The notes under the pieces are model-generated. The model made no database searches and was not told where the DNA came from. It was given only the letters and a program-made list of their open reading frames with translations. 64,000 bases of DNA from Firmicutes bacterium ADurb.Bin193 (GTDB taxonomy: Bacteria; Bacillota; Clostridia; Monoglobales; Firm-18): contig MWCQ01000002.1 in assembly GCA_002070105.1 (NCBI GenBank), positions 1-64,000 on the forward strand, written 5' to 3'. A program made the translations under genes and the position numbers. Positions 1-64,000 of this stretch are shown here, piece after piece; positions within the stretch are counted from its first letter, which is position 1, and each line of letters begins with the position of its first letter.

Positions 1-70
1 CATCGCCGTTTCCGAGCGGTTTTGCGAGGAAAATTTCGGCGGCGCGATAAATTCCACGCGGAGCGTATAA
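1..70 (+). CDS. 3' end of an unidentified gene (partial)
   Basis: An open frame enters from the left edge (codon phase starting at base 2) and stops with TAA at 68-70, giving 22 C-terminal residues ending GGAINSTRSV. The stop sits inside the stem of a strong palindrome, as expected for a gene end, and the gene converges on ligA. The fragment is too short to assign a family. It could be a chance frame, but composition and terminator placement favour a real gene. Confidence 0.4.
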   Translation, partial: IAVSERFCEENFGGAINSTRSV

Positions 71-92
71 TAATCGCACGCGATTATTATAC
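65..92. terminator. Bidirectional terminator between the left-edge gene and ligA
   Basis: Two 13-base arms (65-77 and 80-92, GTATAATAATCGC and its complement) are separated by AC. The palindrome lies between the convergent stops of the left-edge gene and ligA. The arms are AT-rich, so T-runs are present on both strands. Confidence 0.6.
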
Positions 93-105
93 AACATTTA
101 TAATG

Positions 106-2208
<2,103 letters not shown>

Positions 2209-2317
2209 TTACCGCTTTGCTGTTTTATAATTGTGCGCGACGCAATAAATTAAAAGTATAAAATATATAAATATTTATGTTTATTATACCAAAAATTTCT
2301 TCGCTTAACAAGGGGGT

Positions 2318-2992
2318 TTAGCGCTGAATATTGGCATAAGCGGAAGGAACCTTACCCACAATAATCGTCTGCGACACGGGAACGCTTGAATCTATGCTTG
2401 CGGTCGCCGCGCCGGCAGGCATTATCGCCGTAACCTGCATATTTATCAAAAGCATGACCTCATGCTTTGTCTGATTTATTCCCGCACTTTCGAATGTATT
2501 TGTAAAGTCTACCTGTATTGTGCCCACGGTTACAAGTTTTATCGGTATTCTCGGCCCCCGCCCCGCAAGAAACTCGTTGTTGAAAAGATTACCCAAAGGT
2601 ATACCTATGCTTTGAATATTCAAATCGTTGACCCTGTTTTGTATTGAGGTTATAATAAGCGCTTTTACCGTATTCATCTTTGCCGTATCTGCGGTTATTG
2701 CGCATATATCTCCGTTTTCGTCTTTTTGTATCGTATAAAGCTCGTTGTAATTGATAGCGCCCGAAGCAAGCTGGTTTGATATTTCCTCGTTTACGATTAT
2801 TGTTCCGATACCCTTTGCGCGCGCCTCGGCTATGGAAAAAGCAAGTGGTATAAAATGAAGCTTTAATGTCTGTATTATAATGGTTATAACCGCAAATATA
2901 ATAAGTAATATAAAAAGTATTCTAAACTTTATTCTGTTCCTTCTTATCAGATAACCGAAATGCGAGCCGAACCTTTTTGCTATTATCCTCAA
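2318..2992 (-). CDS. yunB: Sporulation protein YunB
   Basis: Resembles YunB, a membrane-anchored protein of unknown biochemical role needed for proper sporulation in Bacillus and under the mother-cell factor sigma-E there. A basic N-terminus is followed by one hydrophobic segment (about residues 22-45) and a roughly 180-residue extracytoplasmic part with the family-like segment IPLGNLFNNEFLAGRGPRIP. An in-frame GTG at 3001 overlaps the G-rich Shine-Dalgarno (GGGGGG), so the TTG at 2992, eight bases downstream of it, is the better start (224 aa). The upstream AT-rich stretch (CATATTATAAG) could be a sporulation-sigma -10 element, but I cannot prove this. Confidence 0.85.
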   Translation of the reverse strand: MRIIAKRFGSHFGYLIRRNRIKFRILFILLIIFAVITIIIQTLKLHFIPLAFSIAEARAKGIGTIIVNEEISNQLASGAINYNELYTIQKDENGDICAITADTAKMNTVKALIITSIQNRVNDLNIQSIGIPLGNLFNNEFLAGRGPRIPIKLVTVGTIQVDFTNTFESAGINQTKHEVMLLINMQVTAIMPAGAATASIDSSVPVSQTIIVGKVPSAYANIQR

Positions 2993-3103
2993 ACAAAACA
3001 CCCCCCAGTCTTTTGCCCTATACTTATAATATGCTTGAAGAATTAAAAATGTGTGGGGGAGTAAAAATATAGATAAGGCAGAGGTTTGGGCATTAACACT
3101 ATA

Positions 3104-3139
3104 ATTGCAAAAAAGCCGCCGAGGCGGCTTTTTTGCAAT
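3104..3139. terminator. Strong terminator ending the type IV pilus operon
   Basis: Seventeen-base arms (3104-3120 and 3123-3139) separated by GA, with a GC-rich core (GCCGCC/GGCGGC) flanked by A6 and T6 so that it works on both strands. It lies 40 bases after the last pilus-operon gene (minus strand), and no other candidate terminator of similar strength separates the twelve pil genes. Confidence 0.9.
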
Positions 3140-3178
3140 TCTTATTTTGATATACGCTTATTCAATATAACAATCAGG

Positions 3179-6100
3179 CTAATTCATTCTTAAAACCTTT
3201 TCGGGAACTACTATTATATTGAAATTCTTTTGCACGGTTACTTCGGTTCCTTCGGGAGCCTTATAATTTATTGTAACCGAGTTTTTAATATTATTTACCT
3301 TGTCGGGGGATGTTATATAATTCTTAAGCTTTACTTTGAATACATATTCGTTTGATGAGGCCTCGGCGTTTGCAAAGCCAGACTCCAGACTTTTCGGATT
3401 TGCGTTGGTCTGAAGCGGCGCCGATACATTTGAAGTCGGTGAAACCCCTGAGGCATATTGATTCGTCAGGGGCAAATTGCCCGTGCCCGGCAACGGTTCG
3501 AACAATTCAAGCGCAGCCTCTTTGTTAAGTTTAAAGCTAACCTTAACATCGTTTCCGTCTTCGGGTAATCCCGCCGAATAGTAGATATAATCACCCGCAA
3601 AATAGGTCTGAGTGTTGCCGAAGCTTGCAATACCGTTTGACCGTTTGGGATATATTCCGCCTTTTAAGTTTACATTAAGCGCGGTAAGCTCAACATCATC
3701 CTCTTCAACGATTTCTATCAGCTCAACCTCTTCGCCGGGAAGAATCAGTGCGGTTTTATTGCCGCCCGCCGCAATTTGAGATGTCGCGTTAAGCACAGTC
3801 CTTTTGCCGACTATAACCCTTCCGCCGACATTAACTGTGGACGGGCTGTTGAAGGTCAAATCACGCATAACAATCAAATCTCCGTTTGTTGCCGTCAGTT
3901 GTACTGCCTGATTGCCAACAAGGCTTCCCACATAAATATCGTTTACCGCCGTAATCTGTGTAGTCTGATTTACGACAAGATTGCCTTTTACATAAACGGT
4001 ATCGGCGGTTACTGTTGCGCCCTGGTTGAGAGTCAGCGAATCCAGATACATACAGCCCTCAACGGTAAGCGTACTTGTAGAATTAATGGTTACATCTTTC
4101 CCATAAAAATTCCCGCCCTCGCCGTTTACCTTATTGACGGTCAGATTTAACGATTGATTCGCCATTAAGTTGTTTTTTACTATAAGGTTTCCGTATATTA
4201 CGACGCTACTTGAGGAGTTTACGGTTATATTGTCAACTATAAGCGTAACGGATTTTGTCGGCGAACCCAAGGTCATGTTTTTTGAAATGGTAAGGTTGTT
4301 GGTTTTTATAATCACATTATTGCCGGAGATTCCCGAAACAATGCTTACAAGCTGGTCCACCGTTCTGTTGTTGTATATTTGCGCATTTTTTTCGAATGCG
4401 TCCTCTTCGCTTTTTTTCAGGCGCCTAAAATATTTACCGTAATCGAATACCGCTTTCTTTAAGAATTTATATTCCGATACCGTTACGGGGGATGAGTAAA
4501 TTGTCGATTTCGCACTGTGGTCGGTGTAAATTGTATTTGTCGGATTGGGAATACTTTTTCTTTGGCTCTTGTTGATTACAAAGTAGGGCCTTGTTCCGCC
4601 GCTTTCATCCATTCCCTCATATCTGATTGTACGGGTTGTGCCGTCTACTTTTATCAGTACATCCGCATTATTTGTATCAAAGGACAGATTTTCAAATGTA
4701 ACATAACCTTCCCCGTCAGCGGTACCCTGCGTCTGAGGGTTTATAATAAACTCCTTAATCAGTTCACCGTTTAAATCAGTTACCATTATCCTCTCTTCCG
4801 TTATGCCCGCAAGTCGTTTGTATGTAACGGAAAGAAGATAGCTGTTTTCCGTTTCGGTCGGAACGATTGAAACGCTTTTTACCAGAAGCCCGCCCTCAAT
4901 CGGAGACGGTGCGGGTGAAGGCGTGGGAGAAGATGTCGCCGACGGCGCTTCGTTCTCGTCCAACAGAACCGATGTCATTTGTCCGCCCGCATCTATTCTG
5001 AATGTGCTGCTGTTACCCGAACCCTTTATATTTCCCCCGACTGCAACCCTTCCGCCGACATTAACCAGTATATTCGTCGATGAAAACTCGCCCTCTATGA
5101 TTAAATCACCGTAGGGACAGTTAACCGTCGTAAATAGTGTTGTAACATAGCTGCCGAAGAAAATCTCTTTCTGCACGGTATAAACCTGATCATAAGCATT
5201 ACCGGTTACATTTCCGCCGACAAACAGACGGTCGGCATATATATTGGTTTTAGCCGAAATCTCTAAATTATCCCGTACAAACATAAGTGAGCCGACATCA
5301 AGGGTAGTGTCGTAAGCTTCGTTTAAAACGCTTCCGTTTATAATAAGCGATTCACAGCCAATGGTCATGTTTTGGGTTATACTGAGCTGATCGTATATGT
5401 AAATCAAATCGGATACCGATATATCCGTACCGTAAACAATATTTGAAAGACTTTCGCAGACTATAAGATCCCGGGCGTTTATGTATGTTCTCTGCTTAAT
5501 GAAAATACTTTCGTTAGCGTAGAAGGTCCCCGCAACATTGAAGGTTGTGTCGTATGCTTCACTGGTCAGGTCACCGGCTATCGTAAACTCGTCACAATTA
5601 ACAGTAAGTAATTGTTTTATTGAAAGGTCCTTATGGAAATATGCAAAATCCGCGGCGGTAATCCCTGTATTATAGCCGTTTGCCGTAATTGTTCCTCCGG
5701 CAATAAAGCTGTTTGACTGCACAACATAGGGCGCACTGTTTAAAGTAAAGTCTTTGGATATGTAAATCATGTTTTCGGCATCGAAGGCAGCCATCGAACT
5801 TAAAGTATCCTCGCAGTCGATATACAGATTTCCGTCCGTCTGTACCGATGTCTTTTTAGCCGTTATGGTAGTTGTGTTACTGCTTATATTATCCAGTATT
5901 ATAATATTACCGTAAACCGTAAGGGACTTGCTCCCCGTGCCGGTCTGCAAATCCCCGATTATAAGGGTAACAGACTTTGATAGATTCCCGAAGGTGTAAT
6001 TGGTGGTTAGATTCAGCGTCGCAATCTTAACCGTTATATTGTCTGTAGCGGCATTAATCTTATTGTTAAGGTCACTTACGCTTGTTGCCGTAACAACGCC

Positions 6101-6490
6101 CACTCCGTTTCTTATGTTTTGGAGATATGCATCATTTTGACCTAAAATATCGGTTTTTTCCTCCACGGCAAGCCCGGTAATAAGCTGTTCTTCTTCGTAT
6201 TCGTCCATCTCTTCAAGGAAATAATCTTTATAATCGGATATAGCCGATCTTAAATTGCTTATCTTCTGAACCGTCACGGTCCCCGGCACACTTGTAGCCG
6301 TTGCAGTGTTATCCTGATAGATTTTGGATATACTTGAAGGAACGCTGACCCTTTCACTTTCGGTGGTCGCTATGTAAGGTAATATGGGCGTGGACAACGC
6401 GATAAGCTGATACAACAGAAAAATTGCAACAGCTACTATCACCGTCACAGCCAACACAGTCCGTAAAGACTTCCCTTTGTACTTTAGCAT
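3179..6490 (-). CDS. Giant repeat-rich membrane-anchored protein, last gene of the pilus operon
   Basis: I do not recognise a characterised family. The 1103 residues begin with a short basic segment and one hydrophobic signal-anchor (about 9-31), with no prepilin cleavage motif. The body consists of many short beta-rich repeats of the type I-x-G-N-L-x-V-x-x-x-L (for example VIYGNLIVKNNL), suggesting a right-handed beta-solenoid like polymer-forming or adhesin domains. A Thr/Ser/Pro-rich linker (SPTPSPAPSP, about 520) separates two related halves: both contain a Tyr-x-(D/N) lead-in, a KSVTLI strand and a YGN turn. There is no sortase signal or SLH domain. A strong AAGGAGG precedes the ATG. As the last gene of the pil operon and next to another large repeat protein it is probably a pilus-associated adhesin or assembly factor; this is inference from position. 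Confidence 0.7.
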   Translation of the reverse strand: MLKYKGKSLRTVLAVTVIVAVAIFLLYQLIALSTPILPYIATTESERVSVPSSISKIYQDNTATATSVPGTVTVQKISNLRSAISDYKDYFLEEMDEYEEEQLITGLAVEEKTDILGQNDAYLQNIRNGVGVVTATSVSDLNNKINAATDNITVKIATLNLTTNYTFGNLSKSVTLIIGDLQTGTGSKSLTVYGNIIILDNISSNTTTITAKKTSVQTDGNLYIDCEDTLSSMAAFDAENMIYISKDFTLNSAPYVVQSNSFIAGGTITANGYNTGITAADFAYFHKDLSIKQLLTVNCDEFTIAGDLTSEAYDTTFNVAGTFYANESIFIKQRTYINARDLIVCESLSNIVYGTDISVSDLIYIYDQLSITQNMTIGCESLIINGSVLNEAYDTTLDVGSLMFVRDNLEISAKTNIYADRLFVGGNVTGNAYDQVYTVQKEIFFGSYVTTLFTTVNCPYGDLIIEGEFSSTNILVNVGGRVAVGGNIKGSGNSSTFRIDAGGQMTSVLLDENEAPSATSSPTPSPAPSPIEGGLLVKSVSIVPTETENSYLLSVTYKRLAGITEERIMVTDLNGELIKEFIINPQTQGTADGEGYVTFENLSFDTNNADVLIKVDGTTRTIRYEGMDESGGTRPYFVINKSQRKSIPNPTNTIYTDHSAKSTIYSSPVTVSEYKFLKKAVFDYGKYFRRLKKSEEDAFEKNAQIYNNRTVDQLVSIVSGISGNNVIIKTNNLTISKNMTLGSPTKSVTLIVDNITVNSSSSVVIYGNLIVKNNLMANQSLNLTVNKVNGEGGNFYGKDVTINSTSTLTVEGCMYLDSLTLNQGATVTADTVYVKGNLVVNQTTQITAVNDIYVGSLVGNQAVQLTATNGDLIVMRDLTFNSPSTVNVGGRVIVGKRTVLNATSQIAAGGNKTALILPGEEVELIEIVEEDDVELTALNVNLKGGIYPKRSNGIASFGNTQTYFAGDYIYYSAGLPEDGNDVKVSFKLNKEAALELFEPLPGTGNLPLTNQYASGVSPTSNVSAPLQTNANPKSLESGFANAEASSNEYVFKVKLKNYITSPDKVNNIKNSVTINYKAPEGTEVTVQKNFNIIVVPEKVLRMN

Positions 6491-6572
6491 ATTTTTACCC
6501 CTCCTTCTTTTCTCCCTAAGGAAAACAACAGCTACACCCGGATTCTTCGGTGCCTTCGTATCTATAATGATT

Positions 6573-8846
6573 TTATCCTATTTCACGATAATCTTCAACA
6601 ACTACATTTTTTTGCGATTTAAGCTCGATTTCAATGCTGTCGGGGTCAGCCTCCGATATTCCGCCCTTTGTAAACGCCCTCATAACATCCAAATCAAGTT
6701 TAATGGCTTTTATGACATTACTTTCATTGTATATAAACTTTTTATCGCCCGCGCCTTTAAATATAACGCTTCCTCCCGCGGAAACCGCACCGCGAAACTC
6801 GCCGTCGGTGTCACCGCTTATGATAATGTTTCCCCTTGCGAACAAAAGCCCGCCCTTGCCGTCAATATCGCTCATATTAACATTAAGGTCGCCGCCGCTT
6901 GACTTTAATACAATGTCATCGACGCTTGATAAGTCCGCATTCATATCAATACTGAAGTCAACAAGGGTTGAAAATTCAGGCGACGGCTTACGCTGAGTAT
7001 CCGTTGCCACTATCCATGATTCCGTGTTGTATCTGTCCTTCCACACCTGTTTTAGAAAATTAAGCGTGTCGCTTCCGTAGATATGGTCAAAATCACACAT
7101 AAGCCCGCTTGAGTAGGCGGTTGTCTGTTTGTCCTCCTCACTTAAAGTTAGAGGATAGTACAGCTTTCCGTTTGCGGGGAGCACCCCGAGGGAATAGCCG
7201 TATACCAGTCCGCCGTTGTTTGTACCAATGTTTATTATATCGTTGCCGAGGTGGGGATTGTAGTCAAAAACTCCTTCGATCTCATGGTAGTTTATCAAAT
7301 AATCCTTAAACCGCCTTACCCTCGCATCACCCGTGCTGTTGGGGTGGCTTCCCATTTTCCCCGAAAAGACGGGGTAATCATAAAGCTCTCCGTCAAGGCT
7401 GAGCTTAAAGTTGTTGTCAAAATTAGCGGCGATATCCTCGCCCTCGAAATAGTACCTGTATATCTTGTGGTTTTCGCCTATTCCAAGGCTTTCGCCTGTT
7501 TTATAGGGCGTATCCCTGTACGGGTCAACGGTGTAGATAACATTGCTGTTATATGCCACACCTGATACAACCACATATTTTCCGATATTGATCGTCGAAC
7601 TTGCGAATAAATCGTTATAGGCGATAGACGAGCTTCTGTTTGCGAATTTATCATTTTCATAAATGGTGTCGGGCCCTGAGCTAAAGCCTATAAGACTCCC
7701 CGAAACGGATATGTTTCCGCCGGAGCCGTTAACCTCAAGGTCGTCCTTTATCAGTGTGCTTCCCAAAATAGTAATACTGTTTCCGTTTGAAAACTCCTCG
7801 GTTTGTATCGACTCGGCAAAAACATACGGAACCATGGGGTTTGTGCCGATGCTGTCAACATGCTCCGATAGTTCGCTGTTTTCCACATCTATTTCAATGG
7901 AGGAATTGTCGCCGAAGGTATGGATATATGAATCCGTGACCGTTTCGCCCCTTATTTCTATGCTTCCGCTTTGGGTTGTAAGTCCGAACCGGGATAGGTT
8001 AAGACTGTCTATAACCCTTTGGTTTACGCCCGCAATAATTCCGCCGTAGCTGTGCCCCGTCGCATTCGTTCCTTCGCTTCGGAAGTTGTTTGTCCCCCAC
8101 GCATAAACGGCGTCGGCCTTTTTGTATATCGGTGCGCTGTTTTCCGAGCTCCATATAGTAACCTTGCCTCCGACCGCTATGACATCGCCCTCGGCTGTCA
8201 CGGCCCGCATCCATACGGGATTTCTTCTTTTCAAAACTATGGTCTTAATGCTTACCGAAGCCTCTCTTAAAAGCCTGAACTTTGCAATAATTCTTTTTTT
8301 CTCAACACCCTCGGTTTTCTCTGCCTCAACGGTTACATACAGCTTCGTTTTGGGGTCTAATATCAGGTCTAAATCGTATGAGGGAATTTGTATATCCACA
8401 ATACCGCTTATTGTATTTTTAAGGCCTATAATAGCCTTCCTGCCGTTTTCCTCCTCTTCGTCACTGCATATATATCGGTTAAAGCTGTCACAGTAAACCC
8501 TCTCATACTCTCTTCGAAAAGCCTCCTCATCAAAGATTTCAAGCCCCGTTTCCGGGTCAAAGGAGGTTGCGAACGCTCTGATATCATCGCGGACCGACTC
8601 TGTATAATCCCTTGCTGTCTCCTGCCCTTTTCTCACTACTTTTTCGATTTCCATGTGTGCCGCGGCAATGCTTGCCTCCGTTTCGTAAAACATCAGATTC
8701 CTTTTCAAAACGGAAGCGGAAATCCTTGTATTCATAAGTGTAAAGGTTAACAGACCTACACCAAGGATTCCTGTAAGCATTATGGCAATCAAAACATACA
8801 GATATGCAAATCCACTTTTGTCGGAAACTGATTTATTATAATTCAT
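6573..8846 (-). CDS. Large pilin-like (PilX/GspK-type) protein with repeat-rich ectodomain
   Basis: 757 residues. The N-terminus has a class III-like prepilin signal: a short leader ending SG, then FAYLYVLIAIMLTGILG, a hydrophobic helix continuing into an amphipathic helix (about residues 12-60). The fifth mature position, usually Glu, is Tyr, a deviation shared with tip pseudopilins such as GspK, which also tend to be large. The rest is extracytoplasmic, with beta-strand repeats similar in style to the next gene (GSTLIKDDLEVNGSGGNISV). It sits between a minor pilin gene (51 bases upstream) and the 1103-residue protein (82 bases downstream). A pilus-tip or initiation subunit is the likely role. 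The pilin-like start is visible; the tip function is inferred. Confidence 0.7.
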   Translation of the reverse strand: MNYNKSVSDKSGFAYLYVLIAIMLTGILGVGLLTFTLMNTRISASVLKRNLMFYETEASIAAAHMEIEKVVRKGQETARDYTESVRDDIRAFATSFDPETGLEIFDEEAFRREYERVYCDSFNRYICSDEEEENGRKAIIGLKNTISGIVDIQIPSYDLDLILDPKTKLYVTVEAEKTEGVEKKRIIAKFRLLREASVSIKTIVLKRRNPVWMRAVTAEGDVIAVGGKVTIWSSENSAPIYKKADAVYAWGTNNFRSEGTNATGHSYGGIIAGVNQRVIDSLNLSRFGLTTQSGSIEIRGETVTDSYIHTFGDNSSIEIDVENSELSEHVDSIGTNPMVPYVFAESIQTEEFSNGNSITILGSTLIKDDLEVNGSGGNISVSGSLIGFSSGPDTIYENDKFANRSSSIAYNDLFASSTINIGKYVVVSGVAYNSNVIYTVDPYRDTPYKTGESLGIGENHKIYRYYFEGEDIAANFDNNFKLSLDGELYDYPVFSGKMGSHPNSTGDARVRRFKDYLINYHEIEGVFDYNPHLGNDIINIGTNNGGLVYGYSLGVLPANGKLYYPLTLSEEDKQTTAYSSGLMCDFDHIYGSDTLNFLKQVWKDRYNTESWIVATDTQRKPSPEFSTLVDFSIDMNADLSSVDDIVLKSSGGDLNVNMSDIDGKGGLLFARGNIIISGDTDGEFRGAVSAGGSVIFKGAGDKKFIYNESNVIKAIKLDLDVMRAFTKGGISEADPDSIEIELKSQKNVVVEDYREIG

Positions 8847-8897
8847 ATCGGCACATCCCTTTGCGTTTCAGATGCGATTTATATCGTGCGTAAAAGC

Positions 8898-9707
8898 TTA
8901 TCGATACCTGTAAAATACTCTTTTTGAATTGACCTTATATTCCTTGTTTGTAGCAATATGCCGAACGCTTATCGTTATGTCGGATGTGGCAACACTTCCC
9001 GTGCGGTTGTCTTCACCACCAACCATGTTGTTGTAGATTGTCCAGACTCCCGGTGATTCCGCGCTCATTTCAACCGAAACGGGACCGCCCTGCTCAACAT
9101 CCGTAATGTAGACGGTTTTGTCGTTGGCGGCTTTGTTCTGCAAAATAAGCTTTACATTGCCCTGCCCGCCTATTACGCGTATATGTCTAAAGTCTACATC
9201 TGCAAGTGTCGTACTGCCTGTTATAATACCTTCGGGTTTGAACTCTATTACAATCTCTGTTTTGTCGGGCGGAATTGAAACAGGATAATTCAGCTGGTCC
9301 ACAAGTGCGTTTGTGAATACGAGCACGCCATCGGTGCCTGCGTCAATCGTAAAAAGAAGTCCGTCCGCCTCAAGCTTCTGCAAGTCTCCGAAGCTCTCCA
9401 TTACATCGCCCTCAATGATTTCCACGGTTCTTTTTACCTCAAACGCTTTGCTGATGTTGTAAAGGACATATTCGGATTCAAGAATAGGCTCATTAACCCG
9501 CGGAACGGCGATTTCCTCATCGCTCATAGCCTCAATAATGCGGTTTGCGATGGCATACCCCTCTATTGCCGTTCCGGAGGTTTCGCCGCCCTTAACGGAT
9601 GATATAAACATCCCTGTAATAGGCACGACAAACACACCAAGCACCGCAATCGCTATTAAGACCTCAACAAGCGTAAAGCCTTTCCTGCAACCGATATGAC
9701 TATTCAT
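8898..9707 (-). CDS. Type IV minor pilin, PilV-like
   Basis: A 269-residue prepilin. The leader MNSHIGCRKG is followed by the cleavage site G|FTLVE and a hydrophobic helix VLIAIAVLGVFVVPITGM, so PilD should cut after Gly10 and methylate the new N-terminus. Glu5 of the mature protein is present. The remainder is a beta-rich globular domain with no recognised subfamily. Its start overlaps the end of the pilO-like gene by 8 bases, implying translational coupling. It is larger than typical major pilins (about 150 aa), which fits a minor pilin with an adhesive or assembly role. Confidence 0.85.
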   Translation of the reverse strand: MNSHIGCRKGFTLVEVLIAIAVLGVFVVPITGMFISSVKGGETSGTAIEGYAIANRIIEAMSDEEIAVPRVNEPILESEYVLYNISKAFEVKRTVEIIEGDVMESFGDLQKLEADGLLFTIDAGTDGVLVFTNALVDQLNYPVSIPPDKTEIVIEFKPEGIITGSTTLADVDFRHIRVIGGQGNVKLILQNKAANDKTVYITDVEQGGPVSVEMSAESPGVWTIYNNMVGGEDNRTGSVATSDITISVRHIATNKEYKVNSKRVFYRYR

Positions 9708-10791
9708 AATTCACTTCAACATCCCCGCTTGTTATGTTTTGCGTTACCCTCTTGATTCCGTCGGGACCCGTAACGGTAACGCTGACCTTCCTTCCGGAGT
9801 CGTTATAAACATTAAGCAGTATCCTCGACATGTCGTCATCGGACAAAATTGCGTTGGAGAACACCACAACCGAGATGTCTTTCCCCACCGGGGAGAATTC
9901 AACCATTGCATTGGGCTCGGTCTTGGGATATACATCCCTCGGAGTCCTGTATCTGTAATAGAATTTTCCGTCCCTTGTGGCAAAATAAAGGTTAATCCAG
10001 TTTGTCTTGTTTCCGTCCGCAAAGATTTCTGTCTGCTTATTCTTTCCGACTATTATGTTTGCCGCATCGTCGGTGTTGCTGTTCATTATGATGTAAAAAT
10101 CATAAGGCTTCACTCTGGGCGTTTGTCTGTCGGCGACGGAGTCTGCCTCATCGCCACTTGATTTTGGCAGGAAATCCGCCCCGCCTTCGAAGATGCTGAA
10201 CAGGTCTACCTTGCCCTTAAAGGGATAGTCTTCAAGTATTCTGGGCGGTGCGGGGCTTTTCAGATAGCCGTAAAAGGCTACGACCGCGCTTCCGTCAAGG
10301 TTGTTGTCAACGCCCTTAAAGCTGAGCTGTTTTATCCCGACCCGCTCGCTGTTGTTGTTCAGAAGATTTACAAATGAACGGATTGCAAGGTAGTCCCCTT
10401 TGAACGAAAACTTTATGTTCATGTATATTCCGCCGGCTGTTTTGTGCTTCTCAACGGCGTCAAAGCTTATGTTGCTAATATTAACGCCCGCCTTATCCGA
10501 CAGGATTTTAAGCATATTCAAAGCGTTTTCCTGCGGTAACTCCTTCGGGAAAAGTCCGCCGAAGCTTAAATACTTGTTCTTTATTTGAAATTCCTGTTCT
10601 TCAAGCTGTAAAAGCGTCATGCCTATGGATTCAATATCATGAAGCTCCTGCTGCGAGTATTCAAGCGCCTTCCTTGCGGACTTTAAATTATCATGCACTG
10701 TTTTGAAATACGCAAGATTAATAGCCGTTGCCAGAATTAAGACAACAAGAATGAAAATTGCAGCTTTATTTTTAGCTAAACCTGTGACCAT
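9700..10791 (-). CDS. pilO: PilO-like inner-membrane assembly protein with an extra C-terminal domain
   Basis: PilO partners PilN and PilM in the membrane alignment complex of type IV pili. A single transmembrane helix (about residues 10-28) is followed by a coiled coil (about 30-70) and the PilO-like alpha/beta core ending near residue 200. At 363 residues it is much longer than usual PilO (about 200): residues roughly 215-363 form an extra domain (with the KPYDFYIIMNSNTDDAANI segment and a beta-rich tail) that I cannot assign. A GGAG-containing Shine-Dalgarno precedes the ATG. Position directly after pilN supports the call. The extra domain may compensate for the missing outer-membrane PilP/PilQ partners in a Gram-positive cell (inference). 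Confidence 0.8.
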   Translation of the reverse strand: MVTGLAKNKAAIFILVVLILATAINLAYFKTVHDNLKSARKALEYSQQELHDIESIGMTLLQLEEQEFQIKNKYLSFGGLFPKELPQENALNMLKILSDKAGVNISNISFDAVEKHKTAGGIYMNIKFSFKGDYLAIRSFVNLLNNNSERVGIKQLSFKGVDNNLDGSAVVAFYGYLKSPAPPRILEDYPFKGKVDLFSIFEGGADFLPKSSGDEADSVADRQTPRVKPYDFYIIMNSNTDDAANIIVGKNKQTEIFADGNKTNWINLYFATRDGKFYYRYRTPRDVYPKTEPNAMVEFSPVGKDISVVVFSNAILSDDDMSRILLNVYNDSGRKVSVTVTGPDGIKRVTQNITSGDVEVNYE

Positions 10792-10870
10792 TTTTAATCT
10801 CCACTCCCTTTGCGCCGCACAATTTCAGCGGCTTTGAGATTAATTTCCCTTCGGGTTTTTGTATCGGTAA

Positions 10871-11494
10871 TCAGGGTGTTTTATTGCTGCTTACCGGAGC
10901 TTTTTTCTTTTCCTTTATTAAGTCTGCCGAATTGCATTCTATGTTGAAAACATTTGCATATTTTGAGTTTTTCTTGTTATCGGCTTCCTTTTTCGTTACC
11001 GAGTTTAGGAATACATCGGCAAGCTTTTCATTCTTTTTCAGGACAACCAAAAGGTCGGCAACCACAAATTCGTCCTTTGCCATTCCCTTAATAGTGATTT
11101 TCCCGTCCTCGCTGAAGGTTACATCCGTAAACGATATGTCGGACGGAACAGTCTCTTCAAGCGTTTTTAATATTTCAAATATAGGAGCCTCTATCGAGGT
11201 AACAGACTCCTGATATTGTTCCATTTTTGCAAGCTCCGCCTTGTTGCTGTCGATTCTGTCTCTATAAGCCTTGTACTCGGCATAAGCCTTAATTTTATTT
11301 GTAATAATGGCTCTTTGACGGTTTGTTATATCAATCTGCAACGAAATAAAATATGTGTAAGCGGCGGTGCACAGATTAACAATAACCAGCACGCTGACAA
11401 GCATATATAAAATATGCCTTACGATCTTATGCTTTTCGATACTTTTCGGAATTAAATTAAAGCTGTCTTTGGAATACATCTGGTTGGGATTCAA
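10871..11494 (-). CDS. pilN: PilN-like type IV pilus assembly protein
   Basis: 207 residues: a short cytoplasmic segment with FNLIPKSIEKHK, corresponding to the conserved PilN N-terminal peptide that docks into PilM; a transmembrane helix (about 26-50); a coiled coil (52-95); and a small alpha/beta domain with the PSDISFTDVTF segment typical of PilN/GspL-like folds. The start is TTG with GAGGAG 11 bases upstream. It lies 38 bases after pilM and 79 before the pilO-like gene. A Lys-rich C-terminal tail (KEKKKAPVSS) is present. Confidence 0.85.
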   Translation of the reverse strand: MNPNQMYSKDSFNLIPKSIEKHKIVRHILYMLVSVLVIVNLCTAAYTYFISLQIDITNRQRAIITNKIKAYAEYKAYRDRIDSNKAELAKMEQYQESVTSIEAPIFEILKTLEETVPSDISFTDVTFSEDGKITIKGMAKDEFVVADLLVVLKKNEKLADVFLNSVTKKEADNKKNSKYANVFNIECNSADLIKEKKKAPVSSNKTP

Positions 11495-11532
11495 CTTACG
11501 ATCAACTCCTCACCGCGGCGCAATGTCACGCC

Positions 11533-12606
11533 CTAATTTTTCGGCTTAACGCACGCGCCGATACATTTATAAAACTGTAGGATTCTCTCTTCACTTGTGT
11601 CAATCCTGCTTGCATAGCTTACTCCGTCAAAGGCAAAGCCCCTGCTTACATTGGCGCTGAAGGTATCCCTGATAATTTCCTCAAGACCCTTCATGCTTGC
11701 GCCTGCGCCGAAAAGTATTATATTGTCGACCTTGTTGCCCGCACCCCTCGACTCATGAAAGTCGAAAAATGCGGTAAGACTGTCTAAAAAATCGGTGATA
11801 ACCGATTTAACGATTTTGTCCACACCCTGAGGGTCGTCGTTTGAATATATCTCGAACAAGTCGCGGGTATTCCTTAAGTGCGGCACACCGTCCCACCCGC
11901 TTTCACCGTTTGAAAACGCATCGTCGATGTATGAGGTTCCGAAGCTCAGCACCTTGTTGTATTTTATAATATTGTCGGTTTCTATGGTTACGCCCGTTAT
12001 TTGGTTGCTTATGTCGACAAAGGCTGTGGATATACGGGATTTGCCCGCCTCCTGTTCGGACTTCTCCGGCTTTGCGACCTTTTGCCTTGAATACAGCTTT
12101 ACAATGCTGTCATGGGAAACATCAATGGACATTAGATCAAGTCCGAGAAGTTTTGAAACCTCCATATATCCGTCGATAACCTGAGACGGAACAGCGGTAA
12201 CAAGAATTCTGTACGGATGCTCCGCTCCCTCTATCTTAGGTATGATTTTGTAGTCCACCACGCATTTCGAAAGGTCTATCGGAAAATAGTTGGGAGCCTC
12301 TATCTCCAAAAAGCTTTTAATAATCGACTTTTTATGATTAAGCACCTGAATCTCCCTCATAATTACAGAGGGTGCGGTAATTGTGATTATAGCCTTTTTT
12401 ATCCTGATACCGTTTCGAGAGAGATATTGTTTTATACTGTCCGCAACCGCTTTTGCATCCTTGATTTCTCCGCCCTGTATGCTGTCCTTGGCGGTCGGAA
12501 TCAATTCCATACGCTTTATTTTAACGCCTTTGTTGTTTCTTGAAACAACAATCAGCTTTGTAGCGGAACATCCGAATTCAAAAACTGCGAAATTTTTATT
12601 AAACAT
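11533..12606 (-). CDS. pilM: PilM, actin-like pilus assembly ATPase
   Basis: A cytoplasmic FtsA/actin-like protein that binds nucleotide and the PilN N-terminal peptide. The 357-residue chain starts MFNKNFAVFEFGCSATKL, matching the first phosphate-binding strand, and has a later phosphate loop FVDISNQITGVTIE and an adenosine-region IILFGAGASMKGLEEI. The open frame extends 15 codons further upstream, but the ATG at 12606 has a GGGGG Shine-Dalgarno 8 bases before it. It sits between a minor pilin gene and pilN, the usual MNO order. Confidence 0.93.
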   Translation of the reverse strand: MFNKNFAVFEFGCSATKLIVVSRNNKGVKIKRMELIPTAKDSIQGGEIKDAKAVADSIKQYLSRNGIRIKKAIITITAPSVIMREIQVLNHKKSIIKSFLEIEAPNYFPIDLSKCVVDYKIIPKIEGAEHPYRILVTAVPSQVIDGYMEVSKLLGLDLMSIDVSHDSIVKLYSRQKVAKPEKSEQEAGKSRISTAFVDISNQITGVTIETDNIIKYNKVLSFGTSYIDDAFSNGESGWDGVPHLRNTRDLFEIYSNDDPQGVDKIVKSVITDFLDSLTAFFDFHESRGAGNKVDNIILFGAGASMKGLEEIIRDTFSANVSRGFAFDGVSYASRIDTSEERILQFYKCIGACVKPKN

Positions 12607-12662
12607 TGGTATACCCCCAAGTATGTATTTATGACAACGGCCGATTCGCACGGAAACCGCCG

Positions 12663-13190
12663 TTAATTATCAACCTTAATTCTGTGATAGTTGCTCACTT
12701 CACAAACTGCCTGTTTATCATATCTTGTCGCATGGGTTCTTATTCTTACGGTAATCAAATCGTTGTCGGTTTTTTCAACGGCAAAGCCTTCAATACCGTC
12801 TATGCCCGTTGCAACAACAAATCTTGAATCGTCTACCGTAAGCACAAACTCATGCAGGTTTGTTTCGGCGTTAAATTCCACGGTATATGTATAATTAAGA
12901 AGTTGTCCTTCCGAATCCGGTATTGTTAGCGTAAGACCGTTTCCGTCCGGAACGGAATAAAGCTCTCTCTGGTTGCTCCGCCTTATGTTGGTCATTACAT
13001 TCTCCATCGCCGCGCGCGCCGAACTCTGGGCATCAAGCCGTGACATAACCGCAAAATACGCATTCTGGTTTGTAAATAAAAATGCGCATGCAAGGGATAT
13101 GACCAATCCCGAAATCGCTATTGCAAGTATTATTTCCAACAAGGTTACGCCCTTACGGCATTTTAGCATACCCAAGATTATCCGCACCAC
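12663..13190 (-). CDS. Type IV minor pilin, PilW/GspJ-like
   Basis: A 175-residue prepilin with leader ending KCRKG and cleavage motif G|VTLLE followed by the hydrophobic helix IILAIAISGLVISLACAFLF. Glu5 is present. The amphipathic continuation (about residues 45-75) and the small beta-rich domain resemble PilW/GspJ-type minor pilins. It lies 24 bases after pilD and 56 before pilM, so it is part of the pilus operon. Subclass assignment is tentative; prepilin status is clear. Confidence 0.88.
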   Translation of the reverse strand: MVRIILGMLKCRKGVTLLEIILAIAISGLVISLACAFLFTNQNAYFAVMSRLDAQSSARAAMENVMTNIRRSNQRELYSVPDGNGLTLTIPDSEGQLLNYTYTVEFNAETNLHEFVLTVDDSRFVVATGIDGIEGFAVEKTDNDLITVRIRTHATRYDKQAVCEVSNYHRIKVDN

Positions 13191-13214
13191 TTTTCCTTGA
13201 TATTTAAGCGGGTT

Positions 13215-13961
13215 TTAAAACAACCCGACATACCAGGTTAAAAGCCTTTCACCGAACAGCGCCGAGATAAAAATCCCCGCAGACAAAAACGGCGCGAAGG
13301 GTACGGCATACTTCCTTCCCACACGCTTTACCGCCATAAGCCACACCGCTACGGCAGAGCCGATAAGGGATGCAATAAAAAGCGCCATAATTATATTCTG
13401 CCAGCCTATACAAAAGCCGAAAGCCGCCATCATCTTTATATCCCCGCCGCCCAGGCCGCCTTTGGATATAAGTGCGATTATATAAAGAATAAGACTTGCG
13501 GCAAAAAAACCGATTATATAGTTTAATATGTTGCCCCTGTATATGTTGAAAGCAAGCCCGCCGACAAACGCAATAGCAAGCGCACCGTCGGGTATAATTC
13601 CGTTTTCGCCGTCAACGACCGCAATGAATAAAAGGAGTGACGACAAAAACGCAAAATAAATTGTTTCCCACGAAAGCCCGAACCTTAAAAAGACAATAAC
13701 AAACAAAACCCCCGAAGTAAGCTCGACAAGAGGGTAACGCGCACTTATCTTTTCGCCGCACAGGCGACATTCACCCCCAAGCACAAGCCAGCTTACAAGA
13801 GGGATAAGGTCGTAGTATTTTATTTTTCCGCCGCAGGAGGGGCAGTGCGAGCCGCCCGTTACAACAGACTCTCCCTTAGGCAGTCTGTGGATGCATACAT
13901 TCAAAAAGCTGCCTATGCACACGCCGTACAAAAACATTAAAAAAGCAAAAATTATCGCCAT
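13215..13961 (-). CDS. pilD: Prepilin peptidase / N-methyltransferase PilD
   Basis: Cleaves the leader of the prepilins in this operon and methylates the new N-terminus; polytopic membrane protein, 248 residues. The N-terminal cytoplasmic loop has the four zinc cysteines CPSCG...CRLCG (about residues 39-67). The catalytic aspartates are expected in DGENGIIPD (about 115-123) and GGGDIK (about 172-177), both present. Hydrophobic helices fill the rest. It lies downstream of pilA, beyond the hairpin at 13983-14016. Confidence 0.96.
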   Translation of the reverse strand: MAIIFAFLMFLYGVCIGSFLNVCIHRLPKGESVVTGGSHCPSCGGKIKYYDLIPLVSWLVLGGECRLCGEKISARYPLVELTSGVLFVIVFLRFGLSWETIYFAFLSSLLLFIAVVDGENGIIPDGALAIAFVGGLAFNIYRGNILNYIIGFFAASLILYIIALISKGGLGGGDIKMMAAFGFCIGWQNIIMALFIASLIGSAVAVWLMAVKRVGRKYAVPFAPFLSAGIFISALFGERLLTWYVGLF

Positions 13962-13982
13962 ATAAAAACTCCCGAAAGGGTT

Positions 13983-14016
13983 GCATTACCCCCGCAGGAT
14001 TCTGCGGGGGTAATGC
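13983..14016. terminator. Strong hairpin after pilA (partial terminator or mRNA stabiliser)
   Basis: Fifteen-base arms GCATTACCCCCGCAG and complement around a 4-base loop, in the 95-base gap between pilA and pilD. On the minus strand the stem is followed only by AACCCTTT, a poor T-tract, so some read-through into pilD is expected. It would allow pilA mRNA to be more abundant than the rest of the operon. Confidence 0.7.
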
Positions 14017-14056
14017 TATATATGCTTTGTTGTCTTATTAAGCTGTTAAACTGTTA

Positions 14057-14536
14057 TTAGCTTTCTCCGCCTTCTCCGCCTTCTCCTACCGGGGCTGATG
14101 TCATTTTTCCTGTCTGATCTATGGTATATTGCGTTCCGTCGAAAGCAAATGTCACATTACCTTCAAAATCATCAAGATTTACAATTTGAATTGAGAATTG
14201 GCTATTGCCGCTCTGAGTTGTCATTTCTTGAATATTGGGGAATGCTTTTTTGAGTTCAATTGTTAGTTGATCGCCATCATCTAGCTCATTCAAGTCAATG
14301 GGTCCAATTGGTTCAATGTTATTATCCGGATTTGTATCGCTGTTAGCGGATACGACTGCAAGGTTCATTGATTTTACGATTGACTGAGCTGTCGCTATAT
14401 CGGCTTTTACCTTTGAATCTTTAAGGATGTTAAGCGCCGACGGGATTGCAATTGCGGAGATTACGCCGAGAATCGCGATTACGACAATAAGCTCTACGAG
14501 TGAAAAACCTTTTTTTGACCTAAACATTTTTAACAT
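14057..14536 (-). CDS. pilA: Major type IV pilin PilA
   Basis: A 159-residue prepilin with leader MLKMFRSKKG, cleavage site G|FSLVE and the classic helix LIVVIAILGVISAIAIPSALN. The globular domain is small and there is no cysteine, so no disulfide D-region as in Gram-negative pilins. The C-terminus is Gly/Glu-rich (GEGGEGGES). Small size, position after pilC, and flanking RNA hairpins on both sides suggest the major, highly expressed subunit. The Shine-Dalgarno is AGGAGG. Confidence 0.92.
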   Translation of the reverse strand: MLKMFRSKKGFSLVELIVVIAILGVISAIAIPSALNILKDSKVKADIATAQSIVKSMNLAVVSANSDTNPDNNIEPIGPIDLNELDDGDQLTIELKKAFPNIQEMTTQSGNSQFSIQIVNLDDFEGNVTFAFDGTQYTIDQTGKMTSAPVGEGGEGGES

Positions 14537-14562
14537 TTTTACTCCTCCTGTTTTTTTATTTT

Positions 14563-14584
14563 TAAGCCTTTTTCAAAAGGCTTA
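14563..14584. other. Hairpin in the pilA leader
   Basis: Ten-base arms TAAGCCTTTT and complement with a 2-base centre, just after the pilC stop and about 27 bases upstream of the pilA start on the minus strand. It is followed by A-rich sequence and the AGGAGG site, not by a T-tract, so 5' stabilisation or RNA processing is more likely than termination. Confidence 0.5.
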
Positions 14585-14593
14585 ACAACAAAT

Positions 14594-15802
14594 TTATCCG
14601 ATGGTTTCCATCATTCCGAACATCGGCTGGACTATCGAAAGTACGATAAAGCCGATAACCACCGCGAGAACGCTGATTAGCGCAGGCTCCATAAGCGATG
14701 TGACCTTTTCGGTCTGTTCGGCAATCTCCTCATCGTAAAAGTCGCCTATCTTGTCAAGAACGCTTTCAAGCCGTCCGGTATCCTCACCTACTTTAATCAT
14801 CTGAACGGTCATTTTCATAAACATATCCGTTTCAATGAGCGCCTGTGTAAGCGTAAGACCATGCCCGACGCTTGCTCTTACCGTTTCAACCGCACGGCGG
14901 TAAACCTTGTTGCCGACAACCTTTGAAACTATCTCAAGCGCGGTAAAAAGCGGAAGCCCCGACGCAACAAGCGAGGATAAAATCCTTGCAAACCTTGATA
15001 TGATGATTTTTTTGTTAAGCTCGCCCACCACGGGAATCATAAGCTTTATTTTGTCTATGCCGAGCGAGCCTATCTCTGTTCTTTTTAGAAGCTTAAAGCC
15101 CACGACAAGCGAAAAAATCCCTAAAAGAATCAAATACCAGTATTTCGTTACGCCGCCCGAAATCTTAAGCAGAAGCTTAGTCGTACCCGGAAGCTCCGTC
15201 CCCGAACTTTCAAACATCTTAACGAAATTCGGCACAACGCCGATTAAAAGTATTGCAATAACTATAACGGCAATAAACAGGAGAACAATCGCATAAGTCA
15301 TCGAGCCTTTTATCTTGCCAGTTATGGCAATTTCTTTTTCAAAATGCACCGACATTTTCAAAAATGAGTCCTCAAGATTACCCGACAATTCGCCCGCTTC
15401 GATAATATTGAGCATAATGTCGGGGAAAACATCCTTGTGGTTGCGCATTGCGGCGTTTAAGGACTGTCCCTTTTGGACTTCGTCCTGCATATTTGCCGTA
15501 ATTTTCCGCAGTTTTCTGTTTTCGGTCTGTCTTTTTAATATGTCAAGCGCGGAAAGCACGGGAATCCCCGAATCAAGCAGAATCGCAAACTGATTGCAGA
15601 AAATGGACAAATCCTTAGGTTTAACCTTGTTCAAAAACCCAAGGTCAATTTCGCTGTCAAAAATCGACCCTACGCTAACCTTAAGCGGCGTGTACTTAAG
15701 CTCCTTAAGCTTGTTTATCGCCGATATCTTGTCTGGCGCGTCCAGGGTTCCCTTGACAATCTTGCCGTCTCTGTTAATTGCCTTATATTTGAACATTTCC
15801 AT
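14594..15802 (-). CDS. pilC: Type IV pilus inner-membrane platform protein PilC
   Basis: A polytopic membrane protein that couples the PilB/PilT motors to pilin insertion and removal. The 402 residues begin with the N-terminal peptide MFKYKAINRDGKIVKG (one residue in) and contain two T2SSF domains (about 70-190 and 270-395). Each has the expected helix-rich cytoplasmic part (QFAILLDSGIPVLSAL; RFARILSSLVASGLPLFTAL) followed by membrane segments. It lies 100 bases after pilT. Confidence 0.96.
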   Translation of the reverse strand: MEMFKYKAINRDGKIVKGTLDAPDKISAINKLKELKYTPLKVSVGSIFDSEIDLGFLNKVKPKDLSIFCNQFAILLDSGIPVLSALDILKRQTENRKLRKITANMQDEVQKGQSLNAAMRNHKDVFPDIMLNIIEAGELSGNLEDSFLKMSVHFEKEIAITGKIKGSMTYAIVLLFIAVIVIAILLIGVVPNFVKMFESSGTELPGTTKLLLKISGGVTKYWYLILLGIFSLVVGFKLLKRTEIGSLGIDKIKLMIPVVGELNKKIIISRFARILSSLVASGLPLFTALEIVSKVVGNKVYRRAVETVRASVGHGLTLTQALIETDMFMKMTVQMIKVGEDTGRLESVLDKIGDFYDEEIAEQTEKVTSLMEPALISVLAVVIGFIVLSIVQPMFGMMETIG

Positions 15803-15902
15803 TTGGCTTCTACCTCACAAGGTCAAGCTTTTTTGCGGCATTTAAGGCTTTTTGCCCCAAGCCCGATTTTAAATCGCGGTAAACTCCCCCTAAAAACTAA
15901 AA

Positions 15903-16988
15903 TCAGGGGTTATACGAAACATAGACCGAGGCAAGACTCTTTTGCATCGCCTCTTTGTCTATACAATATGTAAGGGCATTTTCTTTTGTTATTTCGCCGT
16001 TTTTCACAAGATCTATAAGGCTTTGGTCAAGTGTCTGCATTCCAAGCTGTTTACCCGTCTGAAGCTGAGAAACAATCTGATGGTTCTTCCCTTCCCTGAT
16101 AAGATTCCTTATGGCGGGCGTAATCTTCATAACCTCATACGCCGCGACACGGGTTCTGCCGTTTATGTGAGGGATAAGCTGAATTGACACAACACCCTCT
16201 AAAATTGCGGCAAGCTGTATTCTTATCTGGTTTTGCTGATGGGGCGGGAATACATCGACTATCCTGTCGATTGATTTGCAGGCGCCCACCGTGTGAAGCG
16301 TTGAAAACACAAGGTGACCAGTTTCCGCCGTGGTCAGCGCGATGGAAATCGTCTCAAAATCACGCATCTCTCCTATCAGAAGCACATCGGGGTCCTGCCT
16401 TAAGCATGCCCTTAATGCGTTTGCGTAGGAGCCGGTATCGGAGCCTATCTCCCTCTGGTTAAACAGTGATTTTTTGTTCGGGTGCAAAAACTCGATAGGG
16501 TCTTCCAGAGTTATTACATGGGCGCTTCGCGTTTTGTTTATTTCGTTTAATATTGTCGCAAGGGTCGTCGATTTACCCGAACCCGTAGGACCCGTTACAA
16601 GAACCAGCCCTCTTTTAAGCTGTGCAAACTCTAAAATCGAAGGCGGCATATTAAAGTCCTTCGCATCGGGAACCTCCGATTTTATGATACGGAGCGCGGC
16701 GGCATAGTACGATCGCTGTTTAAATACATTTACCCTGAACCTTGCCTTGTCTTCAAAAGTATACGCAAAGTCAACCTCACCGTCACGCTCTAAAATTTCG
16801 AATTTATCCTTGGGCGTTATTATCCTTGCGATATCCTCCGTATCCTGCGGAATCAGAATCTCGTCATTATACGGCACAAGATTACCGCTTATCCTCGACA
16901 TAAGCGGCGATGTCGCCGAAATAAGCAAATCCGACGCTTTAAGTGCGATTACATCTTCAAAAAACTTAAACAGCTGTTCCTTTTGCAA
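15903..16988 (-). CDS. pilT: Pilus retraction ATPase PilT
   Basis: A cytoplasmic hexameric ATPase that depolymerises the pilus; 361 residues, typical length. It has an N-terminal PAS-like domain, Walker A GPTGSGKS (133-140), a Walker B region DVLLIGEMRD, the His box STLHT, and the retraction-specific AIRNLIREGK motif near residue 292. Presence of PilT implies the pilus can retract (twitching or DNA uptake). It lies 38 bases after pilB. Confidence 0.96.
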   Translation of the reverse strand: MQKEQLFKFFEDVIALKASDLLISATSPLMSRISGNLVPYNDEILIPQDTEDIARIITPKDKFEILERDGEVDFAYTFEDKARFRVNVFKQRSYYAAALRIIKSEVPDAKDFNMPPSILEFAQLKRGLVLVTGPTGSGKSTTLATILNEINKTRSAHVITLEDPIEFLHPNKKSLFNQREIGSDTGSYANALRACLRQDPDVLLIGEMRDFETISIALTTAETGHLVFSTLHTVGACKSIDRIVDVFPPHQQNQIRIQLAAILEGVVSIQLIPHINGRTRVAAYEVMKITPAIRNLIREGKNHQIVSQLQTGKQLGMQTLDQSLIDLVKNGEITKENALTYCIDKEAMQKSLASVYVSYNP

Positions 16989-17026
16989 TAGGGCACCTCT
17001 TTTTTGAATACGATATTAACGCAATT

Positions 17027-18718
17027 TTATTCAAGCGAATACGCGATTTTTATAAGCTCGTCCAGTGTTGTAACACCGTCTCGCACCAGCCTTGCGCACG
17101 AAGCCCTCAGTGTGAGCATCCCTTCTTCAATAGCCGTTTCCCTGATCGCATCGCATGAGGCGTTCTGGTTTATAAGCTCTTTTATGGCATGAGATATGGG
17201 GAGAATCTCATATACGCCTATTCGCCCTCTGTAACCCGTGTTGTTGCACGCGGGGCAGCCCTTTCCTCTGTAAAGCTTTTGAATCCCCTCAAGCTTAATT
17301 GTCTGTATAATGGTAAGCTCGTTGGGCATCGGCTCATACTCCGTCTTGCATTCCGAGCAAATCCTGCGCACAAGCCTCTGGGCAATAATACCCACTATCG
17401 CCGAGCCGATTAAAAACGACTCGATATTCATGTCAAGCAGGCGAGTTATGGTGCTCGGAGCATCGTTGGTATAGATTGTGCTGATAACCAAATGACCTGT
17501 AATAGCCGCCCTTATCGCAATCTCAACCGTCTCCTTGTCGCGTATCTCACCGACTACGATAATATCTGGGTCCTGCCTCAAAAACGAACGGAGAGCGGAG
17601 GTAAAGTCAAGCCCCGCCTTCGCGTTTACCTGAACCTGATTAATGCCTGTTATCGATGCCTCGACAGGATCTTCAATCGAAACGATGTTAACATCGTCAC
17701 GGTTAAGCTCGCCAATCATGGTATACATCGTCGTCGATTTGCCGGAGCCGGTAGGGCCTGTGATTAGTACCATGCCGTATGAATTTTTTATGATGCTGTC
17801 GAATTTCTCAAGGTCTGACTTGTATCTTATAATGTCCTTCTTTGACATTACAAGACCCTTTTTGTCGATTACCCTTATAACAACCTTTTCGCCGTGAATC
17901 GTTGGCAGGCAGGAAACACGCATATCATACTCGTTGTCGTCAATCGTCAGGGAAAACCTGCCGTCCTGGGGCTTGCGCTTTTCCGCAATATTAATTTGTG
18001 AAAGAATTTTTATCCTGACGATTATAGCGGAAAGCAAGGTTATATCCTGTCTCATAACCTCTTCAAGCTGACCGTCAATCCTTAGGCGAATTCTAATTGA
18101 ATTTTCCTGTGGCTCTATATGTATGTCAGACGCATTCGACCTTATTGCCTGTTCGAAAACGGTATTTAATATTTTTATGATCGGAGAGGATGTTTTAAGC
18201 GCTTCAATATCAACATCTTCCTCCTGCTCGGTTACGGTTCCGCCAAACTGCTTTTTGAATTCCTCCGCGGCGGCGATTGCCGTGCCTTCGCCGAAATGCA
18301 GTCCGATAATCTTTCGAATCTGATCAAGCGAAGAAATTACAGGCTCAACCGCCATTTGAGTATAGTAGGTTATATCATCTATTGCATAGATATTAAGCGG
18401 GTCGCTCATTGCAACAATAAGCTTTCCGTTCTCTATCCCGATGGGTATAAGGTCATATCTTCTCGCTATGGTTTCTGAAACAAGCTTTACTATTTGGGGG
18501 TCAACCTCAATTTTCTTTAAATCGACATATCTTATACCGAACTTTTTTTCGAGGACTCGTAAAAAATCGTCCTGAGACACCATTTTCATATCGGTTACAA
18601 TCTCGCCGATTCTTTTTCCGGTCTTTTTCTGTATCTCTAAAACTTCTTTAAGCTGTTCTTTAGTGATTAATCCGTCAGCAATCAGCAATTCACCGATACG
18701 GACCTTGCTCGCCCTCAA
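17027..18718 (-). CDS. pilB: Pilus extension ATPase PilB with c-di-GMP-type N-terminal domain
   Basis: A cytoplasmic motor that drives pilin polymerisation; first gene of the operon. The TTG at 18718 follows GGGAGG by 9 bases; the in-frame ATG at 18778 lies in the promoter and is rejected, giving 563 aa. Residues about 5-65 hold a tandem MshEN-like motif (RIGELLIADGLITKEQL, then RIGEIV), a known c-di-GMP-binding layout. Walker A GPTGSGKSTT is at 321-330, Walker B at IIVVGEIRD, and a zinc tetracysteine follows (CSEC...CPAC). Unusually, the His box reads STIYTNDA, with Tyr at residue 416 (bases 17471-17473) where His is normal. Confidence 0.95.
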   Translation of the reverse strand: MRASKVRIGELLIADGLITKEQLKEVLEIQKKTGKRIGEIVTDMKMVSQDDFLRVLEKKFGIRYVDLKKIEVDPQIVKLVSETIARRYDLIPIGIENGKLIVAMSDPLNIYAIDDITYYTQMAVEPVISSLDQIRKIIGLHFGEGTAIAAAEEFKKQFGGTVTEQEEDVDIEALKTSSPIIKILNTVFEQAIRSNASDIHIEPQENSIRIRLRIDGQLEEVMRQDITLLSAIIVRIKILSQINIAEKRKPQDGRFSLTIDDNEYDMRVSCLPTIHGEKVVIRVIDKKGLVMSKKDIIRYKSDLEKFDSIIKNSYGMVLITGPTGSGKSTTMYTMIGELNRDDVNIVSIEDPVEASITGINQVQVNAKAGLDFTSALRSFLRQDPDIIVVGEIRDKETVEIAIRAAITGHLVISTIYTNDAPSTITRLLDMNIESFLIGSAIVGIIAQRLVRRICSECKTEYEPMPNELTIIQTIKLEGIQKLYRGKGCPACNNTGYRGRIGVYEILPISHAIKELINQNASCDAIRETAIEEGMLTLRASCARLVRDGVTTLDELIKIAYSLE

Positions 18719-18777
18719 ATGTAAATCGCCTCCCAAAAATACGCAAAAAACGACCAACAGCGATAATTTATATCGCA

Positions 18778-18806
18778 ATTATATCATTATGCGACATTGT
18801 TGTCAA
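18778..18806 (-). promoter_or_regulatory. Sigma-A promoter of the type IV pilus operon
   Basis: On the minus strand a perfect TTGACA (complement of 18801-18806) and a perfect TATAAT (complement of 18778-18783) are separated by 17 bases, about 60 bases before the pilB start. The leader is too short for a c-di-GMP riboswitch, so control would be at the promoter or through the PilB protein. Confidence 0.85.
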
Positions 18807-19035
18807 CATTTTTTAATGAAAGCTTTTTACCTTTACACCCAAAAATTTTTCTTGGCAAAAACGCCCTAAAACCCGCAGAATATAAGAAAAAATATAGGAA
18901 ATATGGCAACCGGAGGATTTTTGTAACAAATATGTAAGAAACAAAGACCACTTATTTTGTCCATTAAGCCCACAAATGAGGGTCAATTTGTTGTGACAAA
19001 TATTTTTCATTCATCTCTTATATTTCTTTTTTTGT

Positions 19036-19051
19036 GTGCGATATTTCGCAC
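19036..19051. promoter_or_regulatory. Palindrome upstream of the methyltransferase gene
   Basis: GTGCGA-TATT-TCGCAC, a perfect 6-base inverted repeat about 90 bases upstream of the methyltransferase -35 box. Size and position fit a dimeric DNA-binding protein site, possibly for the enzyme's own HTH domains (inference). Confidence 0.4.
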
Positions 19052-19137
19052 GAACAGCAACCGAATATGCTATAAATTACCTTGACAAGACCTGATATGT
19101 AACGAACGAATACCGCAATAAATGTATCATTAATGCA

Positions 19138-19166
19138 TTGACATTGTTCGTCAAAATGAGTATAAT
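19138..19166 (+). promoter_or_regulatory. Promoter and possible operator of the HTH-methyltransferase gene
   Basis: TTGACA (19138-19143) and TATAAT (19161-19166) are separated by 17 bases, a consensus sigma-A promoter. An inverted repeat TTGAC...GTCAA (arms 19138-19142 and 19150-19154) covers the -35 box and could be an operator. Transcription would start near 19173 and the start codon is at 19200. Confidence 0.8.
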
Positions 19167-19199
19167 AATTGTACTAATATGCAGGCGGGAGGACTTTCA

Positions 19200-21389
19200 A
19201 TGAACGGATATATATCGGTTAATGAGGCTTCAGAGCGTTTCGGCGTCTCACCGAGGCGGGTACAAACGCTTTGTGAAAAAGGAAGGATAAAAGGCGCAGA
19301 GAAGATTAGCGGAGTCTGGATAATCCCGCAGGATGCCAAAAAGCCGCCGGATGCGCGCACAAACAGAACAATCGTATCAGACGGGCAATTATCTTTATTC
19401 GATATTTCAAACGAAAGGTCGGATATCCTTACTTTTAGTGAGGTCTGTCGGGCATTGTCCGTTTCGACCGCAACGGGGCGTAACTGGATCAGGCTCGGAA
19501 AAATAAAACCGATTGATCCTGCGTCAAAAACTCCTGTTTTTTCCCGTAATGCGGTTGAGGAGATTTTAAAAGCCGTGCAACAGGGAACAAAGGTGTTAAA
19601 ATCAAGGCGCAACAAGAAAAAAATTTCCGGAACGGCTTTATACAACAACTACATTGCAAACAGCCACAATATCAATACCGTTAATGAAATACTGAGTTCG
19701 GACTTGCCGTTGCTCGATGAAAATGCGCTACGGGTGATAATTGCGAATTTTTCATTGCAGTTTATTTGCAAAACGCTCGGTATCGATATAAAAGGGAATC
19801 TTATTAAAGAGTATTTAAGCGGAGATTTGGATGTTTTGGGCTTTAGCCCGCTTATAGCCGATTTGCTTTCGGGGTGTGACAGCACCGATTTGGAAAATGA
19901 ACGCTATGAGCATATTTTTAATATTAATCTTGAGTATGTGCCCGACGAAGATTGTTTGGGGTTTGTGTATATTTCTCTTCGGAATATATCGGAGAGAAAA
20001 CTAAACGGAGCATATTATACTCCGCTGTCGGTTGTGAAAGAGTCGGTTCAACTAATAAAAGAAACAACAAATCTTAATGGCAAGCTAATACTCGACCCTT
20101 GCTGCGGGACAGGGAATTTTCTTTTGTATCTGGCTTGTCAGGGAATAGAGCCGGAATTTTTGTACGGGCAGGATATTGATGAATTGGCGATTCAGATAGC
20201 CAGACTTAATCTTGCTTTAAGATTTAATATAACCGATGAAGTGTTCTGGCGGGAGCATCTGGTATGCCGTGACGCCCTCGGCGCACCGCTTCAATTAAGC
20301 TGTGATGTAATTTTGGGGAACCCCCCCTGGGGATATAATTTTACCTCGGAGGAGCTTGTTTTCCTGTCAAAAAAATATAAATGCGCCTCCCCAAAGAAGG
20401 CGGAATCCTACGACCTGTTTGTTGAACGAGCGCTCTCTGTGTTAAATCAGGACGGTCTGCTATGCTTTATACTCCCCGAAGCTATACTGAATGTTAAATC
20501 GCACGGCACGATTCGGGAAATTCTGCTTGAAAAGTACCGATTTAGATTTGTATCCTTTTTGGGTAATGTATTCAGCGGAGTTCAATGCCCTTGTATCATA
20601 GCGGGAATAATAAATAATACTCAGCCGTCGGGAATAAAGGTCCGCAATGGGCAACAATCGTTTATCATAAGCCCGAACAGAAAATTTACATCAAAAATTT
20701 TTAACCTTCATGTGCCCGATGAAATCCAGCATTGTATTGATGAAATCAGCGGATGTGCAAATAAAACCACATTATCGGGAAAGGCAAAATTCGCTTTGGG
20801 TCTGGTAACGGGGAATAACCGGGCATACCTGTCCGACACGCCTCGGGACGGTTATGAGCCGGTTCTTAAGGGTAGTAACATACAAAAATACAGGATAACG
20901 GACAACTATTCGTATGTACGGTTTGAACCCGAACATTTTCAACAGGTGGCACCGATAGAACTCTATCGCTCCCCCGAAAAACTGCTTTATCGTTTTATCT
21001 GCGAAACCCTTGTTTTTGCATATGATGACAAGCGGACACTGTCTTTAAACAGCTGTAACATTCTGATACCCGAAATCCCTGAACTTAAAATGAAGTATGT
21101 CCTTGCGATCCTGAATTCAAGCGTATCGACCTTTTACTGCACACAAAAATACAATTCAGTAAAAATTTTGCGTTCGCACATTGAGGAGATACCCATACCC
21201 GTTGTTTCGGATTATGTTCAAAATGAGGTAATCCGAATTGTTGACCGCATAATGCAATCATCGCAAAATATCGAAAATTTATATGAAACACTGGATGACT
21301 ATATTATGGAGATTTACGGACTTCCGCCGAAAAGCCGAAATATAATAAGAGAATCACTTGTTGGTAAAAACCGTTTTCTGCCCCGCTGA
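19200..21389 (+). CDS. Adenine-N6 DNA methyltransferase with two N-terminal helix-turn-helix domains
   Basis: A 729-residue protein. Residues 1-50 (YISVNEASERFGVSPRRVQT) and about 75-125 (LTFSEVCRALSVSTATGRNW) are two MerR/excisionase-type HTH domains. A class I methyltransferase core follows: a YYTP box near residue 279, motif I DPCCGTGNF starting at 299, and motif IV NPPW at 374, as in M.TaqI/Eco57I-type N6-adenine enzymes. The C-terminus (about 520-729) looks like a TaqI-like target-recognition domain. I see no nuclease motif here or in the neighbours, so it appears to be an orphan methylase or a type IIG relative that has lost cleavage. The ATG at 19200 follows GGGAGG by 8 bases. It converges on scfB with only 3 bases between stops. 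Confidence 0.85.
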   Translation: MNGYISVNEASERFGVSPRRVQTLCEKGRIKGAEKISGVWIIPQDAKKPPDARTNRTIVSDGQLSLFDISNERSDILTFSEVCRALSVSTATGRNWIRLGKIKPIDPASKTPVFSRNAVEEILKAVQQGTKVLKSRRNKKKISGTALYNNYIANSHNINTVNEILSSDLPLLDENALRVIIANFSLQFICKTLGIDIKGNLIKEYLSGDLDVLGFSPLIADLLSGCDSTDLENERYEHIFNINLEYVPDEDCLGFVYISLRNISERKLNGAYYTPLSVVKESVQLIKETTNLNGKLILDPCCGTGNFLLYLACQGIEPEFLYGQDIDELAIQIARLNLALRFNITDEVFWREHLVCRDALGAPLQLSCDVILGNPPWGYNFTSEELVFLSKKYKCASPKKAESYDLFVERALSVLNQDGLLCFILPEAILNVKSHGTIREILLEKYRFRFVSFLGNVFSGVQCPCIIAGIINNTQPSGIKVRNGQQSFIISPNRKFTSKIFNLHVPDEIQHCIDEISGCANKTTLSGKAKFALGLVTGNNRAYLSDTPRDGYEPVLKGSNIQKYRITDNYSYVRFEPEHFQQVAPIELYRSPEKLLYRFICETLVFAYDDKRTLSLNSCNILIPEIPELKMKYVLAILNSSVSTFYCTQKYNSVKILRSHIEEIPIPVVSDYVQNEVIRIVDRIMQSSQNIENLYETLDDYIMEIYGLPPKSRNIIRESLVGKNRFLPR

Positions 21390-21392
21390 AAT

Positions 21393-22769
21393 CTATGAGA
21401 ATGCCTGTATTGCCTTAATATAAAGCGAGCATTCAACCCGCTTTTTCTCCATTTCACAGCCTATTTCGTAAGGTATATTTATATCGCCGCCGAACTGATA
21501 TGCGTTTGCGTGACAGCCGCCGCTGCAATAAAACTTTGCCCAACAATCTCTGCATTTTGGCTTTGTATACACATTTGCGGCGGCAAACTCCCGCATTTTC
21601 GACTTGTCACAGCTTCCGTCGTGAACACTGCCCAAAACAAAATCCCTGTTGCCGACAAACTGATGGCAGGGGTATATATCCCCCTCCGGCGTTATGGCGA
21701 CATACTCGCACCCCGCGCCGCAGCCAGACATACGCTTTATAACGCAGGGTCCCTGTGTAAGGTCCGTCATAAAGTGAAAGAAGTTAAACCATTTGTCCGT
21801 GCCGAGCCTTTTTAAATACTCATCCGCAAGAATCTCGTACTGGTTAAAAACAAAGGGAAGATCCTCGCGCCGAATCGAATACCCCGAATTTGCGCCCCCG
21901 ACCACGGGCTCGACCGAAATCTGTTTAAAGCCCTCGTCCGCGAGATGAAGCACATCTTCGGAAAAATCAAGGTTGTGCCTTGTGAAGGTTCCCCTCACAT
22001 AATAGTTATCCTGATTTCTCGAATCAGCCGCACGCCTCAGCCTCGGCATAATCACATCATAGCTTCCCGCGCCCTTGTCCGTTTTGCGCATACGGTCGTT
22101 AACAGCCTTGCGCCCGTCGATACTCAAAACAAGGTTGGACATATTTTCGTTGATAAACCGAAGCTTGTCCTCGTCCAAAAGGACACCGTTTGTTGTCAGC
22201 GTAAGGCGGAAGGTTTTACCGCACTCCTTTTCACGCTTTCTTATATACTCTGTAAGTGTTTTTATTACCTCAAAATTCATAAGGGGCTCTCCGCCGAAAA
22301 AGTCTATTTCGATATTTCGCCTTCCGCCCGAATTTTTAATTACGAATTCAACCGCCTTTTTCCCTGTTTCCTCGGACATCATGCAGCGCTCGCCCGTAAA
22401 ATTGCCCGTACCCGCAAAGCAGTATCCGCAGCGCATATTGCAGTCATGCGAAATGTGCAGGCAAAGCGCTTTAATAAAGGGTTCCTTGCGTATTTCCGCC
22501 GCCAAATCGGCGTATTCGTCCTTGCTGTAAAGTATTCCTGCTTTATAGAGGGTCGAAACCTCATCATACGCCTGTAAAACCTCTTCTTTGGGATATTCCG
22601 AAAGCGTATCAAAAATTTCGTCGAAAAGGATACCTTCAGGGGGAAGCCCGCCGAATTTTTTATCGAGAAAACTGATTAGTGCCATAGCAACGCCGTCAAC
22701 CGTATGAACCGCACCGCTGTTTACATCAACGACTATATTCCTGCCGTTTATGCTGAATGTATGTATCAT
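21393..22769 (-). CDS. scfB: Radical SAM maturase of the SCIFF ranthipeptide
   Basis: Installs thioether cross-links between cysteines and other residues of the SCIFF peptide. Length 458. The N-terminal peptide-binding region is followed by the radical SAM cluster CNMRCGYC (C110-x3-C114-x2-C117). A SPASM domain carries further cysteines for auxiliary iron-sulfur clusters (CGAGCEY, YPCHQF, CRDCWAKFYCSGGC, about 330-425). An AGAGGTG Shine-Dalgarno precedes the ATG. It sits 89 bases after the precursor gene, the conserved arrangement in Clostridia, with a hairpin between the two. Confidence 0.95.
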   Translation of the reverse strand: MIHTFSINGRNIVVDVNSGAVHTVDGVAMALISFLDKKFGGLPPEGILFDEIFDTLSEYPKEEVLQAYDEVSTLYKAGILYSKDEYADLAAEIRKEPFIKALCLHISHDCNMRCGYCFAGTGNFTGERCMMSEETGKKAVEFVIKNSGGRRNIEIDFFGGEPLMNFEVIKTLTEYIRKREKECGKTFRLTLTTNGVLLDEDKLRFINENMSNLVLSIDGRKAVNDRMRKTDKGAGSYDVIMPRLRRAADSRNQDNYYVRGTFTRHNLDFSEDVLHLADEGFKQISVEPVVGGANSGYSIRREDLPFVFNQYEILADEYLKRLGTDKWFNFFHFMTDLTQGPCVIKRMSGCGAGCEYVAITPEGDIYPCHQFVGNRDFVLGSVHDGSCDKSKMREFAAANVYTKPKCRDCWAKFYCSGGCHANAYQFGGDINIPYEIGCEMEKKRVECSLYIKAIQAFS

Positions 22770-22808
22770 TATTTACACCTCTTGTATCAATCTTTGATTA
22801 AAAAGCAA

Positions 22809-22830
22809 AAGACTAACGAGCGTTAGTCTT
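22809..22830 (-). terminator. Terminator/attenuator between SCIFF precursor and maturase genes
   Basis: AAGACTAACG and its complement form a 10-base-arm palindrome followed on the minus strand by TTTTGCTTTTT. It ends 28 bases past the precursor stop. Partial termination here would give more precursor than maturase. Confidence 0.75.
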
Positions 22831-22858
22831 AAACTTACTTTTTTGCTATGCAAAAGGT

Positions 22859-22999
22859 CTATTTCTTCTCGCATTTTTGATTTGCAACCGTGCAGGAAGT
22901 CTTGCAAGCGGACTGGCAGGATGTCTGGCATTCGCCGCATCCGCCGTTTGAAGCGCTTTGCTTTAAGGTTGCGCCGCAAATGGTTTTTATGTGTTTCAC
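22859..22999 (-). CDS. scfA: SCIFF precursor peptide (six Cys in forty-five)
   Basis: A 46-residue ribosomal peptide, substrate of the adjacent radical SAM enzyme and founding type of the ranthipeptides. The C-terminal half holds six cysteines (CGECQTSCQSACKTSC...KC) and the highly conserved SASNGGCGEC segment. The start is GTG at 22999, nine bases after AGGGGG; the open frame continues upstream but that part overlaps the preceding gene and is not SCIFF-like. An additional Cys lies in the leader (KTICGATL), so the peptide has seven in all. The biological role of SCIFF is not settled, although it is near-universal in Clostridia. Confidence 0.93.
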   Translation of the reverse strand: MKHIKTICGATLKQSASNGGCGECQTSCQSACKTSCTVANQKCEKK

Positions 23000-23015
23000 G
23001 CTGTTTATCCCCCTT

Positions 23016-23426
23016 TTATCTTTTTGTATTAACTCCGATAATGCCCCCGAATGCCCCCGAAAGAGCACCGACAAGCAGCATCGTCAGAAAACTCATTCCG
23101 AACGAAAAGTCCCCGGTAAGCATCGAGCCGATTATATACAGGGTTACCACATAGACGATACCGGAGATTGAGCCGAAAAGCCATCCTTTGATTTTGGCCG
23201 TTCTCGTAACAAGAAAGCCCGAAAAAATTACACCGACAATCGTAATCAAAAGCACTACAACAGGAACAAATTCCTCCGGAAACGCAAGGTAGGTAACAAG
23301 GACCGAGAAAACCGAAAGAAGCAGTATTGTTACAGCGTAGCAAAGCGCAATGCTTTTTGCGATATTAACAAGCTTCAATCCGCCTTCATCGCCCGATTCC
23401 TTTGATGCATTAATCGTTTTAAACAT
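23016..23426 (-). CDS. TIGR04086-type small membrane protein
   Basis: 136 residues with four hydrophobic segments (about 25-48, 53-75, 83-105, 110-130) and glycine-rich final helices (GALSGAFGGIIGV). It matches the membrane protein family regularly found between yajC and SCIFF in Clostridia. It ends 16 bases before the SCIFF start, so the two are co-transcribed; a role in export or processing of the SCIFF product is possible but unproven. Its Shine-Dalgarno (GGAGGGAG) partly lies in the 3' arm of a long leader hairpin. Confidence 0.85.
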   Translation of the reverse strand: MFKTINASKESGDEGGLKLVNIAKSIALCYAVTILLLSVFSVLVTYLAFPEEFVPVVVLLITIVGVIFSGFLVTRTAKIKGWLFGSISGIVYVVTLYIIGSMLTGDFSFGMSFLTMLLVGALSGAFGGIIGVNTKR

Positions 23427-23435
23427 AATACTCCC

Positions 23436-23473
23436 TCCGAATAATTCATATACCTTTATATATGTTATTCGGA
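23436..23473 (-). promoter_or_regulatory. Leader hairpin overlapping the Shine-Dalgarno of the SCIFF operon
   Basis: On the minus strand TCCGAATAA (5' arm) pairs with TTATTCGGA (3' arm), and inside it CATATA pairs with TATATG around TAAAGG. The GGA at the 3' end of the stem is the first part of the GGAGGGAG ribosome site, 9 bases before the ATG. Folding could reduce translation of the TIGR04086 gene. Confidence 0.55.
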
Positions 23474-23603
23474 TTTAAGGGAATTATGACTATTCAATGA
23501 GTATCTTAGCAAATTGTGCGCCAAACGGGTGGCGCTTTGCGCCTTTGCTTGCGCGTTTTTGGTGCATCGCACCGAGGGTATTTTATAAGATGCCCTAAAG
23601 GAG

Positions 23604-23936
23604 TTATGCCTGATATAGTCCTTTTATTGCGCTTTTTTCAAACTTTAGCTTTGTTTTGTCCGCGCCGACCTCAACGGTAACGGTGTCATCCTTAATCGCG
23701 GAAATCGTCCCGATAATCCCGCCTATGCTTACAACGGTATCACCGACCTTAAGTGCGGCAAGCATTTCCCTGGTCTGCTTTTCACGCTTTTTTTGCGGCC
23801 TTATAAGAAGGAAATAAAACACCGCAATCAAAAGAACGGGAAACGCCAAGGACGAAATAAGCTCATTGGTCGGAATCCCCGCCGGCGTAGGGGTCTGCGC
23901 CTCGGCAGCGACCTTCAGTGCCCATAACCAATCCAT
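23604..23936 (-). CDS. yajC: Preprotein translocase subunit YajC
   Basis: An accessory component of the Sec translocon; 110 residues. One transmembrane segment (FPVLLIAVFYFLLIRPQKKREK, about 31-52) is followed by the conserved RPQ-K-R motif and a small cytoplasmic domain with KVGDTVVSIGGIIGTI. A TAGGAG Shine-Dalgarno sits 8 bases before the ATG, behind a clear promoter. secD/secF are not in this window. In related genomes yajC precedes the SCIFF genes, as here. Confidence 0.95.
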   Translation of the reverse strand: MDWLWALKVAAEAQTPTPAGIPTNELISSLAFPVLLIAVFYFLLIRPQKKREKQTREMLAALKVGDTVVSIGGIIGTISAIKDDTVTVEVGADKTKLKFEKSAIKGLYQA

Positions 23937-23965
23937 TAAATCAACTCCTAAATTATATTGTAGTT

Positions 23966-23994
23966 ATTATATATGACTTACCCAAGTTTTGCAA
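23966..23994 (-). promoter_or_regulatory. Promoter of yajC
   Basis: On the minus strand TTGCAA (23989-23994) and TATAAT (complement of 23966-23971) with 17-base spacing. Transcription would start about 23 bases before the yajC ATG. It lies between the end of the ACT-domain gene and yajC, separating the two transcription units. Confidence 0.7.
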
Positions 23995-24010
23995 CTGTTT
24001 TTTGGTGGTG

Positions 24011-24475
24011 TTATTCTTCTATAAACTCCTTTTTAAGCACGGCGGTTGCCTTGTCAAAGCTGACGCTGTCGAGCAAAACGGAAATTTCGGTGTCTGATGT
24101 TGTGATAAGCTTTATCTCAAGCCCGTTTTGCGCAAGGGCGGAAAACAGCCTTGCCGCAACGCCCCACTGTGTTTTCAAAAGCTCGCTGTATATCATGAAT
24201 TTGCAATTCCCCGCGCTTACCTCGGTTACAATCCCCTTATACCTTTCTTTAAGCCCGCCCACAACCTCGAGCGTTTTTTGAAGGTCGCTTTCGTTTATCG
24301 TAAACGAAAGGTTTATTTTGTCCTTGTAGGGAACCGTCTGGCAAATCATGTCCACATTAATCTTAGCCGCGCCTATCTCACCGAAAATATCGGCAAGCAC
24401 CGCCGCCGTGTTCGGTATATTTGTTAGTGTGACCAACGCAACCTCCGAGGCGCTGCTTAAAGAAAAGCTACCCAT
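24011..24475 (-). CDS. Stand-alone ACT-domain protein (aspartokinase regulatory-domain type)
   Basis: 154 residues comprising two ACT domains (about 10-75 and 88-150) resembling the C-terminal regulatory region of aspartate kinase, with no kinase domain. The first has VTLTNIPNTAAVLADIFGEI, the second KTQWGVAARLFSALAQNGLEI. It is translationally coupled to dapB: the dapB stop and this ATG share a base (TAATG). As last gene of the asd-dapA-dapB unit it probably senses lysine, threonine or another aspartate-family amino acid; the partner protein is not visible here. Confidence 0.8.
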   Translation of the reverse strand: MGSFSLSSASEVALVTLTNIPNTAAVLADIFGEIGAAKINVDMICQTVPYKDKINLSFTINESDLQKTLEVVGGLKERYKGIVTEVSAGNCKFMIYSELLKTQWGVAARLFSALAQNGLEIKLITTSDTEISVLLDSVSFDKATAVLKKEFIEE

Positions 24476-25245
24476 TATAATCCCTCCTGAAGCGAACTAA
24501 CCAAATCCTTCATATCATAAAGCCCCGCCGGCTTGCCCGCAATATACTTTGCCGCGCGCACCGCGCCGACAGCAAAAACCTCTTTTGATGTTGCCTGATG
24601 CTTTAATTCTATAACCTCATCCTTGCCCGCAAAAATTACGGAGTGGTCGCCCGTAATGGTTCCGCCTCTTACCGCGTGAATCCCTATTTCGTTCGCCCCG
24701 CGCTTTCTCCTTACGGAGTGGCGGTCATAGACATATTCGTATTCGCCGCTTAACGCTTCCGAAACCGCGTCGGCAATCGCAAGCGCAGTCCCGCTCGGTG
24801 AGTCTATCTTTTGGTTGTGGTGCTTTTCGATTATCTCTATGTCAAACGAGCCCTCCAAAAATTTCGCCGCACGGACGGCAAGGTCAATTAACAGATTTAT
24901 CCCCAAAGACATATTGGCGGAGAAAAACACCGCAACCGACTTTGAAGCCTTTTTAATCAGCTTTATATCCTCCGCCGAAAGGCCCGTCGTACAAATAACG
25001 GCAGGTATCTGCTTCTTTACCGCATAATCCAAAAGCCCCGCAAGCGAGCTCGGATGGGAAAAGTCGATTATGGCATCCGCACCGCCCGAATACTCGAAGG
25101 GCGACGCCACAACGGGGTATCCGTTTTGTGCGGATGTATTGATATCAAAGCCGCAAACAATTTTCATCCCGCTGTCATTTGCGACTATCGAGGATACGAC
25201 ATTACCCATTTTCCCGTTACAGCCGCTCAAAACAACATTTATCAT
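24475..25245 (-). CDS. dapB: 4-hydroxy-tetrahydrodipicolinate reductase
   Basis: Reduces the DapA product to tetrahydrodipicolinate with NAD(P)H in lysine, diaminopimelate and, in spore formers, dipicolinate synthesis. Length 256. N-terminal nucleotide loop GCNGKMG (8-14) and substrate loop EKHHNQKIDSPSGTA with the catalytic HH and K residues (about 136-150). It lies 15 bases after dapA and shares its stop with the next gene's start. Confidence 0.96.
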   Translation of the reverse strand: MINVVLSGCNGKMGNVVSSIVANDSGMKIVCGFDINTSAQNGYPVVASPFEYSGGADAIIDFSHPSSLAGLLDYAVKKQIPAVICTTGLSAEDIKLIKKASKSVAVFFSANMSLGINLLIDLAVRAAKFLEGSFDIEIIEKHHNQKIDSPSGTALAIADAVSEALSGEYEYVYDRHSVRRKRGANEIGIHAVRGGTITGDHSVIFAGKDEVIELKHQATSKEVFAVGAVRAAKYIAGKPAGLYDMKDLVSSLQEGL

Positions 25246-25260
25246 TAAGTAACACTTCCT

Positions 25261-26148
25261 TTACAGCAAACCGTAGTTTTTAAGAGCAAGCCTTAGCGTT
25301 TCGAGATTTTTGCCCTCCATCTCGCATAGCGGCATACGAAGTGCGCCGACATTATATCCCAAAAGATTCATTGCTGTTTTTACCGGAATGGGATTTACCT
25401 CGACAAAGAGGGCATTAATAAGCTCAAGCATTTTAAGCTGAAGCTTTGCGCTTTCCGCCACATTGCCCGATATGTAAAGCTCTGTCATGTCATGGATTTC
25501 CCTGGGAAGAATGTTTGCCGCAACGGAAATAACTCCTTTGCCGCCCAGCGACATAACGGGCACAATCATATCGTCGTTGCCCGAATAGAGTATAAGGTCA
25601 TCCCCGCATTCGGCGGCAATCTGGGCGACATAGGATATGTTTCCGCTCGCTTCCTTTATTGCGTTTATGTTGGGGTGACCCGAAAGAGTCTTTGCCGTGT
25701 CTACGCTAATATTAAGCCCCGTGCGGGACGGAACATTATACAAAATTATCGGGATATTAACGCTGTCGGCATGAAGAAGGTAATGCTGCGTAAGACCCTT
25801 TTGAGTGGTCTTGTTGTAATACGGCGTGACAAGGAGCAGCGCGTCCGCGCCCAGTCTTTGCGCCTCAAGGCTGAGCTCAACCCCGTGCCTTGTGTCGTTG
25901 CTCCCCGTTCCCGCAATTACGGGAACCCTTTTTGCGGTCTTTTTAACCGCATATTCTATGCATGCAAGATGCTCCTTATCATTCATGGTCGATGCCTCGC
26001 CGGTTGTTCCGCAAATAACAATCGCATCGGTTTTGTTGTTTATCTGAAAGTCAATAAGCTCGCCCAGCTTTTCAAAATCAACTTCGCCTCCGCCGGTAAA
26101 CGGGGTAACTATCGCAACCCCGGAGCCCGTAAAAACAGGATTTTTCAT
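25261..26148 (-). CDS. dapA: 4-hydroxy-tetrahydrodipicolinate synthase
   Basis: Condenses pyruvate with aspartate semialdehyde, the first committed step of the lysine/diaminopimelate branch. A TIM-barrel aldolase of 295 residues with GTTGEAST (about 45-52), the catalytic tyrosine in YNVPSRTG, and the Schiff-base lysine in AIKEASGN. The open frame continues 10 codons upstream, but the ATG at 26148 has AGAGGT seven bases before it, so MKNPVF is the start. It lies 111 bases after asd. Confidence 0.96.
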   Translation of the reverse strand: MKNPVFTGSGVAIVTPFTGGGEVDFEKLGELIDFQINNKTDAIVICGTTGEASTMNDKEHLACIEYAVKKTAKRVPVIAGTGSNDTRHGVELSLEAQRLGADALLLVTPYYNKTTQKGLTQHYLLHADSVNIPIILYNVPSRTGLNISVDTAKTLSGHPNINAIKEASGNISYVAQIAAECGDDLILYSGNDDMIVPVMSLGGKGVISVAANILPREIHDMTELYISGNVAESAKLQLKMLELINALFVEVNPIPVKTAMNLLGYNVGALRMPLCEMEGKNLETLRLALKNYGLL

Positions 26149-26259
26149 AGCAAATACCTCTGCCTTTCCGACCTGCAAAAATAGTTTTCACCGCGCACTT
26201 ACCGCAGGTCTTTGTAAGGCGCGCACATACTTTAATAATTCGGTATAGCAAACCTTTTA

Positions 26260-27348
26260 TTATTTTCTCTTTTGTATATAGCCCTCGGCACATAAAAGCT
26301 CTGCCATCAAAACGGCGCCGCCCGCCGCACCCCTTACGGTGTTGTGTGAAAGCCCCACAAACTTTATATCGTACTGGCTGTCGGGGCGAAGCCTTCCGAC
26401 ACTTACAGCCATGCCGTTTTCAATTTCCCTCTCCGTCTTAGCCTGAGGGTGGTCGTCCTCTTCAAAATAATGAAGGAACTGTTTGGGCGCGGAGGGCAGG
26501 TTAAGCTCCTGCGCACGGCCCTTAAATTCGTTCCATATCTGTTTTATCTCCTCTATCGAGGGCTTTTCCTCAAAGCTTGCAAAAACCGCCGCAAGATGTC
26601 CGTCGGAAACGGGAACCCTTATGCACTGCGCCGTAAACTGCGGCGATGTTGCGTTGATAATTTTTCCGTCCTTTATTTCGCCCCAGATTTTAAGTGGCTC
26701 CTGCTCGGACTTTTCCTCTTCGCCTCCGATGTAGGGAATTATATTGTCATTCATTTCGGGCCATGTGTCAAAGGTCTTCCCCGCACCCGAAATAGCCTGA
26801 TAGGTACAGCAAAGAACATTTTTTATGCCGAACTTATTTAGCGGATAAAGCGCGGGGACATAGCTTTGAAGACTGCAATTCGATTTAACCGCGATAAAAC
26901 CTCGCTCGGTTCCCAGACGCTTTTTCTGAAATTCTATAACCCTCGCGTGGTCGGCGTTAAGTTCGGGAATTATCATGGGGACATCGGGTGTGTTCCTGTG
27001 CGCGCTGTTGTTTGATATAACGGGGCATTCAAGGCGCGCGTACTTTTCCTCAAGCGCCTTTATTTCGTCCTTTTTCATATCGACCGCGCAGAATATAAAA
27101 TCAACCTGTGATGCTATCTTTTCGGCATCCCCGGAAGCGTCCATAACAATCATATCTTTAATTCCCGCAGGCATGGGCGTTTTCATCGCCCAGCGGCCGC
27201 CCACAGCCTCGGCATAGCTTTTGCCCGCAGAGCGACTGCTTGCCGCAACAATCTTTACATTAAACCACGGGTGGTTTTCCAGTAAGGTAAGAAACCTTTG
27301 CCCGACCATTCCCGTTGCACCGACTACCGCTACATTGTACTTTTCCAT
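26260..27348 (-). CDS. asd: Aspartate-semialdehyde dehydrogenase, archaeal/fungal-type subfamily
   Basis: Converts aspartyl phosphate to aspartate semialdehyde with NADPH. 362 residues; the ATG at 27348 has GGGGG 7 bases upstream, while the longer frame to 27435 has none. Nucleotide loop GATGMVGQRF (9-18), catalytic cysteine in SNCSLQ, and the substrate histidine in DGHLAAVFA. The sequence pattern (SNNSAHR, YQAISGAGK) is that of the archaeal/fungal-type clade rather than the E. coli or B. subtilis type. It heads the dap operon. Confidence 0.93.
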   Translation of the reverse strand: MEKYNVAVVGATGMVGQRFLTLLENHPWFNVKIVAASSRSAGKSYAEAVGGRWAMKTPMPAGIKDMIVMDASGDAEKIASQVDFIFCAVDMKKDEIKALEEKYARLECPVISNNSAHRNTPDVPMIIPELNADHARVIEFQKKRLGTERGFIAVKSNCSLQSYVPALYPLNKFGIKNVLCCTYQAISGAGKTFDTWPEMNDNIIPYIGGEEEKSEQEPLKIWGEIKDGKIINATSPQFTAQCIRVPVSDGHLAAVFASFEEKPSIEEIKQIWNEFKGRAQELNLPSAPKQFLHYFEEDDHPQAKTEREIENGMAVSVGRLRPDSQYDIKFVGLSHNTVRGAAGGAVLMAELLCAEGYIQKRK

Positions 27349-27447
27349 TGATATTCCCCCGTCATTATAAGCAGTTTTGCTTTCAGCCATACAAACATAC
27401 TTTGCCCATCCTGTTATAATACAGTATATTTGCATTTGATTTATTAT

Positions 27448-27476
27448 ATAATATCATCTTGTCGCGGGAGTGTCAA
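27448..27476 (-). promoter_or_regulatory. Promoter of the asd-dapA-dapB operon
   Basis: On the minus strand a perfect TTGACA (complement of 27471-27476) and TATTAT (complement of 27448-27453) separated by 17 bases. The leader to the asd ATG is about 93 bases, too short for a canonical lysine riboswitch. Confidence 0.75.
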
Positions 27477-27488
27477 ATATTTTTGACA
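27471..27488. promoter_or_regulatory. Palindrome in the asd / SpoIID divergent control region
   Basis: TGTCAAA-TATT-TTTGACA has perfect 7-base arms. One arm is the asd -35 box and the other presents TTGACA towards the SpoIID-like gene. It could be an operator or back-to-back -35 elements. Confidence 0.5.
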
Positions 27489-27563
27489 TAAAATTGTAAG
27501 TGGAAATTATGCTTTTTTTGTGCTAAAATGTTAAAAGCGGATGAAATATCAGAGGTGATACAT

Positions 27564-28796
27564 ATGAAAAAGGCAATTTTGGTTTTATTGCTTTTTATCG
27601 CAACCTACATAAATGTGTCGGCAGACGAAGAGCAAACGATAAAAATAGGGCTTTTGTACGGCTCTGCCGCTGTAGAGTCTGTCGAGCTTTCCTTCGACGG
27701 CAAGTGTATTACCGCCAATAGGGACGATATTGAGGACGAGAAGTCATACGCCGCCGAAAACAACGAGATTACCGTTAACGGAAGGCGGTATCGGGGGAGA
27801 ATTATTTTAAAGAAAAACGCAGAGGGAAAGCTTAATGTTATAAATGAAGCGAATCTTGAGGATTATGTCTCCGCCGTAATTTCAAAGGAGATGTCGCCCG
27901 ATTTCGAGGCGGAGGCGTTAAAGGCACAGGCGGTGTGCGCCAGAACATACGCCGCCGCCAACAAAAATAAACACGCAAAGCACGGCTTTGATGTTTGCGC
28001 CGGGGTTGACTGTCAGGTTTACTTCGGTATGGATGCGGAACACCCCAAAACAATAGCAGCGGCAAAGGATACCGAAGGTGAAATTCTTATATATGAAGGA
28101 AAGCCCGCTTTAACCGTATATTTTGCCACAAGCGGAGGGCATACTGAAGATGCCGAATTTGTGTGGGGCACAAAGATTCCTTATCTAAAGGGCGTTCCTG
28201 ATCCGTTCGAAAGCGAAAAGTGCTATGCTTACAGATGGACAAGGTCGCTATCGCCAGAAAAGGCGGGGCAGATTCTGGAGGAAAACGGGTATGAACTCGG
28301 AACGATTAAAAGCATTACCGTAGAGAAGGTAAGCGACAACGGCTCGGTCTATGCCTTAAAGGTCGTCGGAGAAAAGGGCGAAAAGATTTTTACAAACGAG
28401 GCTTGCCGAACACTGTTCGGATATGATGTTCTTTTAAGCCAGGCATACACCGTCGAAAAGGACGAGGGAGTGTCCGTAAAGGCCTATAAAGGCAGTATTA
28501 ACACCTCGAATATGTATGTTTTGTCCGCAGAGGGAACCACCCGATACAGCGGGGAAACGCTTTACCTTGAGGGGAGCGAAAAAGTCTCGGTAGAAACCCC
28601 GCAGGCTACGGGCGATTTTGTATTCAAGGGCAGAGGGAACGGACACCTTGTCGGAATGAGCCAGAACGGAGCAAACGCAATGGCTAAGGCGGGTATCAGC
28701 TATGACAAAATACTTACTTATTATTACAGCGGTACGGAAATTGAAAAGCCGGAGCCTTCGGAGGCAAGGTCGAACGGCGAGCTTGACGGAATTTAG
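27564..28796 (+). CDS. SpoIID/LytB-domain protein (peptidoglycan lytic transglycosylase family)
   Basis: 410 residues with an N-terminal signal peptide (KKAILVLLLFIATYINVSA) and the SpoIID/LytB region: EDYVSAVISKEMSPDF...EALKAQAVCARTYA (about 110-145, including the Glu corresponding to the catalytic Glu of SpoIID), a VYFG/ATSGGHTEDAEFVWG segment, and the C-terminal GRGNGHLVGMSQNGA signature. Members cut denuded glycan strands during engulfment or spore cortex remodelling. Whether this is true SpoIID or a paralogue is unclear, since its neighbours (queA, tgt) are not the usual spoIID context. The ATG at 27564 follows AGAGGTGATACAT. Confidence 0.88.
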   Translation: MKKAILVLLLFIATYINVSADEEQTIKIGLLYGSAAVESVELSFDGKCITANRDDIEDEKSYAAENNEITVNGRRYRGRIILKKNAEGKLNVINEANLEDYVSAVISKEMSPDFEAEALKAQAVCARTYAAANKNKHAKHGFDVCAGVDCQVYFGMDAEHPKTIAAAKDTEGEILIYEGKPALTVYFATSGGHTEDAEFVWGTKIPYLKGVPDPFESEKCYAYRWTRSLSPEKAGQILEENGYELGTIKSITVEKVSDNGSVYALKVVGEKGEKIFTNEACRTLFGYDVLLSQAYTVEKDEGVSVKAYKGSINTSNMYVLSAEGTTRYSGETLYLEGSEKVSVETPQATGDFVFKGRGNGHLVGMSQNGANAMAKAGISYDKILTYYYSGTEIEKPEPSEARSNGELDGI

Positions 28797-28837
28797 GATT
28801 ACAGCCTATAATATAGATTTTTTAAGGAGAACGCATA

Positions 28838-29857
28838 TTGCTTACCAAGGATTTTTTCTACCGCCTGCCCGACGAGCTTATTGCGCAAAAGCCGCTTGCC
28901 GACAGGGATATGTCAAGGCTTATGCTTTTGAACCGCAAGACGGGGGCGGTATCGCACGACATTTTCAGAAATATTATAAAATATCTAAACCCCGGCGACT
29001 GCCTTGTTTTGAATGACACAAGGGTTATTCCCGCGCGCCTTTTCGGCGTCAAGGAGAAAACGGGCGCGGCCATCGAGTTTCTTTTACTCAATCGGCTTGA
29101 AAAGGATGTGTGGGAGGTTATCCTCCGCCCCGGAAGGCGTGCCATGCCGGGCAGTAAATTTATATTCGGCGACTGTCTTCGAGCGGAGGTTTTAAGCGTT
29201 GTAAACGACGGGAACAGGCTTGTACGGTTTTATTATGACGGTCTTTTTGAGAATATTTTGGACAGGCTTGGGGAAATGCCCCTTCCGCCTTATATAACCG
29301 AAAAACTTGAGGACAAAGAGAGGTATCAGACGGTCTATTCAAAAAACGAGGGCAGCGCCGCCGCACCGACCGCGGGGCTTCATTTTACCGACGAGCTTCT
29401 TGACAGGATACGGGATATGGGTGTTAAAATCGCTTTTCTTACCCTTCATGTCGGGCTCGGTACCTTCAGGCCGGTTAAGACGGACAGGATTGAAAACCAC
29501 AAAATGCACTCCGAATTTTACAGCATTGACAAAGGCACCGCCGACATGATAAACGAAGCGAAGGGAAACGGCAAAAGAGTTGTTGCCGTGGGGACCACCT
29601 CCGCAAGAACGCTTGAGAGCGTTACGGAAAACGGGCGGGTTAAGGCGGGCTCCGGTCGGACGGATATTTTTATCTATCCGCCGTATAAATTTAAGATGGT
29701 TGATGCGCTTATCACGAACTTTCACCTACCCGAATCTACGCTTTTAATGCTTGTCAGCAGTTTTGCGGGAAGGGAAAACACACTCGCCGCATACGAGACC
29801 GCTATAAAAGAGAGATACAGGTTTTTCAGCTTCGGAGATGCAATGTTTATTTATTAA
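28838..29857 (+). CDS. queA: S-adenosylmethionine:tRNA ribosyltransferase-isomerase QueA
   Basis: Transfers and isomerises the ribosyl group of SAM onto 7-aminomethyl-7-deazaguanine in tRNA to form epoxyqueuosine. 339 residues with family signatures [14 protein letters not shown] at the N-terminus, [15 protein letters not shown], and [10 protein letters not shown] with [10 protein letters not shown]. The start codon is TTG at 28838, placed 8 bases after AAGGAG; there is no better ATG. It is followed 12 bases later by tgt, the usual pairing. Confidence 0.96.
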
Positions 29858-29869
29858 GAGAGGTTTTGA

Positions 29870-31006
29870 TTGTTTATGTTTAAGCTTTTAAAAACGGAAA
29901 ATGCGGCAAGGCGGGGCGAATTTCACACTCCGCACGGCGTTATACAAACCCCTGTCTTTATGAATGTCGCCACGGCGGCAGCTATAAAGGGGGCGGTTTC
30001 CGCGCCCGACCTTAAAGAGCTTAAATGTCAGGTCGCACTCGCTAACACATATCATCTTCACCTTCGCCCCGGTGACGAGGTTGTAAAGGATTTGGGCGGA
30101 CTTCACATGTTTATGAAATGGGACGGACCGATTCTGACGGACAGCGGCGGATTTCAGGTCTTTTCGCTGTCCAAGCTTCGTAAAATCAAGGAGGAGGGCG
30201 TTTATTTCTCATCGCATATTGACGGGCGGCAGATTTTTATGGGCCCCGAGGAGAGCATGAGAATTCAAAGCAACCTCGGTTCGACTATTGCCATGGCGTT
30301 TGACGAGTGTGTGGAAAATCCGTCAACGCCGGAGTATGTAAAGCAGTCGAGCGACCTTACGATAAGATGGCTAAAAAGGTGTAAAACCGAGCTTGAACGG
30401 CTTAAAGCACAGGAGGGTACCATAAATAAAAGGCAGATGCTTTTCGGGATTAACCAGGGCGGGATATATCCCGAAATACGCATAGAAAATATGAAGGCGA
30501 TTGCGGAATTATGCCTTGACGGCTATGCCGTGGGCGGGCTTGCTGTCGGCGAAACGACCGAGCAGATGTATGATATTATCGAGCATGTCGAGCCGTTTAT
30601 GCCCAAGGACAAACCGAGATATTTAATGGGGGTCGGCACTCCCGAAAACATTATCGAGGGAGTTTCGAGGGGTATTGACTTTTTCGACTGTGTAATGCCG
30701 AGCAGGAACGCCCGCCACGCAAAGCTATACACATCAAACGGCACGCTTAACCTTATGAACGCAAAATTCGAGCGGGACGACACGCCGATTGAGGAGGGCT
30801 GCGGCTGTCCCACCTGTCAAAGCTTTTCAAGGGCGTATATACGCCATCTTTTTAAGGCGAAGGAGATGCTTGCAATGCGCCTTTCGGTAATGCACAACCT
30901 TTATTTTTACAACACCCTTGCGCAGGAAATAAGAAACGCCCTCGACGAAGGCGTTTTTGAAAAATATAAAAGCAACAAGATTAAAATTTTAGCGCAGAAA
31001 ATTTGA
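29870..31006 (+). CDS. tgt: Queuine tRNA-ribosyltransferase Tgt
   Basis: Exchanges guanine for preQ1 at the wobble position of GUN-anticodon tRNAs. 378 residues, TIM barrel. Catalytic aspartates lie in ILTDSGGFQVFSL (first Asp) and in the GIDFFDCVMPSRNARH segment; the zinc site is CGCPTC with a further Cys/His downstream (SRAYIRHLF). Start is TTG at 29870, 6 bases after AAGAGAGG; an ATG two codons later (29876) would be 12 bases away. Its 3' end overlaps the oppositely directed flavodiiron gene by 18 bases. Confidence 0.95.
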   Translation: MFMFKLLKTENAARRGEFHTPHGVIQTPVFMNVATAAAIKGAVSAPDLKELKCQVALANTYHLHLRPGDEVVKDLGGLHMFMKWDGPILTDSGGFQVFSLSKLRKIKEEGVYFSSHIDGRQIFMGPEESMRIQSNLGSTIAMAFDECVENPSTPEYVKQSSDLTIRWLKRCKTELERLKAQEGTINKRQMLFGINQGGIYPEIRIENMKAIAELCLDGYAVGGLAVGETTEQMYDIIEHVEPFMPKDKPRYLMGVGTPENIIEGVSRGIDFFDCVMPSRNARHAKLYTSNGTLNLMNAKFERDDTPIEEGCGCPTCQSFSRAYIRHLFKAKEMLAMRLSVMHNLYFYNTLAQEIRNALDEGVFEKYKSNKIKILAQKI

Positions 31007-32203
31007 GGGTCTTTGTTTTCGGCTTGATATTAGCCCCTCTGTGTACTCGCTCATGGCTTTAAGCTCATTTTCGCTTGGGACAAAGTTGGCTCGAACGCCG
31101 TCACCGTATACATTGAGATTCAGCGAGCGCAAACGCTCTGCAAGCATCGGAACACCCTCACCGCTCCAGCCGTATGAGCCGAACACGCCGCAGAGCTTCC
31201 CCTTGTTTTTTATGGCGTCAATGGAGGACACGATATCCCATACGGGCTTTAGCGCGTCCTTGTTTATTGTGGGAGAACCGAGCATCAGAACACTGCATGA
31301 GTCGATTTTTTCTTTTATAGCCCCTGAGTCATGCTCGATAATGTTCAGCATTTCAGTTTCATATCCGGCTTTAATCAGGATATCGCGCGCCGTTTCGGCA
31401 AGCGCCTTGGTACAGCCGTATGCCGAAACATAAAGAATCAGGGCGGTCTTGTCTTTAACCGGAGATTCGGCGCTCCACCGTCTGTATTTCTCCTTCGCGG
31501 CTTCTATGCTTTCGGTAAGAATCGGGCCGTGGCTTGTGCATATTGTTTGAATATTCAGCTTGTCGACCTTTTCAAGCCCCGCCACAACAAAGCTTCTGAA
31601 CGGGCTGAAAATCGCTTTATAATAGTTTTCAAAGGCCTTCTCGTAATCGGCGGGGTACTTTATATATTTGTCAACAAGCCTCGGCTCGCAGTAGTGCGCC
31701 CCGAAAAAGTCGCAGGAAAACAGCGCCTTGTCGGCTTCGGAATATGTAAACATCGAATCGGGCCAATGCAAAAAGGGCGCGGTGATGAAAACAAGCTCCC
31801 TGCCGCCGAGGTCGATTTTGTCGCCGTCCTTTGCCGCAACTGCGTTAAAGGTTGTGTTGGTTATCGCCGAAAGGTATTTAATCCCAGGAACGGAGGCGAC
31901 AACGGTTATGTCGGGGTTAAGTTTTAACAGCGCCGCCAATGAGCCTGAATGGTCAGGCTCGCAATGGTTTAAGATAATATAGTCGATTTTGCTTATGTCG
32001 CAAACCTCTTGTATGTTTTCGATATGTTCATCGAAAAACCTTTTGTGCACGGTTTCGATAAGCGCGGTCTTTTTACTGCCCCTTACAAGATAAGCATTGT
32101 ATGTCGTGCCGAATTCGGTTTTCATAATAATGTCGAAAACGCGAAGATTCGGGTTTTGAACACCGACGGAATAAAAACCGTCGGATATTTTCATCACAGG
32201 CAT
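30989..32203 (-). CDS. fprA: Flavodiiron protein (FprA-type O2/NO reductase)
   Basis: Reduces oxygen to water and/or nitric oxide to N2O, taking electrons from rubredoxin; protects anaerobes from oxygen. 404 residues: an N-terminal metallo-beta-lactamase-like diiron domain with HCEPDHSGS (the H-x-E-x-D-H ligand motif, about residue 82) and FLHWPDSMFTY, then a C-terminal flavodoxin domain (about 255-400, YVSAYGCTKALAET as the FMN loop). An AGGAG precedes the ATG. It lies 12 bases after the rubredoxin gene, its probable electron donor. Confidence 0.95.
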   Translation of the reverse strand: MPVMKISDGFYSVGVQNPNLRVFDIIMKTEFGTTYNAYLVRGSKKTALIETVHKRFFDEHIENIQEVCDISKIDYIILNHCEPDHSGSLAALLKLNPDITVVASVPGIKYLSAITNTTFNAVAAKDGDKIDLGGRELVFITAPFLHWPDSMFTYSEADKALFSCDFFGAHYCEPRLVDKYIKYPADYEKAFENYYKAIFSPFRSFVVAGLEKVDKLNIQTICTSHGPILTESIEAAKEKYRRWSAESPVKDKTALILYVSAYGCTKALAETARDILIKAGYETEMLNIIEHDSGAIKEKIDSCSVLMLGSPTINKDALKPVWDIVSSIDAIKNKGKLCGVFGSYGWSGEGVPMLAERLRSLNLNVYGDGVRANFVPSENELKAMSEYTEGLISSRKQRPSNFLR

Positions 32204-32215
32204 GGTTTATCGCTC

Positions 32216-32371
32216 CTATAATTCGGTAAATGCGTCCTTTGACAAGCCGCAAACAGGGCATGTCCAATCGTCGGGAATGTCTTCAAAGGGAGTTCCGGGC
32301 GCAATTCCGTTTTCCGGATCGCCTACCTCAGGGTCGTAGATATAGCCGCACATACACTCGTACTTTGACAT
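32216..32371 (-). CDS. Rubredoxin
   Basis: A 51-residue one-iron electron carrier; the ATG at 32371 follows AAGGAGG. The C-terminal knuckle [11 protein letters not shown] is canonical. The N-terminal knuckle reads [11 protein letters not shown], Cys-x-Cys-Gly, one residue shorter than the usual Cys-x-x-Cys-Gly. The DNA is unambiguous (TGT ATG TGC), so this is either a real variant seen in some rubredoxins or a one-codon loss. It is first of a two-gene operon with the flavodiiron protein. Confidence 0.93.
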
Positions 32372-32445
32372 AACATATTCCTCCTTATTTGTTATATTTT
32401 GCACTTGCAACAAATTCCACAAGAGCATATATTAAATATAAACCG

Positions 32446-32474
32446 ATTATATCATAAGAATATCACGAAAGCAA
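32446..32474 (-). promoter_or_regulatory. Probable promoter of the rubredoxin-flavodiiron operon
   Basis: TATAAT (complement of 32446-32451) with TTGCTT 17 bases upstream (complement of 32469-32474). The -10 is perfect and the -35 weak. A plus-strand TATAAT at 32475-32480 may serve the divergent adenosyltransferase gene, but I see no good -35 for it. Confidence 0.5.
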
Positions 32475-32520
32475 TATAATAAACTCGTAATTCGGAAAAT
32501 TTTGTCGGAGGTATTTTAGT

Positions 32521-33024
32521 ATGAAAAAACTTTATACCCGTGCGGGGGATTCGGGGTTTTCCACGACCCTTTCGCAAAGTAACATACCAAAGACGGACAT
32601 TGTCTTTGACCTTTTGGGCGGAATTGACGAGGCTTCCTCGACACTTTTACTTGCGTACGCCTTGTGCGGGGATGAAAAATTTAAGGAAGATATTAAAAAA
32701 ATCTGCAGTGACCTTGTGTTGTTGTGCGGGGAGATTGCAGGGGGCAAACGCTTTGTAACGCCTGAAATTATAAAATGTCTTGAGACGAAAATTGACGAAT
32801 ACTGTACGGAGGGCGACTGTTCATGCGGATTTTTGCCTCTGACGGATAACCCCGCCGCCGCCGCTGTTTCCGTTGCAAGGGCAGTTGTACGCCGTGCGGA
32901 GCGCTGTGCAGTTAAGTTTTATGGGCAGAAAAGTGACAAGGGCGATATATTAAAGTATCTAAATCGTCTGTCCGATTTTTTATATGCGCTTTCAAGACAG
33001 ATTGCAAACGAACTTAAGACATAA
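32521..33024 (+). CDS. PduO-type cob(I)alamin adenosyltransferase
   Basis: Transfers adenosyl from ATP to cobalt of corrinoids to make coenzyme B12. 167 residues, all-helical. N-terminal ATP loop LYTRAGDSGFSTTL (typical T-K-T-G-D-D-G is altered to T-R-A-G-D-S-G), then a RAVVRRAER helix (about 121-129) and C-terminal YLNRLSDFLYALSR, both family signatures. GGAGG lies about 10 bases before the ATG. It stands alone between the rubredoxin and LysM-GH18 genes. A CbiM-type cobalt uptake gene is 16 kb away in the same window. Confidence 0.88.
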   Translation: MKKLYTRAGDSGFSTTLSQSNIPKTDIVFDLLGGIDEASSTLLLAYALCGDEKFKEDIKKICSDLVLLCGEIAGGKRFVTPEIIKCLETKIDEYCTEGDCSCGFLPLTDNPAAAAVSVARAVVRRAERCAVKFYGQKSDKGDILKYLNRLSDFLYALSRQIANELKT

Positions 33025-33092
33025 ATAATCGTATAAATATAAATATCCGCACATATTATAGTATTGAAATAAATATGAAGGGTGCGGTTATT

Positions 33093-34370
33093 TTGATTAT
33101 ACATGTTGTCCGTCCCGGGGATACCATATTCAGACTTTCGCAGGCATATAATGTGCCGTATCAGGAGCTTATAAGCAGTAACGGCCTTGAAAACGCCAAC
33201 CAGCTTGCCGTCGGGCAGGCGATTGTTATACCCGCGGATTCGATTCCGCATACCGTGACGAGGGGGCAAACCCTTTACAGCATCGCAAGGGCATACAGGG
33301 TTGCGCTAAATGATGTTGTTGCGGCAAATCCGCAGATTACAAACCCCTCTCAAATTTTTGTAGGTCAGGTTATTAACATTCCCGTAAGCACACAAAAGCT
33401 CGGAACGATTGAGGTAAACGGCTATGCCTTCCCGAATATCGCAGGCGGAATTTTGCAAGGCACACTCCCCCATCTTACATATCTGAGCATTTTCAGCTAT
33501 CAGGTAAGACCGGACGGAAGTCTGTCAACGATAAACGATACGCCTTTAATTGCGGCGGCGCGGCAGGCAAGGGTTGCACCCATGATGGTTATTACCAACA
33601 TTGAGGAGGGCGCAAGTTTTTCCAGTGACCTTGCGCATACCATTCTGACAAGCAACGCCGTGCAGGAAACGCTTATCGCCAATGTTATAAGGATTCTGGA
33701 CGACAAAAACTATTACGGACTTGACATTGACTTTGAATATATTTTCCCCGAGGACAGAGAGAATTACAACAACTTTTTGCGGAAGGTAACAAGCCGCTTA
33801 AGGCCTCTCGGATATGTCATCACAACCGCGCTTGCGCCCAAAACATCTGCGGGACAGGTCGGGCTTTTGTATCAGGCGCATGATTATCCTGTGCACGGGG
33901 CGCTTGCGGACCATGTTATTCTTATGACCTACGAATGGGGCTATACCTACGGACCCCCAATGGCGGTATCGCCCTTAAATCAGGTAAGAAGGGTTTTAAA
34001 CTATGCCGTAACGGCTATACCCAGTCAGAAAATACTTATGGGTATGCCCAATTACGGCTATGACTGGACACTTCCGTTTGTTCGGGGCTCGGCGGCGAGG
34101 ACAATCTCGAATGTCGACGCGGCCGCGCTTGCGGCAAGGATAGGTTCGGAAATTCAGTTTGACGAGGCGGCCCAGTCACCGTTTTTCTATTACAGCGCGG
34201 AAGGAAGGCGGCATGTCGTATGGTTTGAGGATGCGAGAAGCGTGCGGGCAAGTCTCAGGCTTGTTGCAGAGTACAACCTCGGCGGCGTGAGCTATTGGAC
34301 TATAAATCGTTTCTTCCCTCAAAACTGGCTTGTGCTTGAATCGATGTATAATGTGAGAAAGCTTTTGTAA
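33093..34370 (+). CDS. LysM-GH18 glycoside hydrolase, spore cortex/coat type (SleL/YaaH-like)
   Basis: Two N-terminal LysM modules (about residues 3-46 HVVRPGDTIFRLSQAY and 50-93 HTVTRGQTLYSIARAY) bind peptidoglycan. A GH18 domain (about 110-425) carries the catalytic D-x-x-D-x-E motif in LDIDFEYIF. There is no signal peptide, as in SleL/YaaH, which are placed on spores by the mother cell. The likely role is N-acetylglucosaminidase action on cortex fragments during germination. An ATG exists at 33075 but has no ribosome site; the TTG at 33093 lies 8 bases after AAGGGTG and gives the expected N-terminus. Confidence 0.88.
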   Translation: MIIHVVRPGDTIFRLSQAYNVPYQELISSNGLENANQLAVGQAIVIPADSIPHTVTRGQTLYSIARAYRVALNDVVAANPQITNPSQIFVGQVINIPVSTQKLGTIEVNGYAFPNIAGGILQGTLPHLTYLSIFSYQVRPDGSLSTINDTPLIAAARQARVAPMMVITNIEEGASFSSDLAHTILTSNAVQETLIANVIRILDDKNYYGLDIDFEYIFPEDRENYNNFLRKVTSRLRPLGYVITTALAPKTSAGQVGLLYQAHDYPVHGALADHVILMTYEWGYTYGPPMAVSPLNQVRRVLNYAVTAIPSQKILMGMPNYGYDWTLPFVRGSAARTISNVDAAALAARIGSEIQFDEAAQSPFFYYSAEGRRHVVWFEDARSVRASLRLVAEYNLGGVSYWTINRFFPQNWLVLESMYNVRKLL

Positions 34371-34437
34371 GACTTGTATATGATATGAGTCAACACTACC
34401 CGATGAGAAAAAGTGAAGAAACCGTTAAATATTCATT

Positions 34438-34464
34438 AAGATTCTTCGCTGCGCTCAGAATGAC
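34438..34464. repeat. Dispersed intergenic repeat, copy 1
   Basis: AAGATTCTTCGCTGCGCTCAGAATGAC core; related copies are at 36851-36912 and 53107-53133, all in non-coding gaps. The pattern ATTCTTCG...TCAGAATGAC is self-complementary at its ends (ATTCT/AGAAT) and resembles REP-like elements. Confidence 0.6.
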
Positions 34465-34530
34465 AATCTTCTTACTCACCGACTTTTTTAAGTGCGGGCA
34501 TAGCAAAAATAATACACTTTAACACAACAT

Positions 34531-34574
34531 AATAAGACCCTAAATCAGAATTATTCTGATTTAAGGTCTTATTA
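34531..34574. terminator. Terminator after the EF-G-like gene
   Basis: AATAAGACC-c-TAAATCAGAA pairs with TTCTGATTTA-a-GGTCTTATT around a 3-base loop. It lies 12 bases past the minus-strand EF-G stop. AT-rich on both ends, it could also stop plus-strand transcripts from the GH18 gene. Confidence 0.8.
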
Positions 34575-34586
34575 TTTACGAAAAAA

Positions 34587-36641
34587 TTATTCCTTCTCCT
34601 TCTTCGACTCCTCTATTACCTTTTGCGCCACATTCGGCGGCGCCTCCTCGTAACGCTCAAATTCCAAGGTAAAGCTTCCCCTCGCCTGTGTCATCGAACG
34701 AAGGTCGGTTGCATATTTGTGAACCTCGGCCATAGGAACCTCGGCAACAACCTGCTCCATTCCGCCGCCGATCGGGTTCATTCCCAAAACACGGCCGCGG
34801 CGTTTGTTAATGTCGCCGATGATGTCGCCCATGTTTGCGGAAGGCACGGTAACCTCAAGGTGCCCGATAGGCTCCAAAAGAACGGGGCTTGCTTCCTCCA
34901 TACCCTTTTTATATGCAAGCGAGGCGGCAATCTTAAACGCCATTTCGGACGAATCAACAGGGTGATACGAGCCGTCAACAAGCGTAGCTTTAAGATTAAC
35001 AACGGGATAACCCGCAAGAACACCGTGAAGTATGCTTTCCTGAAGTCCCTTTTCGACGGCGGGGAAGTAGTTTTTGGGAACCGCACCGCCGAATATCTTT
35101 TCTTCAAAGGTAAGCCCTTCCTCTTCTCCGGGCTCAAACTCTATCCAGACATGACCGTACTGACCGTGTCCGCCCGACTGCTTTTTATGCTTGCCCTCAA
35201 CCCTAACCTTTTTGCGGATAGTTTCGCGGTAGGGAACCTTCGGCTCTATAAGGTCAACCGCAACGCCGAATTTTGATTTCAGCTTGCTTGTGATAACATC
35301 AAGATGAAGCTCGCCAAGCCCGCTTATAAGCATCTGGTGTGTTTCCAGATTATTATATACCTTAAAGGTCGGGTCTTCCTCAACAAGCCTTTGAAGACCG
35401 GAGCTTATTTTTTCTTCGTCACCTTTCGCCTTGGGGGTAATCGCAAGAGTGAGGTTGGGCTCTGGGAATTTTATCCCTTCGATTGCAATGTTCGAACCCT
35501 GCTTGCAAAGCGTATCGCCGGTAACGGTAGCCGACAGCTTTGTTACTGCGGCAATATCCCCCGCTATAACCCTGTCGGTTTCTATTTGCTTTTTGCCGAG
35601 AACATAATATATCTTGCCGATTTTCTCGGTATTGCCCGTTCTGCTGTTTGTTACGGTCATATCGGGTTTTAGCTCGCCCTGATAAACCCTGAAGTATGAC
35701 AGCTTTCCGACATAGGGGTCGGCAACCGTCTTAAACACCATTGCCGCCAAAGACGCGGAAGCGTCCGCCTTAAGCTCACCGCTTGCCGTCTTTTCGCCGG
35801 GCATATCCGCGGGAGAGGGGAGGTATTCCCCAATGGCATCAAGCAAAACTCCTATACCCTTATTGTCGATGGCAGAGCCGCAAAGAACCGGAACTATATC
35901 GCCCGATTTTACGCCCTGTCTGAGTGCGGCGCGTATCTCATCCGTTGTAAACTCTTCCCCGCCGAAATATCTTTCCATAAGATTTTCGTCGGTTTCGGCA
36001 ACGGCCTCTACTATCATTTCGCGGATTGAGCCGACCTCGTCCGACATTTCTCCGGGAATATCGGCTTCAGCAAGTGAGCCGTTCTGGAAAAGCTTTGCCT
36101 TCATCTCGATTATGTCAACAAATCCGACAACCTTGTCGTCTTTTACTATCGGAACCTGAAACGGTGCTAACGCCTTTCCGAACTTTGCCTTTATTTCCTC
36201 AAGCACATTTTTGAAATCGGCGCGCTCGTCATCTATTTTATTTACGAAGAACATTCTGGGGAGCTTTCTTGCCTCGCAGTAGTCCCATGACTTTTCGGCA
36301 CCAACCGAAAGCCCCGACTTTCCGCTTAAAACAATAATCGCAGCATCCGCAACACGAACGCCCTCTAATATTTCACCCACAAAATCAAAATAACCGGGGG
36401 TATCGATTATGTTATATTTACTGCTTCCCCACTCAAAGGATGCAATTGCGGTATTGATGGATATGGTTCGCTTTATTTCCTCGGGATCGAAATCCGTAAC
36501 CGTCGTTCCGTCGCTTACCTTACCAAGACGGTCTGTAACACCCGCGAATTTAAGCATCGCTTCGGTAAGAGAAGTCTTGCCCGACCCTCCGTGTCCTAAC
36601 AAACACACATTTCGAATTTTGTCAATGGGAACCTGCCTCAT
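34587..36641 (-). CDS. Elongation factor G-like GTPase (FusA2-type paralogue)
   Basis: 684 residues with the five-domain EF-G layout. G1 loop GHGGSGKTSL (about 16-25), which differs from the GHIDAGKTT of canonical translocase; G3 DTPGYFDF; G4 NKID; domain IV with GGHGQYGHVWIEF; and domain V near GDINKRRGRVLGM. The altered G1 and domain details match the second EF-G family of many Clostridia, whose role is not well defined. The ATG at 36641 is used because the in-frame ATG at 36650 overlaps the AGGAGG site, while 36641 is 10 bases after it. It follows the heat-shock operon but beyond the dnaJ terminator. Confidence 0.9.
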   Translation of the reverse strand: MRQVPIDKIRNVCLLGHGGSGKTSLTEAMLKFAGVTDRLGKVSDGTTVTDFDPEEIKRTISINTAIASFEWGSSKYNIIDTPGYFDFVGEILEGVRVADAAIIVLSGKSGLSVGAEKSWDYCEARKLPRMFFVNKIDDERADFKNVLEEIKAKFGKALAPFQVPIVKDDKVVGFVDIIEMKAKLFQNGSLAEADIPGEMSDEVGSIREMIVEAVAETDENLMERYFGGEEFTTDEIRAALRQGVKSGDIVPVLCGSAIDNKGIGVLLDAIGEYLPSPADMPGEKTASGELKADASASLAAMVFKTVADPYVGKLSYFRVYQGELKPDMTVTNSRTGNTEKIGKIYYVLGKKQIETDRVIAGDIAAVTKLSATVTGDTLCKQGSNIAIEGIKFPEPNLTLAITPKAKGDEEKISSGLQRLVEEDPTFKVYNNLETHQMLISGLGELHLDVITSKLKSKFGVAVDLIEPKVPYRETIRKKVRVEGKHKKQSGGHGQYGHVWIEFEPGEEEGLTFEEKIFGGAVPKNYFPAVEKGLQESILHGVLAGYPVVNLKATLVDGSYHPVDSSEMAFKIAASLAYKKGMEEASPVLLEPIGHLEVTVPSANMGDIIGDINKRRGRVLGMNPIGGGMEQVVAEVPMAEVHKYATDLRSMTQARGSFTLEFERYEEAPPNVAQKVIEESKKEKE

Positions 36642-36850
36642 TAGTATCATTCCTCCTCGAGATTAAAAATATCACTTATTAATATTCTATATGCAAAGCA
36701 TTTATCCTCTAAATGCTTATAAAAAAAGTACACAATATTTCCCTGTCGTTTATGGTTATTTCCCACAAAGGCCGCCCGATAAGGCGGGAGTGTTGTTTTT
36801 ATCTGTTGTATAGAAGTTTCCGTATCTGTCATACGAAGCAAAGAGGCTTT

Positions 36851-36912
36851 AAGATTCTTCGGCTTAGCCTCAGAATGACAGGGTGAGTGGTTTGCCTCAG
36901 AATGACTGGGTG
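36851..36912. repeat. Dispersed intergenic repeat, copy 2 with a partial tandem copy
   Basis: The full unit (36851-36880, ATTCTTCGGCTTAGCCTCAG then AATGAC) is followed by a second GCCTCAGAATGACTGGG at about 36895-36912. It matches the copies at 34438 and 53107. Confidence 0.6.
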
Positions 36913-36977
36913 AAATGTAGACTTTTTTGATTTCCTTCATTGCATTTTGCGCAATTTCCTACAAACCACTAAAATAG

Positions 36978-36996
36978 CGCCGTAAAAAACGGCGCA
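36978..36996 (-). terminator. Terminator of the hrcA-grpE-dnaK-dnaJ operon
   Basis: GCGCCGT and ACGGCGC arms with an A5 loop (T5 on the minus strand), 8 bases past the dnaJ stop, followed by TATTTTA on the minus strand. Confidence 0.75.
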
Positions 36997-37003
36997 ATAC
37001 GGG

Positions 37004-38143
37004 TTAAATCCCAAAATTATCCTTTACCTTATCGATAAACCTTTTGCGGTCGCGAGAAGTGTGAAGCCCAAGGGTTTCACCGAAGCTTCTTAATATTTCC
37101 CTTTGCTTGTCAGTAAGATTTTTGGGCACATTAACGGTAACCCTTACATACTGGTCGCCCACACCGCCGCCGCCGAGGCGTGTTATACCCTTGCCTTTTA
37201 TGCGGAAGTTTGTTTCACTCTGCGTTCCCTCCGGTATTTTAAGCTTTACATTACCGTAAATGGTAGGCACATCAACCTCCGCGCCCAATGCCGCCTCGAC
37301 AAAGGAAATCGGAAGATCCATATACACATCGTAGCCGTTGCGCATAAAAACGGAGTGCTTTTTAACCGTGACATGAAGATATACATCGCCCGCAGGTCCG
37401 CCCTTTTTCCCGTGGTCGCCCTCGCCCCTAAGCGTTATTGTCTGACCGTGATCTATTCCCGGCGGAATCTTAACATTTATCTTTCTTGTTTTTCTTACCT
37501 GAGTTCTTCCTCCGCAGCTTTCGCACCGCTGTTCTATAACGGTACCCTCTCCGCCGCAGGTTGTGCAGGTTGTTACCGTCGCAAACGAGCCGAGGATTGT
37601 TCTTTGCTGCTGTCGAATCTGCCCCGAACCGTTACAGGTCGGGCAGGTCTTGGGGCGTGTTCCTTCCTTTGCCCCGCTTCCTCCGCATTTTTCGCACTTT
37701 TCATAACGGCTTACATTAATCGTCTTTTCAACGCCGAAAGCCGCCTCTTCAAAGGTTAATGAAATATTTTCACTTAAATCCCTTCCCCTTACGGGGCCTT
37801 TTCTGTAAGACGAACGGGTTGAGCCGCCGAAAAAGCTTCCGAAAATATCGCCCAAATCAACATCAAAACCACTGCCAAAACCGCCAAAGCCGCCGAAGCC
37901 GCTGCCGAAATTTTCGTCCGTTCCCGCATGACCGAACTGGTCATATCTCGACTTCTTTTCAGGGTCGGACAAAACGGCATAAGCCTCGTTAATCTCCTTG
38001 AATTTAGCCTCCGCAGCCTTGTCGCCGGGGTTAAGGTCGGGGTGATACTTTTTCGCAAGCCTTCTGTATGATTTTTTTATTTCGTCGTCGGACGCTCCTC
38101 GCGAAACGCCTAAAACCTCATAATAATCTCTCTTATCTGCCAC
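37004..38143 (-). CDS. dnaJ: Chaperone DnaJ
   Basis: A co-chaperone that delivers clients to DnaK and stimulates its ATPase. 379 residues: J domain (1-70) with HPD in KYHPDLNPG, a Gly/Phe-rich linker (about 75-110), four CxxCxGxG-type zinc repeats ([30 protein letters not shown]; about 150-212), and the C-terminal substrate-binding domains. Last gene of the CIRCE-controlled operon, 143 bases after dnaK with a hairpin in between. Confidence 0.97.
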
Positions 38144-38191
38144 TTAACCATCATTAGCCTTTCCGGCCCACAGGATATGTCAAAGATTCCG

Positions 38192-38225
38192 ATACGCCGA
38201 AACCGTGAGCCCGTTTTCGGCGTAT
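38192..38225 (-). other. Hairpin between dnaK and dnaJ
   Basis: ATACGCCGAAA and its complement around a 12-base loop, 62 bases past the dnaK stop. No T-tract follows on the minus strand, so it looks like an mRNA processing or stability element rather than a full terminator. Confidence 0.5.
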
Positions 38226-38286
38226 GCCGCCAATATTAAAAGAAATTTTAATTTACATGAAACTGCGCAATTAAGCGCAATTTTGG

Positions 38287-40110
38287 TTATTTTTCTTCTT
38301 CGCCGTCGTTTACGGTGTAGTCCGCGTCAACGGTCTTGTCATCGGGTTTTGCCTGTTGCCTGCCGCTCTCAGGAGGAGTAACATTCTCATAGAGCTTTTG
38401 AGATATTTCATAGAATTTCTTTGAAAGCTCCTCCGATGCCTTTTTTATAGATTCGGTATTTTCCGACTTCAACGCCTCTTTAACCTTGTCAATCTCAGCC
38501 TGAACCGCCGCCTTTTCCTCCGCCGAAATCTTGTCGCCAAGGTCTTCCAAGGTTTTTTCGCTTTGGTAAACCAAATGCTCCGCATTGTTTTTGGTTTCAA
38601 CCTTTTCTTTGTATTTCCTATCCTCCTCCGCAAACTTTTCGGCATCCTTTATTGCCTTTTCGATTTCGGTCTCCGAAAGATTTGAGCTTGCGGTAATGGT
38701 TATTTTCTGCTGAGCTCCCGTACCCAAATCCTTTGCCGAAACATTTACTATGCCGTTTGCATCTATGTCGAAGGTAACCTCTATTTGCGGAACGCCCCTT
38801 CTTGCGGGAGGTATTCCCGAAAGCTCGAAGCGTCCGAGCGACTTGTTGTGGACAGCCATCTCTCGTTCGCCCTGAAGCACATTTATCGTAACGCTCGTCT
38901 GATTATCCGCGGCGGTGGAATAAATCCTGCTCTTTTTGGTCGGTATTGTGGTGTTCCTCTCTATAATTCTGTTGCAGATTCCGCCCTCCGTTTCAATACC
39001 GAGCGAAAGAGGTGTTACATCAAGCAGTACAAGCCCTTTGACATCGCCGCCGAGAACTCCCGCCTGTATTGCCGCACCCACCGCAACGCACTCGTCAGGG
39101 TTAATGCCCTTTGTGGGCTCTTTGTCTATAAGACGGCGCACAGCCTCCTGCACCGCAGGAATCCTTGTCGAGCCGCCGACCAAAAGTACCCTGTCAATCT
39201 CATTTGGCTTTAGTCCCGCATCACTAAGGGCGGTTCTTACGGGCTCCATAGTCTTTTCAACAAGATCCGCCGTAATTTCGTTGAATTTTGCCCTTGTAAG
39301 CGTTATGTCAAGATGCTTGGGACCCGATGCGTCCGCGGTGATGAACGGAAGATTTATATTCGTCGTCGCAACGCCCGAAAGGTCTATCTTCGCCTTTTCG
39401 GCCGCTTCCGTAAGCCTTTGCAGTGACATTTTGTCGGCACGAAGGTCAATTCCGTTTTCCTTTTTGAATTCGTCAGCAAGATAGTTCATTATTCTTTCGT
39501 CAAAGTCATCGCCGCCGAGACGGTTGTTGCCGCTTGTCGCCAAAACCTCGAAAACACCGTCGCCGATTTCAAGAATGGATACATCAAAAGTTCCGCCGCC
39601 GAGGTCGTAAACCATTATCTTCTGGTCATGGTCCTTGTCAAGGCCGTAAGCAAGCGCCGCCGCGGTAGGCTCGTTTATAATACGCAAAACCTCAAGCCCC
39701 GCAATCCTGCCCGCATCCTTTGTCGCCTGTCTTTGAGCATCACTGAAATAAGCGGGTACGGTTATAACAGCCTGTGTTACTTTTTCACCCAAATAGCTTT
39801 CCGCATCAGCCTTAAGCTTTTGAAGTATCATCGCCGATATTTCGGGCGGTGAGTACTTTTTATCGTCAATGCTTATGCGCCTGTCGGTTCCCATATCACG
39901 CTTTATTGAGCTTATTGTCCTTTCGGGATTTGTAATCGCCTGTCTTTTGGCAATCTGACCCACAAGGCGCTCTCCGCTCTTTGTAAAGGCGACAACCGAA
40001 GATGTCGTCCTTGCCCCCTCCGCGTTGGGTATAACCACGGGCTCTCCGCCCTCCATAACCGCTACGCATGAATTTGTCGTTCCCAAATCAATACCTATGA
40101 TTTTTGCCAT
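38287..40110 (-). CDS. dnaK: Chaperone DnaK (Hsp70)
   Basis: ATP-dependent Hsp70 chaperone, 607 residues from the ATG at 40110 ([18 protein letters not shown]), which follows an AAGGAAAGGTG ribosome site; an upstream in-frame extension to 40158 has no support. ATPase domain motifs [22 protein letters not shown] and [11 protein letters not shown] are present, followed by the substrate domain and an acidic C-terminus ending NDGEEEK. It lies 69 bases after grpE. Confidence 0.98.
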
Positions 40111-40179
40111 AAAACACCTTTCCTTTCTGTTATGTTGAATAAAACCGTCCTTAGTCATCGCTTTTCGCGCTATACTAAA

Positions 40180-40749
40180 TCAGTTTGCCACCTTTACCAT
40201 TGAGTGCCTTATCACCTTGTTTTTATATTTATAGCCCTTCGCAAACTCCTCGACTATGATGTTGCTGCCCCGGCTTTCATCATCTATATGCATAACAGCA
40301 TTGTGAAGCTCAGGACTGAACTGCTCGCCTATTGCGGGGATTTCCTCAACTCCGATTGCGGATAAAACATCGTCAAGCTGTTTTTTTATAAGTGCGATCC
40401 CCTCGTTTTGGGGATCCAAATTAACCGCGCGCGAAACGGTATCCAAAACCGGAAGAATCGCCTCTAATATATCCGCCGCGGCATTTGTGTATATTTCGGT
40501 TTTTTCCTTTTGAGTCCGCTTTTTAAAGTTGTCAAACTCTGCCAAAAGCCTTAAATAGCTGTCGTTAAGCTGATTAAACCTTTCATCGGAAGCTGTGGTT
40601 TCGTCCTGTTGGTTGACAGCGCTTTCAGCCTCGGATTTTTCCTCATCGTTTTGTACGGTTTCATTTTCGTTATGCGTTATTTCCAATTCCTTTTCGTTTT
40701 CATTTCTTATTTTGCTTTTGTTTTTGTTTTTGCTCATTCCCTGCACCAT
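40180..40749 (-). CDS. grpE: Nucleotide exchange factor GrpE
   Basis: Releases ADP from DnaK. A long Lys/Glu-rich disordered and coiled-coil N-terminus (about 1-75) is followed by the GrpE fold: RLLAEFDNFKKRTQKEK, ILPVLDTVSRAV, and C-terminal GYKYKNKVIRHSMVKV. The start is uncertain: GTG 40764, ATG 40749 and ATG 40737 are in frame and none has a strong Shine-Dalgarno, so translation may be coupled to hrcA, which ends 10-40 bases upstream. I use 40749. Confidence 0.92.
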   Translation of the reverse strand: MVQGMSKNKNKSKIRNENEKELEITHNENETVQNDEEKSEAESAVNQQDETTASDERFNQLNDSYLRLLAEFDNFKKRTQKEKTEIYTNAAADILEAILPVLDTVSRAVNLDPQNEGIALIKKQLDDVLSAIGVEEIPAIGEQFSPELHNAVMHIDDESRGSNIIVEEFAKGYKYKNKVIRHSMVKVAN

Positions 40750-40774
40750 GCGTCTTGCCCGCACAACCGCGGAT

Positions 40775-41830
40775 TTATACGCCCTTTCCGGTATTCTTTT
40801 TATTATATTTTTTATCCAACAGACGGCTTATCTGCTGTGTCAGGCACTTTATATTCGAAACCGCCCTTGAGTAGTCCATACGGGTCGGCCCTACAAGCCC
40901 GATTGTTCCCACAACCTCACCGTTTGCCTTGTAGGAAGATAAAACAATGGAACAGTCGGCAAGCTCCGCCGCCTTGTTTTCGCTTCCTATGCAAATCTTT
41001 ACAGGCTCATGCTCCCGCAGTGCAACAGCGCGGTGAAGGTTCGCCCTGTCGCTTAGGTACTCCATTAGCTGTTTCGCACGGTAAATGTTGCTGTATTCCG
41101 GGAAATTAAGCAGGTTTGTTATCCCGCCATGAAAAACCTCGGCATTGTCGGACGCCTCAACGGTATCGTATATAAAGCGGAAAATGTTCCTTAAAAGCCC
41201 GTCATATCCGCTTATCCTTGCGTAAAGCGAGGTTATCACATCAGGGTCTACCTCGCCAAACGGCAGGTTGGTAAGGTTTTCGTTCAAAATACTCGAAATC
41301 CTTGCGGCGGTGCGGACATCCACAGGAGTTTCAAGCGGAATTTTTGTATCCTTTACGGAGTTGTTGTCGGTTACGACAACCAAAATCGCCGCCTCATCAT
41401 CAATGGGTACAAGCTGAAAATGCTTTATGGAAACCTTTTTTGTTTCTGGCATAGAGCCGATTACGGTATAATTCGTAAGCCTTGAATATATGTTTGTTAT
41501 TTCCCTTATAAGCGTGTCAAGCTCTGCAATTTTAAGCTCCATAAGCGCTTTCATTCGTGAAATCTCACCCGCGGTAAGCTCGTACCTTTTCATAAGGTGG
41601 TCGACATACATCCTGTAACCGAGGTTCGACGGAATTCTGCCCGCAGAGGTATGAGGCTGTTCCAAATAGCCCATATCCTCCAAATCAGCCATTTCGTTGC
41701 GTATCGTGGCAGGGCTTATGTCAAGCCTGTTGCGCTTCGCAACCGTGCGGGATCCCACAGGCTCCGCCGTTTCGATATAGTTTTCGATTATAGTTCCCAG
41801 TATAACCTTTTTTCTTTCGTCCAGTTCCAT
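40775..41830 (-). CDS. hrcA: Heat-inducible transcription repressor HrcA
   Basis: A dimeric repressor that binds the CIRCE operator upstream of this operon and is stabilised by GroEL. 351 residues from the ATG at 41830 (GGGGGTG 7 bases upstream). The N-terminal winged HTH covers about 1-70 (YIETAEPVGSRTVAKR, SPATIRNEMADLE), followed by a GAF-like domain with HFQLVPIDDEAAILVVV. The operator lies 38 bases upstream of its start. Confidence 0.97.
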   Translation of the reverse strand: MELDERKKVILGTIIENYIETAEPVGSRTVAKRNRLDISPATIRNEMADLEDMGYLEQPHTSAGRIPSNLGYRMYVDHLMKRYELTAGEISRMKALMELKIAELDTLIREITNIYSRLTNYTVIGSMPETKKVSIKHFQLVPIDDEAAILVVVTDNNSVKDTKIPLETPVDVRTAARISSILNENLTNLPFGEVDPDVITSLYARISGYDGLLRNIFRFIYDTVEASDNAEVFHGGITNLLNFPEYSNIYRAKQLMEYLSDRANLHRAVALREHEPVKICIGSENKAAELADCSIVLSSYKANGEVVGTIGLVGPTRMDYSRAVSNIKCLTQQISRLLDKKYNKKNTGKGV

Positions 41831-41867
41831 AATCCACACCCCCGGAAAACAAAGTCCGTCGCGGTTG

Positions 41868-41894
41868 TTAGCACTCACACCCATTGAGTGCTAA
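41868..41894. promoter_or_regulatory. CIRCE operator
   Basis: TTAGCACTC-N9-GAGTGCTAA, a perfect match to the CIRCE consensus, between the hrcA promoter and the hrcA start. Known binding site of HrcA; predicts heat-shock control of hrcA-grpE-dnaK-dnaJ. Confidence 0.98.
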
Positions 41895-41905
41895 CGCTTA
41901 ATAAT

Positions 41906-41934
41906 AAGATACCACTTTTTGATAAACTTGTCAA
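41906..41934 (-). promoter_or_regulatory. Promoter of the hrcA operon
   Basis: On the minus strand TTGACA (complement of 41929-41934) and TATCTT (complement of 41906-41911) with 17-base spacing, immediately upstream of CIRCE. Confidence 0.8.
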
Positions 41935-41976
41935 TAGCAATTTTGAAAATTATCTTATGGGTTTTGGAATGATAAT

Positions 41977-42001
41977 GGGTCGGCAAAATATATGCCGACC
42001 C
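41977..42001 (-). terminator. Terminator after pth
   Basis: GGGTCGGCA pairs with TGCCGACCC around a 7-base loop, 32 bases past the pth stop. Its T-tract on the minus strand is weak (ATTATCATT). Confidence 0.6.
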
Positions 42002-42033
42002 CAATATTTTTGTTATATTTTGGTAAGTCCTTC

Positions 42034-42663
42034 TTAACTATCGTTTCGGTTTTTGGAGTTATATCTGTTCATTGCCTCGGCGATGCCTTTTGTGATAATC
42101 GTTTCGACTATCGTGGGCATTGCAATCGCCAGCTCCGTAAGGGCTCTGATCTCGTCCTTTGAAAAGCGCTCAAGAACATAACCCACAAGCCCGTCACCCT
42201 CCGGACTGCCTATTCCCACACGGATTCGGGGGAATTCGTCGGAATTTAATTGGTATATAATGCTTTTTAGACCGTTGTGACCGCCGGCGCTCCCCTTTTG
42301 CCTGATACGGACTCTGCCCGTATCGAGTGAAATGTCGTCGGAAATTATGATTATTCTCTCGGCGGGAATTTTGTAATACTCCGCTATGTCGCGAATACTC
42401 TCACCGCTGACATTCATATAGGTCTGCGGCTTGGCTAAAATGACATCTTCTCCGCCGATTGTTCCGTAACCTATAAGAGCGCGGAATTTAACTTTTGAAA
42501 CCTTAATTCCGAAAGCTGCCGCAACAGAATCAAGCATTTCAAATCCGACATTGTGCCTTGTGTCAACATATTTTCGCCCCGGATTACCAAGCCCCGCAAT
42601 AAGATACGGCTTTTGAGGCTTTTTCGGTTCAGACAAAAAGCGTGCTAACTGATAAATCTTCAT
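42034..42663 (-). CDS. pth: Peptidyl-tRNA hydrolase
   Basis: Recycles tRNA from prematurely released peptidyl-tRNA. 209 residues with LIAGLGNPGRKYVDTRHNVGF (catalytic His in TRHNVG), KPQTYMNVSGES, and the SDDISLDTGRVRIRQKGSAGGHNG loop in its expected order. It has an unusual extra 18 residues before the usual start (MKIYQLARFL...). The ATG at 42663 is supported by GAGAGG 4 bases upstream and lies inside the 3' end of prs (35-base overlap), suggesting translational coupling. Confidence 0.95.
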   Translation of the reverse strand: MKIYQLARFLSEPKKPQKPYLIAGLGNPGRKYVDTRHNVGFEMLDSVAAAFGIKVSKVKFRALIGYGTIGGEDVILAKPQTYMNVSGESIRDIAEYYKIPAERIIIISDDISLDTGRVRIRQKGSAGGHNGLKSIIYQLNSDEFPRIRVGIGSPEGDGLVGYVLERFSKDEIRALTELAIAMPTIVETIITKGIAEAMNRYNSKNRNDS

Positions 42664-43585
42664 AAATCCTCTCAATCGCCTCTGCAAACACAGGCGCTAC
42701 CGACATAATTTTTATTTTATCTATCTTCTTTTCCGGAGGTAAAACCACCGTGTCCAAAACAAGAAGCTCATCAATATCCGAGTTTGCAATGCGCTCCACC
42801 GCGGGGCCCGAAAGCACGGCATGGGTCGCACAGGCGTATATTTCCTTAGCTCCGCGCTCTTTAAGCGCCTTAGCGCCCTGGCAAATCGTCCCCGCCGTAT
42901 CTATCATATCATCGACAAGAATTATCCTTTTGTCCTTTATTTCGCCTATAATATTCATAACCTCGGCAACATTCACCTTGGGGCGGCGTTTGTCGATTAT
43001 CGCAAGGGGAACATCAAGGCGGTCGGCAAACTGCCTTGCCCTTGTAACGCTTCCCAAATCGGGCGATACGACAATAAGGTCGTCCATATTGCCCGCAAAT
43101 TTTTCGGCGTAATAGGGAACTAAAATCGGAACCCCCAAAAGATGGTCGACGGGTATGTTGAAAAAGCCCTGAATCTGGGGAGCGTGAAGGTCCATCGTAA
43201 GAACCCTGTCCGCGCCCGCCGTTGCGATAAGGTCCGCAACAAGCTTTGCGCTTATCGGGTCACGAGCCTTCGCCTTCCTGTCCTGCCTTGCATATCCGAA
43301 ATAGGGTATGACCGCCGTTACTCTCCCCGCAGATGCGCGCTTAAAGGCATCAATCATTATAAGAAGCTCCATAATATGTTCGTTTACGGGGTAGGAGGTT
43401 GACTGGACCAAAAACACATCCGAGCCTCTGACCGTTTCGCTGATCGTAACGCTTATTTCGCCGTCACTAAAGGTCTGAACCTTTGAATTGCCGATCGGTA
43501 CACCGATTATATTGGCTATATCCTTTGCCAGTTTAGGGTTTGCATTTGCCGAAAAAACCTTGATGTTTTTTCCGTGGGCTATCAT
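42629..43585 (-). CDS. prs: Ribose-phosphate pyrophosphokinase
   Basis: Makes PRPP from ribose 5-phosphate and ATP for nucleotide, histidine and NAD synthesis. 318 residues with FSDGEISV, the ATP-binding FGYARQDRKAKAR, metal-binding DLHAPQIQGFF, and the PRPP loop VDDMIDTAGT. C-terminus SVSTLFV is typical. It lies between glmU (47 bases) and pth (overlapping), the conserved Gram-positive order. Confidence 0.97.
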   Translation of the reverse strand: MIAHGKNIKVFSANANPKLAKDIANIIGVPIGNSKVQTFSDGEISVTISETVRGSDVFLVQSTSYPVNEHIMELLIMIDAFKRASAGRVTAVIPYFGYARQDRKAKARDPISAKLVADLIATAGADRVLTMDLHAPQIQGFFNIPVDHLLGVPILVPYYAEKFAGNMDDLIVVSPDLGSVTRARQFADRLDVPLAIIDKRRPKVNVAEVMNIIGEIKDKRIILVDDMIDTAGTICQGAKALKERGAKEIYACATHAVLSGPAVERIANSDIDELLVLDTVVLPPEKKIDKIKIMSVAPVFAEAIERIYEDLSVSTLFV

Positions 43586-43632
43586 TAAACCTACCTCCTA
43601 TAAATTAGGTTGTGCAATACTTTTTTAATGAC

Positions 43633-44976
43633 TTATTTCCTCTTCCAGTCTGTTTTTACGGTCTGTCTCGAACGAGCGATTGCAAAGGCGCCGTCCGGAA
43701 TATCGTCTGTTATGGTTGAGCCCGCCGCTATGAACACTCCCTTACCGACCTTAACAGGGGATATGAGGTTTACATTGCAGCCTATAAAGGCATTGTCGCC
43801 TACTTGTGAGCGGTGCTTTTTAATGCCGTCATAGTTTACGACAACCGTTCCGCAGCCGAAATTCACCCCTTCTCCGATATCGGCATCGCCGACATAGGTA
43901 AGATGCGACATCTTTGTTCCTTTTCCGATTACGGAGTTTTTAACCTCGACAAAATCGCCCGCTTTTACGCCGTCACCGAGCACACAACCGGGCCTTATGT
44001 ACGCAAACGGGCCGATATTCGCATCCGCTCCGATTTCGCTTCGGGTTACGACGGAGTTGTCAACCTTTGTACCGCTTCCGATTTTCGAATCGACAATCCT
44101 TGAGTTGGGGCCTATAATACAGCCGTTTCCGATTACGGTTTTGCCCTCTATTATGGAATTGGGCATAATAATAGTATCACTGCCGATTTGTGCCTCGCCG
44201 CTTATGTAGGCTGTATCGGGGGAAAGGAATGTAACGCCCTCCTGCATGTGGCGCAAAACAATTCTTTTCCTCATAATCTCACCCGCGGCGGCAAGCTGTA
44301 TACGGTCATTGATACCTAAAATTTCGTTATGGTCGTCTAAAAGGAATGCCCCGACCTTTTTACCCTCGGACAAAAGTATTTCAATCGTATCGGTAAGATA
44401 GTATTCGCCCTGGGCGTTGTCGGTTGTTATTTTGTTAAGAGCCGACAAAAGCTCTTTTGTATCGAAGAAATATATCCCCGAATTAATTTCGGTTATCTCA
44501 AGCTCTTTTTCGGTTGCGTCCCTGTGCTCAACAATTTTTACGACATCACCGCCCTGTCCCCGTACAATCCTTCCGTAGCCGTAGGGGTCGGGAACATTGG
44601 CGGTTAAGACGGTTGCGATGTTACCGGAGGATTTGTGATACGAATACGCCGTATCAAGGGTCCGAGCCGTAATAAGCGGTGTGTCGCCGCTTAAAACCGC
44701 AATGCATTCACAGTTTTTGATAAGTTCCCTCGCCTGCATTACAGCGTGACCCGTACCGAGCTGAACCTCCTGACAGGCGTACAGGACATCGCCTCCCAAA
44801 TACTCCTTAACCTTGTCTGCGCCGTGTCCGACAACGACAATGCGCTCCTGCGCCCCCGCCGCCGCCTCGACAACCCAGCGGATTACAGGTTTGAACATCA
44901 CCTCGTGCAAAACCTTCGGCATGGCGGATTTCATCCTCTTACCCTCACCCGCCGCCAATATCAAGGCAGAATACAT
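43633..44976 (-). CDS. glmU: Bifunctional N-acetylglucosamine-1-phosphate uridyltransferase / glucosamine-1-phosphate acetyltransferase
   Basis: Makes UDP-GlcNAc for peptidoglycan and other glycans. 447 residues: N-terminal pyrophosphorylase (about 1-225, LILAAGEGKRMKSAMPKVL) and a C-terminal left-handed beta-helix of hexapeptide repeats (about 250-440, GSDTIIMPNSIIEG...). Catalytic acetyltransferase region NYDGIKKHRSQVGDNAFIG is present. A GGGGATGA ribosome site precedes the ATG. First gene of glmU-prs-pth. Confidence 0.97.
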   Translation of the reverse strand: MYSALILAAGEGKRMKSAMPKVLHEVMFKPVIRWVVEAAAGAQERIVVVGHGADKVKEYLGGDVLYACQEVQLGTGHAVMQARELIKNCECIAVLSGDTPLITARTLDTAYSYHKSSGNIATVLTANVPDPYGYGRIVRGQGGDVVKIVEHRDATEKELEITEINSGIYFFDTKELLSALNKITTDNAQGEYYLTDTIEILLSEGKKVGAFLLDDHNEILGINDRIQLAAAGEIMRKRIVLRHMQEGVTFLSPDTAYISGEAQIGSDTIIMPNSIIEGKTVIGNGCIIGPNSRIVDSKIGSGTKVDNSVVTRSEIGADANIGPFAYIRPGCVLGDGVKAGDFVEVKNSVIGKGTKMSHLTYVGDADIGEGVNFGCGTVVVNYDGIKKHRSQVGDNAFIGCNVNLISPVKVGKGVFIAAGSTITDDIPDGAFAIARSRQTVKTDWKRK

Positions 44977-45112
44977 TATATATCATCCCCAACAATAATA
45001 TTTATCGCACGGCTTTAACCATTATTATTTTACCATATAAATTATAAAAAAGCTATCCATAAATAAGATAAAAGTTTCGATTGGTTTTTGACAAAAATTT
45101 GTGTTTTTTGCC

Positions 45113-45919
45113 TTATCCGCTTCTTCCGTAGAAAAACAGGTATTGCTGAGCAAAGCCCCCCAGCTTTCCGAATTTTTGCCGCGCGAAGGCATCCACTTCC
45201 TTTTCGTCAACCGAATAAAGACGGTTCATCATACGCTTTATCCATACATCCCTCGGAAAAACGCCGTATTTTCCGTATGCGAAAAGAAGGACACAGTCGG
45301 CTACCTTGTCGCCCACACCCTTTACGGTTTTAAGCATACGCCGCCCCTCATCCTCGTCCATGTTGTATATGGCAAAAAGGTCAAGCGCTCCGGTTGCCAC
45401 TCTTTGTGCGGCATCTATAATATATCCGTCGCGGTAGCCGCACCGAAGCGGCGAAAGGTCGCACGCTTTAAGATGGGACAATACTTCGGCGGTCGGGAAT
45501 GAGTAATACTCTTTGCCGCCTTTTGTTAAGGGCTTCCCGAATGTGCGGCACAGGCTTTCGATTATTCTTTTAATTCTCGGTATGTTGTTGTTTGCGGATA
45601 TGATAAATGAAACAAGCGCCTCCCACGGGTCCTGCCTTAAAATCCTTATCCCGCCGCCGTACAAAACGGCCTTTTTGATTATATCATCGTTTGAAATCTT
45701 ACTTTTTACCTTTTCATAGTTGCGGTCCAAATCGAAATATTCAATTATAAACTCATCATCGGCGCCGTCTATCTCAATTGTGCTCCCGCTTTGCTTTGCG
45801 TGTATAATATAGTCCCCCACAACGCCGGTATAACCCTCGCTGTCGGGGTTCCAGCGAAAGCACTGACCGCATTCGAAGGTCTGTTTAAGGTCAAAATCTT
45901 TTGTGTTTTTCAAAAGCAT
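45113..45919 (-). CDS. 8-oxoguanine DNA glycosylase (OGG1-type)
   Basis: Removes oxidised guanine and nicks the abasic site. 268 residues: N-terminal domain with TFECGQCFRW, then the helix-hairpin-helix with the catalytic lysine in GVGDKVADCVLL (about 205) and the conserved aspartate in FPRDVWIKR. DPWEALVSFIISANNNIPRI is the usual DNA-contact region. It is upstream of glmU on the same strand (136-base AT-rich gap, no clear terminator seen). It fits the oxygen-defence theme of the rubredoxin/flavodiiron pair. Confidence 0.93.
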   Translation of the reverse strand: MLLKNTKDFDLKQTFECGQCFRWNPDSEGYTGVVGDYIIHAKQSGSTIEIDGADDEFIIEYFDLDRNYEKVKSKISNDDIIKKAVLYGGGIRILRQDPWEALVSFIISANNNIPRIKRIIESLCRTFGKPLTKGGKEYYSFPTAEVLSHLKACDLSPLRCGYRDGYIIDAAQRVATGALDLFAIYNMDEDEGRRMLKTVKGVGDKVADCVLLFAYGKYGVFPRDVWIKRMMNRLYSVDEKEVDAFARQKFGKLGGFAQQYLFFYGRSG

Positions 45920-45991
45920 ATATATTCACCTCTTTTAATTATACAACTTATATGTTATAATAACAATATCTTTTTTTAAGGACTTGATAGG

Positions 45992-46699
45992 GTGAAGAAA
46001 AAAATTTATACGATTCCCATAAACGAGGCTTTTGACGAAAAATGCGGCTGTCCTTTTTGCCTGCTTGAAAAGCGGCTTGAGGATGACGCGGTGGAGTATA
46101 CCCTCGGCGCCGCAATGATGGAGCCCGACTTTCGGATTAAAACAAACGAGAGGGGCTTTTGCAAACGCCATTTTTCCGTGCTTCAGGCGCAAAACAATGC
46201 CCTCGCGCTTGCGCTTATAATGAAATCGCAGAGCGAAACACAAATCGAAAAGATTAACAAAGCTTCGAATACGCAAAAAACGGGGCTTTTCAAAAAGCCG
46301 TCCGCAAAAGCCGCCGCTAAGAGCTGTGCCGATATGATAAGCTGTTTTGTTTCATCCTGCGCTATATGCGACAGGGTTAACAATACAATGGGGCATTTTT
46401 TTGAAAATACGGTGTATCTGTGGAAGAGCGAAAAGGATTTTAAAGCAAAATTCGGTGAGGCGGTCTTTTGCCTTCCGCATTTTGCAAAGCTTTTAAAATA
46501 TGCCGCAAAGGGGCTTGGGGAAAAGGATCTCAGTGGTTTTTACAAGAAATTGCTTTCAATGCAAAACAGTATTTTGAATAAATGCGATAAGGATATTTTG
46601 AATTTTACAAAGCTTTTTGACCACAGAAGCGAAAAGAACCCTTCGCCCGAAACGAGGGCCGCGCTTAAACAAATAATTAAGATATATTCGGGGGAATAA
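45992..46699 (+). CDS. DUF6062-like cysteine-rich protein of unknown function
   Basis: 235 residues from a GTG with AAGGA 9 bases upstream. It resembles DUF6062, a Clostridia-associated family. Visible are paired cysteines CGCPFC (about 18-23), GFCKRHF (about 55), SCAICDRV (about 122-127) and FCLPHF (about 158), a C-x-x-C / C-x-x-H pattern suggesting metal or iron-sulfur binding. No signal peptide or membrane helix. It stands alone on the plus strand before a terminator. No function is known to me. Confidence 0.8.
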   Translation: MKKKIYTIPINEAFDEKCGCPFCLLEKRLEDDAVEYTLGAAMMEPDFRIKTNERGFCKRHFSVLQAQNNALALALIMKSQSETQIEKINKASNTQKTGLFKKPSAKAAAKSCADMISCFVSSCAICDRVNNTMGHFFENTVYLWKSEKDFKAKFGEAVFCLPHFAKLLKYAAKGLGEKDLSGFYKKLLSMQNSILNKCDKDILNFTKLFDHRSEKNPSPETRAALKQIIKIYSGE

Positions 46700-46715
46700 G
46701 CCGATAAAGGTAAAC

Positions 46716-46750
46716 AAAAGCGTGCTATGTATTTAGACAAGCACGCTTTT
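46716..46750 (+). terminator. Terminator after the DUF6062-like gene
   Basis: AAAAGCGTGCT and its complement around a 13-base loop, followed by T-rich sequence on the plus strand, 17 bases past the stop. The mirrored A-run lets it act also for minus-strand transcripts from the TPM gene. Confidence 0.8.
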
Positions 46751-46804
46751 TAATGTATTCGGTTTTATAGTAGCTGTAAAGTATATCTGCTTTACAAACG
46801 ATTC

Positions 46805-47629
46805 TTACCAGCCGCGACTGCTTCCGCCGCCGCCCGAGGAGCCTCCTCCCCCGCCGAAACCGCCGCCGCCAAAGCCGCCGCCAAAGCCGCCACCTCCGAA
46901 GCCTCCGCCTCCGCTTCCGCCGAAGCCGCCCGAACCGCCGCCTCTGTTGTTGCGACCGCCGCCGAAGATAGCCCGCCACAAGAATAGATGAAACAGAAAT
47001 CGGGTTATCGACCCTCTTAAAAAAATCATATCCGCAATAAACAGAATAACAATAATTATTGCCACTATTCCGCCGGCCAAGCCTCCGCTTTCCTCCCGCA
47101 TCGGTGAGGCATTAGTTCCGTCAAGCGTAACGCTGTATTCGGCCGCAACCTCTGCTGCAATTACCCGATAGGTATCGGTAACCGCCTTGTCAAAGTTGCC
47201 CGCGGACAAGGAGGGGATAAGATATTGGTCCTGTATCCTTCCCGTTTTTCCGTCGGGCAGGCGACCTTCAAGCCCATAGCCGACCTCTATCCTTGACTTT
47301 CTCTCTTCAAGCGCGATAAGAAGAAGAACGCCGTTGTGTTTTTCCTTTTGCCCTATTCCCCACTTTCGAAAAAGCGCCGTTGCATATTCCTCAAGCGGTG
47401 CGCCGCCCATGTCATTAACTATAACCACAACGACCTGTGCGGTTGTTTTAGCCTCAAGCTCACCCGCAAGGGCTTCAAGCCCGCGCTTTGCGCCGTCGCT
47501 CATAACCCCCGCAAAGTCGTTTATATAATACGAAGAAGGCTCGGGAACGGAAGGCTCCGCAAAAACAGCGGGCAAAGCACACAGCAGATACAAAACAATA
47601 TAAATACACACCGCAAACCTTTTGGGCAT
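46805..47629 (-). CDS. TPM-domain membrane protein with glycine-rich tail
   Basis: 274 residues: signal peptide (1-24), TPM/YgcG-like domain (about 35-165, with INDFAGVMSDGAKRGLEALA and VGYGLEGRLPDGKTGRI), a transmembrane helix (about 186-206), then a tail of Gly/Ser/Phe repeats ending GGGGSSRGW. TPM proteins are extracytoplasmic; some have phosphatase activity or assist photosystem or envelope repair. It is coupled to lemA (26-base gap), a conserved association. The Gly-rich tail is typical of the family. Confidence 0.9.
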   Translation of the reverse strand: MPKRFAVCIYIVLYLLCALPAVFAEPSVPEPSSYYINDFAGVMSDGAKRGLEALAGELEAKTTAQVVVVIVNDMGGAPLEEYATALFRKWGIGQKEKHNGVLLLIALEERKSRIEVGYGLEGRLPDGKTGRIQDQYLIPSLSAGNFDKAVTDTYRVIAAEVAAEYSVTLDGTNASPMREESGGLAGGIVAIIIVILFIADMIFLRGSITRFLFHLFLWRAIFGGGRNNRGGGSGGFGGSGGGGFGGGGFGGGFGGGGFGGGGGSSGGGGSSRGW

Positions 47630-47655
47630 AGCCGTTCACTCCTTATGCGCCTTTG

Positions 47656-48234
47656 CTAAAACTCAACCTTGGGGACATTCCTTGCCGCATCCTCCGCCTC
47701 AAAATACTCTCTTTCGCCGTATCCGAAAATTTTTGCCGCTATATTCGTGGGGAATGATTTAATCATTCCGTTGTAGCTTTGGACAGCGGCATTGTAATCC
47801 TGCCTTGCAAACTTAATTCTGTTCTCTGTACCGGCAAGCTCATCCTGCAACGCCCTGAAATTCTGGTCGGCTTTAAGCGCGGGATATGCTTCGCTTATGG
47901 CAAGCAACCTGGAAAGTGCGCTGGAAAGCCCTGCATTCGCACTTGCCGTTTCGTCCACGCCTTTGGCGCCGATAAGCCTTGACCTTGCATCGGCTATTTC
48001 GGTAAAAATCTCCTGCTCATGCGAGGCATAGCCCTTTACGGTATTTACAAGATTGGGGATTAAATCCGCCCTTCTTTGAAGGTTGTTTTCAACCTCGCTC
48101 CATTTACCGTTGATATTTTCGTTTGCCAAAACCAGCGAGTTGTACTTACCCACAACGCTTGACACCAGTATCAGCACGAAAACTATGATAACCCCCGCCA
48201 CAATCCAACCTGTTCTTATTTTTTTCATATCCAC
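47656..48234 (-). CDS. lemA: LemA family membrane protein
   Basis: 192 residues: one N-terminal transmembrane helix (about 9-29), then a helical coiled-coil domain with the family pattern VENNLQRRADLIPNLVNTVKGY (about 47-68), LKADQNFRALQDEL and ENRIKFARQDYN. Function unknown; usually paired with TPM proteins, as here. It lies 16 bases after an exported protein gene. Confidence 0.94.
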   Translation of the reverse strand: MDMKKIRTGWIVAGVIIVFVLILVSSVVGKYNSLVLANENINGKWSEVENNLQRRADLIPNLVNTVKGYASHEQEIFTEIADARSRLIGAKGVDETASANAGLSSALSRLLAISEAYPALKADQNFRALQDELAGTENRIKFARQDYNAAVQSYNGMIKSFPTNIAAKIFGYGEREYFEAEDAARNVPKVEF

Positions 48235-48250
48235 TTCGCTCTTCCTTTCT

Positions 48251-49000
48251 TTAATTATTATGCCCTGTTTTTTTCGCAGTATTTTTATTTTTGCAATGCT
48301 TTATTATTATTTTAATCAAAACCGCAATCACCGCAGCGGTCACAACCGCATAAGCCGAGTAATCTGACAAACCTTTGCTTTCAGGCTCCGGAAGGCGCTT
48401 ACCTTCGCTTATCTCGCCTGAAGTGCTCTCGGCTTCTGTTCCGTTATAGATAACTGTGGAGATTCGCTTGCCGTCCCTCATTTCAACCCTGGAAACGATG
48501 TTACCGTTAAAAGAAAATTCGGTGTTTTTTCCGCCGCTGTTTATAAAATCCTTTATCATGGCAGCGGTCGACGGAGAGTACGCCTCAACCGACAGGGTCT
48601 TGTAATCCGTCCCGTCAGATTTGAAAAATCCCCACGCAATTTCATACTTATCTCCCTTTTTATTAAGGGAAGCAACCACGCTGTCACCTACCGAAAATGC
48701 TGTGCTCCAACCTGAATCCGCGTTTTCGTGAAGCCTTTTTACGCTCTTTTCCGTAAGCCTTACGGTTTTTGGTCTTAACTGTTTTTTTGGCGCGTTTACA
48801 TTCAAATCGCGGACACTCACTATGTAATCCGCCACATCAATCGACATGGTGTCCCCGCCAAGCTCGGTAACAGTTCCGATAATAAGCGTGTCGTGGTCGT
48901 TGTGGGTAAAGCGGTACTCGGCATCCGCCGCGTAAGCCGTATGAACGGACATTATAAGCAAAACAGCAGATACGGTAACAAATATGCCGCGTATTTTCAT
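48251..49000 (-). CDS. Unknown exported membrane-anchored protein upstream of lemA
   Basis: 249 residues that I cannot assign. A signal peptide (about 1-24, ending TAYAA), a roughly 185-residue extracytoplasmic domain with many beta strands (for example TLIIGTVTELGGDTMSIDV), one C-terminal transmembrane helix (about 213-234) and a Lys/Asn-rich cytoplasmic tail. The first part resembles small OB/SH3-like domains but this is only an impression. It is first in the operon with lemA and the TPM gene, so may work with them at the envelope. Confidence 0.75.
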   Translation of the reverse strand: MKIRGIFVTVSAVLLIMSVHTAYAADAEYRFTHNDHDTLIIGTVTELGGDTMSIDVADYIVSVRDLNVNAPKKQLRPKTVRLTEKSVKRLHENADSGWSTAFSVGDSVVASLNKKGDKYEIAWGFFKSDGTDYKTLSVEAYSPSTAAMIKDFINSGGKNTEFSFNGNIVSRVEMRDGKRISTVIYNGTEAESTSGEISEGKRLPEPESKGLSDYSAYAVVTAAVIAVLIKIIIKHCKNKNTAKKTGHNN

Positions 49001-49133
49001 ATTATTCCCTCCTGTCAGCCCCGCGAAAGATATTTATTTTACTCAATAATATCATGTAAGGGTAAAAATTGCAACAAAAAACAAAAGACTTATATAATCT
49101 TATTTTTATTCATAAAAAAATTTTTATAAATGT

Positions 49134-49162
49134 TTTACATTACCGCGTTTTTGTGGTAAAAT
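49134..49162 (+). promoter_or_regulatory. Promoter of cbiM
   Basis: TTTACA (49134-49139) and TAAAAT (49157-49162) with 17-base spacing. TTACC (49140-49144) and GGTAA (49155-49159) form an inverted repeat across the spacer, a possible operator. No cobalamin riboswitch is seen in the roughly 45-base leader. Confidence 0.6.
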
Positions 49163-49215
49163 AGGAAAAGAATATTATGTCAAAACGGAGAATACATAAA
49201 AGGTGGTAGATAACT

Positions 49216-50214
49216 GTGCATATGACAAACGCTTTAATCTCACCCGCCGTGGGTACGGTGATGATGGCGGTATCGACAGCGGCGGCGGTTAGGTCTGTTA
49301 AAAAAGTAAGTGAGGAAGGGCTCGGCGAAAATAAGATTCCTCTTATGGGCGTGGCGGGCGCAATGGTTTTTGCCGCCCAGATGGTTAACTACCCGATACC
49401 CGTAGCAGGCTCAAGCGGACATTTTGTCGGGGGGCTTTTTTTATCAATACTGCTCGGTCCGCACGCCGCTTTTCTTACAATACTTTCGATACTTTCGGTT
49501 CAGGCGATGTTCTTTGCCGACGGCGGACTGCTTGCCCTGGGATGTAATATTTTCAATATGGGCTTTTTGGCCTGCTTTGTCGCATATCCGCTTATCTATA
49601 AGCCTGTTGAAAAGCGCTTTTGCAAAAGCGGAAAGTTTTTAGGCGCGCTTTTGGCAAGTGTCGCCGCGCTTGAGCTTGGCGCATTTGCGGTTGCAACGCA
49701 AACACTTTTATCGGGAAGGGTTGAGCTTCCGTTCGGTGCGTTTTTGTCGGCTATGATGCCTGTTTATCTCCCCATCGGTATTGGCGAGGGGATTATTACA
49801 GCGGCGGTTGTTGCGCTTTTGTCGAAGGTAAGCAACAAAGCCGAAGGTGCACAAACGGGAAGCGGATCACGAAGGATCTTGGCATATCTCGGCACTTTAG
49901 CGGCTATAACGGGCATATTCTTTTCGTGGTTTGCATCATCAAGTCCCGACGGGCTTGAATGGTCTGTTTTTCAAATAGTCGGAAATACGGAAATTTCACA
50001 AACAAGCACGCTGGGCGAGGCGCTTTCGGATTTGCAGAGCAGAATATCGTTTTTGCCTTACTACGGCTTTAAATTCACAGAAAATACAACATCGATTTTA
50101 TCCTATGTCGGAACAAGCTTATCGATCGCAGCAGGCGAAATTTTGACGATTGCCCTTACATACGCTTTCGGCTTTATGGCGAAGAGGTCAGGGGGAAGAC
50201 AGTCAATTCGGTAA
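49216..50214 (+). CDS. cbiM: Cobalt/nickel ECF transporter substrate-binding component CbiM with PDGLE (CbiN-like) tail
   Basis: 332 residues starting at GTG, which yields MHMTNALISPAVG; the N-terminal Met-His is known to coordinate the metal in this family, supporting the start. Hydrophobic helices cover about 1-215. The C-terminal part (about 220-332) has the ASSSPDGLEWS motif of the CbiN/PDGLE domain, so the two components are fused. Energising subunits CbiQ/CbiO are not nearby; it may share a general ECF module. It would supply cobalt for corrinoids, consistent with the adenosyltransferase at 32.5 kb. A GH3 gene follows 52 bases later. Confidence 0.92.
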   Translation: MHMTNALISPAVGTVMMAVSTAAAVRSVKKVSEEGLGENKIPLMGVAGAMVFAAQMVNYPIPVAGSSGHFVGGLFLSILLGPHAAFLTILSILSVQAMFFADGGLLALGCNIFNMGFLACFVAYPLIYKPVEKRFCKSGKFLGALLASVAALELGAFAVATQTLLSGRVELPFGAFLSAMMPVYLPIGIGEGIITAAVVALLSKVSNKAEGAQTGSGSRRILAYLGTLAAITGIFFSWFASSSPDGLEWSVFQIVGNTEISQTSTLGEALSDLQSRISFLPYYGFKFTENTTSILSYVGTSLSIAAGEILTIALTYAFGFMAKRSGGRQSIR

Positions 50215-50266
50215 ATTCTTAAACTGTACGAGATAAACTATAATTATATTCTAATGGAGGATGAAA

Positions 50267-52003
50267 ATGGATACACAAAAAAGAGATCAGTTTGTAAGCA
50301 AAATACTGGACAAAATGTCAATCAGCGAAAAGGTCGGCCAATGCTTTTCGTTTTGCTGGAGGGGCAGTATTATTACGCCTGCAATAGTGGATACAATTGA
50401 AAAGCTGCATGTCGGCGGACTTAGGATTGAGCCGTACACAACCGAGTCGTCCAAGGCGCTGTACTACGGAAAGTCGGGTTTGGATGAGCGTTTTGTTCCT
50501 CCCTCCGATTATTTTACGATTTCGCAGACATATTTTAAGATCAAAGAGCCGTCTATTGTTATAGATCCGGATGAATATGCCGAGAGGCTTAACACCCTGA
50601 AGGATATTGCCATGAACAGGCCTTCGGGCATTCCGCTTCATGTTTGTTTGGACTATGAGGGTGGCTTCAACCACAATTTCGACTATGGAAAGATGAGCTT
50701 CTTCCCTTCACAGATGGGGATTACGGCGGCACAGGACCCTTCTCTTCCATACCGTGTGGGGTACGCGCTGGGGCAACAGCTTAAAGCTATCGGTGTGACC
50801 ATGGTTCATTCACCCGTCTGTGATGTGAACACAAATCCCGATAATCCCGAAATCAACATTCGCTCCTTCGGGCCTGACCCCGATATTTGCACGAAGTACG
50901 CACTCGATATGGCGCGCGGTATTCAGGACGCGGGGGTTGTTGCAACCGCCAAGCATTTCCCCGGCCGCGGGGAAGGTTCGGCCGATGCGCACCACGCGCT
51001 TGAGGTTATCAGATTGTCAAAAGAGCGTATGCACTCGGTTGAGCTTAAGCCGTACAAAGCGTTAATCGAAATGGGCGTAGGCGCCATTATGACGGCGCAC
51101 AGCTCATTCCCTGCTTTTGATTCGGAGGATACCCCCGCTACATTATCATACAAAATTCTAACCGAGCTTCTGCGAAACGAGCTGGGCTTCAAGGGAGTTA
51201 TCACGACCGATGCTATGGGTATGGGCGCGATCGTCAAAAACTGGGGTATACCCAGAGCGTGCGTTATGGCTGTTAAGGCGGGCGCAAATCTGCTTCTTGT
51301 GAAAAATGACAACGAGCTTAAATCGCAGTGCTTCTTTGAGCTTAAAAGGGCTGTGGAAACCGGCGAATTAAGCGAGGAAAAGCTGACCGAGTCGGTAAGG
51401 TATGTCCTTAATATGAAATATGATCAAGGGCTTTTCGAGAACGGCGGAAAGGTCGATCCGAAACAGGCGCCCATTATCATAAACAGTGATGAAATAAAGT
51501 CGGTTAACCGCGAAGCTGCGGAAAAAGCGCTTACGCTCATTCGCGACAGAGAAGGCCTTCTTCCCCTTCGTAAGGAGCAAAAGGTAATGGTAATCGAGCA
51601 GCTTGTTCCGGCCGAGTTTATCCCGAACACCACCAACTGTCATCCCCATTCCTTTATTGAGTATATGCTCAAACACTCCATGAATATGATTATCGCAGAC
51701 TGCGAATTCTCCGCCACCGAGGAGGACGAGAAGTTTCTTATTGAAAAATCTGCGGATGCCGATGTTGTCGTAGTTACGAATTTCTATTACAGAATCCTAA
51801 AGGATAACAATTATAATTTTGTTAAAAAACTGATCGCCGCAGGCAGAAAGGTCGTAGTTCTGACCAATACGCCATACGAGGTCGGCGCACCCGAAGAAGC
51901 CGGCACGGTTGTGTGCAGCTATAACCCGTGCGGCGAGTCGCTTAGGGTTTCGGCAGACTTCCTTTTCGGAAAGGCTACCGCGCCCGGTAAGCTGGTTAAA
52001 TAA
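50267..52003 (+). CDS. Glycoside hydrolase family 3 protein, NagZ-like beta-N-acetylhexosaminidase
   Basis: 578 residues with the GH3 TIM barrel (about 10-370) and a C-terminal alpha/beta sandwich (about 410-578). The KHFPGRGEGSADAHHAL loop supplies the His/Asp general acid-base characteristic of NagZ-type GH3, and the nucleophile is the Asp of TTDAMGMGAI. There is no signal peptide, so it is likely cytoplasmic, acting on imported muropeptides or amino-sugar glycosides. The GGAGG site abuts the ATG at 50261, so the ATG at 50267 is the better start. It ends before a strong terminator. Confidence 0.92.
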   Translation: MDTQKRDQFVSKILDKMSISEKVGQCFSFCWRGSIITPAIVDTIEKLHVGGLRIEPYTTESSKALYYGKSGLDERFVPPSDYFTISQTYFKIKEPSIVIDPDEYAERLNTLKDIAMNRPSGIPLHVCLDYEGGFNHNFDYGKMSFFPSQMGITAAQDPSLPYRVGYALGQQLKAIGVTMVHSPVCDVNTNPDNPEINIRSFGPDPDICTKYALDMARGIQDAGVVATAKHFPGRGEGSADAHHALEVIRLSKERMHSVELKPYKALIEMGVGAIMTAHSSFPAFDSEDTPATLSYKILTELLRNELGFKGVITTDAMGMGAIVKNWGIPRACVMAVKAGANLLLVKNDNELKSQCFFELKRAVETGELSEEKLTESVRYVLNMKYDQGLFENGGKVDPKQAPIIINSDEIKSVNREAAEKALTLIRDREGLLPLRKEQKVMVIEQLVPAEFIPNTTNCHPHSFIEYMLKHSMNMIIADCEFSATEEDEKFLIEKSADADVVVVTNFYYRILKDNNYNFVKKLIAAGRKVVVLTNTPYEVGAPEEAGTVVCSYNPCGESLRVSADFLFGKATAPGKLVK

Positions 52004-52031
52004 CTAAATTATCGAGGTATGTAGCAGGACT

Positions 52032-52077
52032 AAAAAAAGCGTTTCGGAAAGCACTGTGCACCGAAACGCTTTTTTTA
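52032..52077. terminator. Bidirectional terminator after the GH3 gene
   Basis: AAAAAAAGCGTTTCGG and CCGAAACGCTTTTTTT arms around a 13-base loop. It serves the plus-strand GH3 gene and the convergent small membrane protein gene, whose stop directly adjoins it. Confidence 0.9.
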
Positions 52078-52272
52078 TTATCCGTTATCCTTTTTCTTTT
52101 TACAGCCGTCAATAATTGCACCGATAATCAAGCCGACTGCCGTTCCGATTCCCGTCCAAACGGCATTCCCCGTTATCGCAATGCTTAATGCCGTACCGAC
52201 TCCCGTACCGAGTATTAACCCCAATGCCGTATAAGAAAATTTTGAGCAATCATACTTTTTCGGTTTTGACAC
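52078..52272 (-). CDS. Small glycine-zipper membrane protein
   Basis: 64 residues from a GTG with AGAGGT 8 bases upstream. A hydrophilic N-terminus (KPKKYDCSKFSY) is followed by two hydrophobic stretches rich in Gly with G-x-x-x-G spacing (LGLILGTGVGTALSIAI; GIGTAVGLIIGAIIDG), ending in KKKKDNG. No family recognised; glycine-zipper proteins may pack in membranes or oligomerise. It lies 51 bases after the membrane protein gene of the Xre module and ends at a shared terminator. Confidence 0.65.
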   Translation of the reverse strand: MSKPKKYDCSKFSYTALGLILGTGVGTALSIAITGNAVWTGIGTAVGLIIGAIIDGCKKKKDNG

Positions 52273-52323
52273 TATATCTACCTCTATTCATATAATTTTG
52301 TTAATCGAGTATGTGTCGGCTTT

Positions 52324-52770
52324 TTATTCGGTATGATCTTTGTTTTGTATCCTTTTTATAATGCTTATCCCGACAGATACAACAATCCCTATCGCCCCTG
52401 ATATAAGCATTATCGGCGCGGCAAGGTCGTTTATTCCCTGTGAATCATTAATGCGTACCGTCTTAATCAGCGTAAGCGCCAGCATTGCCATAAAAACTGA
52501 AGCAAGACAAGTGAAAACCGTCTTTAATACAGGCTTCTTTTCGTTTTCGGAAGGTCCGGCATACGCATTGCCCGCGATTAGCCTTGCCGCATATATCCCA
52601 CTGCATACCGCAAGTATTGTTATGGCATTTGCGGGGTATGCAATCCATCTGAAGCCGAAGCCGTACAATCCCGCATCAATAAGCAGAAAATACATAATCA
52701 TTATAAAAGCTTCGTTTCCGATTTTATTCCTCTTTTGTATCTGCATTTCGTCCAGACCTTTTTTATTCAT
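52324..52770 (-). CDS. Four-helix membrane protein paired with an Xre regulator
   Basis: 148 residues starting at the ATG 52770, 9 bases after GGGAGG; an extension to 52797 overlaps that ribosome site. A cytoplasmic N-terminus MNKKGLDEMQIQKRNKIG is followed by four hydrophobic helices (about 18-38, 45-65, 83-103, 115-136). It resembles small membrane proteins often encoded directly after YozG/Xre-type regulators. It overlaps the regulator gene by 8 bases. Function unknown. Confidence 0.8.
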   Translation of the reverse strand: MNKKGLDEMQIQKRNKIGNEAFIMIMYFLLIDAGLYGFGFRWIAYPANAITILAVCSGIYAARLIAGNAYAGPSENEKKPVLKTVFTCLASVFMAMLALTLIKTVRINDSQGINDLAAPIMLISGAIGIVVSVGISIIKRIQNKDHTE

Positions 52771-52972
52771 TTTTATCATCCTCCCAAAAAATATCATTTA
52801 AGGTTTTGCCCAGCGCCTTGCATATCGCTATACATAGGTTTATCGAGGGATTGTAATCCCCCTTTTCGATAGCATTTATGGTTTGTCTTGTCACACCGAC
52901 CGCATCGGCAAGGTCCTTTTGAAGCATATCCCTTGCCACTCGCGCAGACTTTAGTTTTAAGTTTTTAGCCAA
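52763..52972 (-). CDS. Xre-family helix-turn-helix regulator
   Basis: A 69-residue single-domain regulator (HTH: KDLADAVGVTRQTINAIEKGDYNPSI), the compact YgzD/YozG-like type. It starts at TTG 52972 with GGGGTGA upstream. It overlaps the following membrane protein gene, so probably regulates this small operon and may respond to a membrane or envelope cue through the partner (inference). Confidence 0.9.
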   Translation of the reverse strand: MAKNLKLKSARVARDMLQKDLADAVGVTRQTINAIEKGDYNPSINLCIAICKALGKTLNDIFWEDDKNE

Positions 52973-53106
52973 ATTATCACCCCAATTTTATCAGCATATA
53001 TGAATTGTAGCATATATATTCCCTCGTGTCAATTATATTTTACTTTTTGTAATGTATTTGTTACTTTAGGTATTGAAAATGCAGGTTGAAAATTCCACAT
53101 TTATTT

Positions 53107-53133
53107 AGATTCTTCGCTATGTTCAAAAATGAC
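53107..53133. repeat. Dispersed intergenic repeat, copy 3 (degenerate)
   Basis: AGATTCTTCGCTATGTTCAA then AAATGAC. Same framework as the copies at 34438 and 36851, with changes in the right half. Confidence 0.5.
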
Positions 53134-53204
53134 AACACCCTAATCATCGGCTCGATTTTTTTAACCATGCGAATAGCCTGTGGTATTCATAAGCAGAAAA
53201 AAGC

Positions 53205-53234
53205 AAAAGCTAAACGCACAGGCGTTTAGCTTTT
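53205..53234. terminator. Terminator of the sulfatase gene
   Basis: AAAAGCTAAACGC and its complement around a 4-base loop, followed by TTTTGCTTTTTT on the minus strand, about 55 bases past the sulfatase stop. Confidence 0.8.
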
Positions 53235-53288
53235 TGTGTAGGTATTTGTGTTGGTGCGGGCGTTAATTAAGGTAAGTACGGCTTTTGG

Positions 53289-55043
53289 TTATCTGGTAAT
53301 CTTAACAGTATTTGTTGCCTCTACCCACTCTACATCTGCGCCGAGTGCCTCAGATATAAACCTTAGCGGTACCATTGTCCTGTCCTGATACAGCATTGCG
53401 GGCGCATCCAATACCTTTGTAGCACCGTTTACCTTTGCCTCTGTACTTCCGATTTTAAGAACTACCGTTGTATCGCCCTTAACCGCCGTTACAGTTTCTG
53501 TAGCTTCCTCCCACGAAACGGTTGCGCCCATAATCTCGAATATCGCACGCATGGGTACCATTGTTCTGTCATTTACAAGAATAGGTGCGGGGTTAAAGGT
53601 ATGTGAAATTCCGTCTATTTCAACCTTTATTGTGTTGTGGTTACTTGCAGTTTGCGGCGTATTCACCGTTGTACTGCCCGATACCTTAACCGTCGGCTTC
53701 CCTACGGCGCTTTTCATGATTTGTTCCATCTTCGCTACAATATCGGGATGCTTCGAAGCAATATTGTTTTTCTCCATAATGTCTGTTTTCAGATTGTATA
53801 ACTCTAAAGGAGAATTGGGATTTTTATCGGCATTCAGGCGTACGGCCTTCCAGTCATCCATGCGTACGGCGCGCTTACCACCCTTCTCGTGGAACTCCCA
53901 GTACATATACTCATGCTTTTTCTGCTGTCCCTTACCCAACAGGGTAGGCAGATAGGAAATACCATCTATGCCTTCGGGTGGATTAATACCTGCAATTTCA
54001 CATGCGGTTGGCATAAAATCCCAAAATCCAGAGATATGGTCGCTTGATGAACCGGCTTGTATCTTGCCCGGCCATTTAACAACGAACGGAACACGGATTC
54101 CGCCTTCATACATATCGCGCATAATGCCGCGAAACGGACCGCTGCTCTTAAAGAAGGCAGGATCGTGTCCGTCTGTATTCTGTGGGCCGTTATCGGATGC
54201 AAACATTACAACCGTGTTCTTTTCAATTCCGCATTCCACCAATTTTTCTTGCAATTTTCCGATATCCCTGTCCATACGGCTAACCATTGCCGCAAAAATC
54301 TTTTCTTTTTCCGGCCATTTTTCATTTGCATATTCGCCCAAATCGGGCACAACCAATTCGGAATGAGGAATGGTATAAGCCAGATAAAGGTAGAATGGGC
54401 TGTCTTTATTGTTTTTTATAAATTCTAAAGCTTCATTTGTAAATAAGTCGTGTGTGTAATCCTTCTTCTGAGTTGCTGTATTATTTAGCTTGACTATCTC
54501 GGCATTGCGATATAAGGTCGCGGGATAATAGCTATGCGCAAGGGTTTGATCATCAAAACCGAAGAAATAATCAAAGCCTTTTTTGTTGGGAAATCCGGTT
54601 GTACCGAAGTTGCCCAATCCCCATTTGCCGATTATGCCGGTCTTGTAACCATTTTTCTGTAATAGTTCAGCCACTGTTACATCTTCGGCATTTAAAGGCG
54701 TGTCATCGTTTGCCTTTACGGTACAATGCCCCGTATGCAAACCCGTTATCAGTGAGCAACGGGAGGGTGCGCAAATCGTACACCCCGCATAATGCTGAGT
54801 AAACTGCATTCCATCCTGCGCCAAACGGTCGATATTGGGCGTTTCTACATACATTTGTCCATTGAATCCGACATCACCGAATCCTAAATTGTCCGCAAGA
54901 ATATAAATGATGTTAGGCTTTCTTTCTACCGAAACTGCCGGGCTCACATCCTCAGATTCCGCACTGACATTGACACCTGTATATGACGCTATAAAATAGC
55001 TTGTTGCAAATAGCAATGTAGCTGCTTGTCTTTTATTTTTCAA
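53289..55043 (-). CDS. Secreted sulfatase with C-terminal stalk domain
   Basis: 584 residues from TTG 55043 (AAGGAG 8 bases upstream; the GTG at 55052 overlaps that site). A signal peptide (about 1-28) is followed by an S1-family sulfatase domain (about 42-445) with the formylglycine motif C-A-P-S-R (Cys91), which needs an anaerobic sulfatase-maturating enzyme not seen here. Metal site LADNLGFGD has Asn at the second Asp position. A later SDNGPQNTDG supplies further metal ligands. The C-terminus (about 468-584) is a copper-amine-oxidase-N-like stalk domain (PF07833 type), almost identical to that in the Asp-box protein. Probable substrate: a sulfated extracellular glycan. Confidence 0.92.
   Translation of the reverse strand: MKNKRQAATLLFATSYFIASYTGVNVSAESEDVSPAVSVERKPNIIYILADNLGFGDVGFNGQMYVETPNIDRLAQDGMQFTQHYAGCTICAPSRCSLITGLHTGHCTVKANDDTPLNAEDVTVAELLQKNGYKTGIIGKWGLGNFGTTGFPNKKGFDYFFGFDDQTLAHSYYPATLYRNAEIVKLNNTATQKKDYTHDLFTNEALEFIKNNKDSPFYLYLAYTIPHSELVVPDLGEYANEKWPEKEKIFAAMVSRMDRDIGKLQEKLVECGIEKNTVVMFASDNGPQNTDGHDPAFFKSSGPFRGIMRDMYEGGIRVPFVVKWPGKIQAGSSSDHISGFWDFMPTACEIAGINPPEGIDGISYLPTLLGKGQQKKHEYMYWEFHEKGGKRAVRMDDWKAVRLNADKNPNSPLELYNLKTDIMEKNNIASKHPDIVAKMEQIMKSAVGKPTVKVSGSTTVNTPQTASNHNTIKVEIDGISHTFNPAPILVNDRTMVPMRAIFEIMGATVSWEEATETVTAVKGDTTVVLKIGSTEAKVNGATKVLDAPAMLYQDRTMVPLRFISEALGADVEWVEATNTVKITR
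53290..53640. repeat. Stalk-domain coding repeat, copy A
   Basis: About 340 bases closely similar to 55815-56165 (by eye close to 90% identity, with runs such as GTCCTGTCCTGATACAGCAT identical). Encodes the C-terminal stalk domain of the sulfatase. Confidence 0.85.
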
Positions 55044-55150
55044 ATATGACACTCCTTACCTTAACGATGTCCGAATCAAATTTTCCCTACACAGCAAATA
55101 CATTTTATTATATTATTTCTCGTTATCTTTATAAATTGCGCGCATAGACG

Positions 55151-55169
55151 GTCATTTACAAGAATGGGT
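55151..55169. pseudogene. Vestigial stalk-domain fragment
   Basis: A 19-base match (GTCATTTACAAGAATGGGT) to 56089-56107. On the minus strand the surrounding bases read VPILVNDRL, matching the APILVNDRTM turn of the stalk domains. It lies in the 235-base gap between the sulfatase and Asp-box genes and is otherwise degraded. Confidence 0.55.
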
Positions 55170-55222
55170 ACAGAATAAACGGTATGTATAGTTCAGCCGA
55201 AAGGTACGCTATGATGCAATGC

Positions 55223-55257
55223 AAAATCCAAGGGGCAATATATGCCCCTTGGATTTT
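55223..55257. terminator. Terminator of the Asp-box gene
   Basis: AAAATCCAAGGGGCA and its complement around a 5-base loop, 21 bases past the minus-strand stop. It separates the upstream cluster from the sulfatase gene, which then needs its own promoter or read-through. Confidence 0.85.
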
Positions 55258-55278
55258 AGTATTGATTGAAAATATTTA

Positions 55279-58200
55279 CTACCTGTGCCCGATGTTAACC
55301 TCATTAATGTTTATAAAGGTATTTTTTGAATTTCCCTTGTTTACAATCCTGATATAGCGGAGGCTCTGTTCGGGTATTGCGTAATACTCCAGATAAGGGG
55401 TATCTGCCGGCTCTGCGCTACTCTGCAGGTCTGTTCCGATCGGAGTAAAGTCTGTTCCGTTTACCGAGCCTTCAAGATCAAAGGTATATGTTCTCTCACT
55501 GACGCTCCAAGTAATCGCTACACAATCAACCTTCTTTTCGCTTCCGAGGTCAAAGGTTGCGGTTACACCGATTTCTTTATTTTCCCACTTTGACATCAAA
55601 TCTCCGTCAAGCATATTCTCTGCGGCAACACCGTTGTGTCCGGGAGCGCTTGTTTCAACCTGAGCAATAGTGTAGTTCTCCTTCAAAACAGTAGTCTTCG
55701 GAAGAATGCTTACTCCGCTTGCGGAAGGAGCAGGTGCGGGTTGTGCCGTAGGTGCGGGAGTGGGAGCGGGAGCAGGTGCGGGTGTAGGTGTAGGTGCGGG
55801 CGCATCTTTTTTGGTCGTTATTACAACCTTGTTGCTTGCCTCTATCCACTGTACATCAGCGCCCAGTGACTCGGAGATGAACCGAATAGGTACCATCGTC
55901 CTGTCCTGATACAGCATTGCGGGTGCATCCAATACCTTTGCAGCACCGTTTACCTTTGCCTCTGTGCTTCCGATTTTAAGAACTATTGTTGTATCGCCCT
56001 TAACAGCCGTTACCGTTTCGGTAGCTTCCTCCCACGATACGGTCGCGCCCATAATCTCGAATATATAACGCATAGGTACCATTGTTCTGTCATTTACAAG
56101 AATGGGTGCGGGGTCAAAAGTATGTGCCGTTCCGTCTATTTCTACCTTTATTGTGCCGTCATTGCCGGCGGGAGCAGGTGTTTGAACCGGTGATGTTCCC
56201 GGTGATATACCGACTGTGCCGTCCCAGCCGTTGGGAATGGGCTTGGGCAGATTGAGCCAAAGCGCTCGCTTGTACTGGCGCTTTTCGGGGTCCTTATGCT
56301 GCCAGTCGTCGGGTGCGGGGAATACGAAGTTTCCGTTACCCGAACCCAGAATCAAATCACCCGTGACAGGATGCAGAACTATTGTGCTTGACTGTGCTAT
56401 GCGGGGTGCATTCATACTGATATCTTCCCACTTGCAGGAAGAAAAATCATCACTGATTCGTCCCCGCCATAAATTCGGATATCCGCTTATATTCAGCAGT
56501 ACATAAATATAATGTGAATCACTGTAATCAATAATAATTTTTTCTACCGACCAGGTCACAATATTATTTATAATGCCTTTAAATTCGCCACGCAGATTGA
56601 GACTTTTGCCGGTCCATTTTCCGTCCTTTTCCTCCAGAACCATTACATCTTTATCGGGACCAACGGTATAAAGCCTCTGGTCGTTATTCGGGTCTACATA
56701 AACATGATTGGTCCCGGTCCCTTTAAGGCTGCTGGTTGAGGAGTAAATTGCAGTCCATGTTTTACCGTTGTCGGTGGACTTCACAATTTTATTTCCGCCC
56801 TCAAGTGCGTATATAATATCCCCGTTTAAATACGACATTGCCGCTACTATTTTCCCATCTTTGGTAATAGTCCAGGTCTTACCTGCGTCATACGAAACAT
56901 TGGGTCCTGCATAGATAATATTCGGGTTCTGGAAGCTATAGAAGGCACGGTTACGGTCCACGCCGTCGCCGCCGACTTTCAAGTCCTGACCTATCCAGTC
57001 TCTCCATGCTGTCTCCCCTTTATCCCGTGCAAATAGAAAATGATGAAAACTTCCGCCAAGACACAGTATTTGACGGCCCGGAGCCTTGGGATCCGCCGGA
57101 GGCGGTACATTCGAAGGCCACGGATCGGGCAGTATAAGAACGCCTCGCGCCGAACGAGCCTTAACCTGCTCATCTCCGACCTGCTCTCTCATCCTCGTCC
57201 ATTGCCCTCCGGCTTCTCTGCCCGTTACATTACTCAAAACAAACGAGTCACCGCCGTTTTTAGTGTACATCGTGCCGGCGTCCTGTACGCTTACCAGCAT
57301 TTCCTTCCAGTCACTATAGTTAAAAGCAACATTATGTAATGCGTGACCGAAATAATTTGTTGAGCTGTTTATCCATACCTTGCCGCCGGTACCCTCGGTG
57401 CGCCACCAATAAGCACGGCCATGCGCTATGCATACATCGGGAATGGTGGGGTGGGGTAAAAAGCAGTCCTGATTCTGACCCGACATATTACCCTGTGTCC
57501 ATACCTCAGGATTTAATGTTTGAAGCTGCGGAGTAAACCATTTGCCGTCCAAGCCGCGAATACGCGGAGGCTCGGTCGCCACTAAATTATGAACATACAG
57601 AATTCTGTTGCCGCTTGGATCCTTGGCGCCCAATGCCATATTTCCTGTGTTAATTTCGTTGAATATGTTTTTCCAGGTTGCGCCGTTGTCAGCGGTTTCC
57701 CAAATTCCGCGTTTTTCTTTGTTTCCGTTTCCTACGCTTACCAGCATATGCTTCGGATCATCCGGGTCAATCCATATTGTGCGGACATCACCGTCAATTG
57801 ATGCTTTAAACGGCTGATTCCAGGTCTTGCCTCCGTCGGTTGTTTTCCATAAACCTTTAGAGGTGCACATAAATAATGTGTCCACTTCGTTAGGATGTTG
57901 CTCTAAATCGTATTTTTGGCCATATACATTAAACTCAAAATCGGTAACCTTGGTCCACTTTATGCCGCCCACGGAGGTGAAAAACGCACCGGGTTTGCCT
58001 GAATGTTCGGAAGTTGCGAACCTCCATATACGCGATTCAACCGTGCCGCCCGTTGTCGGGTAGTATGCAAAGGTATCCTTATAGAACCTGAATCTATAAG
58101 TAATCTGGGAGAAGTTTTGGACAAGAGTCCAGCTCTGCCCCTTGTCGGTTGAGCGATAGATGCCCTCATAATTCTTTAAAGCGGGAAAAGCGCTAATAAA

Positions 58201-58611
58201 GCTGTTTGACGACATCGCAATAAACATTACATTCGAATCGGCGGGGTCAATTGCGCAAGCATTGCCGCCTATCAACATATTTCCTTGATTGGGCGGTGTG
58301 TACCATGTCTTTCCGAAATCGGTACTTACACGCGCCGAACCCATATCCTGCCCCATCAGAACAGTGCCGTCCTCATGTACTGCCGCACCGTGGATATACT
58401 GGTAGCCTTCGCCGGCGTACTTTCCTTTGGTGTAAAGTTCAGGATAATCAACCTTGTCTGCTCCCAACTCCTCAGCAAAGCGCTGTATAAGCGGCCGCCA
58501 CTCGATTTTTTCATCCGCCGAGACGGATATCATCTGCGACATGCCGCTTGTCATCACAATAGCAAATGTAATAACAAATGATGTCAGTCGTTTTAATGCC
58601 TTTTTAGTCAT
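55279..58611 (-). CDS. Secreted Asp-box (BNR/GH74-like) protein with stalk domain and discoidin-type CBM
   Basis: 1110 residues. A signal peptide (about 1-32) leads into a large repeat domain (33-800) with at least six Asp-box turns (STDFGKTW, STDKGQSW, TTDGGKTW, TADNGATW, SYDAGKTW, STDNGKTW), indicating beta-propellers as in GH74, sialidases or Vps10-like proteins. I cannot name the enzyme activity. Residues about 816-930 are a stalk domain nearly identical to that of the sulfatase, followed by a Pro/Ala/Thr linker (about 935-965) and a C-terminal F5/8-type (CBM32-like) domain (about 975-1110). Its ATG overlaps the stop of the upstream oxidoreductase by 4 bases. Confidence 0.88.
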   Translation of the reverse strand: MTKKALKRLTSFVITFAIVMTSGMSQMISVSADEKIEWRPLIQRFAEELGADKVDYPELYTKGKYAGEGYQYIHGAAVHEDGTVLMGQDMGSARVSTDFGKTWYTPPNQGNMLIGGNACAIDPADSNVMFIAMSSNSFISAFPALKNYEGIYRSTDKGQSWTLVQNFSQITYRFRFYKDTFAYYPTTGGTVESRIWRFATSEHSGKPGAFFTSVGGIKWTKVTDFEFNVYGQKYDLEQHPNEVDTLFMCTSKGLWKTTDGGKTWNQPFKASIDGDVRTIWIDPDDPKHMLVSVGNGNKEKRGIWETADNGATWKNIFNEINTGNMALGAKDPSGNRILYVHNLVATEPPRIRGLDGKWFTPQLQTLNPEVWTQGNMSGQNQDCFLPHPTIPDVCIAHGRAYWWRTEGTGGKVWINSSTNYFGHALHNVAFNYSDWKEMLVSVQDAGTMYTKNGGDSFVLSNVTGREAGGQWTRMREQVGDEQVKARSARGVLILPDPWPSNVPPPADPKAPGRQILCLGGSFHHFLFARDKGETAWRDWIGQDLKVGGDGVDRNRAFYSFQNPNIIYAGPNVSYDAGKTWTITKDGKIVAAMSYLNGDIIYALEGGNKIVKSTDNGKTWTAIYSSTSSLKGTGTNHVYVDPNNDQRLYTVGPDKDVMVLEEKDGKWTGKSLNLRGEFKGIINNIVTWSVEKIIIDYSDSHYIYVLLNISGYPNLWRGRISDDFSSCKWEDISMNAPRIAQSSTIVLHPVTGDLILGSGNGNFVFPAPDDWQHKDPEKRQYKRALWLNLPKPIPNGWDGTVGISPGTSPVQTPAPAGNDGTIKVEIDGTAHTFDPAPILVNDRTMVPMRYIFEIMGATVSWEEATETVTAVKGDTTIVLKIGSTEAKVNGAAKVLDAPAMLYQDRTMVPIRFISESLGADVQWIEASNKVVITTKKDAPAPTPTPAPAPAPTPAPTAQPAPAPSASGVSILPKTTVLKENYTIAQVETSAPGHNGVAAENMLDGDLMSKWENKEIGVTATFDLGSEKKVDCVAITWSVSERTYTFDLEGSVNGTDFTPIGTDLQSSAEPADTPYLEYYAIPEQSLRYIRIVNKGNSKNTFININEVNIGHR
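55720..55806. repeat. Low-complexity Pro/Ala linker coding repeat
   Basis: Degenerate GGTGCGGGAG-type 6-base units encode the P-A-P-T-P linker between stalk domain and CBM; prone to length variation. Confidence 0.6.
55815..56165. repeat. Stalk-domain coding repeat, copy B
   Basis: Partner of copy A (53290-53640), same orientation. High DNA-level similarity indicates recent duplication or gene conversion. Confidence 0.85.
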
Positions 58612-59792
58612 CGAAATTCCCCTCCCTGGAAATTTATAACATCAGCTTCTACTGCCGTTTGAGCCCAGGAGTATCCCGCTTCACTCGGAAGAAGCCATTG
58701 CTCGTAACAGTTTATAAATGCCTCGTATAATCCGTCAGCCCATACCCTTTGTTCATTTTCACAAATCATACCGTCGGGAAATTTTTTAATGCGGTCCTTA
58801 TTTGTCTGAACAGCGTTAATACATAAAAGGTGTGCCAATGCGTCCTCCGCGGTGCAGTGAATTTTATCGCCGTGCCTTATGGCGTTTATGCAGTTCCAAA
58901 GCTTTGGCGCATCGCCAATGTTACACTGGCCGTAAATAATACTGCTTCCGTCTTTAAGCTCGGCATACAGCTGTTTTTCCTTCTCGCCCTGCTCATTATG
59001 GTAAACCGTGCCGTGTTCAAATTCAATCATCGCTATCGCGCTGTACATTTTATCGACGCTGTGCGTACAATAATACATAAGCTCAACACCGCCTGCGGTA
59101 TTAACCCTCAGCGCCGCAGTATCGTAGTTCTCTATCGGATTTGACCTGTAAAGCTCGGCTTTTACCCTATCCGGCTTATCGGAAAGCAGGAAAAACAGAT
59201 TATGCAGGAAATGGGCGGTTGCATTGTTTGCTACACTGTCCAGAATATAACGCCCTTGGTTGTCTTTTATCCTTCCTGCCCAGCTTCTCGAAAAATACAC
59301 CTTGTCCCGCGGCCACAATACAATAGCCTTGCAGCGCAGAGGCTTACCGAAACGACCGTCGGCAATATCCTTTTTCAATGCCAAAACATTTTCACTATAA
59401 GAGCGCTGAAAACCCACGGCTAAAAATTTATTGCATTCTTTGCTTTTGTTTATCATGTCATAGCCGTGCTCTGCAAGTGCGCACAGAGGTTTTTCGCACA
59501 GTACATTACTGCCGTGCTCCAGCGCTGTCATCACATGAGGATAGTGGAAATGAATAGGCGTTGTAATGATTGCCAAATCGGCATGATTTTCGGCGTAAAA
59601 TGCTTCAAGATCATTATATACCTTAACGCCCAGGTCTGCCAATTCGTCTTTTCTGTGTATTCCGTCAGGATTTATATCAACTACCGCTACAATCCTGTAA
59701 TCATCTCTGCTTATGTTATTCAGCAGAATATTAATATAGTTTTTGCCAAAGCCGCCGCCGCCGACAAGTACAAGATCAACCTTTTTTGTCAT
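58608..59792 (-). CDS. Gfo/Idh/MocA-family oxidoreductase
   Basis: 394 residues, NAD(P)-dependent dehydrogenase fold. N-terminal Rossmann loop GGGGFGKNY (about 11-19), VDINPDG, and the EKPL motif (about 99-102) with the conserved catalytic Lys; a C-terminal alpha/beta domain follows. Such enzymes oxidise or epimerise sugars, inositols or sugar acids in the cytoplasm. AAGGTGA lies 8 bases before the ATG. It overlaps the Asp-box gene start by 4 bases, so they are translated together, linking an extracellular glycan protein with sugar oxidation. Confidence 0.92.
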   Translation of the reverse strand: MTKKVDLVLVGGGGFGKNYINILLNNISRDDYRIVAVVDINPDGIHRKDELADLGVKVYNDLEAFYAENHADLAIITTPIHFHYPHVMTALEHGSNVLCEKPLCALAEHGYDMINKSKECNKFLAVGFQRSYSENVLALKKDIADGRFGKPLRCKAIVLWPRDKVYFSRSWAGRIKDNQGRYILDSVANNATAHFLHNLFFLLSDKPDRVKAELYRSNPIENYDTAALRVNTAGGVELMYYCTHSVDKMYSAIAMIEFEHGTVYHNEQGEKEKQLYAELKDGSSIIYGQCNIGDAPKLWNCINAIRHGDKIHCTAEDALAHLLCINAVQTNKDRIKKFPDGMICENEQRVWADGLYEAFINCYEQWLLPSEAGYSWAQTAVEADVINFQGGEFR

Positions 59793-59844
59793 CTACATTA
59801 TCACCTTCAAATCCGAAGAGCTATTACGGGTTTTAGTATAAATG

Positions 59845-61053
59845 CTATTCCAGAGCATAAACCTTAAGACTGTTGAACTCACAATTTGAGCACCAGGTCC
59901 TAAAGCCTATCGCACCGCTGTTATACGGATTCGGATCAACCGCTGTGGTTACCGTCTCACCGTTGACCCTATATTCGATGTTTTGACCGATTTTTATTAT
60001 CTCTATAAAATAGTCTTTATTCGGAACAGTATAGAAATCCATTCTTTCGGCAAGTAGCGCAAAGCCCGGATCCTTTCTGATTCTTGCATGACCGGGTTCA
60101 CCCTTCTGAGGTTGTTTTTTTACAAAGGTCGTGATATATGTATTGCATGTTTTGTGATACTCTTCATATCTTCCGCTGTGCTTTGTTTCCCACACATTAC
60201 CGCCCTTTAAGTCGCGCGCCATGAAGAAGAAATTAAGATTGCCCGCGATATCGGGCTCCAAAACCTTGGCCTCATAGCATATATAAATATCCCCTTCAAA
60301 GTTTCTTTTCAGCCAAAGCGTTGACCCTCCTTCAAGTCCGCCGAAGTAGAGCTTTCCGTCTTTTATCGAGTATGTACCGTTCCCCTGAGCTTCGAGTACG
60401 AATTCACCCGTATCGCTGTCAAAGTAGTTTTCGTACAGGAGTTTTTTCTGTTTTCCGTTCACCGTATCTTCCCCCTTGATTTTTTTTGCAAGCCTATCCA
60501 TAATAATGGTTGACTGCTCAACAGTCGTTAAATCCTTAGGAGATAATGTAGTTTCGGATGTTCCGATTACAAGTTTTTCTCTGATTGCAACGGCAAAGTA
60601 TCCCTTTGCCCAATCCGAAACCGCGTCTTTGTCCGTATATTTCTGAAGCATGGCGTCTCTTTCCGACGGGTCTATGCTTCCTACTATCTTTGTCTTTTCC
60701 AATGCCCGTCCGAGCATGGTCACAATCTGCTCGCGCGTTACATTCGCATAAGGCTCAAACTTGCCGTCCCCGACACCGCTTATCAACCCGTTTTTATGTG
60801 CGCAGGCAATATAACCGCTGTACGGGCTATCCTGCGGAACATCGGTAAACGCCACCTTCTCGGCGGTAACTTCCATACCGAGGGTCACAACCAGCATATA
60901 TGCAAAATGTTCTCTGGTTATGTAGGATTGCATATCGGGATTGCCGATAGGAGGCAGCCCTTGCGCATTTTCCGACCCGACCGGTATTGATAACGAGTTT
61001 ATGAGCAGCCCGACACAAAGAATTAAACAGCAAAGTTTTAGTTTTTTAATCAA
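59845..61053 (-). CDS. Secreted SLH-domain protein with DUF6250/lectin-like C-terminus
   Basis: 402 residues from TTG 61053 (GGGAGG 7 bases upstream). A signal peptide (about 1-28) is followed by S-layer homology repeats (about 38-190; ITREHFAYML, FTDVPQDSPYSGYI, GDGKFEPYANVTREQ, then YTDKDAVSDWAKGYFAVAI) for cell-wall anchoring. The C-terminal half (about 205-402) is a beta-sandwich-like domain resembling DUF6250, found in carbohydrate-active contexts (GAIGFRTWCSNCEFNSLKVY). It probably displays a glycan-binding or lyase-like domain at the surface. It lies 52 bases before the Gfo/Idh gene and 55 after the flavoprotein gene. Confidence 0.85.
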   Translation of the reverse strand: MIKKLKLCCLILCVGLLINSLSIPVGSENAQGLPPIGNPDMQSYITREHFAYMLVVTLGMEVTAEKVAFTDVPQDSPYSGYIACAHKNGLISGVGDGKFEPYANVTREQIVTMLGRALEKTKIVGSIDPSERDAMLQKYTDKDAVSDWAKGYFAVAIREKLVIGTSETTLSPKDLTTVEQSTIIMDRLAKKIKGEDTVNGKQKKLLYENYFDSDTGEFVLEAQGNGTYSIKDGKLYFGGLEGGSTLWLKRNFEGDIYICYEAKVLEPDIAGNLNFFFMARDLKGGNVWETKHSGRYEEYHKTCNTYITTFVKKQPQKGEPGHARIRKDPGFALLAERMDFYTVPNKDYFIEIIKIGQNIEYRVNGETVTTAVDPNPYNSGAIGFRTWCSNCEFNSLKVYALE

Positions 61054-61108
61054 TTTTATTCCTCCCATGTCAAAAGATAATAATTTTTTATGAAATCATA
61101 ATAGCAGG

Positions 61109-63100
61109 CTATCTGATAATCTCATCCCGCATATAAGCGTTCCACACATTTTCAAACCAATCGTCGGATTCGGGAATAGGCTTAACCTCATTCCATTCAA
61201 AGCGGCACTCTCCGTCAGAAAAGGATACCTCCTGTATTTCCTTTTCAAGCCTTCCGCCGTCCAAAGTAAATCTGAATTCCTCCGGAAGGTTTTCTATCGG
61301 CAACTTACCGTCTTTGTTGTAGACCAGATAGGAGCCCCGGCTCCCCCCGCCCTTTTCTATGTAATTTGCAATAGCGGACAGATAAACATACTGCGTAATC
61401 AATAAATCGCGATTCTGATATGCAAACGGCAAGTCCCGCACAGACGACAATTTTGATATATCGGGCAGTGATTCAAGCATTTTTTTGGCTTCCTTTGCCG
61501 CGGCCTCAGCCGCCTTGCCCGACCTGATATGCGCACCTGCCCGTGTCATTCTTTCACCGATTTGCCGTCTTATTTGAATGATATTGTTTTTATCGGACAT
61601 ATTTTTCAGAAGTTTAGCTCCGAATGATATTTTCTCATAAATCTGATTTGCGGTCATATCAATAAATTCATCGGTTTTGAGAGGCTCTTCGGTGTATCTT
61701 GCCGCAATAAATTGCGCCGCCCTTGTGCTTCCGACCTGACCCGAATTCAGGGCACTGCCGCCGGGGCGGTAAACCCCGTGGCTTCCGTTCACTTCACCGA
61801 CCGGGAATAAATGCTTCAGATTGCTCTCCCACCAGATATCCCCGTACAAACCGCCGTTGTTGTGCTGTGCGCACACCGCAATTTCCAAATATTCCTCGGT
61901 TATATCTATGCCGTTATTTTTGTATAAATCAATAGCCGGCTGATTCATAAGCGCCAAACGGTCAATCGGTGTTCCGAACAGAGCGTTGGATTTTTTAAGG
62001 TATGTATAACTCTCCTCACCGAGCAAAGAAAAATCGAATTTTCCGTCCTTCACGGCACGGCTCGGATTTTTGGTGAAATCCAAAAACACCCGTCTTCCTT
62101 TGTTTACGGTTTCGTTATACACCAATATGTCAATCAGAGAAGAAGAAAAATCGCAAACCTTTCTGGGGTCAAAAGGCCATTGATAGCCCTTTAAGAAAAT
62201 AGCATCGAGCATTTTGCCCGTATCGGAAAAATAATCATCCAGAAATTCCTTTTCGTCTTTGCCTTCCTTGTCGGTAGAAACATAGCGCGGAATAACCTGT
62301 TGGTATGTTCCCGAAAGATTCCATCTGAACTTAATTGAAGCAATACCGTATTGGGACTCTGTAAGGTTCTTTCCCTTTACACCCGCTTCAAACGCAATAC
62401 CGGTGGCGCCTGTCTGGCTTTCGGGGTATACCGACATCTGATACATCCCTGCAGGCCCGCCCGTCGCATAAATAATATTTGTGCAATTAAAAATAACAAA
62501 TCTCTTTGACTCATCTTCCAACGCATTATTATTGAGTGTAAGAAGCCCTACACTTTTGGTCTTTTCCTTATCGGTCAGTATTGCAATGACCTGATATCCG
62601 TCAAAGATTCCGATACCTTTTTGAAACACCTGCTGCTTTAGCTTTTCGGTCATATATTTAGAAGTCAACGGCCCTGCCGATGTTGCACGCTGTCTTGGGT
62701 CATGGTCGGTTTTGTACCCTATGTATTCTCCGAAACTGTTGTGAGGGAATGGCACGCCGATATCTACAAGCCGATAGAAGCTTTGTGCCGACAAAGCCGC
62801 CTCGACCAATGCGATATCGCCGTGCATGCTTCCTCCGTCATACAATGTCTTTGCCATTTCATACACGGAATCCTGCGTTGAACCTGCCAAAGTCAGCTTA
62901 TAATATGTCTGCTTGTCGGAGCCGGTATTCAAAGATGTCCCCATATTCAGTCCTTCCGTTACAACGGCAATATCTTTCTGACCGAAAGAGTACAGCCTGT
63001 CCGCGGCATTAAGACCTGCCGCGCCCGAACCGACCACAACAGTATTAAAAGAGTATATCTCAAAAGAAGTTCCGTTTATATGCAGTGTTTCTTTTTTCAT
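61109..63100 (-). CDS. FAD-dependent oxidoreductase, fumarate reductase/succinate dehydrogenase flavoprotein-like
   Basis: 663 residues. N-terminal FAD loop VVVGSGAAGLNAADRL (about 21-36), then the HDPRQRATSAGPLTS region, a Rossmann strand IIYATGGPAGMYQMS, and a C-terminal FAD motif with VGEVNGSHGVYRPGGSALNSGQVGS. No signal peptide or Tat motif, so cytoplasmic. No partner iron-sulfur subunit is encoded nearby. It does not look like canonical FrdA or NadB in detail; a dedicated catabolic oxidoreductase is more likely. It lies 3 bases after the SDR gene, implying co-translation. Confidence 0.85.
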   Translation of the reverse strand: MKKETLHINGTSFEIYSFNTVVVGSGAAGLNAADRLYSFGQKDIAVVTEGLNMGTSLNTGSDKQTYYKLTLAGSTQDSVYEMAKTLYDGGSMHGDIALVEAALSAQSFYRLVDIGVPFPHNSFGEYIGYKTDHDPRQRATSAGPLTSKYMTEKLKQQVFQKGIGIFDGYQVIAILTDKEKTKSVGLLTLNNNALEDESKRFVIFNCTNIIYATGGPAGMYQMSVYPESQTGATGIAFEAGVKGKNLTESQYGIASIKFRWNLSGTYQQVIPRYVSTDKEGKDEKEFLDDYFSDTGKMLDAIFLKGYQWPFDPRKVCDFSSSLIDILVYNETVNKGRRVFLDFTKNPSRAVKDGKFDFSLLGEESYTYLKKSNALFGTPIDRLALMNQPAIDLYKNNGIDITEEYLEIAVCAQHNNGGLYGDIWWESNLKHLFPVGEVNGSHGVYRPGGSALNSGQVGSTRAAQFIAARYTEEPLKTDEFIDMTANQIYEKISFGAKLLKNMSDKNNIIQIRRQIGERMTRAGAHIRSGKAAEAAAKEAKKMLESLPDISKLSSVRDLPFAYQNRDLLITQYVYLSAIANYIEKGGGSRGSYLVYNKDGKLPIENLPEEFRFTLDGGRLEKEIQEVSFSDGECRFEWNEVKPIPESDDWFENVWNAYMRDEIIR

Positions 63101-63103
63101 CGC

Positions 63104-63880
63104 TTATAATCTCCTGAGATGGAATCCGCCATCAATATTAATTACTTCCCCGGTAGAATAGCCGAGTTTACCCGAACAAAAAACAGAAACGGCGTTTGCG
63201 ATATCCTGCGGGTAACCCCAACGGTTTATCGGAATAAGTCCCTCACCGATAAGCTTATCGTATTTTTCCTTCACTGTTTTTGTCATGTCGGTAAAAATAA
63301 TGCCGGGTCTTATTTCGTATACATTAATTCCGTATTCCGACAGTCTGTCGGCAAAAAGCTTTGTTATCATGCTAATTCCGGCTTTGGATATGCAATACTC
63401 GCCTCTTGAGGTTGACGAAGTATAGGACGACATAGATGCAATATTTATAATAAGCGGGCGTATATCCGCATTTTCCGTTACCTGTTTAATCATAATATTT
63501 GCAACGGCCTGAGTCATAAAAAATGTACCCTTGAGGTTAATATCCATTACAAAGTCAAAGCTTTCCTCCGTCGTTTCAAGCACATCGGTTCTGACCTTCG
63601 GTGCCACTCCCGCATTGTTAACAAGACAATCGATTCTTCCGTAAGTATCTAAAACCTTATTAAGAAAATCACTTCGGTCTTTCTTATTGGTCAAATCCCC
63701 GTTAAAATACAAAACAGGTTGTCCTGTGCTGCGAATTGAATCCATATTTTCGGCGGCTTGCTTAGGGGCTATTACATCCAGTATTGCTATGGCAAATCCG
63801 TCCTTCGCAAGTTGCGATGCAATCCCAAACCCGATACCCCTTGCCGCACCTGTTATAACAGCAACTTTCTTATCTAACAT
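63104..63880 (-). CDS. Short-chain dehydrogenase/reductase
   Basis: 258 residues with the classical SDR features: TGAARGIG cofactor loop (10-17), NNAG (about 88-91), catalytic Ser in NIASMSS and Tyr-x-x-x-Lys in GEYCISKAG (about 160-164). C-terminal GEVINIDGGFHLRRL. Likely a sugar or sugar-acid dehydrogenase (FabG-like sequence, but context is catabolic). It is tightly linked to the flavoprotein gene downstream and preceded by the end of another gene 38 bases away. Confidence 0.92.
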   Translation of the reverse strand: MLDKKVAVITGAARGIGFGIASQLAKDGFAIAILDVIAPKQAAENMDSIRSTGQPVLYFNGDLTNKKDRSDFLNKVLDTYGRIDCLVNNAGVAPKVRTDVLETTEESFDFVMDINLKGTFFMTQAVANIMIKQVTENADIRPLIINIASMSSYTSSTSRGEYCISKAGISMITKLFADRLSEYGINVYEIRPGIIFTDMTKTVKEKYDKLIGEGLIPINRWGYPQDIANAVSVFCSGKLGYSTGEVINIDGGFHLRRL

Positions 63881-63918
63881 CGGTTACATACATCCTTTTT
63901 TTATGATTATCCTTTTAC

Positions 63919-64000
63919 TTATAAATGCTCTGATACGGTAGTATCCATCCGTATGGGCGGCTTACCTTCTCTTCCCTGCTTATAGATAGGCCCGTATACT
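63919..64000 (-). CDS. 3' end of a gene running off the right edge (partial)
   Basis: An open frame on the minus strand enters from the right edge (phase from base 63999) and ends with TAA at 63919-63921, giving 26 residues with GREGKPPIRMDTTVSEHL. It ends 38 bases before the SDR start, so is probably the preceding gene of the same operon. Too short to assign. Confidence 0.45.
   Translation of the reverse strand, partial: VYGPIYKQGREGKPPIRMDTTVSEHL

Follow-up and report, generated by a model that had tools for sequence, protein, structure and literature searches.

The last two genes of the type IV pilus (pil) operon in the window (the whole stretch of 64,000 nucleotides analysed here) probably encode a tip complex: a large pilin of 757 residues, hereafter P757, that would cap a monoderm type IVa pilus, and a non-pilin protein of 1103 residues, G1103, that would be mounted there as an adhesin, both forming a pair similar to PilX-PilY1. 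The operon reads pilB (17027), pilT, pilC, pilA, pilD, pilW-like (12663), pilM, pilN, pilO, pilV-like (8898), P757 and G1103, with gaps of 51 bp between the pilV-like gene and P757 and of 82 bp between P757 and G1103. The original prediction had placed both genes behind the minor pilin genes, on one transcription unit ending at 3104-3139, and both the open reading frames with their order and the symmetrical hairpin with T-run found at this point bear it out; yunB lies beyond the hairpin. The site at the head of the operon is best called promoter-like, as a consensus match is no proof of function, and no Rfam match was found within positions 2000-20000 of the window. The features are the following:

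18778-18806, minus strand: promoter-like consensus site at the operon head (TTGACA-17-TATAAT with TG extension, 12/12 consensus)
8898-17027, minus strand: other pil genes upstream in the same operon, pilT to pilV-like, with pilB running to 18778 (Pfam/NCBIfam, gene order)
6573-8846, minus strand: P757 (757 aa), large PilK/PilX/GspK-type pilin, proposed tip-capping subunit (open reading frame, homologues in pil operons)
8742-8846, minus strand: P757 leader (residues 1-12, Gly last) with the first part of the hydrophobic pilin helix (sequence, hydrophobic window, family alignment)
7542-8204, minus strand: region of P757 rich in repeats, at residues about 215-435, probably a solenoid (family alignment, motif counts)
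6732-6914, minus strand: second segment of repeats in P757, at residues about 645-705 (family alignment)
6576-6614, minus strand: P757 conserved C-terminal strand, family consensus ...WKE (family alignment)
3179-6490, minus strand: G1103 (1103 aa), giant non-pilin protein, either exported or anchored in the membrane, and proposed as the tip adhesin (open reading frame, slot occupancy)
6401-6457, minus strand: signal/anchor helix at residues 12-30 of G1103 (top-scoring hydropathy window of 19 residues, at 2.76)
5456-6379, minus strand: G1103 unit A at residues 38-345, covering the conserved head region and the first part of the first solenoid (internal duplication)
4946-6043, minus strand: region of the first solenoid in G1103, at residues about 150-515, approximate boundary (repeat motifs, homology to unit B)
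4607-4945, minus strand: G1103 linker rich in Pro and Ser (516-533), then a stretch resembling Ig/Fn3 (534-628) (sequence inspection)
3746-4591, minus strand: G1103 unit B, residues 634-915, containing the second solenoid (internal duplication, AF2, structural matches)
3182-3703, minus strand: C-terminal domain of G1103 (residues 930-1103), proposed to serve in docking (C-terminal match to the giant of locus L046)
3103-3140, minus strand: bidirectional intrinsic terminator at the operon end (symmetrical 17-pair hairpin and T-run)

Neither protein has a convincing match in Pfam or NCBIfam, and PilX_N of Pfam does not match P757; its homologues at loci L044, L048, L065 and L122 score above the cut-off. 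The protein starts with a short leader, MNYNKSVSDKSG, which ends in Gly and is followed by the hydrophobic pilin helix FAYLYVLIAIMLTGILGVGLL, with Tyr and not Glu at position +5. Its gene adjoins that of an I-type (PilV-like) minor pilin, among other pil genes, and full-length homologues were found in pil operons with E values down to 3e-111. The P757-family loci range from Clostridia to probable Caldicellulosiruptor, and Glu5 occurs in 0 of the 44 members; no relatives were found in viral contigs. This protein had been described as pilin-like, with PilK named as an established example of large extra pilin-like proteins; the PilK/GspK/PilX type is supported, and the expected confinement of strong homologues to pil operons was observed at all the loci examined (44/44). 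The family alignment reveals conservation along the entire length, with residues about 645-705 as the best conserved stretch of the C-terminal region, and the C-terminal strand could possibly be the last one of the pilin sheet.

The short beta-strand repeats predicted for both proteins are present in both. In P757 they are real but modest, since the motif G[NDSRK][LIV]x[VIL] appears 5 times against 1.1 expected, a count reached in 10 of 2000 shuffles, whereas G1103 has 9 copies against 1.5 expected (0/2000 shuffles). On its sequence G1103 is not pilin-like: it lacks a prepilin peptidase site followed by a pilin helix, the sole nearby Gly being followed by the charged KSLRT with no Glu5, and a hydropathy scan found no second hydrophobic segment like residues 12-30. 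An overlooked feature of this protein is a diverged internal duplication, in which residues 38-345 align with 635-908 at 26% identity (E 3e-19). Between both units, residues 534-628 would adopt an Ig-like fold.

Beta-solenoids had been expected in both structures, and this expectation was borne out with good confidence for a part of G1103, where the AF2 block at residues about 714-873 (pLDDT 76-94) is a predicted solenoid. The AF2 model of P757, built from a 2-row alignment, has low confidence (pLDDT 36) and was left out of the fold searches. The three best rows of VIA-align for this second solenoid of G1103 are tapirins (Z 15.6-15.9), closely followed by HxuA (15.2) and other beta-helices; Foldseek gave nothing significant. 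The match to tapirins is in fold only, and G1103 was rejected as a tapirin; phmmer against the PDB retrieved none up to E 10. In addition, no sequence relatives of G1103 were found in 290 other genomes of the class, in genome_contigs or in the PDB, and neither Bactofilin nor DUF7305 of Pfam matched it at E <= 1. Its C-terminal domain finds its best match among 952 proteins in the giant of locus L046 (2/5000 shuffles), a resemblance unconfirmed by profile search that is suggestive only.

Counterparts of both genes recur in other pil operons, a fact that had also been overlooked. In 41 loci with sequence downstream of the P757-family pilin, the next gene encodes at least 500 aa in 31, and 23 of those reach at least 800 aa (background 4/596). 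The N-terminus is hydrophobic in 30 of the 31 large proteins; the remaining 10 loci lack a large protein, so that the giant is dispensable in some lineages. The modules of the giants comprise CBM3, PA14, vWA, NPCBM, Ig/Fn3 and the DUF7305 beta-solenoid, the last matched at loci L044, L046 and L113. The pilin is conserved and the downstream giant is exchanged across relatives, as illustrated by loci L063 and L066, with pilins at 50% over 820 aa and unrelated giants. The pair, previously regarded as specific to this lineage, is so only for the sequence of G1103, which has no detectable full-length relative, but not as a system, because both the pilin family and the slot for the adhesin recur across the class, and also in other parts of the phylum. 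In one subgroup of giants, a common C-terminal domain lies below heads of the CBM3, PA14/Fn3 and solenoid kinds, with E values of 1e-7 to 2e-28 when each member is left out in turn. Cohesive C-terminal domains were obtained for subgroups B (L048, L051, L052/L055/L056/L058, L059, L060 and L113) and C (L071, L075, L076 and L082) only; a single universal domain for all giants is unproven, hhalign between subgroups being not significant. A C-terminal motif (V/I-x-V/I...P-x-L-x) was also noticed by eye in many giants, unscored, and G1103 fits it poorly. The giants of L122-L125, considered as tapirin candidates, are vWA proteins instead.

An adhesive tip or a surface scaffold had both been contemplated in the original prediction. 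The adhesive tip is the best reading of the pair, because the downstream giants of relatives carry CBM3, PA14, vWA and NPCBM, and the scaffold becomes a rival. P757, presumably processed by PilD, would be a Glu5-lacking PilK/PilX/GspK-type pilin at the tip of a monoderm type IVa pilus, where it would bear a large beta-rich, probably solenoid, body. In published work, the subunit that caps tip complexes is one without Glu5 (PMC10191384). G1103 would be exported through a signal or anchor at its own N-terminus, its C-terminal domain most likely attaching it to the tip complex through a contact with P757, and its two beta-solenoid units would be displayed as an adhesive head. We infer the location of both proteins at the tip, where they would act like the Gram-negative PilX-PilY1 as a constant tip pilin and a non-pilin effector of modular build, with outer modules that are swapped between lineages.

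A somewhat unlikely alternative regards G1103 as a membrane-anchored surface scaffold or adhesin, merely co-transcribed, held by an uncleaved helix and spanning the wall with its solenoids, so that P757 alone would be the tip. The N-terminal helix of G1103 is in fact long and has no clear signal-peptidase cleavage site, so the protein may remain in the membrane, whereas many giants of relatives have ordinary signal peptides, and no BLAST match relates G1103 to the giants of other loci; however, the slot behind the P757-family pilin holds adhesin-like exported proteins in most relatives, and there is the C-terminal similarity to the giant of L046. It is improbable that P757 is itself the adhesin, as a modular pilin of the kind of Streptococcus sanguinis PilB/PilC, with G1103 evolving fast and playing no part in the pilus. 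In monoderms, large pilins onto which bulky modules are grafted are known to be adhesins (PMC8179133) and the 10 loci without a large downstream protein fit such a view, but P757 is conserved in full length, unlike exchangeable adhesive modules, which sit on the recurrent downstream giant. Finally, a DNA receptor for natural transformation like Thermus ComZ/PilA2, with P757 as a ComZ-like solenoid pilin and G1103 aiding DNA binding, is highly improbable. In ComZ a beta-solenoid is inserted into a GspK-like pilin, which has been proposed to bind DNA from a position at the tip (PMC6561018), and the layout of P757, running from a pilin helix through the repeat region to a conserved final strand, is compatible with it; against this stand the missing sequence match to ComZ, the carbohydrate- or protein-binding modules of the slot giants, and other pilin-like gene groups of the genome (contigs C13 and C18) that could be the competence pilus.

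Returning to the tip pilin with its mounted adhesin, the recurrence across Clostridia of a gene pair with swappable sticky heads suggests that these bacteria own a substitute for the Gram-negative PilY1. We give about an even chance to a broader proposal, that Clostridia and relatives possess a so far unrecognised class of tip effectors on their type IV pili, large exported non-pilin proteins with swappable heads and C-terminal docking domains, which sit on a PilK-type tip pilin of 700-900 aa and fulfil the function of PilY1 while lacking its propeller, G1103 being a double-solenoid version. Should the pair prove to be a tip module, monoderms would have their own version of it, and the head gene beside the pil operon would predict the pilus target: cellulose for CBM3, glycans for PA14 and NPCBM, and proteins for vWA. 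The target of a species would then be readable from one gene per genome, and thus testable.

Among known systems, the PilX-PilY1 (PilK-PilC) pair of Gram-negative type IVa pili likewise has the gene of a Glu5-less tip pilin directly before a large modular non-pilin gene (with vWA in some), whose product caps the tip as proposed for G1103. PilY1 is a modular protein that depends on PilX (PMC7541494; PMC8179133). The Gram-negative pilins are small, in contrast to the 700-900 aa of the P757 family in a monoderm host, and hmmscan with Pfam detected the PilY1 beta-propeller PF05567 neither in G1103 nor in any of the scanned giants. In S. sanguinis PilB/PilC, also from a monoderm type IVa pilus, adhesive modules (vWA, lectin) are displayed at the tip, but as part of the pilin itself, to which the head is fused, whereas here a separate exported protein provides it. 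CofB of enterotoxigenic E. coli is a large tip pilin and adapter for the secreted CofJ (PMC8179133); this pilus is type IVb, and the likeness is one of function only. Thermus thermophilus ComZ shares with P757 the large GspK-like pilin, the absence of Glu5 and the proposed tip position, with a beta-solenoid that is only probable in P757; the two have no detectable sequence similarity, and ComZ functions in DNA uptake. We know of no giant partner of ComZ. The tapirins of Caldicellulosiruptor, cellulose-binding adhesins whose genes also adjoin a type IV pilus locus, have a beta-solenoid fold and are the best structural match of the predicted second solenoid; they differ from G1103, in which two solenoid units are combined with a C-terminal domain. 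By analogy, its ligand is perhaps a polysaccharide.

The type IVa pilus operon of the window has no outer-membrane parts (pilB, pilT, pilC, pilA, pilD, a pilW-like pilin gene, pilM, pilN, pilO and a pilV-like pilin gene) and is closed by the genes of two large proteins, P757 and G1103 (757 and 1103 residues), just where the original prediction had placed them:

6573-8846, minus strand: P757, large pilin, penultimate gene of the operon
3179-6490, minus strand: G1103, non-pilin giant, final gene of the operon
3103-3140: symmetrical terminator closing the operon

Beyond the terminator lie yunB and ligA. The short beta-strand repeats ascribed to both proteins are indeed present, with strong enrichment of the motif in G1103 (9 seen where 1.5 would be expected) and moderate enrichment in P757 (5 where 1.1 would be). 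Pfam and NCBIfam gave a convincing match for neither protein.

P757 has a pilin leader and helix with no Glu at position +5, and is presumably processed as a prepilin. A BLAST search against pil operons of other families retrieved full-length relatives, such as that of locus L044 (34% over 825 aa, E 3e-111), and an alignment of 11 members showed that the repeat regions and a C-terminal strand (WKE in the family) are conserved. The profile built from this alignment matched 49 of the 391 genomes from the class and 22 of the 398 from the phylum; the lineage specificity originally proposed is thus wrong for the system. Each of the 44 loci examined is a pil operon or a piece of one: 36 contain PilM, and the others either lie on short contigs or carry different pil genes. 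One of them, the 3-kb contig L119, shows the pilin alone and does not allow a judgement. Glu5 is absent from all 44 members, and four homologues (L044, L048, L065, L122) matched PilX_N above the Pfam cut-off. Since minor-pilin tip complexes are capped, by a published rule, by a subunit without Glu5 (PMC10191384), the pilus tip is the natural reading for the position of P757. Its layout also resembles that of ComZ (PMC6561018), to which no sequence similarity was found. In L128, a second, partly masked family gene (9029-11237, plus strand) follows the first and may reflect tandem duplication of the tip-pilin gene.

The pair itself recurs. Sequence extends more than 2.5 kb downstream of the pilin at 41 loci. 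In 31 of these, one of the next four closely spaced genes encodes a protein of 500 aa or more in the slot after the pilin, often behind one or two small pilins. This count is slightly generous because a few slot genes of the most distant members (L108-L110) are probably unrelated, a DNA translocase-like protein having been counted in L109 and L110. Proteins of at least 800 aa were found in the slot at 23 of 41 loci, versus 4 of 596 other genes of the same loci, and the N-terminus is hydrophobic in 30 of the 31 slot proteins. Their modules vary (CBM3, PA14, Fn3, vWA, NPCBM, bacterial Ig, DUF7305 solenoid). In four genomes outside the class (L122-L125) the family pilin is followed by a vWA protein. 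At L124 this operon adjoins a GH9-CBM3x3-GH48 enzyme (2-3967, minus strand), which we take to be the CelA architecture of Caldicellulosiruptor, probably the genus of that genome.

Comparison of these sequences indicates that the carrier pilin is conserved while the effector giant is exchanged. Pilins of L063 and L066 share 50% identity over 820 residues and their giants are unrelated (vWA versus NPCBM, E 0.54); those of L071 and L075 are 47% identical, with giants alike only in part; and the giants of the window and L044 showed no similarity by BLAST, although their pilins match at E 3e-111. In one subgroup, giants bearing CBM3, PA14, Fn3 or solenoid heads have a C-terminal domain of ~170 residues in common, with leave-one-out E-values between 1e-7 and 2e-28, and a second subgroup shares a different one. 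For the C-terminal domain of G1103, the best match among 952 proteins was the giant of L046, also a double-solenoid protein, whose pil operon is among the closest relatives of the window's; this score was reached by 2 of 5000 shuffles, and the relationship is only suggestive because a profile test failed.

G1103 has a single long hydrophobic segment (residues 12-30) and is not a prepilin, because the charged KSLRT follows its only nearby Gly. An internal duplication is evident: the unit spanning residues 38-345 recurs in diverged form at 635-908 (26% identity, E 3e-19). Between the two copies come a Pro/Ser linker and an Ig-like segment, and the protein ends in a C-terminal domain of its own that takes up the last ~170 residues. 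AlphaFold2, run on residues 634-1103 with the first copy as the only helper sequence, predicted the expected solenoid across about 160 residues (block pLDDT 76-94), with low confidence in the remainder. A beta-solenoid in G1103 is thus well supported by modelling. The top VIA-align matches of the model were three tapirin C-terminal domains (Z 15.6-15.9, rmsd 2.5-2.8), a likeness that is only a lead because other beta-helices scored close behind (HxuA 15.2, Cthe_2159 14.4) and Foldseek E-values fell short of significance.

Between the adhesive tip and the surface scaffold originally suggested, the tip is the most likely reading. P757 would start the filament and cap it; G1103, exported on its own, would dock on the tip complex, probably via its C-terminal domain, and may display its two solenoids as an adhesive, ligand-binding head, so that PilT retraction would draw the cell toward whatever the head holds. 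The pair would work like PilX-PilY1, where a tip pilin without Glu5 carries a modular non-pilin cap and PilY1 stability requires PilX (PMC7541494, PMC8179133), but is not assigned to the PilY1 family because the PilY1 propeller was found neither in G1103 nor in the giants scanned. On the other hand, the modular pilins of Streptococcus sanguinis have the head built into the pilin (PMC8179133). An incomplete literature search found no published description of such a pair in monoderms, and an earlier one is possible.

The window's pilM and pilC (in 9700-18778) and P757 are nearer those of pil operons from another order (G082, G021, G179; loci L044, L045, L046) than those of the one further pil operon that its family has (in G293). 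Within the family, PilM was present in only 2 of 8 genomes, and within the order in only 5 of 51, which hints at operon loss or horizontal transfer. More prepilin gene groups occur in the same genome (contigs C13, 57716-60600, and C18, 3606-4262), perhaps for competence or a second pilus system. Two perfect consensus promoter-like sites (12/12), at 18778-18806 (minus) and 19138-19166 (plus), flank the pil operon start and point apart. Divergent from the operon is a 736-aa N6-adenine methyltransferase-like protein (19179-21389, plus) with N-terminal helix-turn-helix-like segments, in appearance a solitary or type IIG-like enzyme, and at 21393-22769 (minus) a radical-SAM protein resembles by eye the Clostridia SCIFF-peptide maturase. 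Finally, at 53289-61068 (minus), a sulfatase-like protein and a 1110-aa exo-enzyme-like protein, whose C-terminal ends resemble copper-amine-oxidase N-terminal-type domains, adjoin an SLH-domain protein (all by eye), a cluster possibly devoted to surface glycan degradation.
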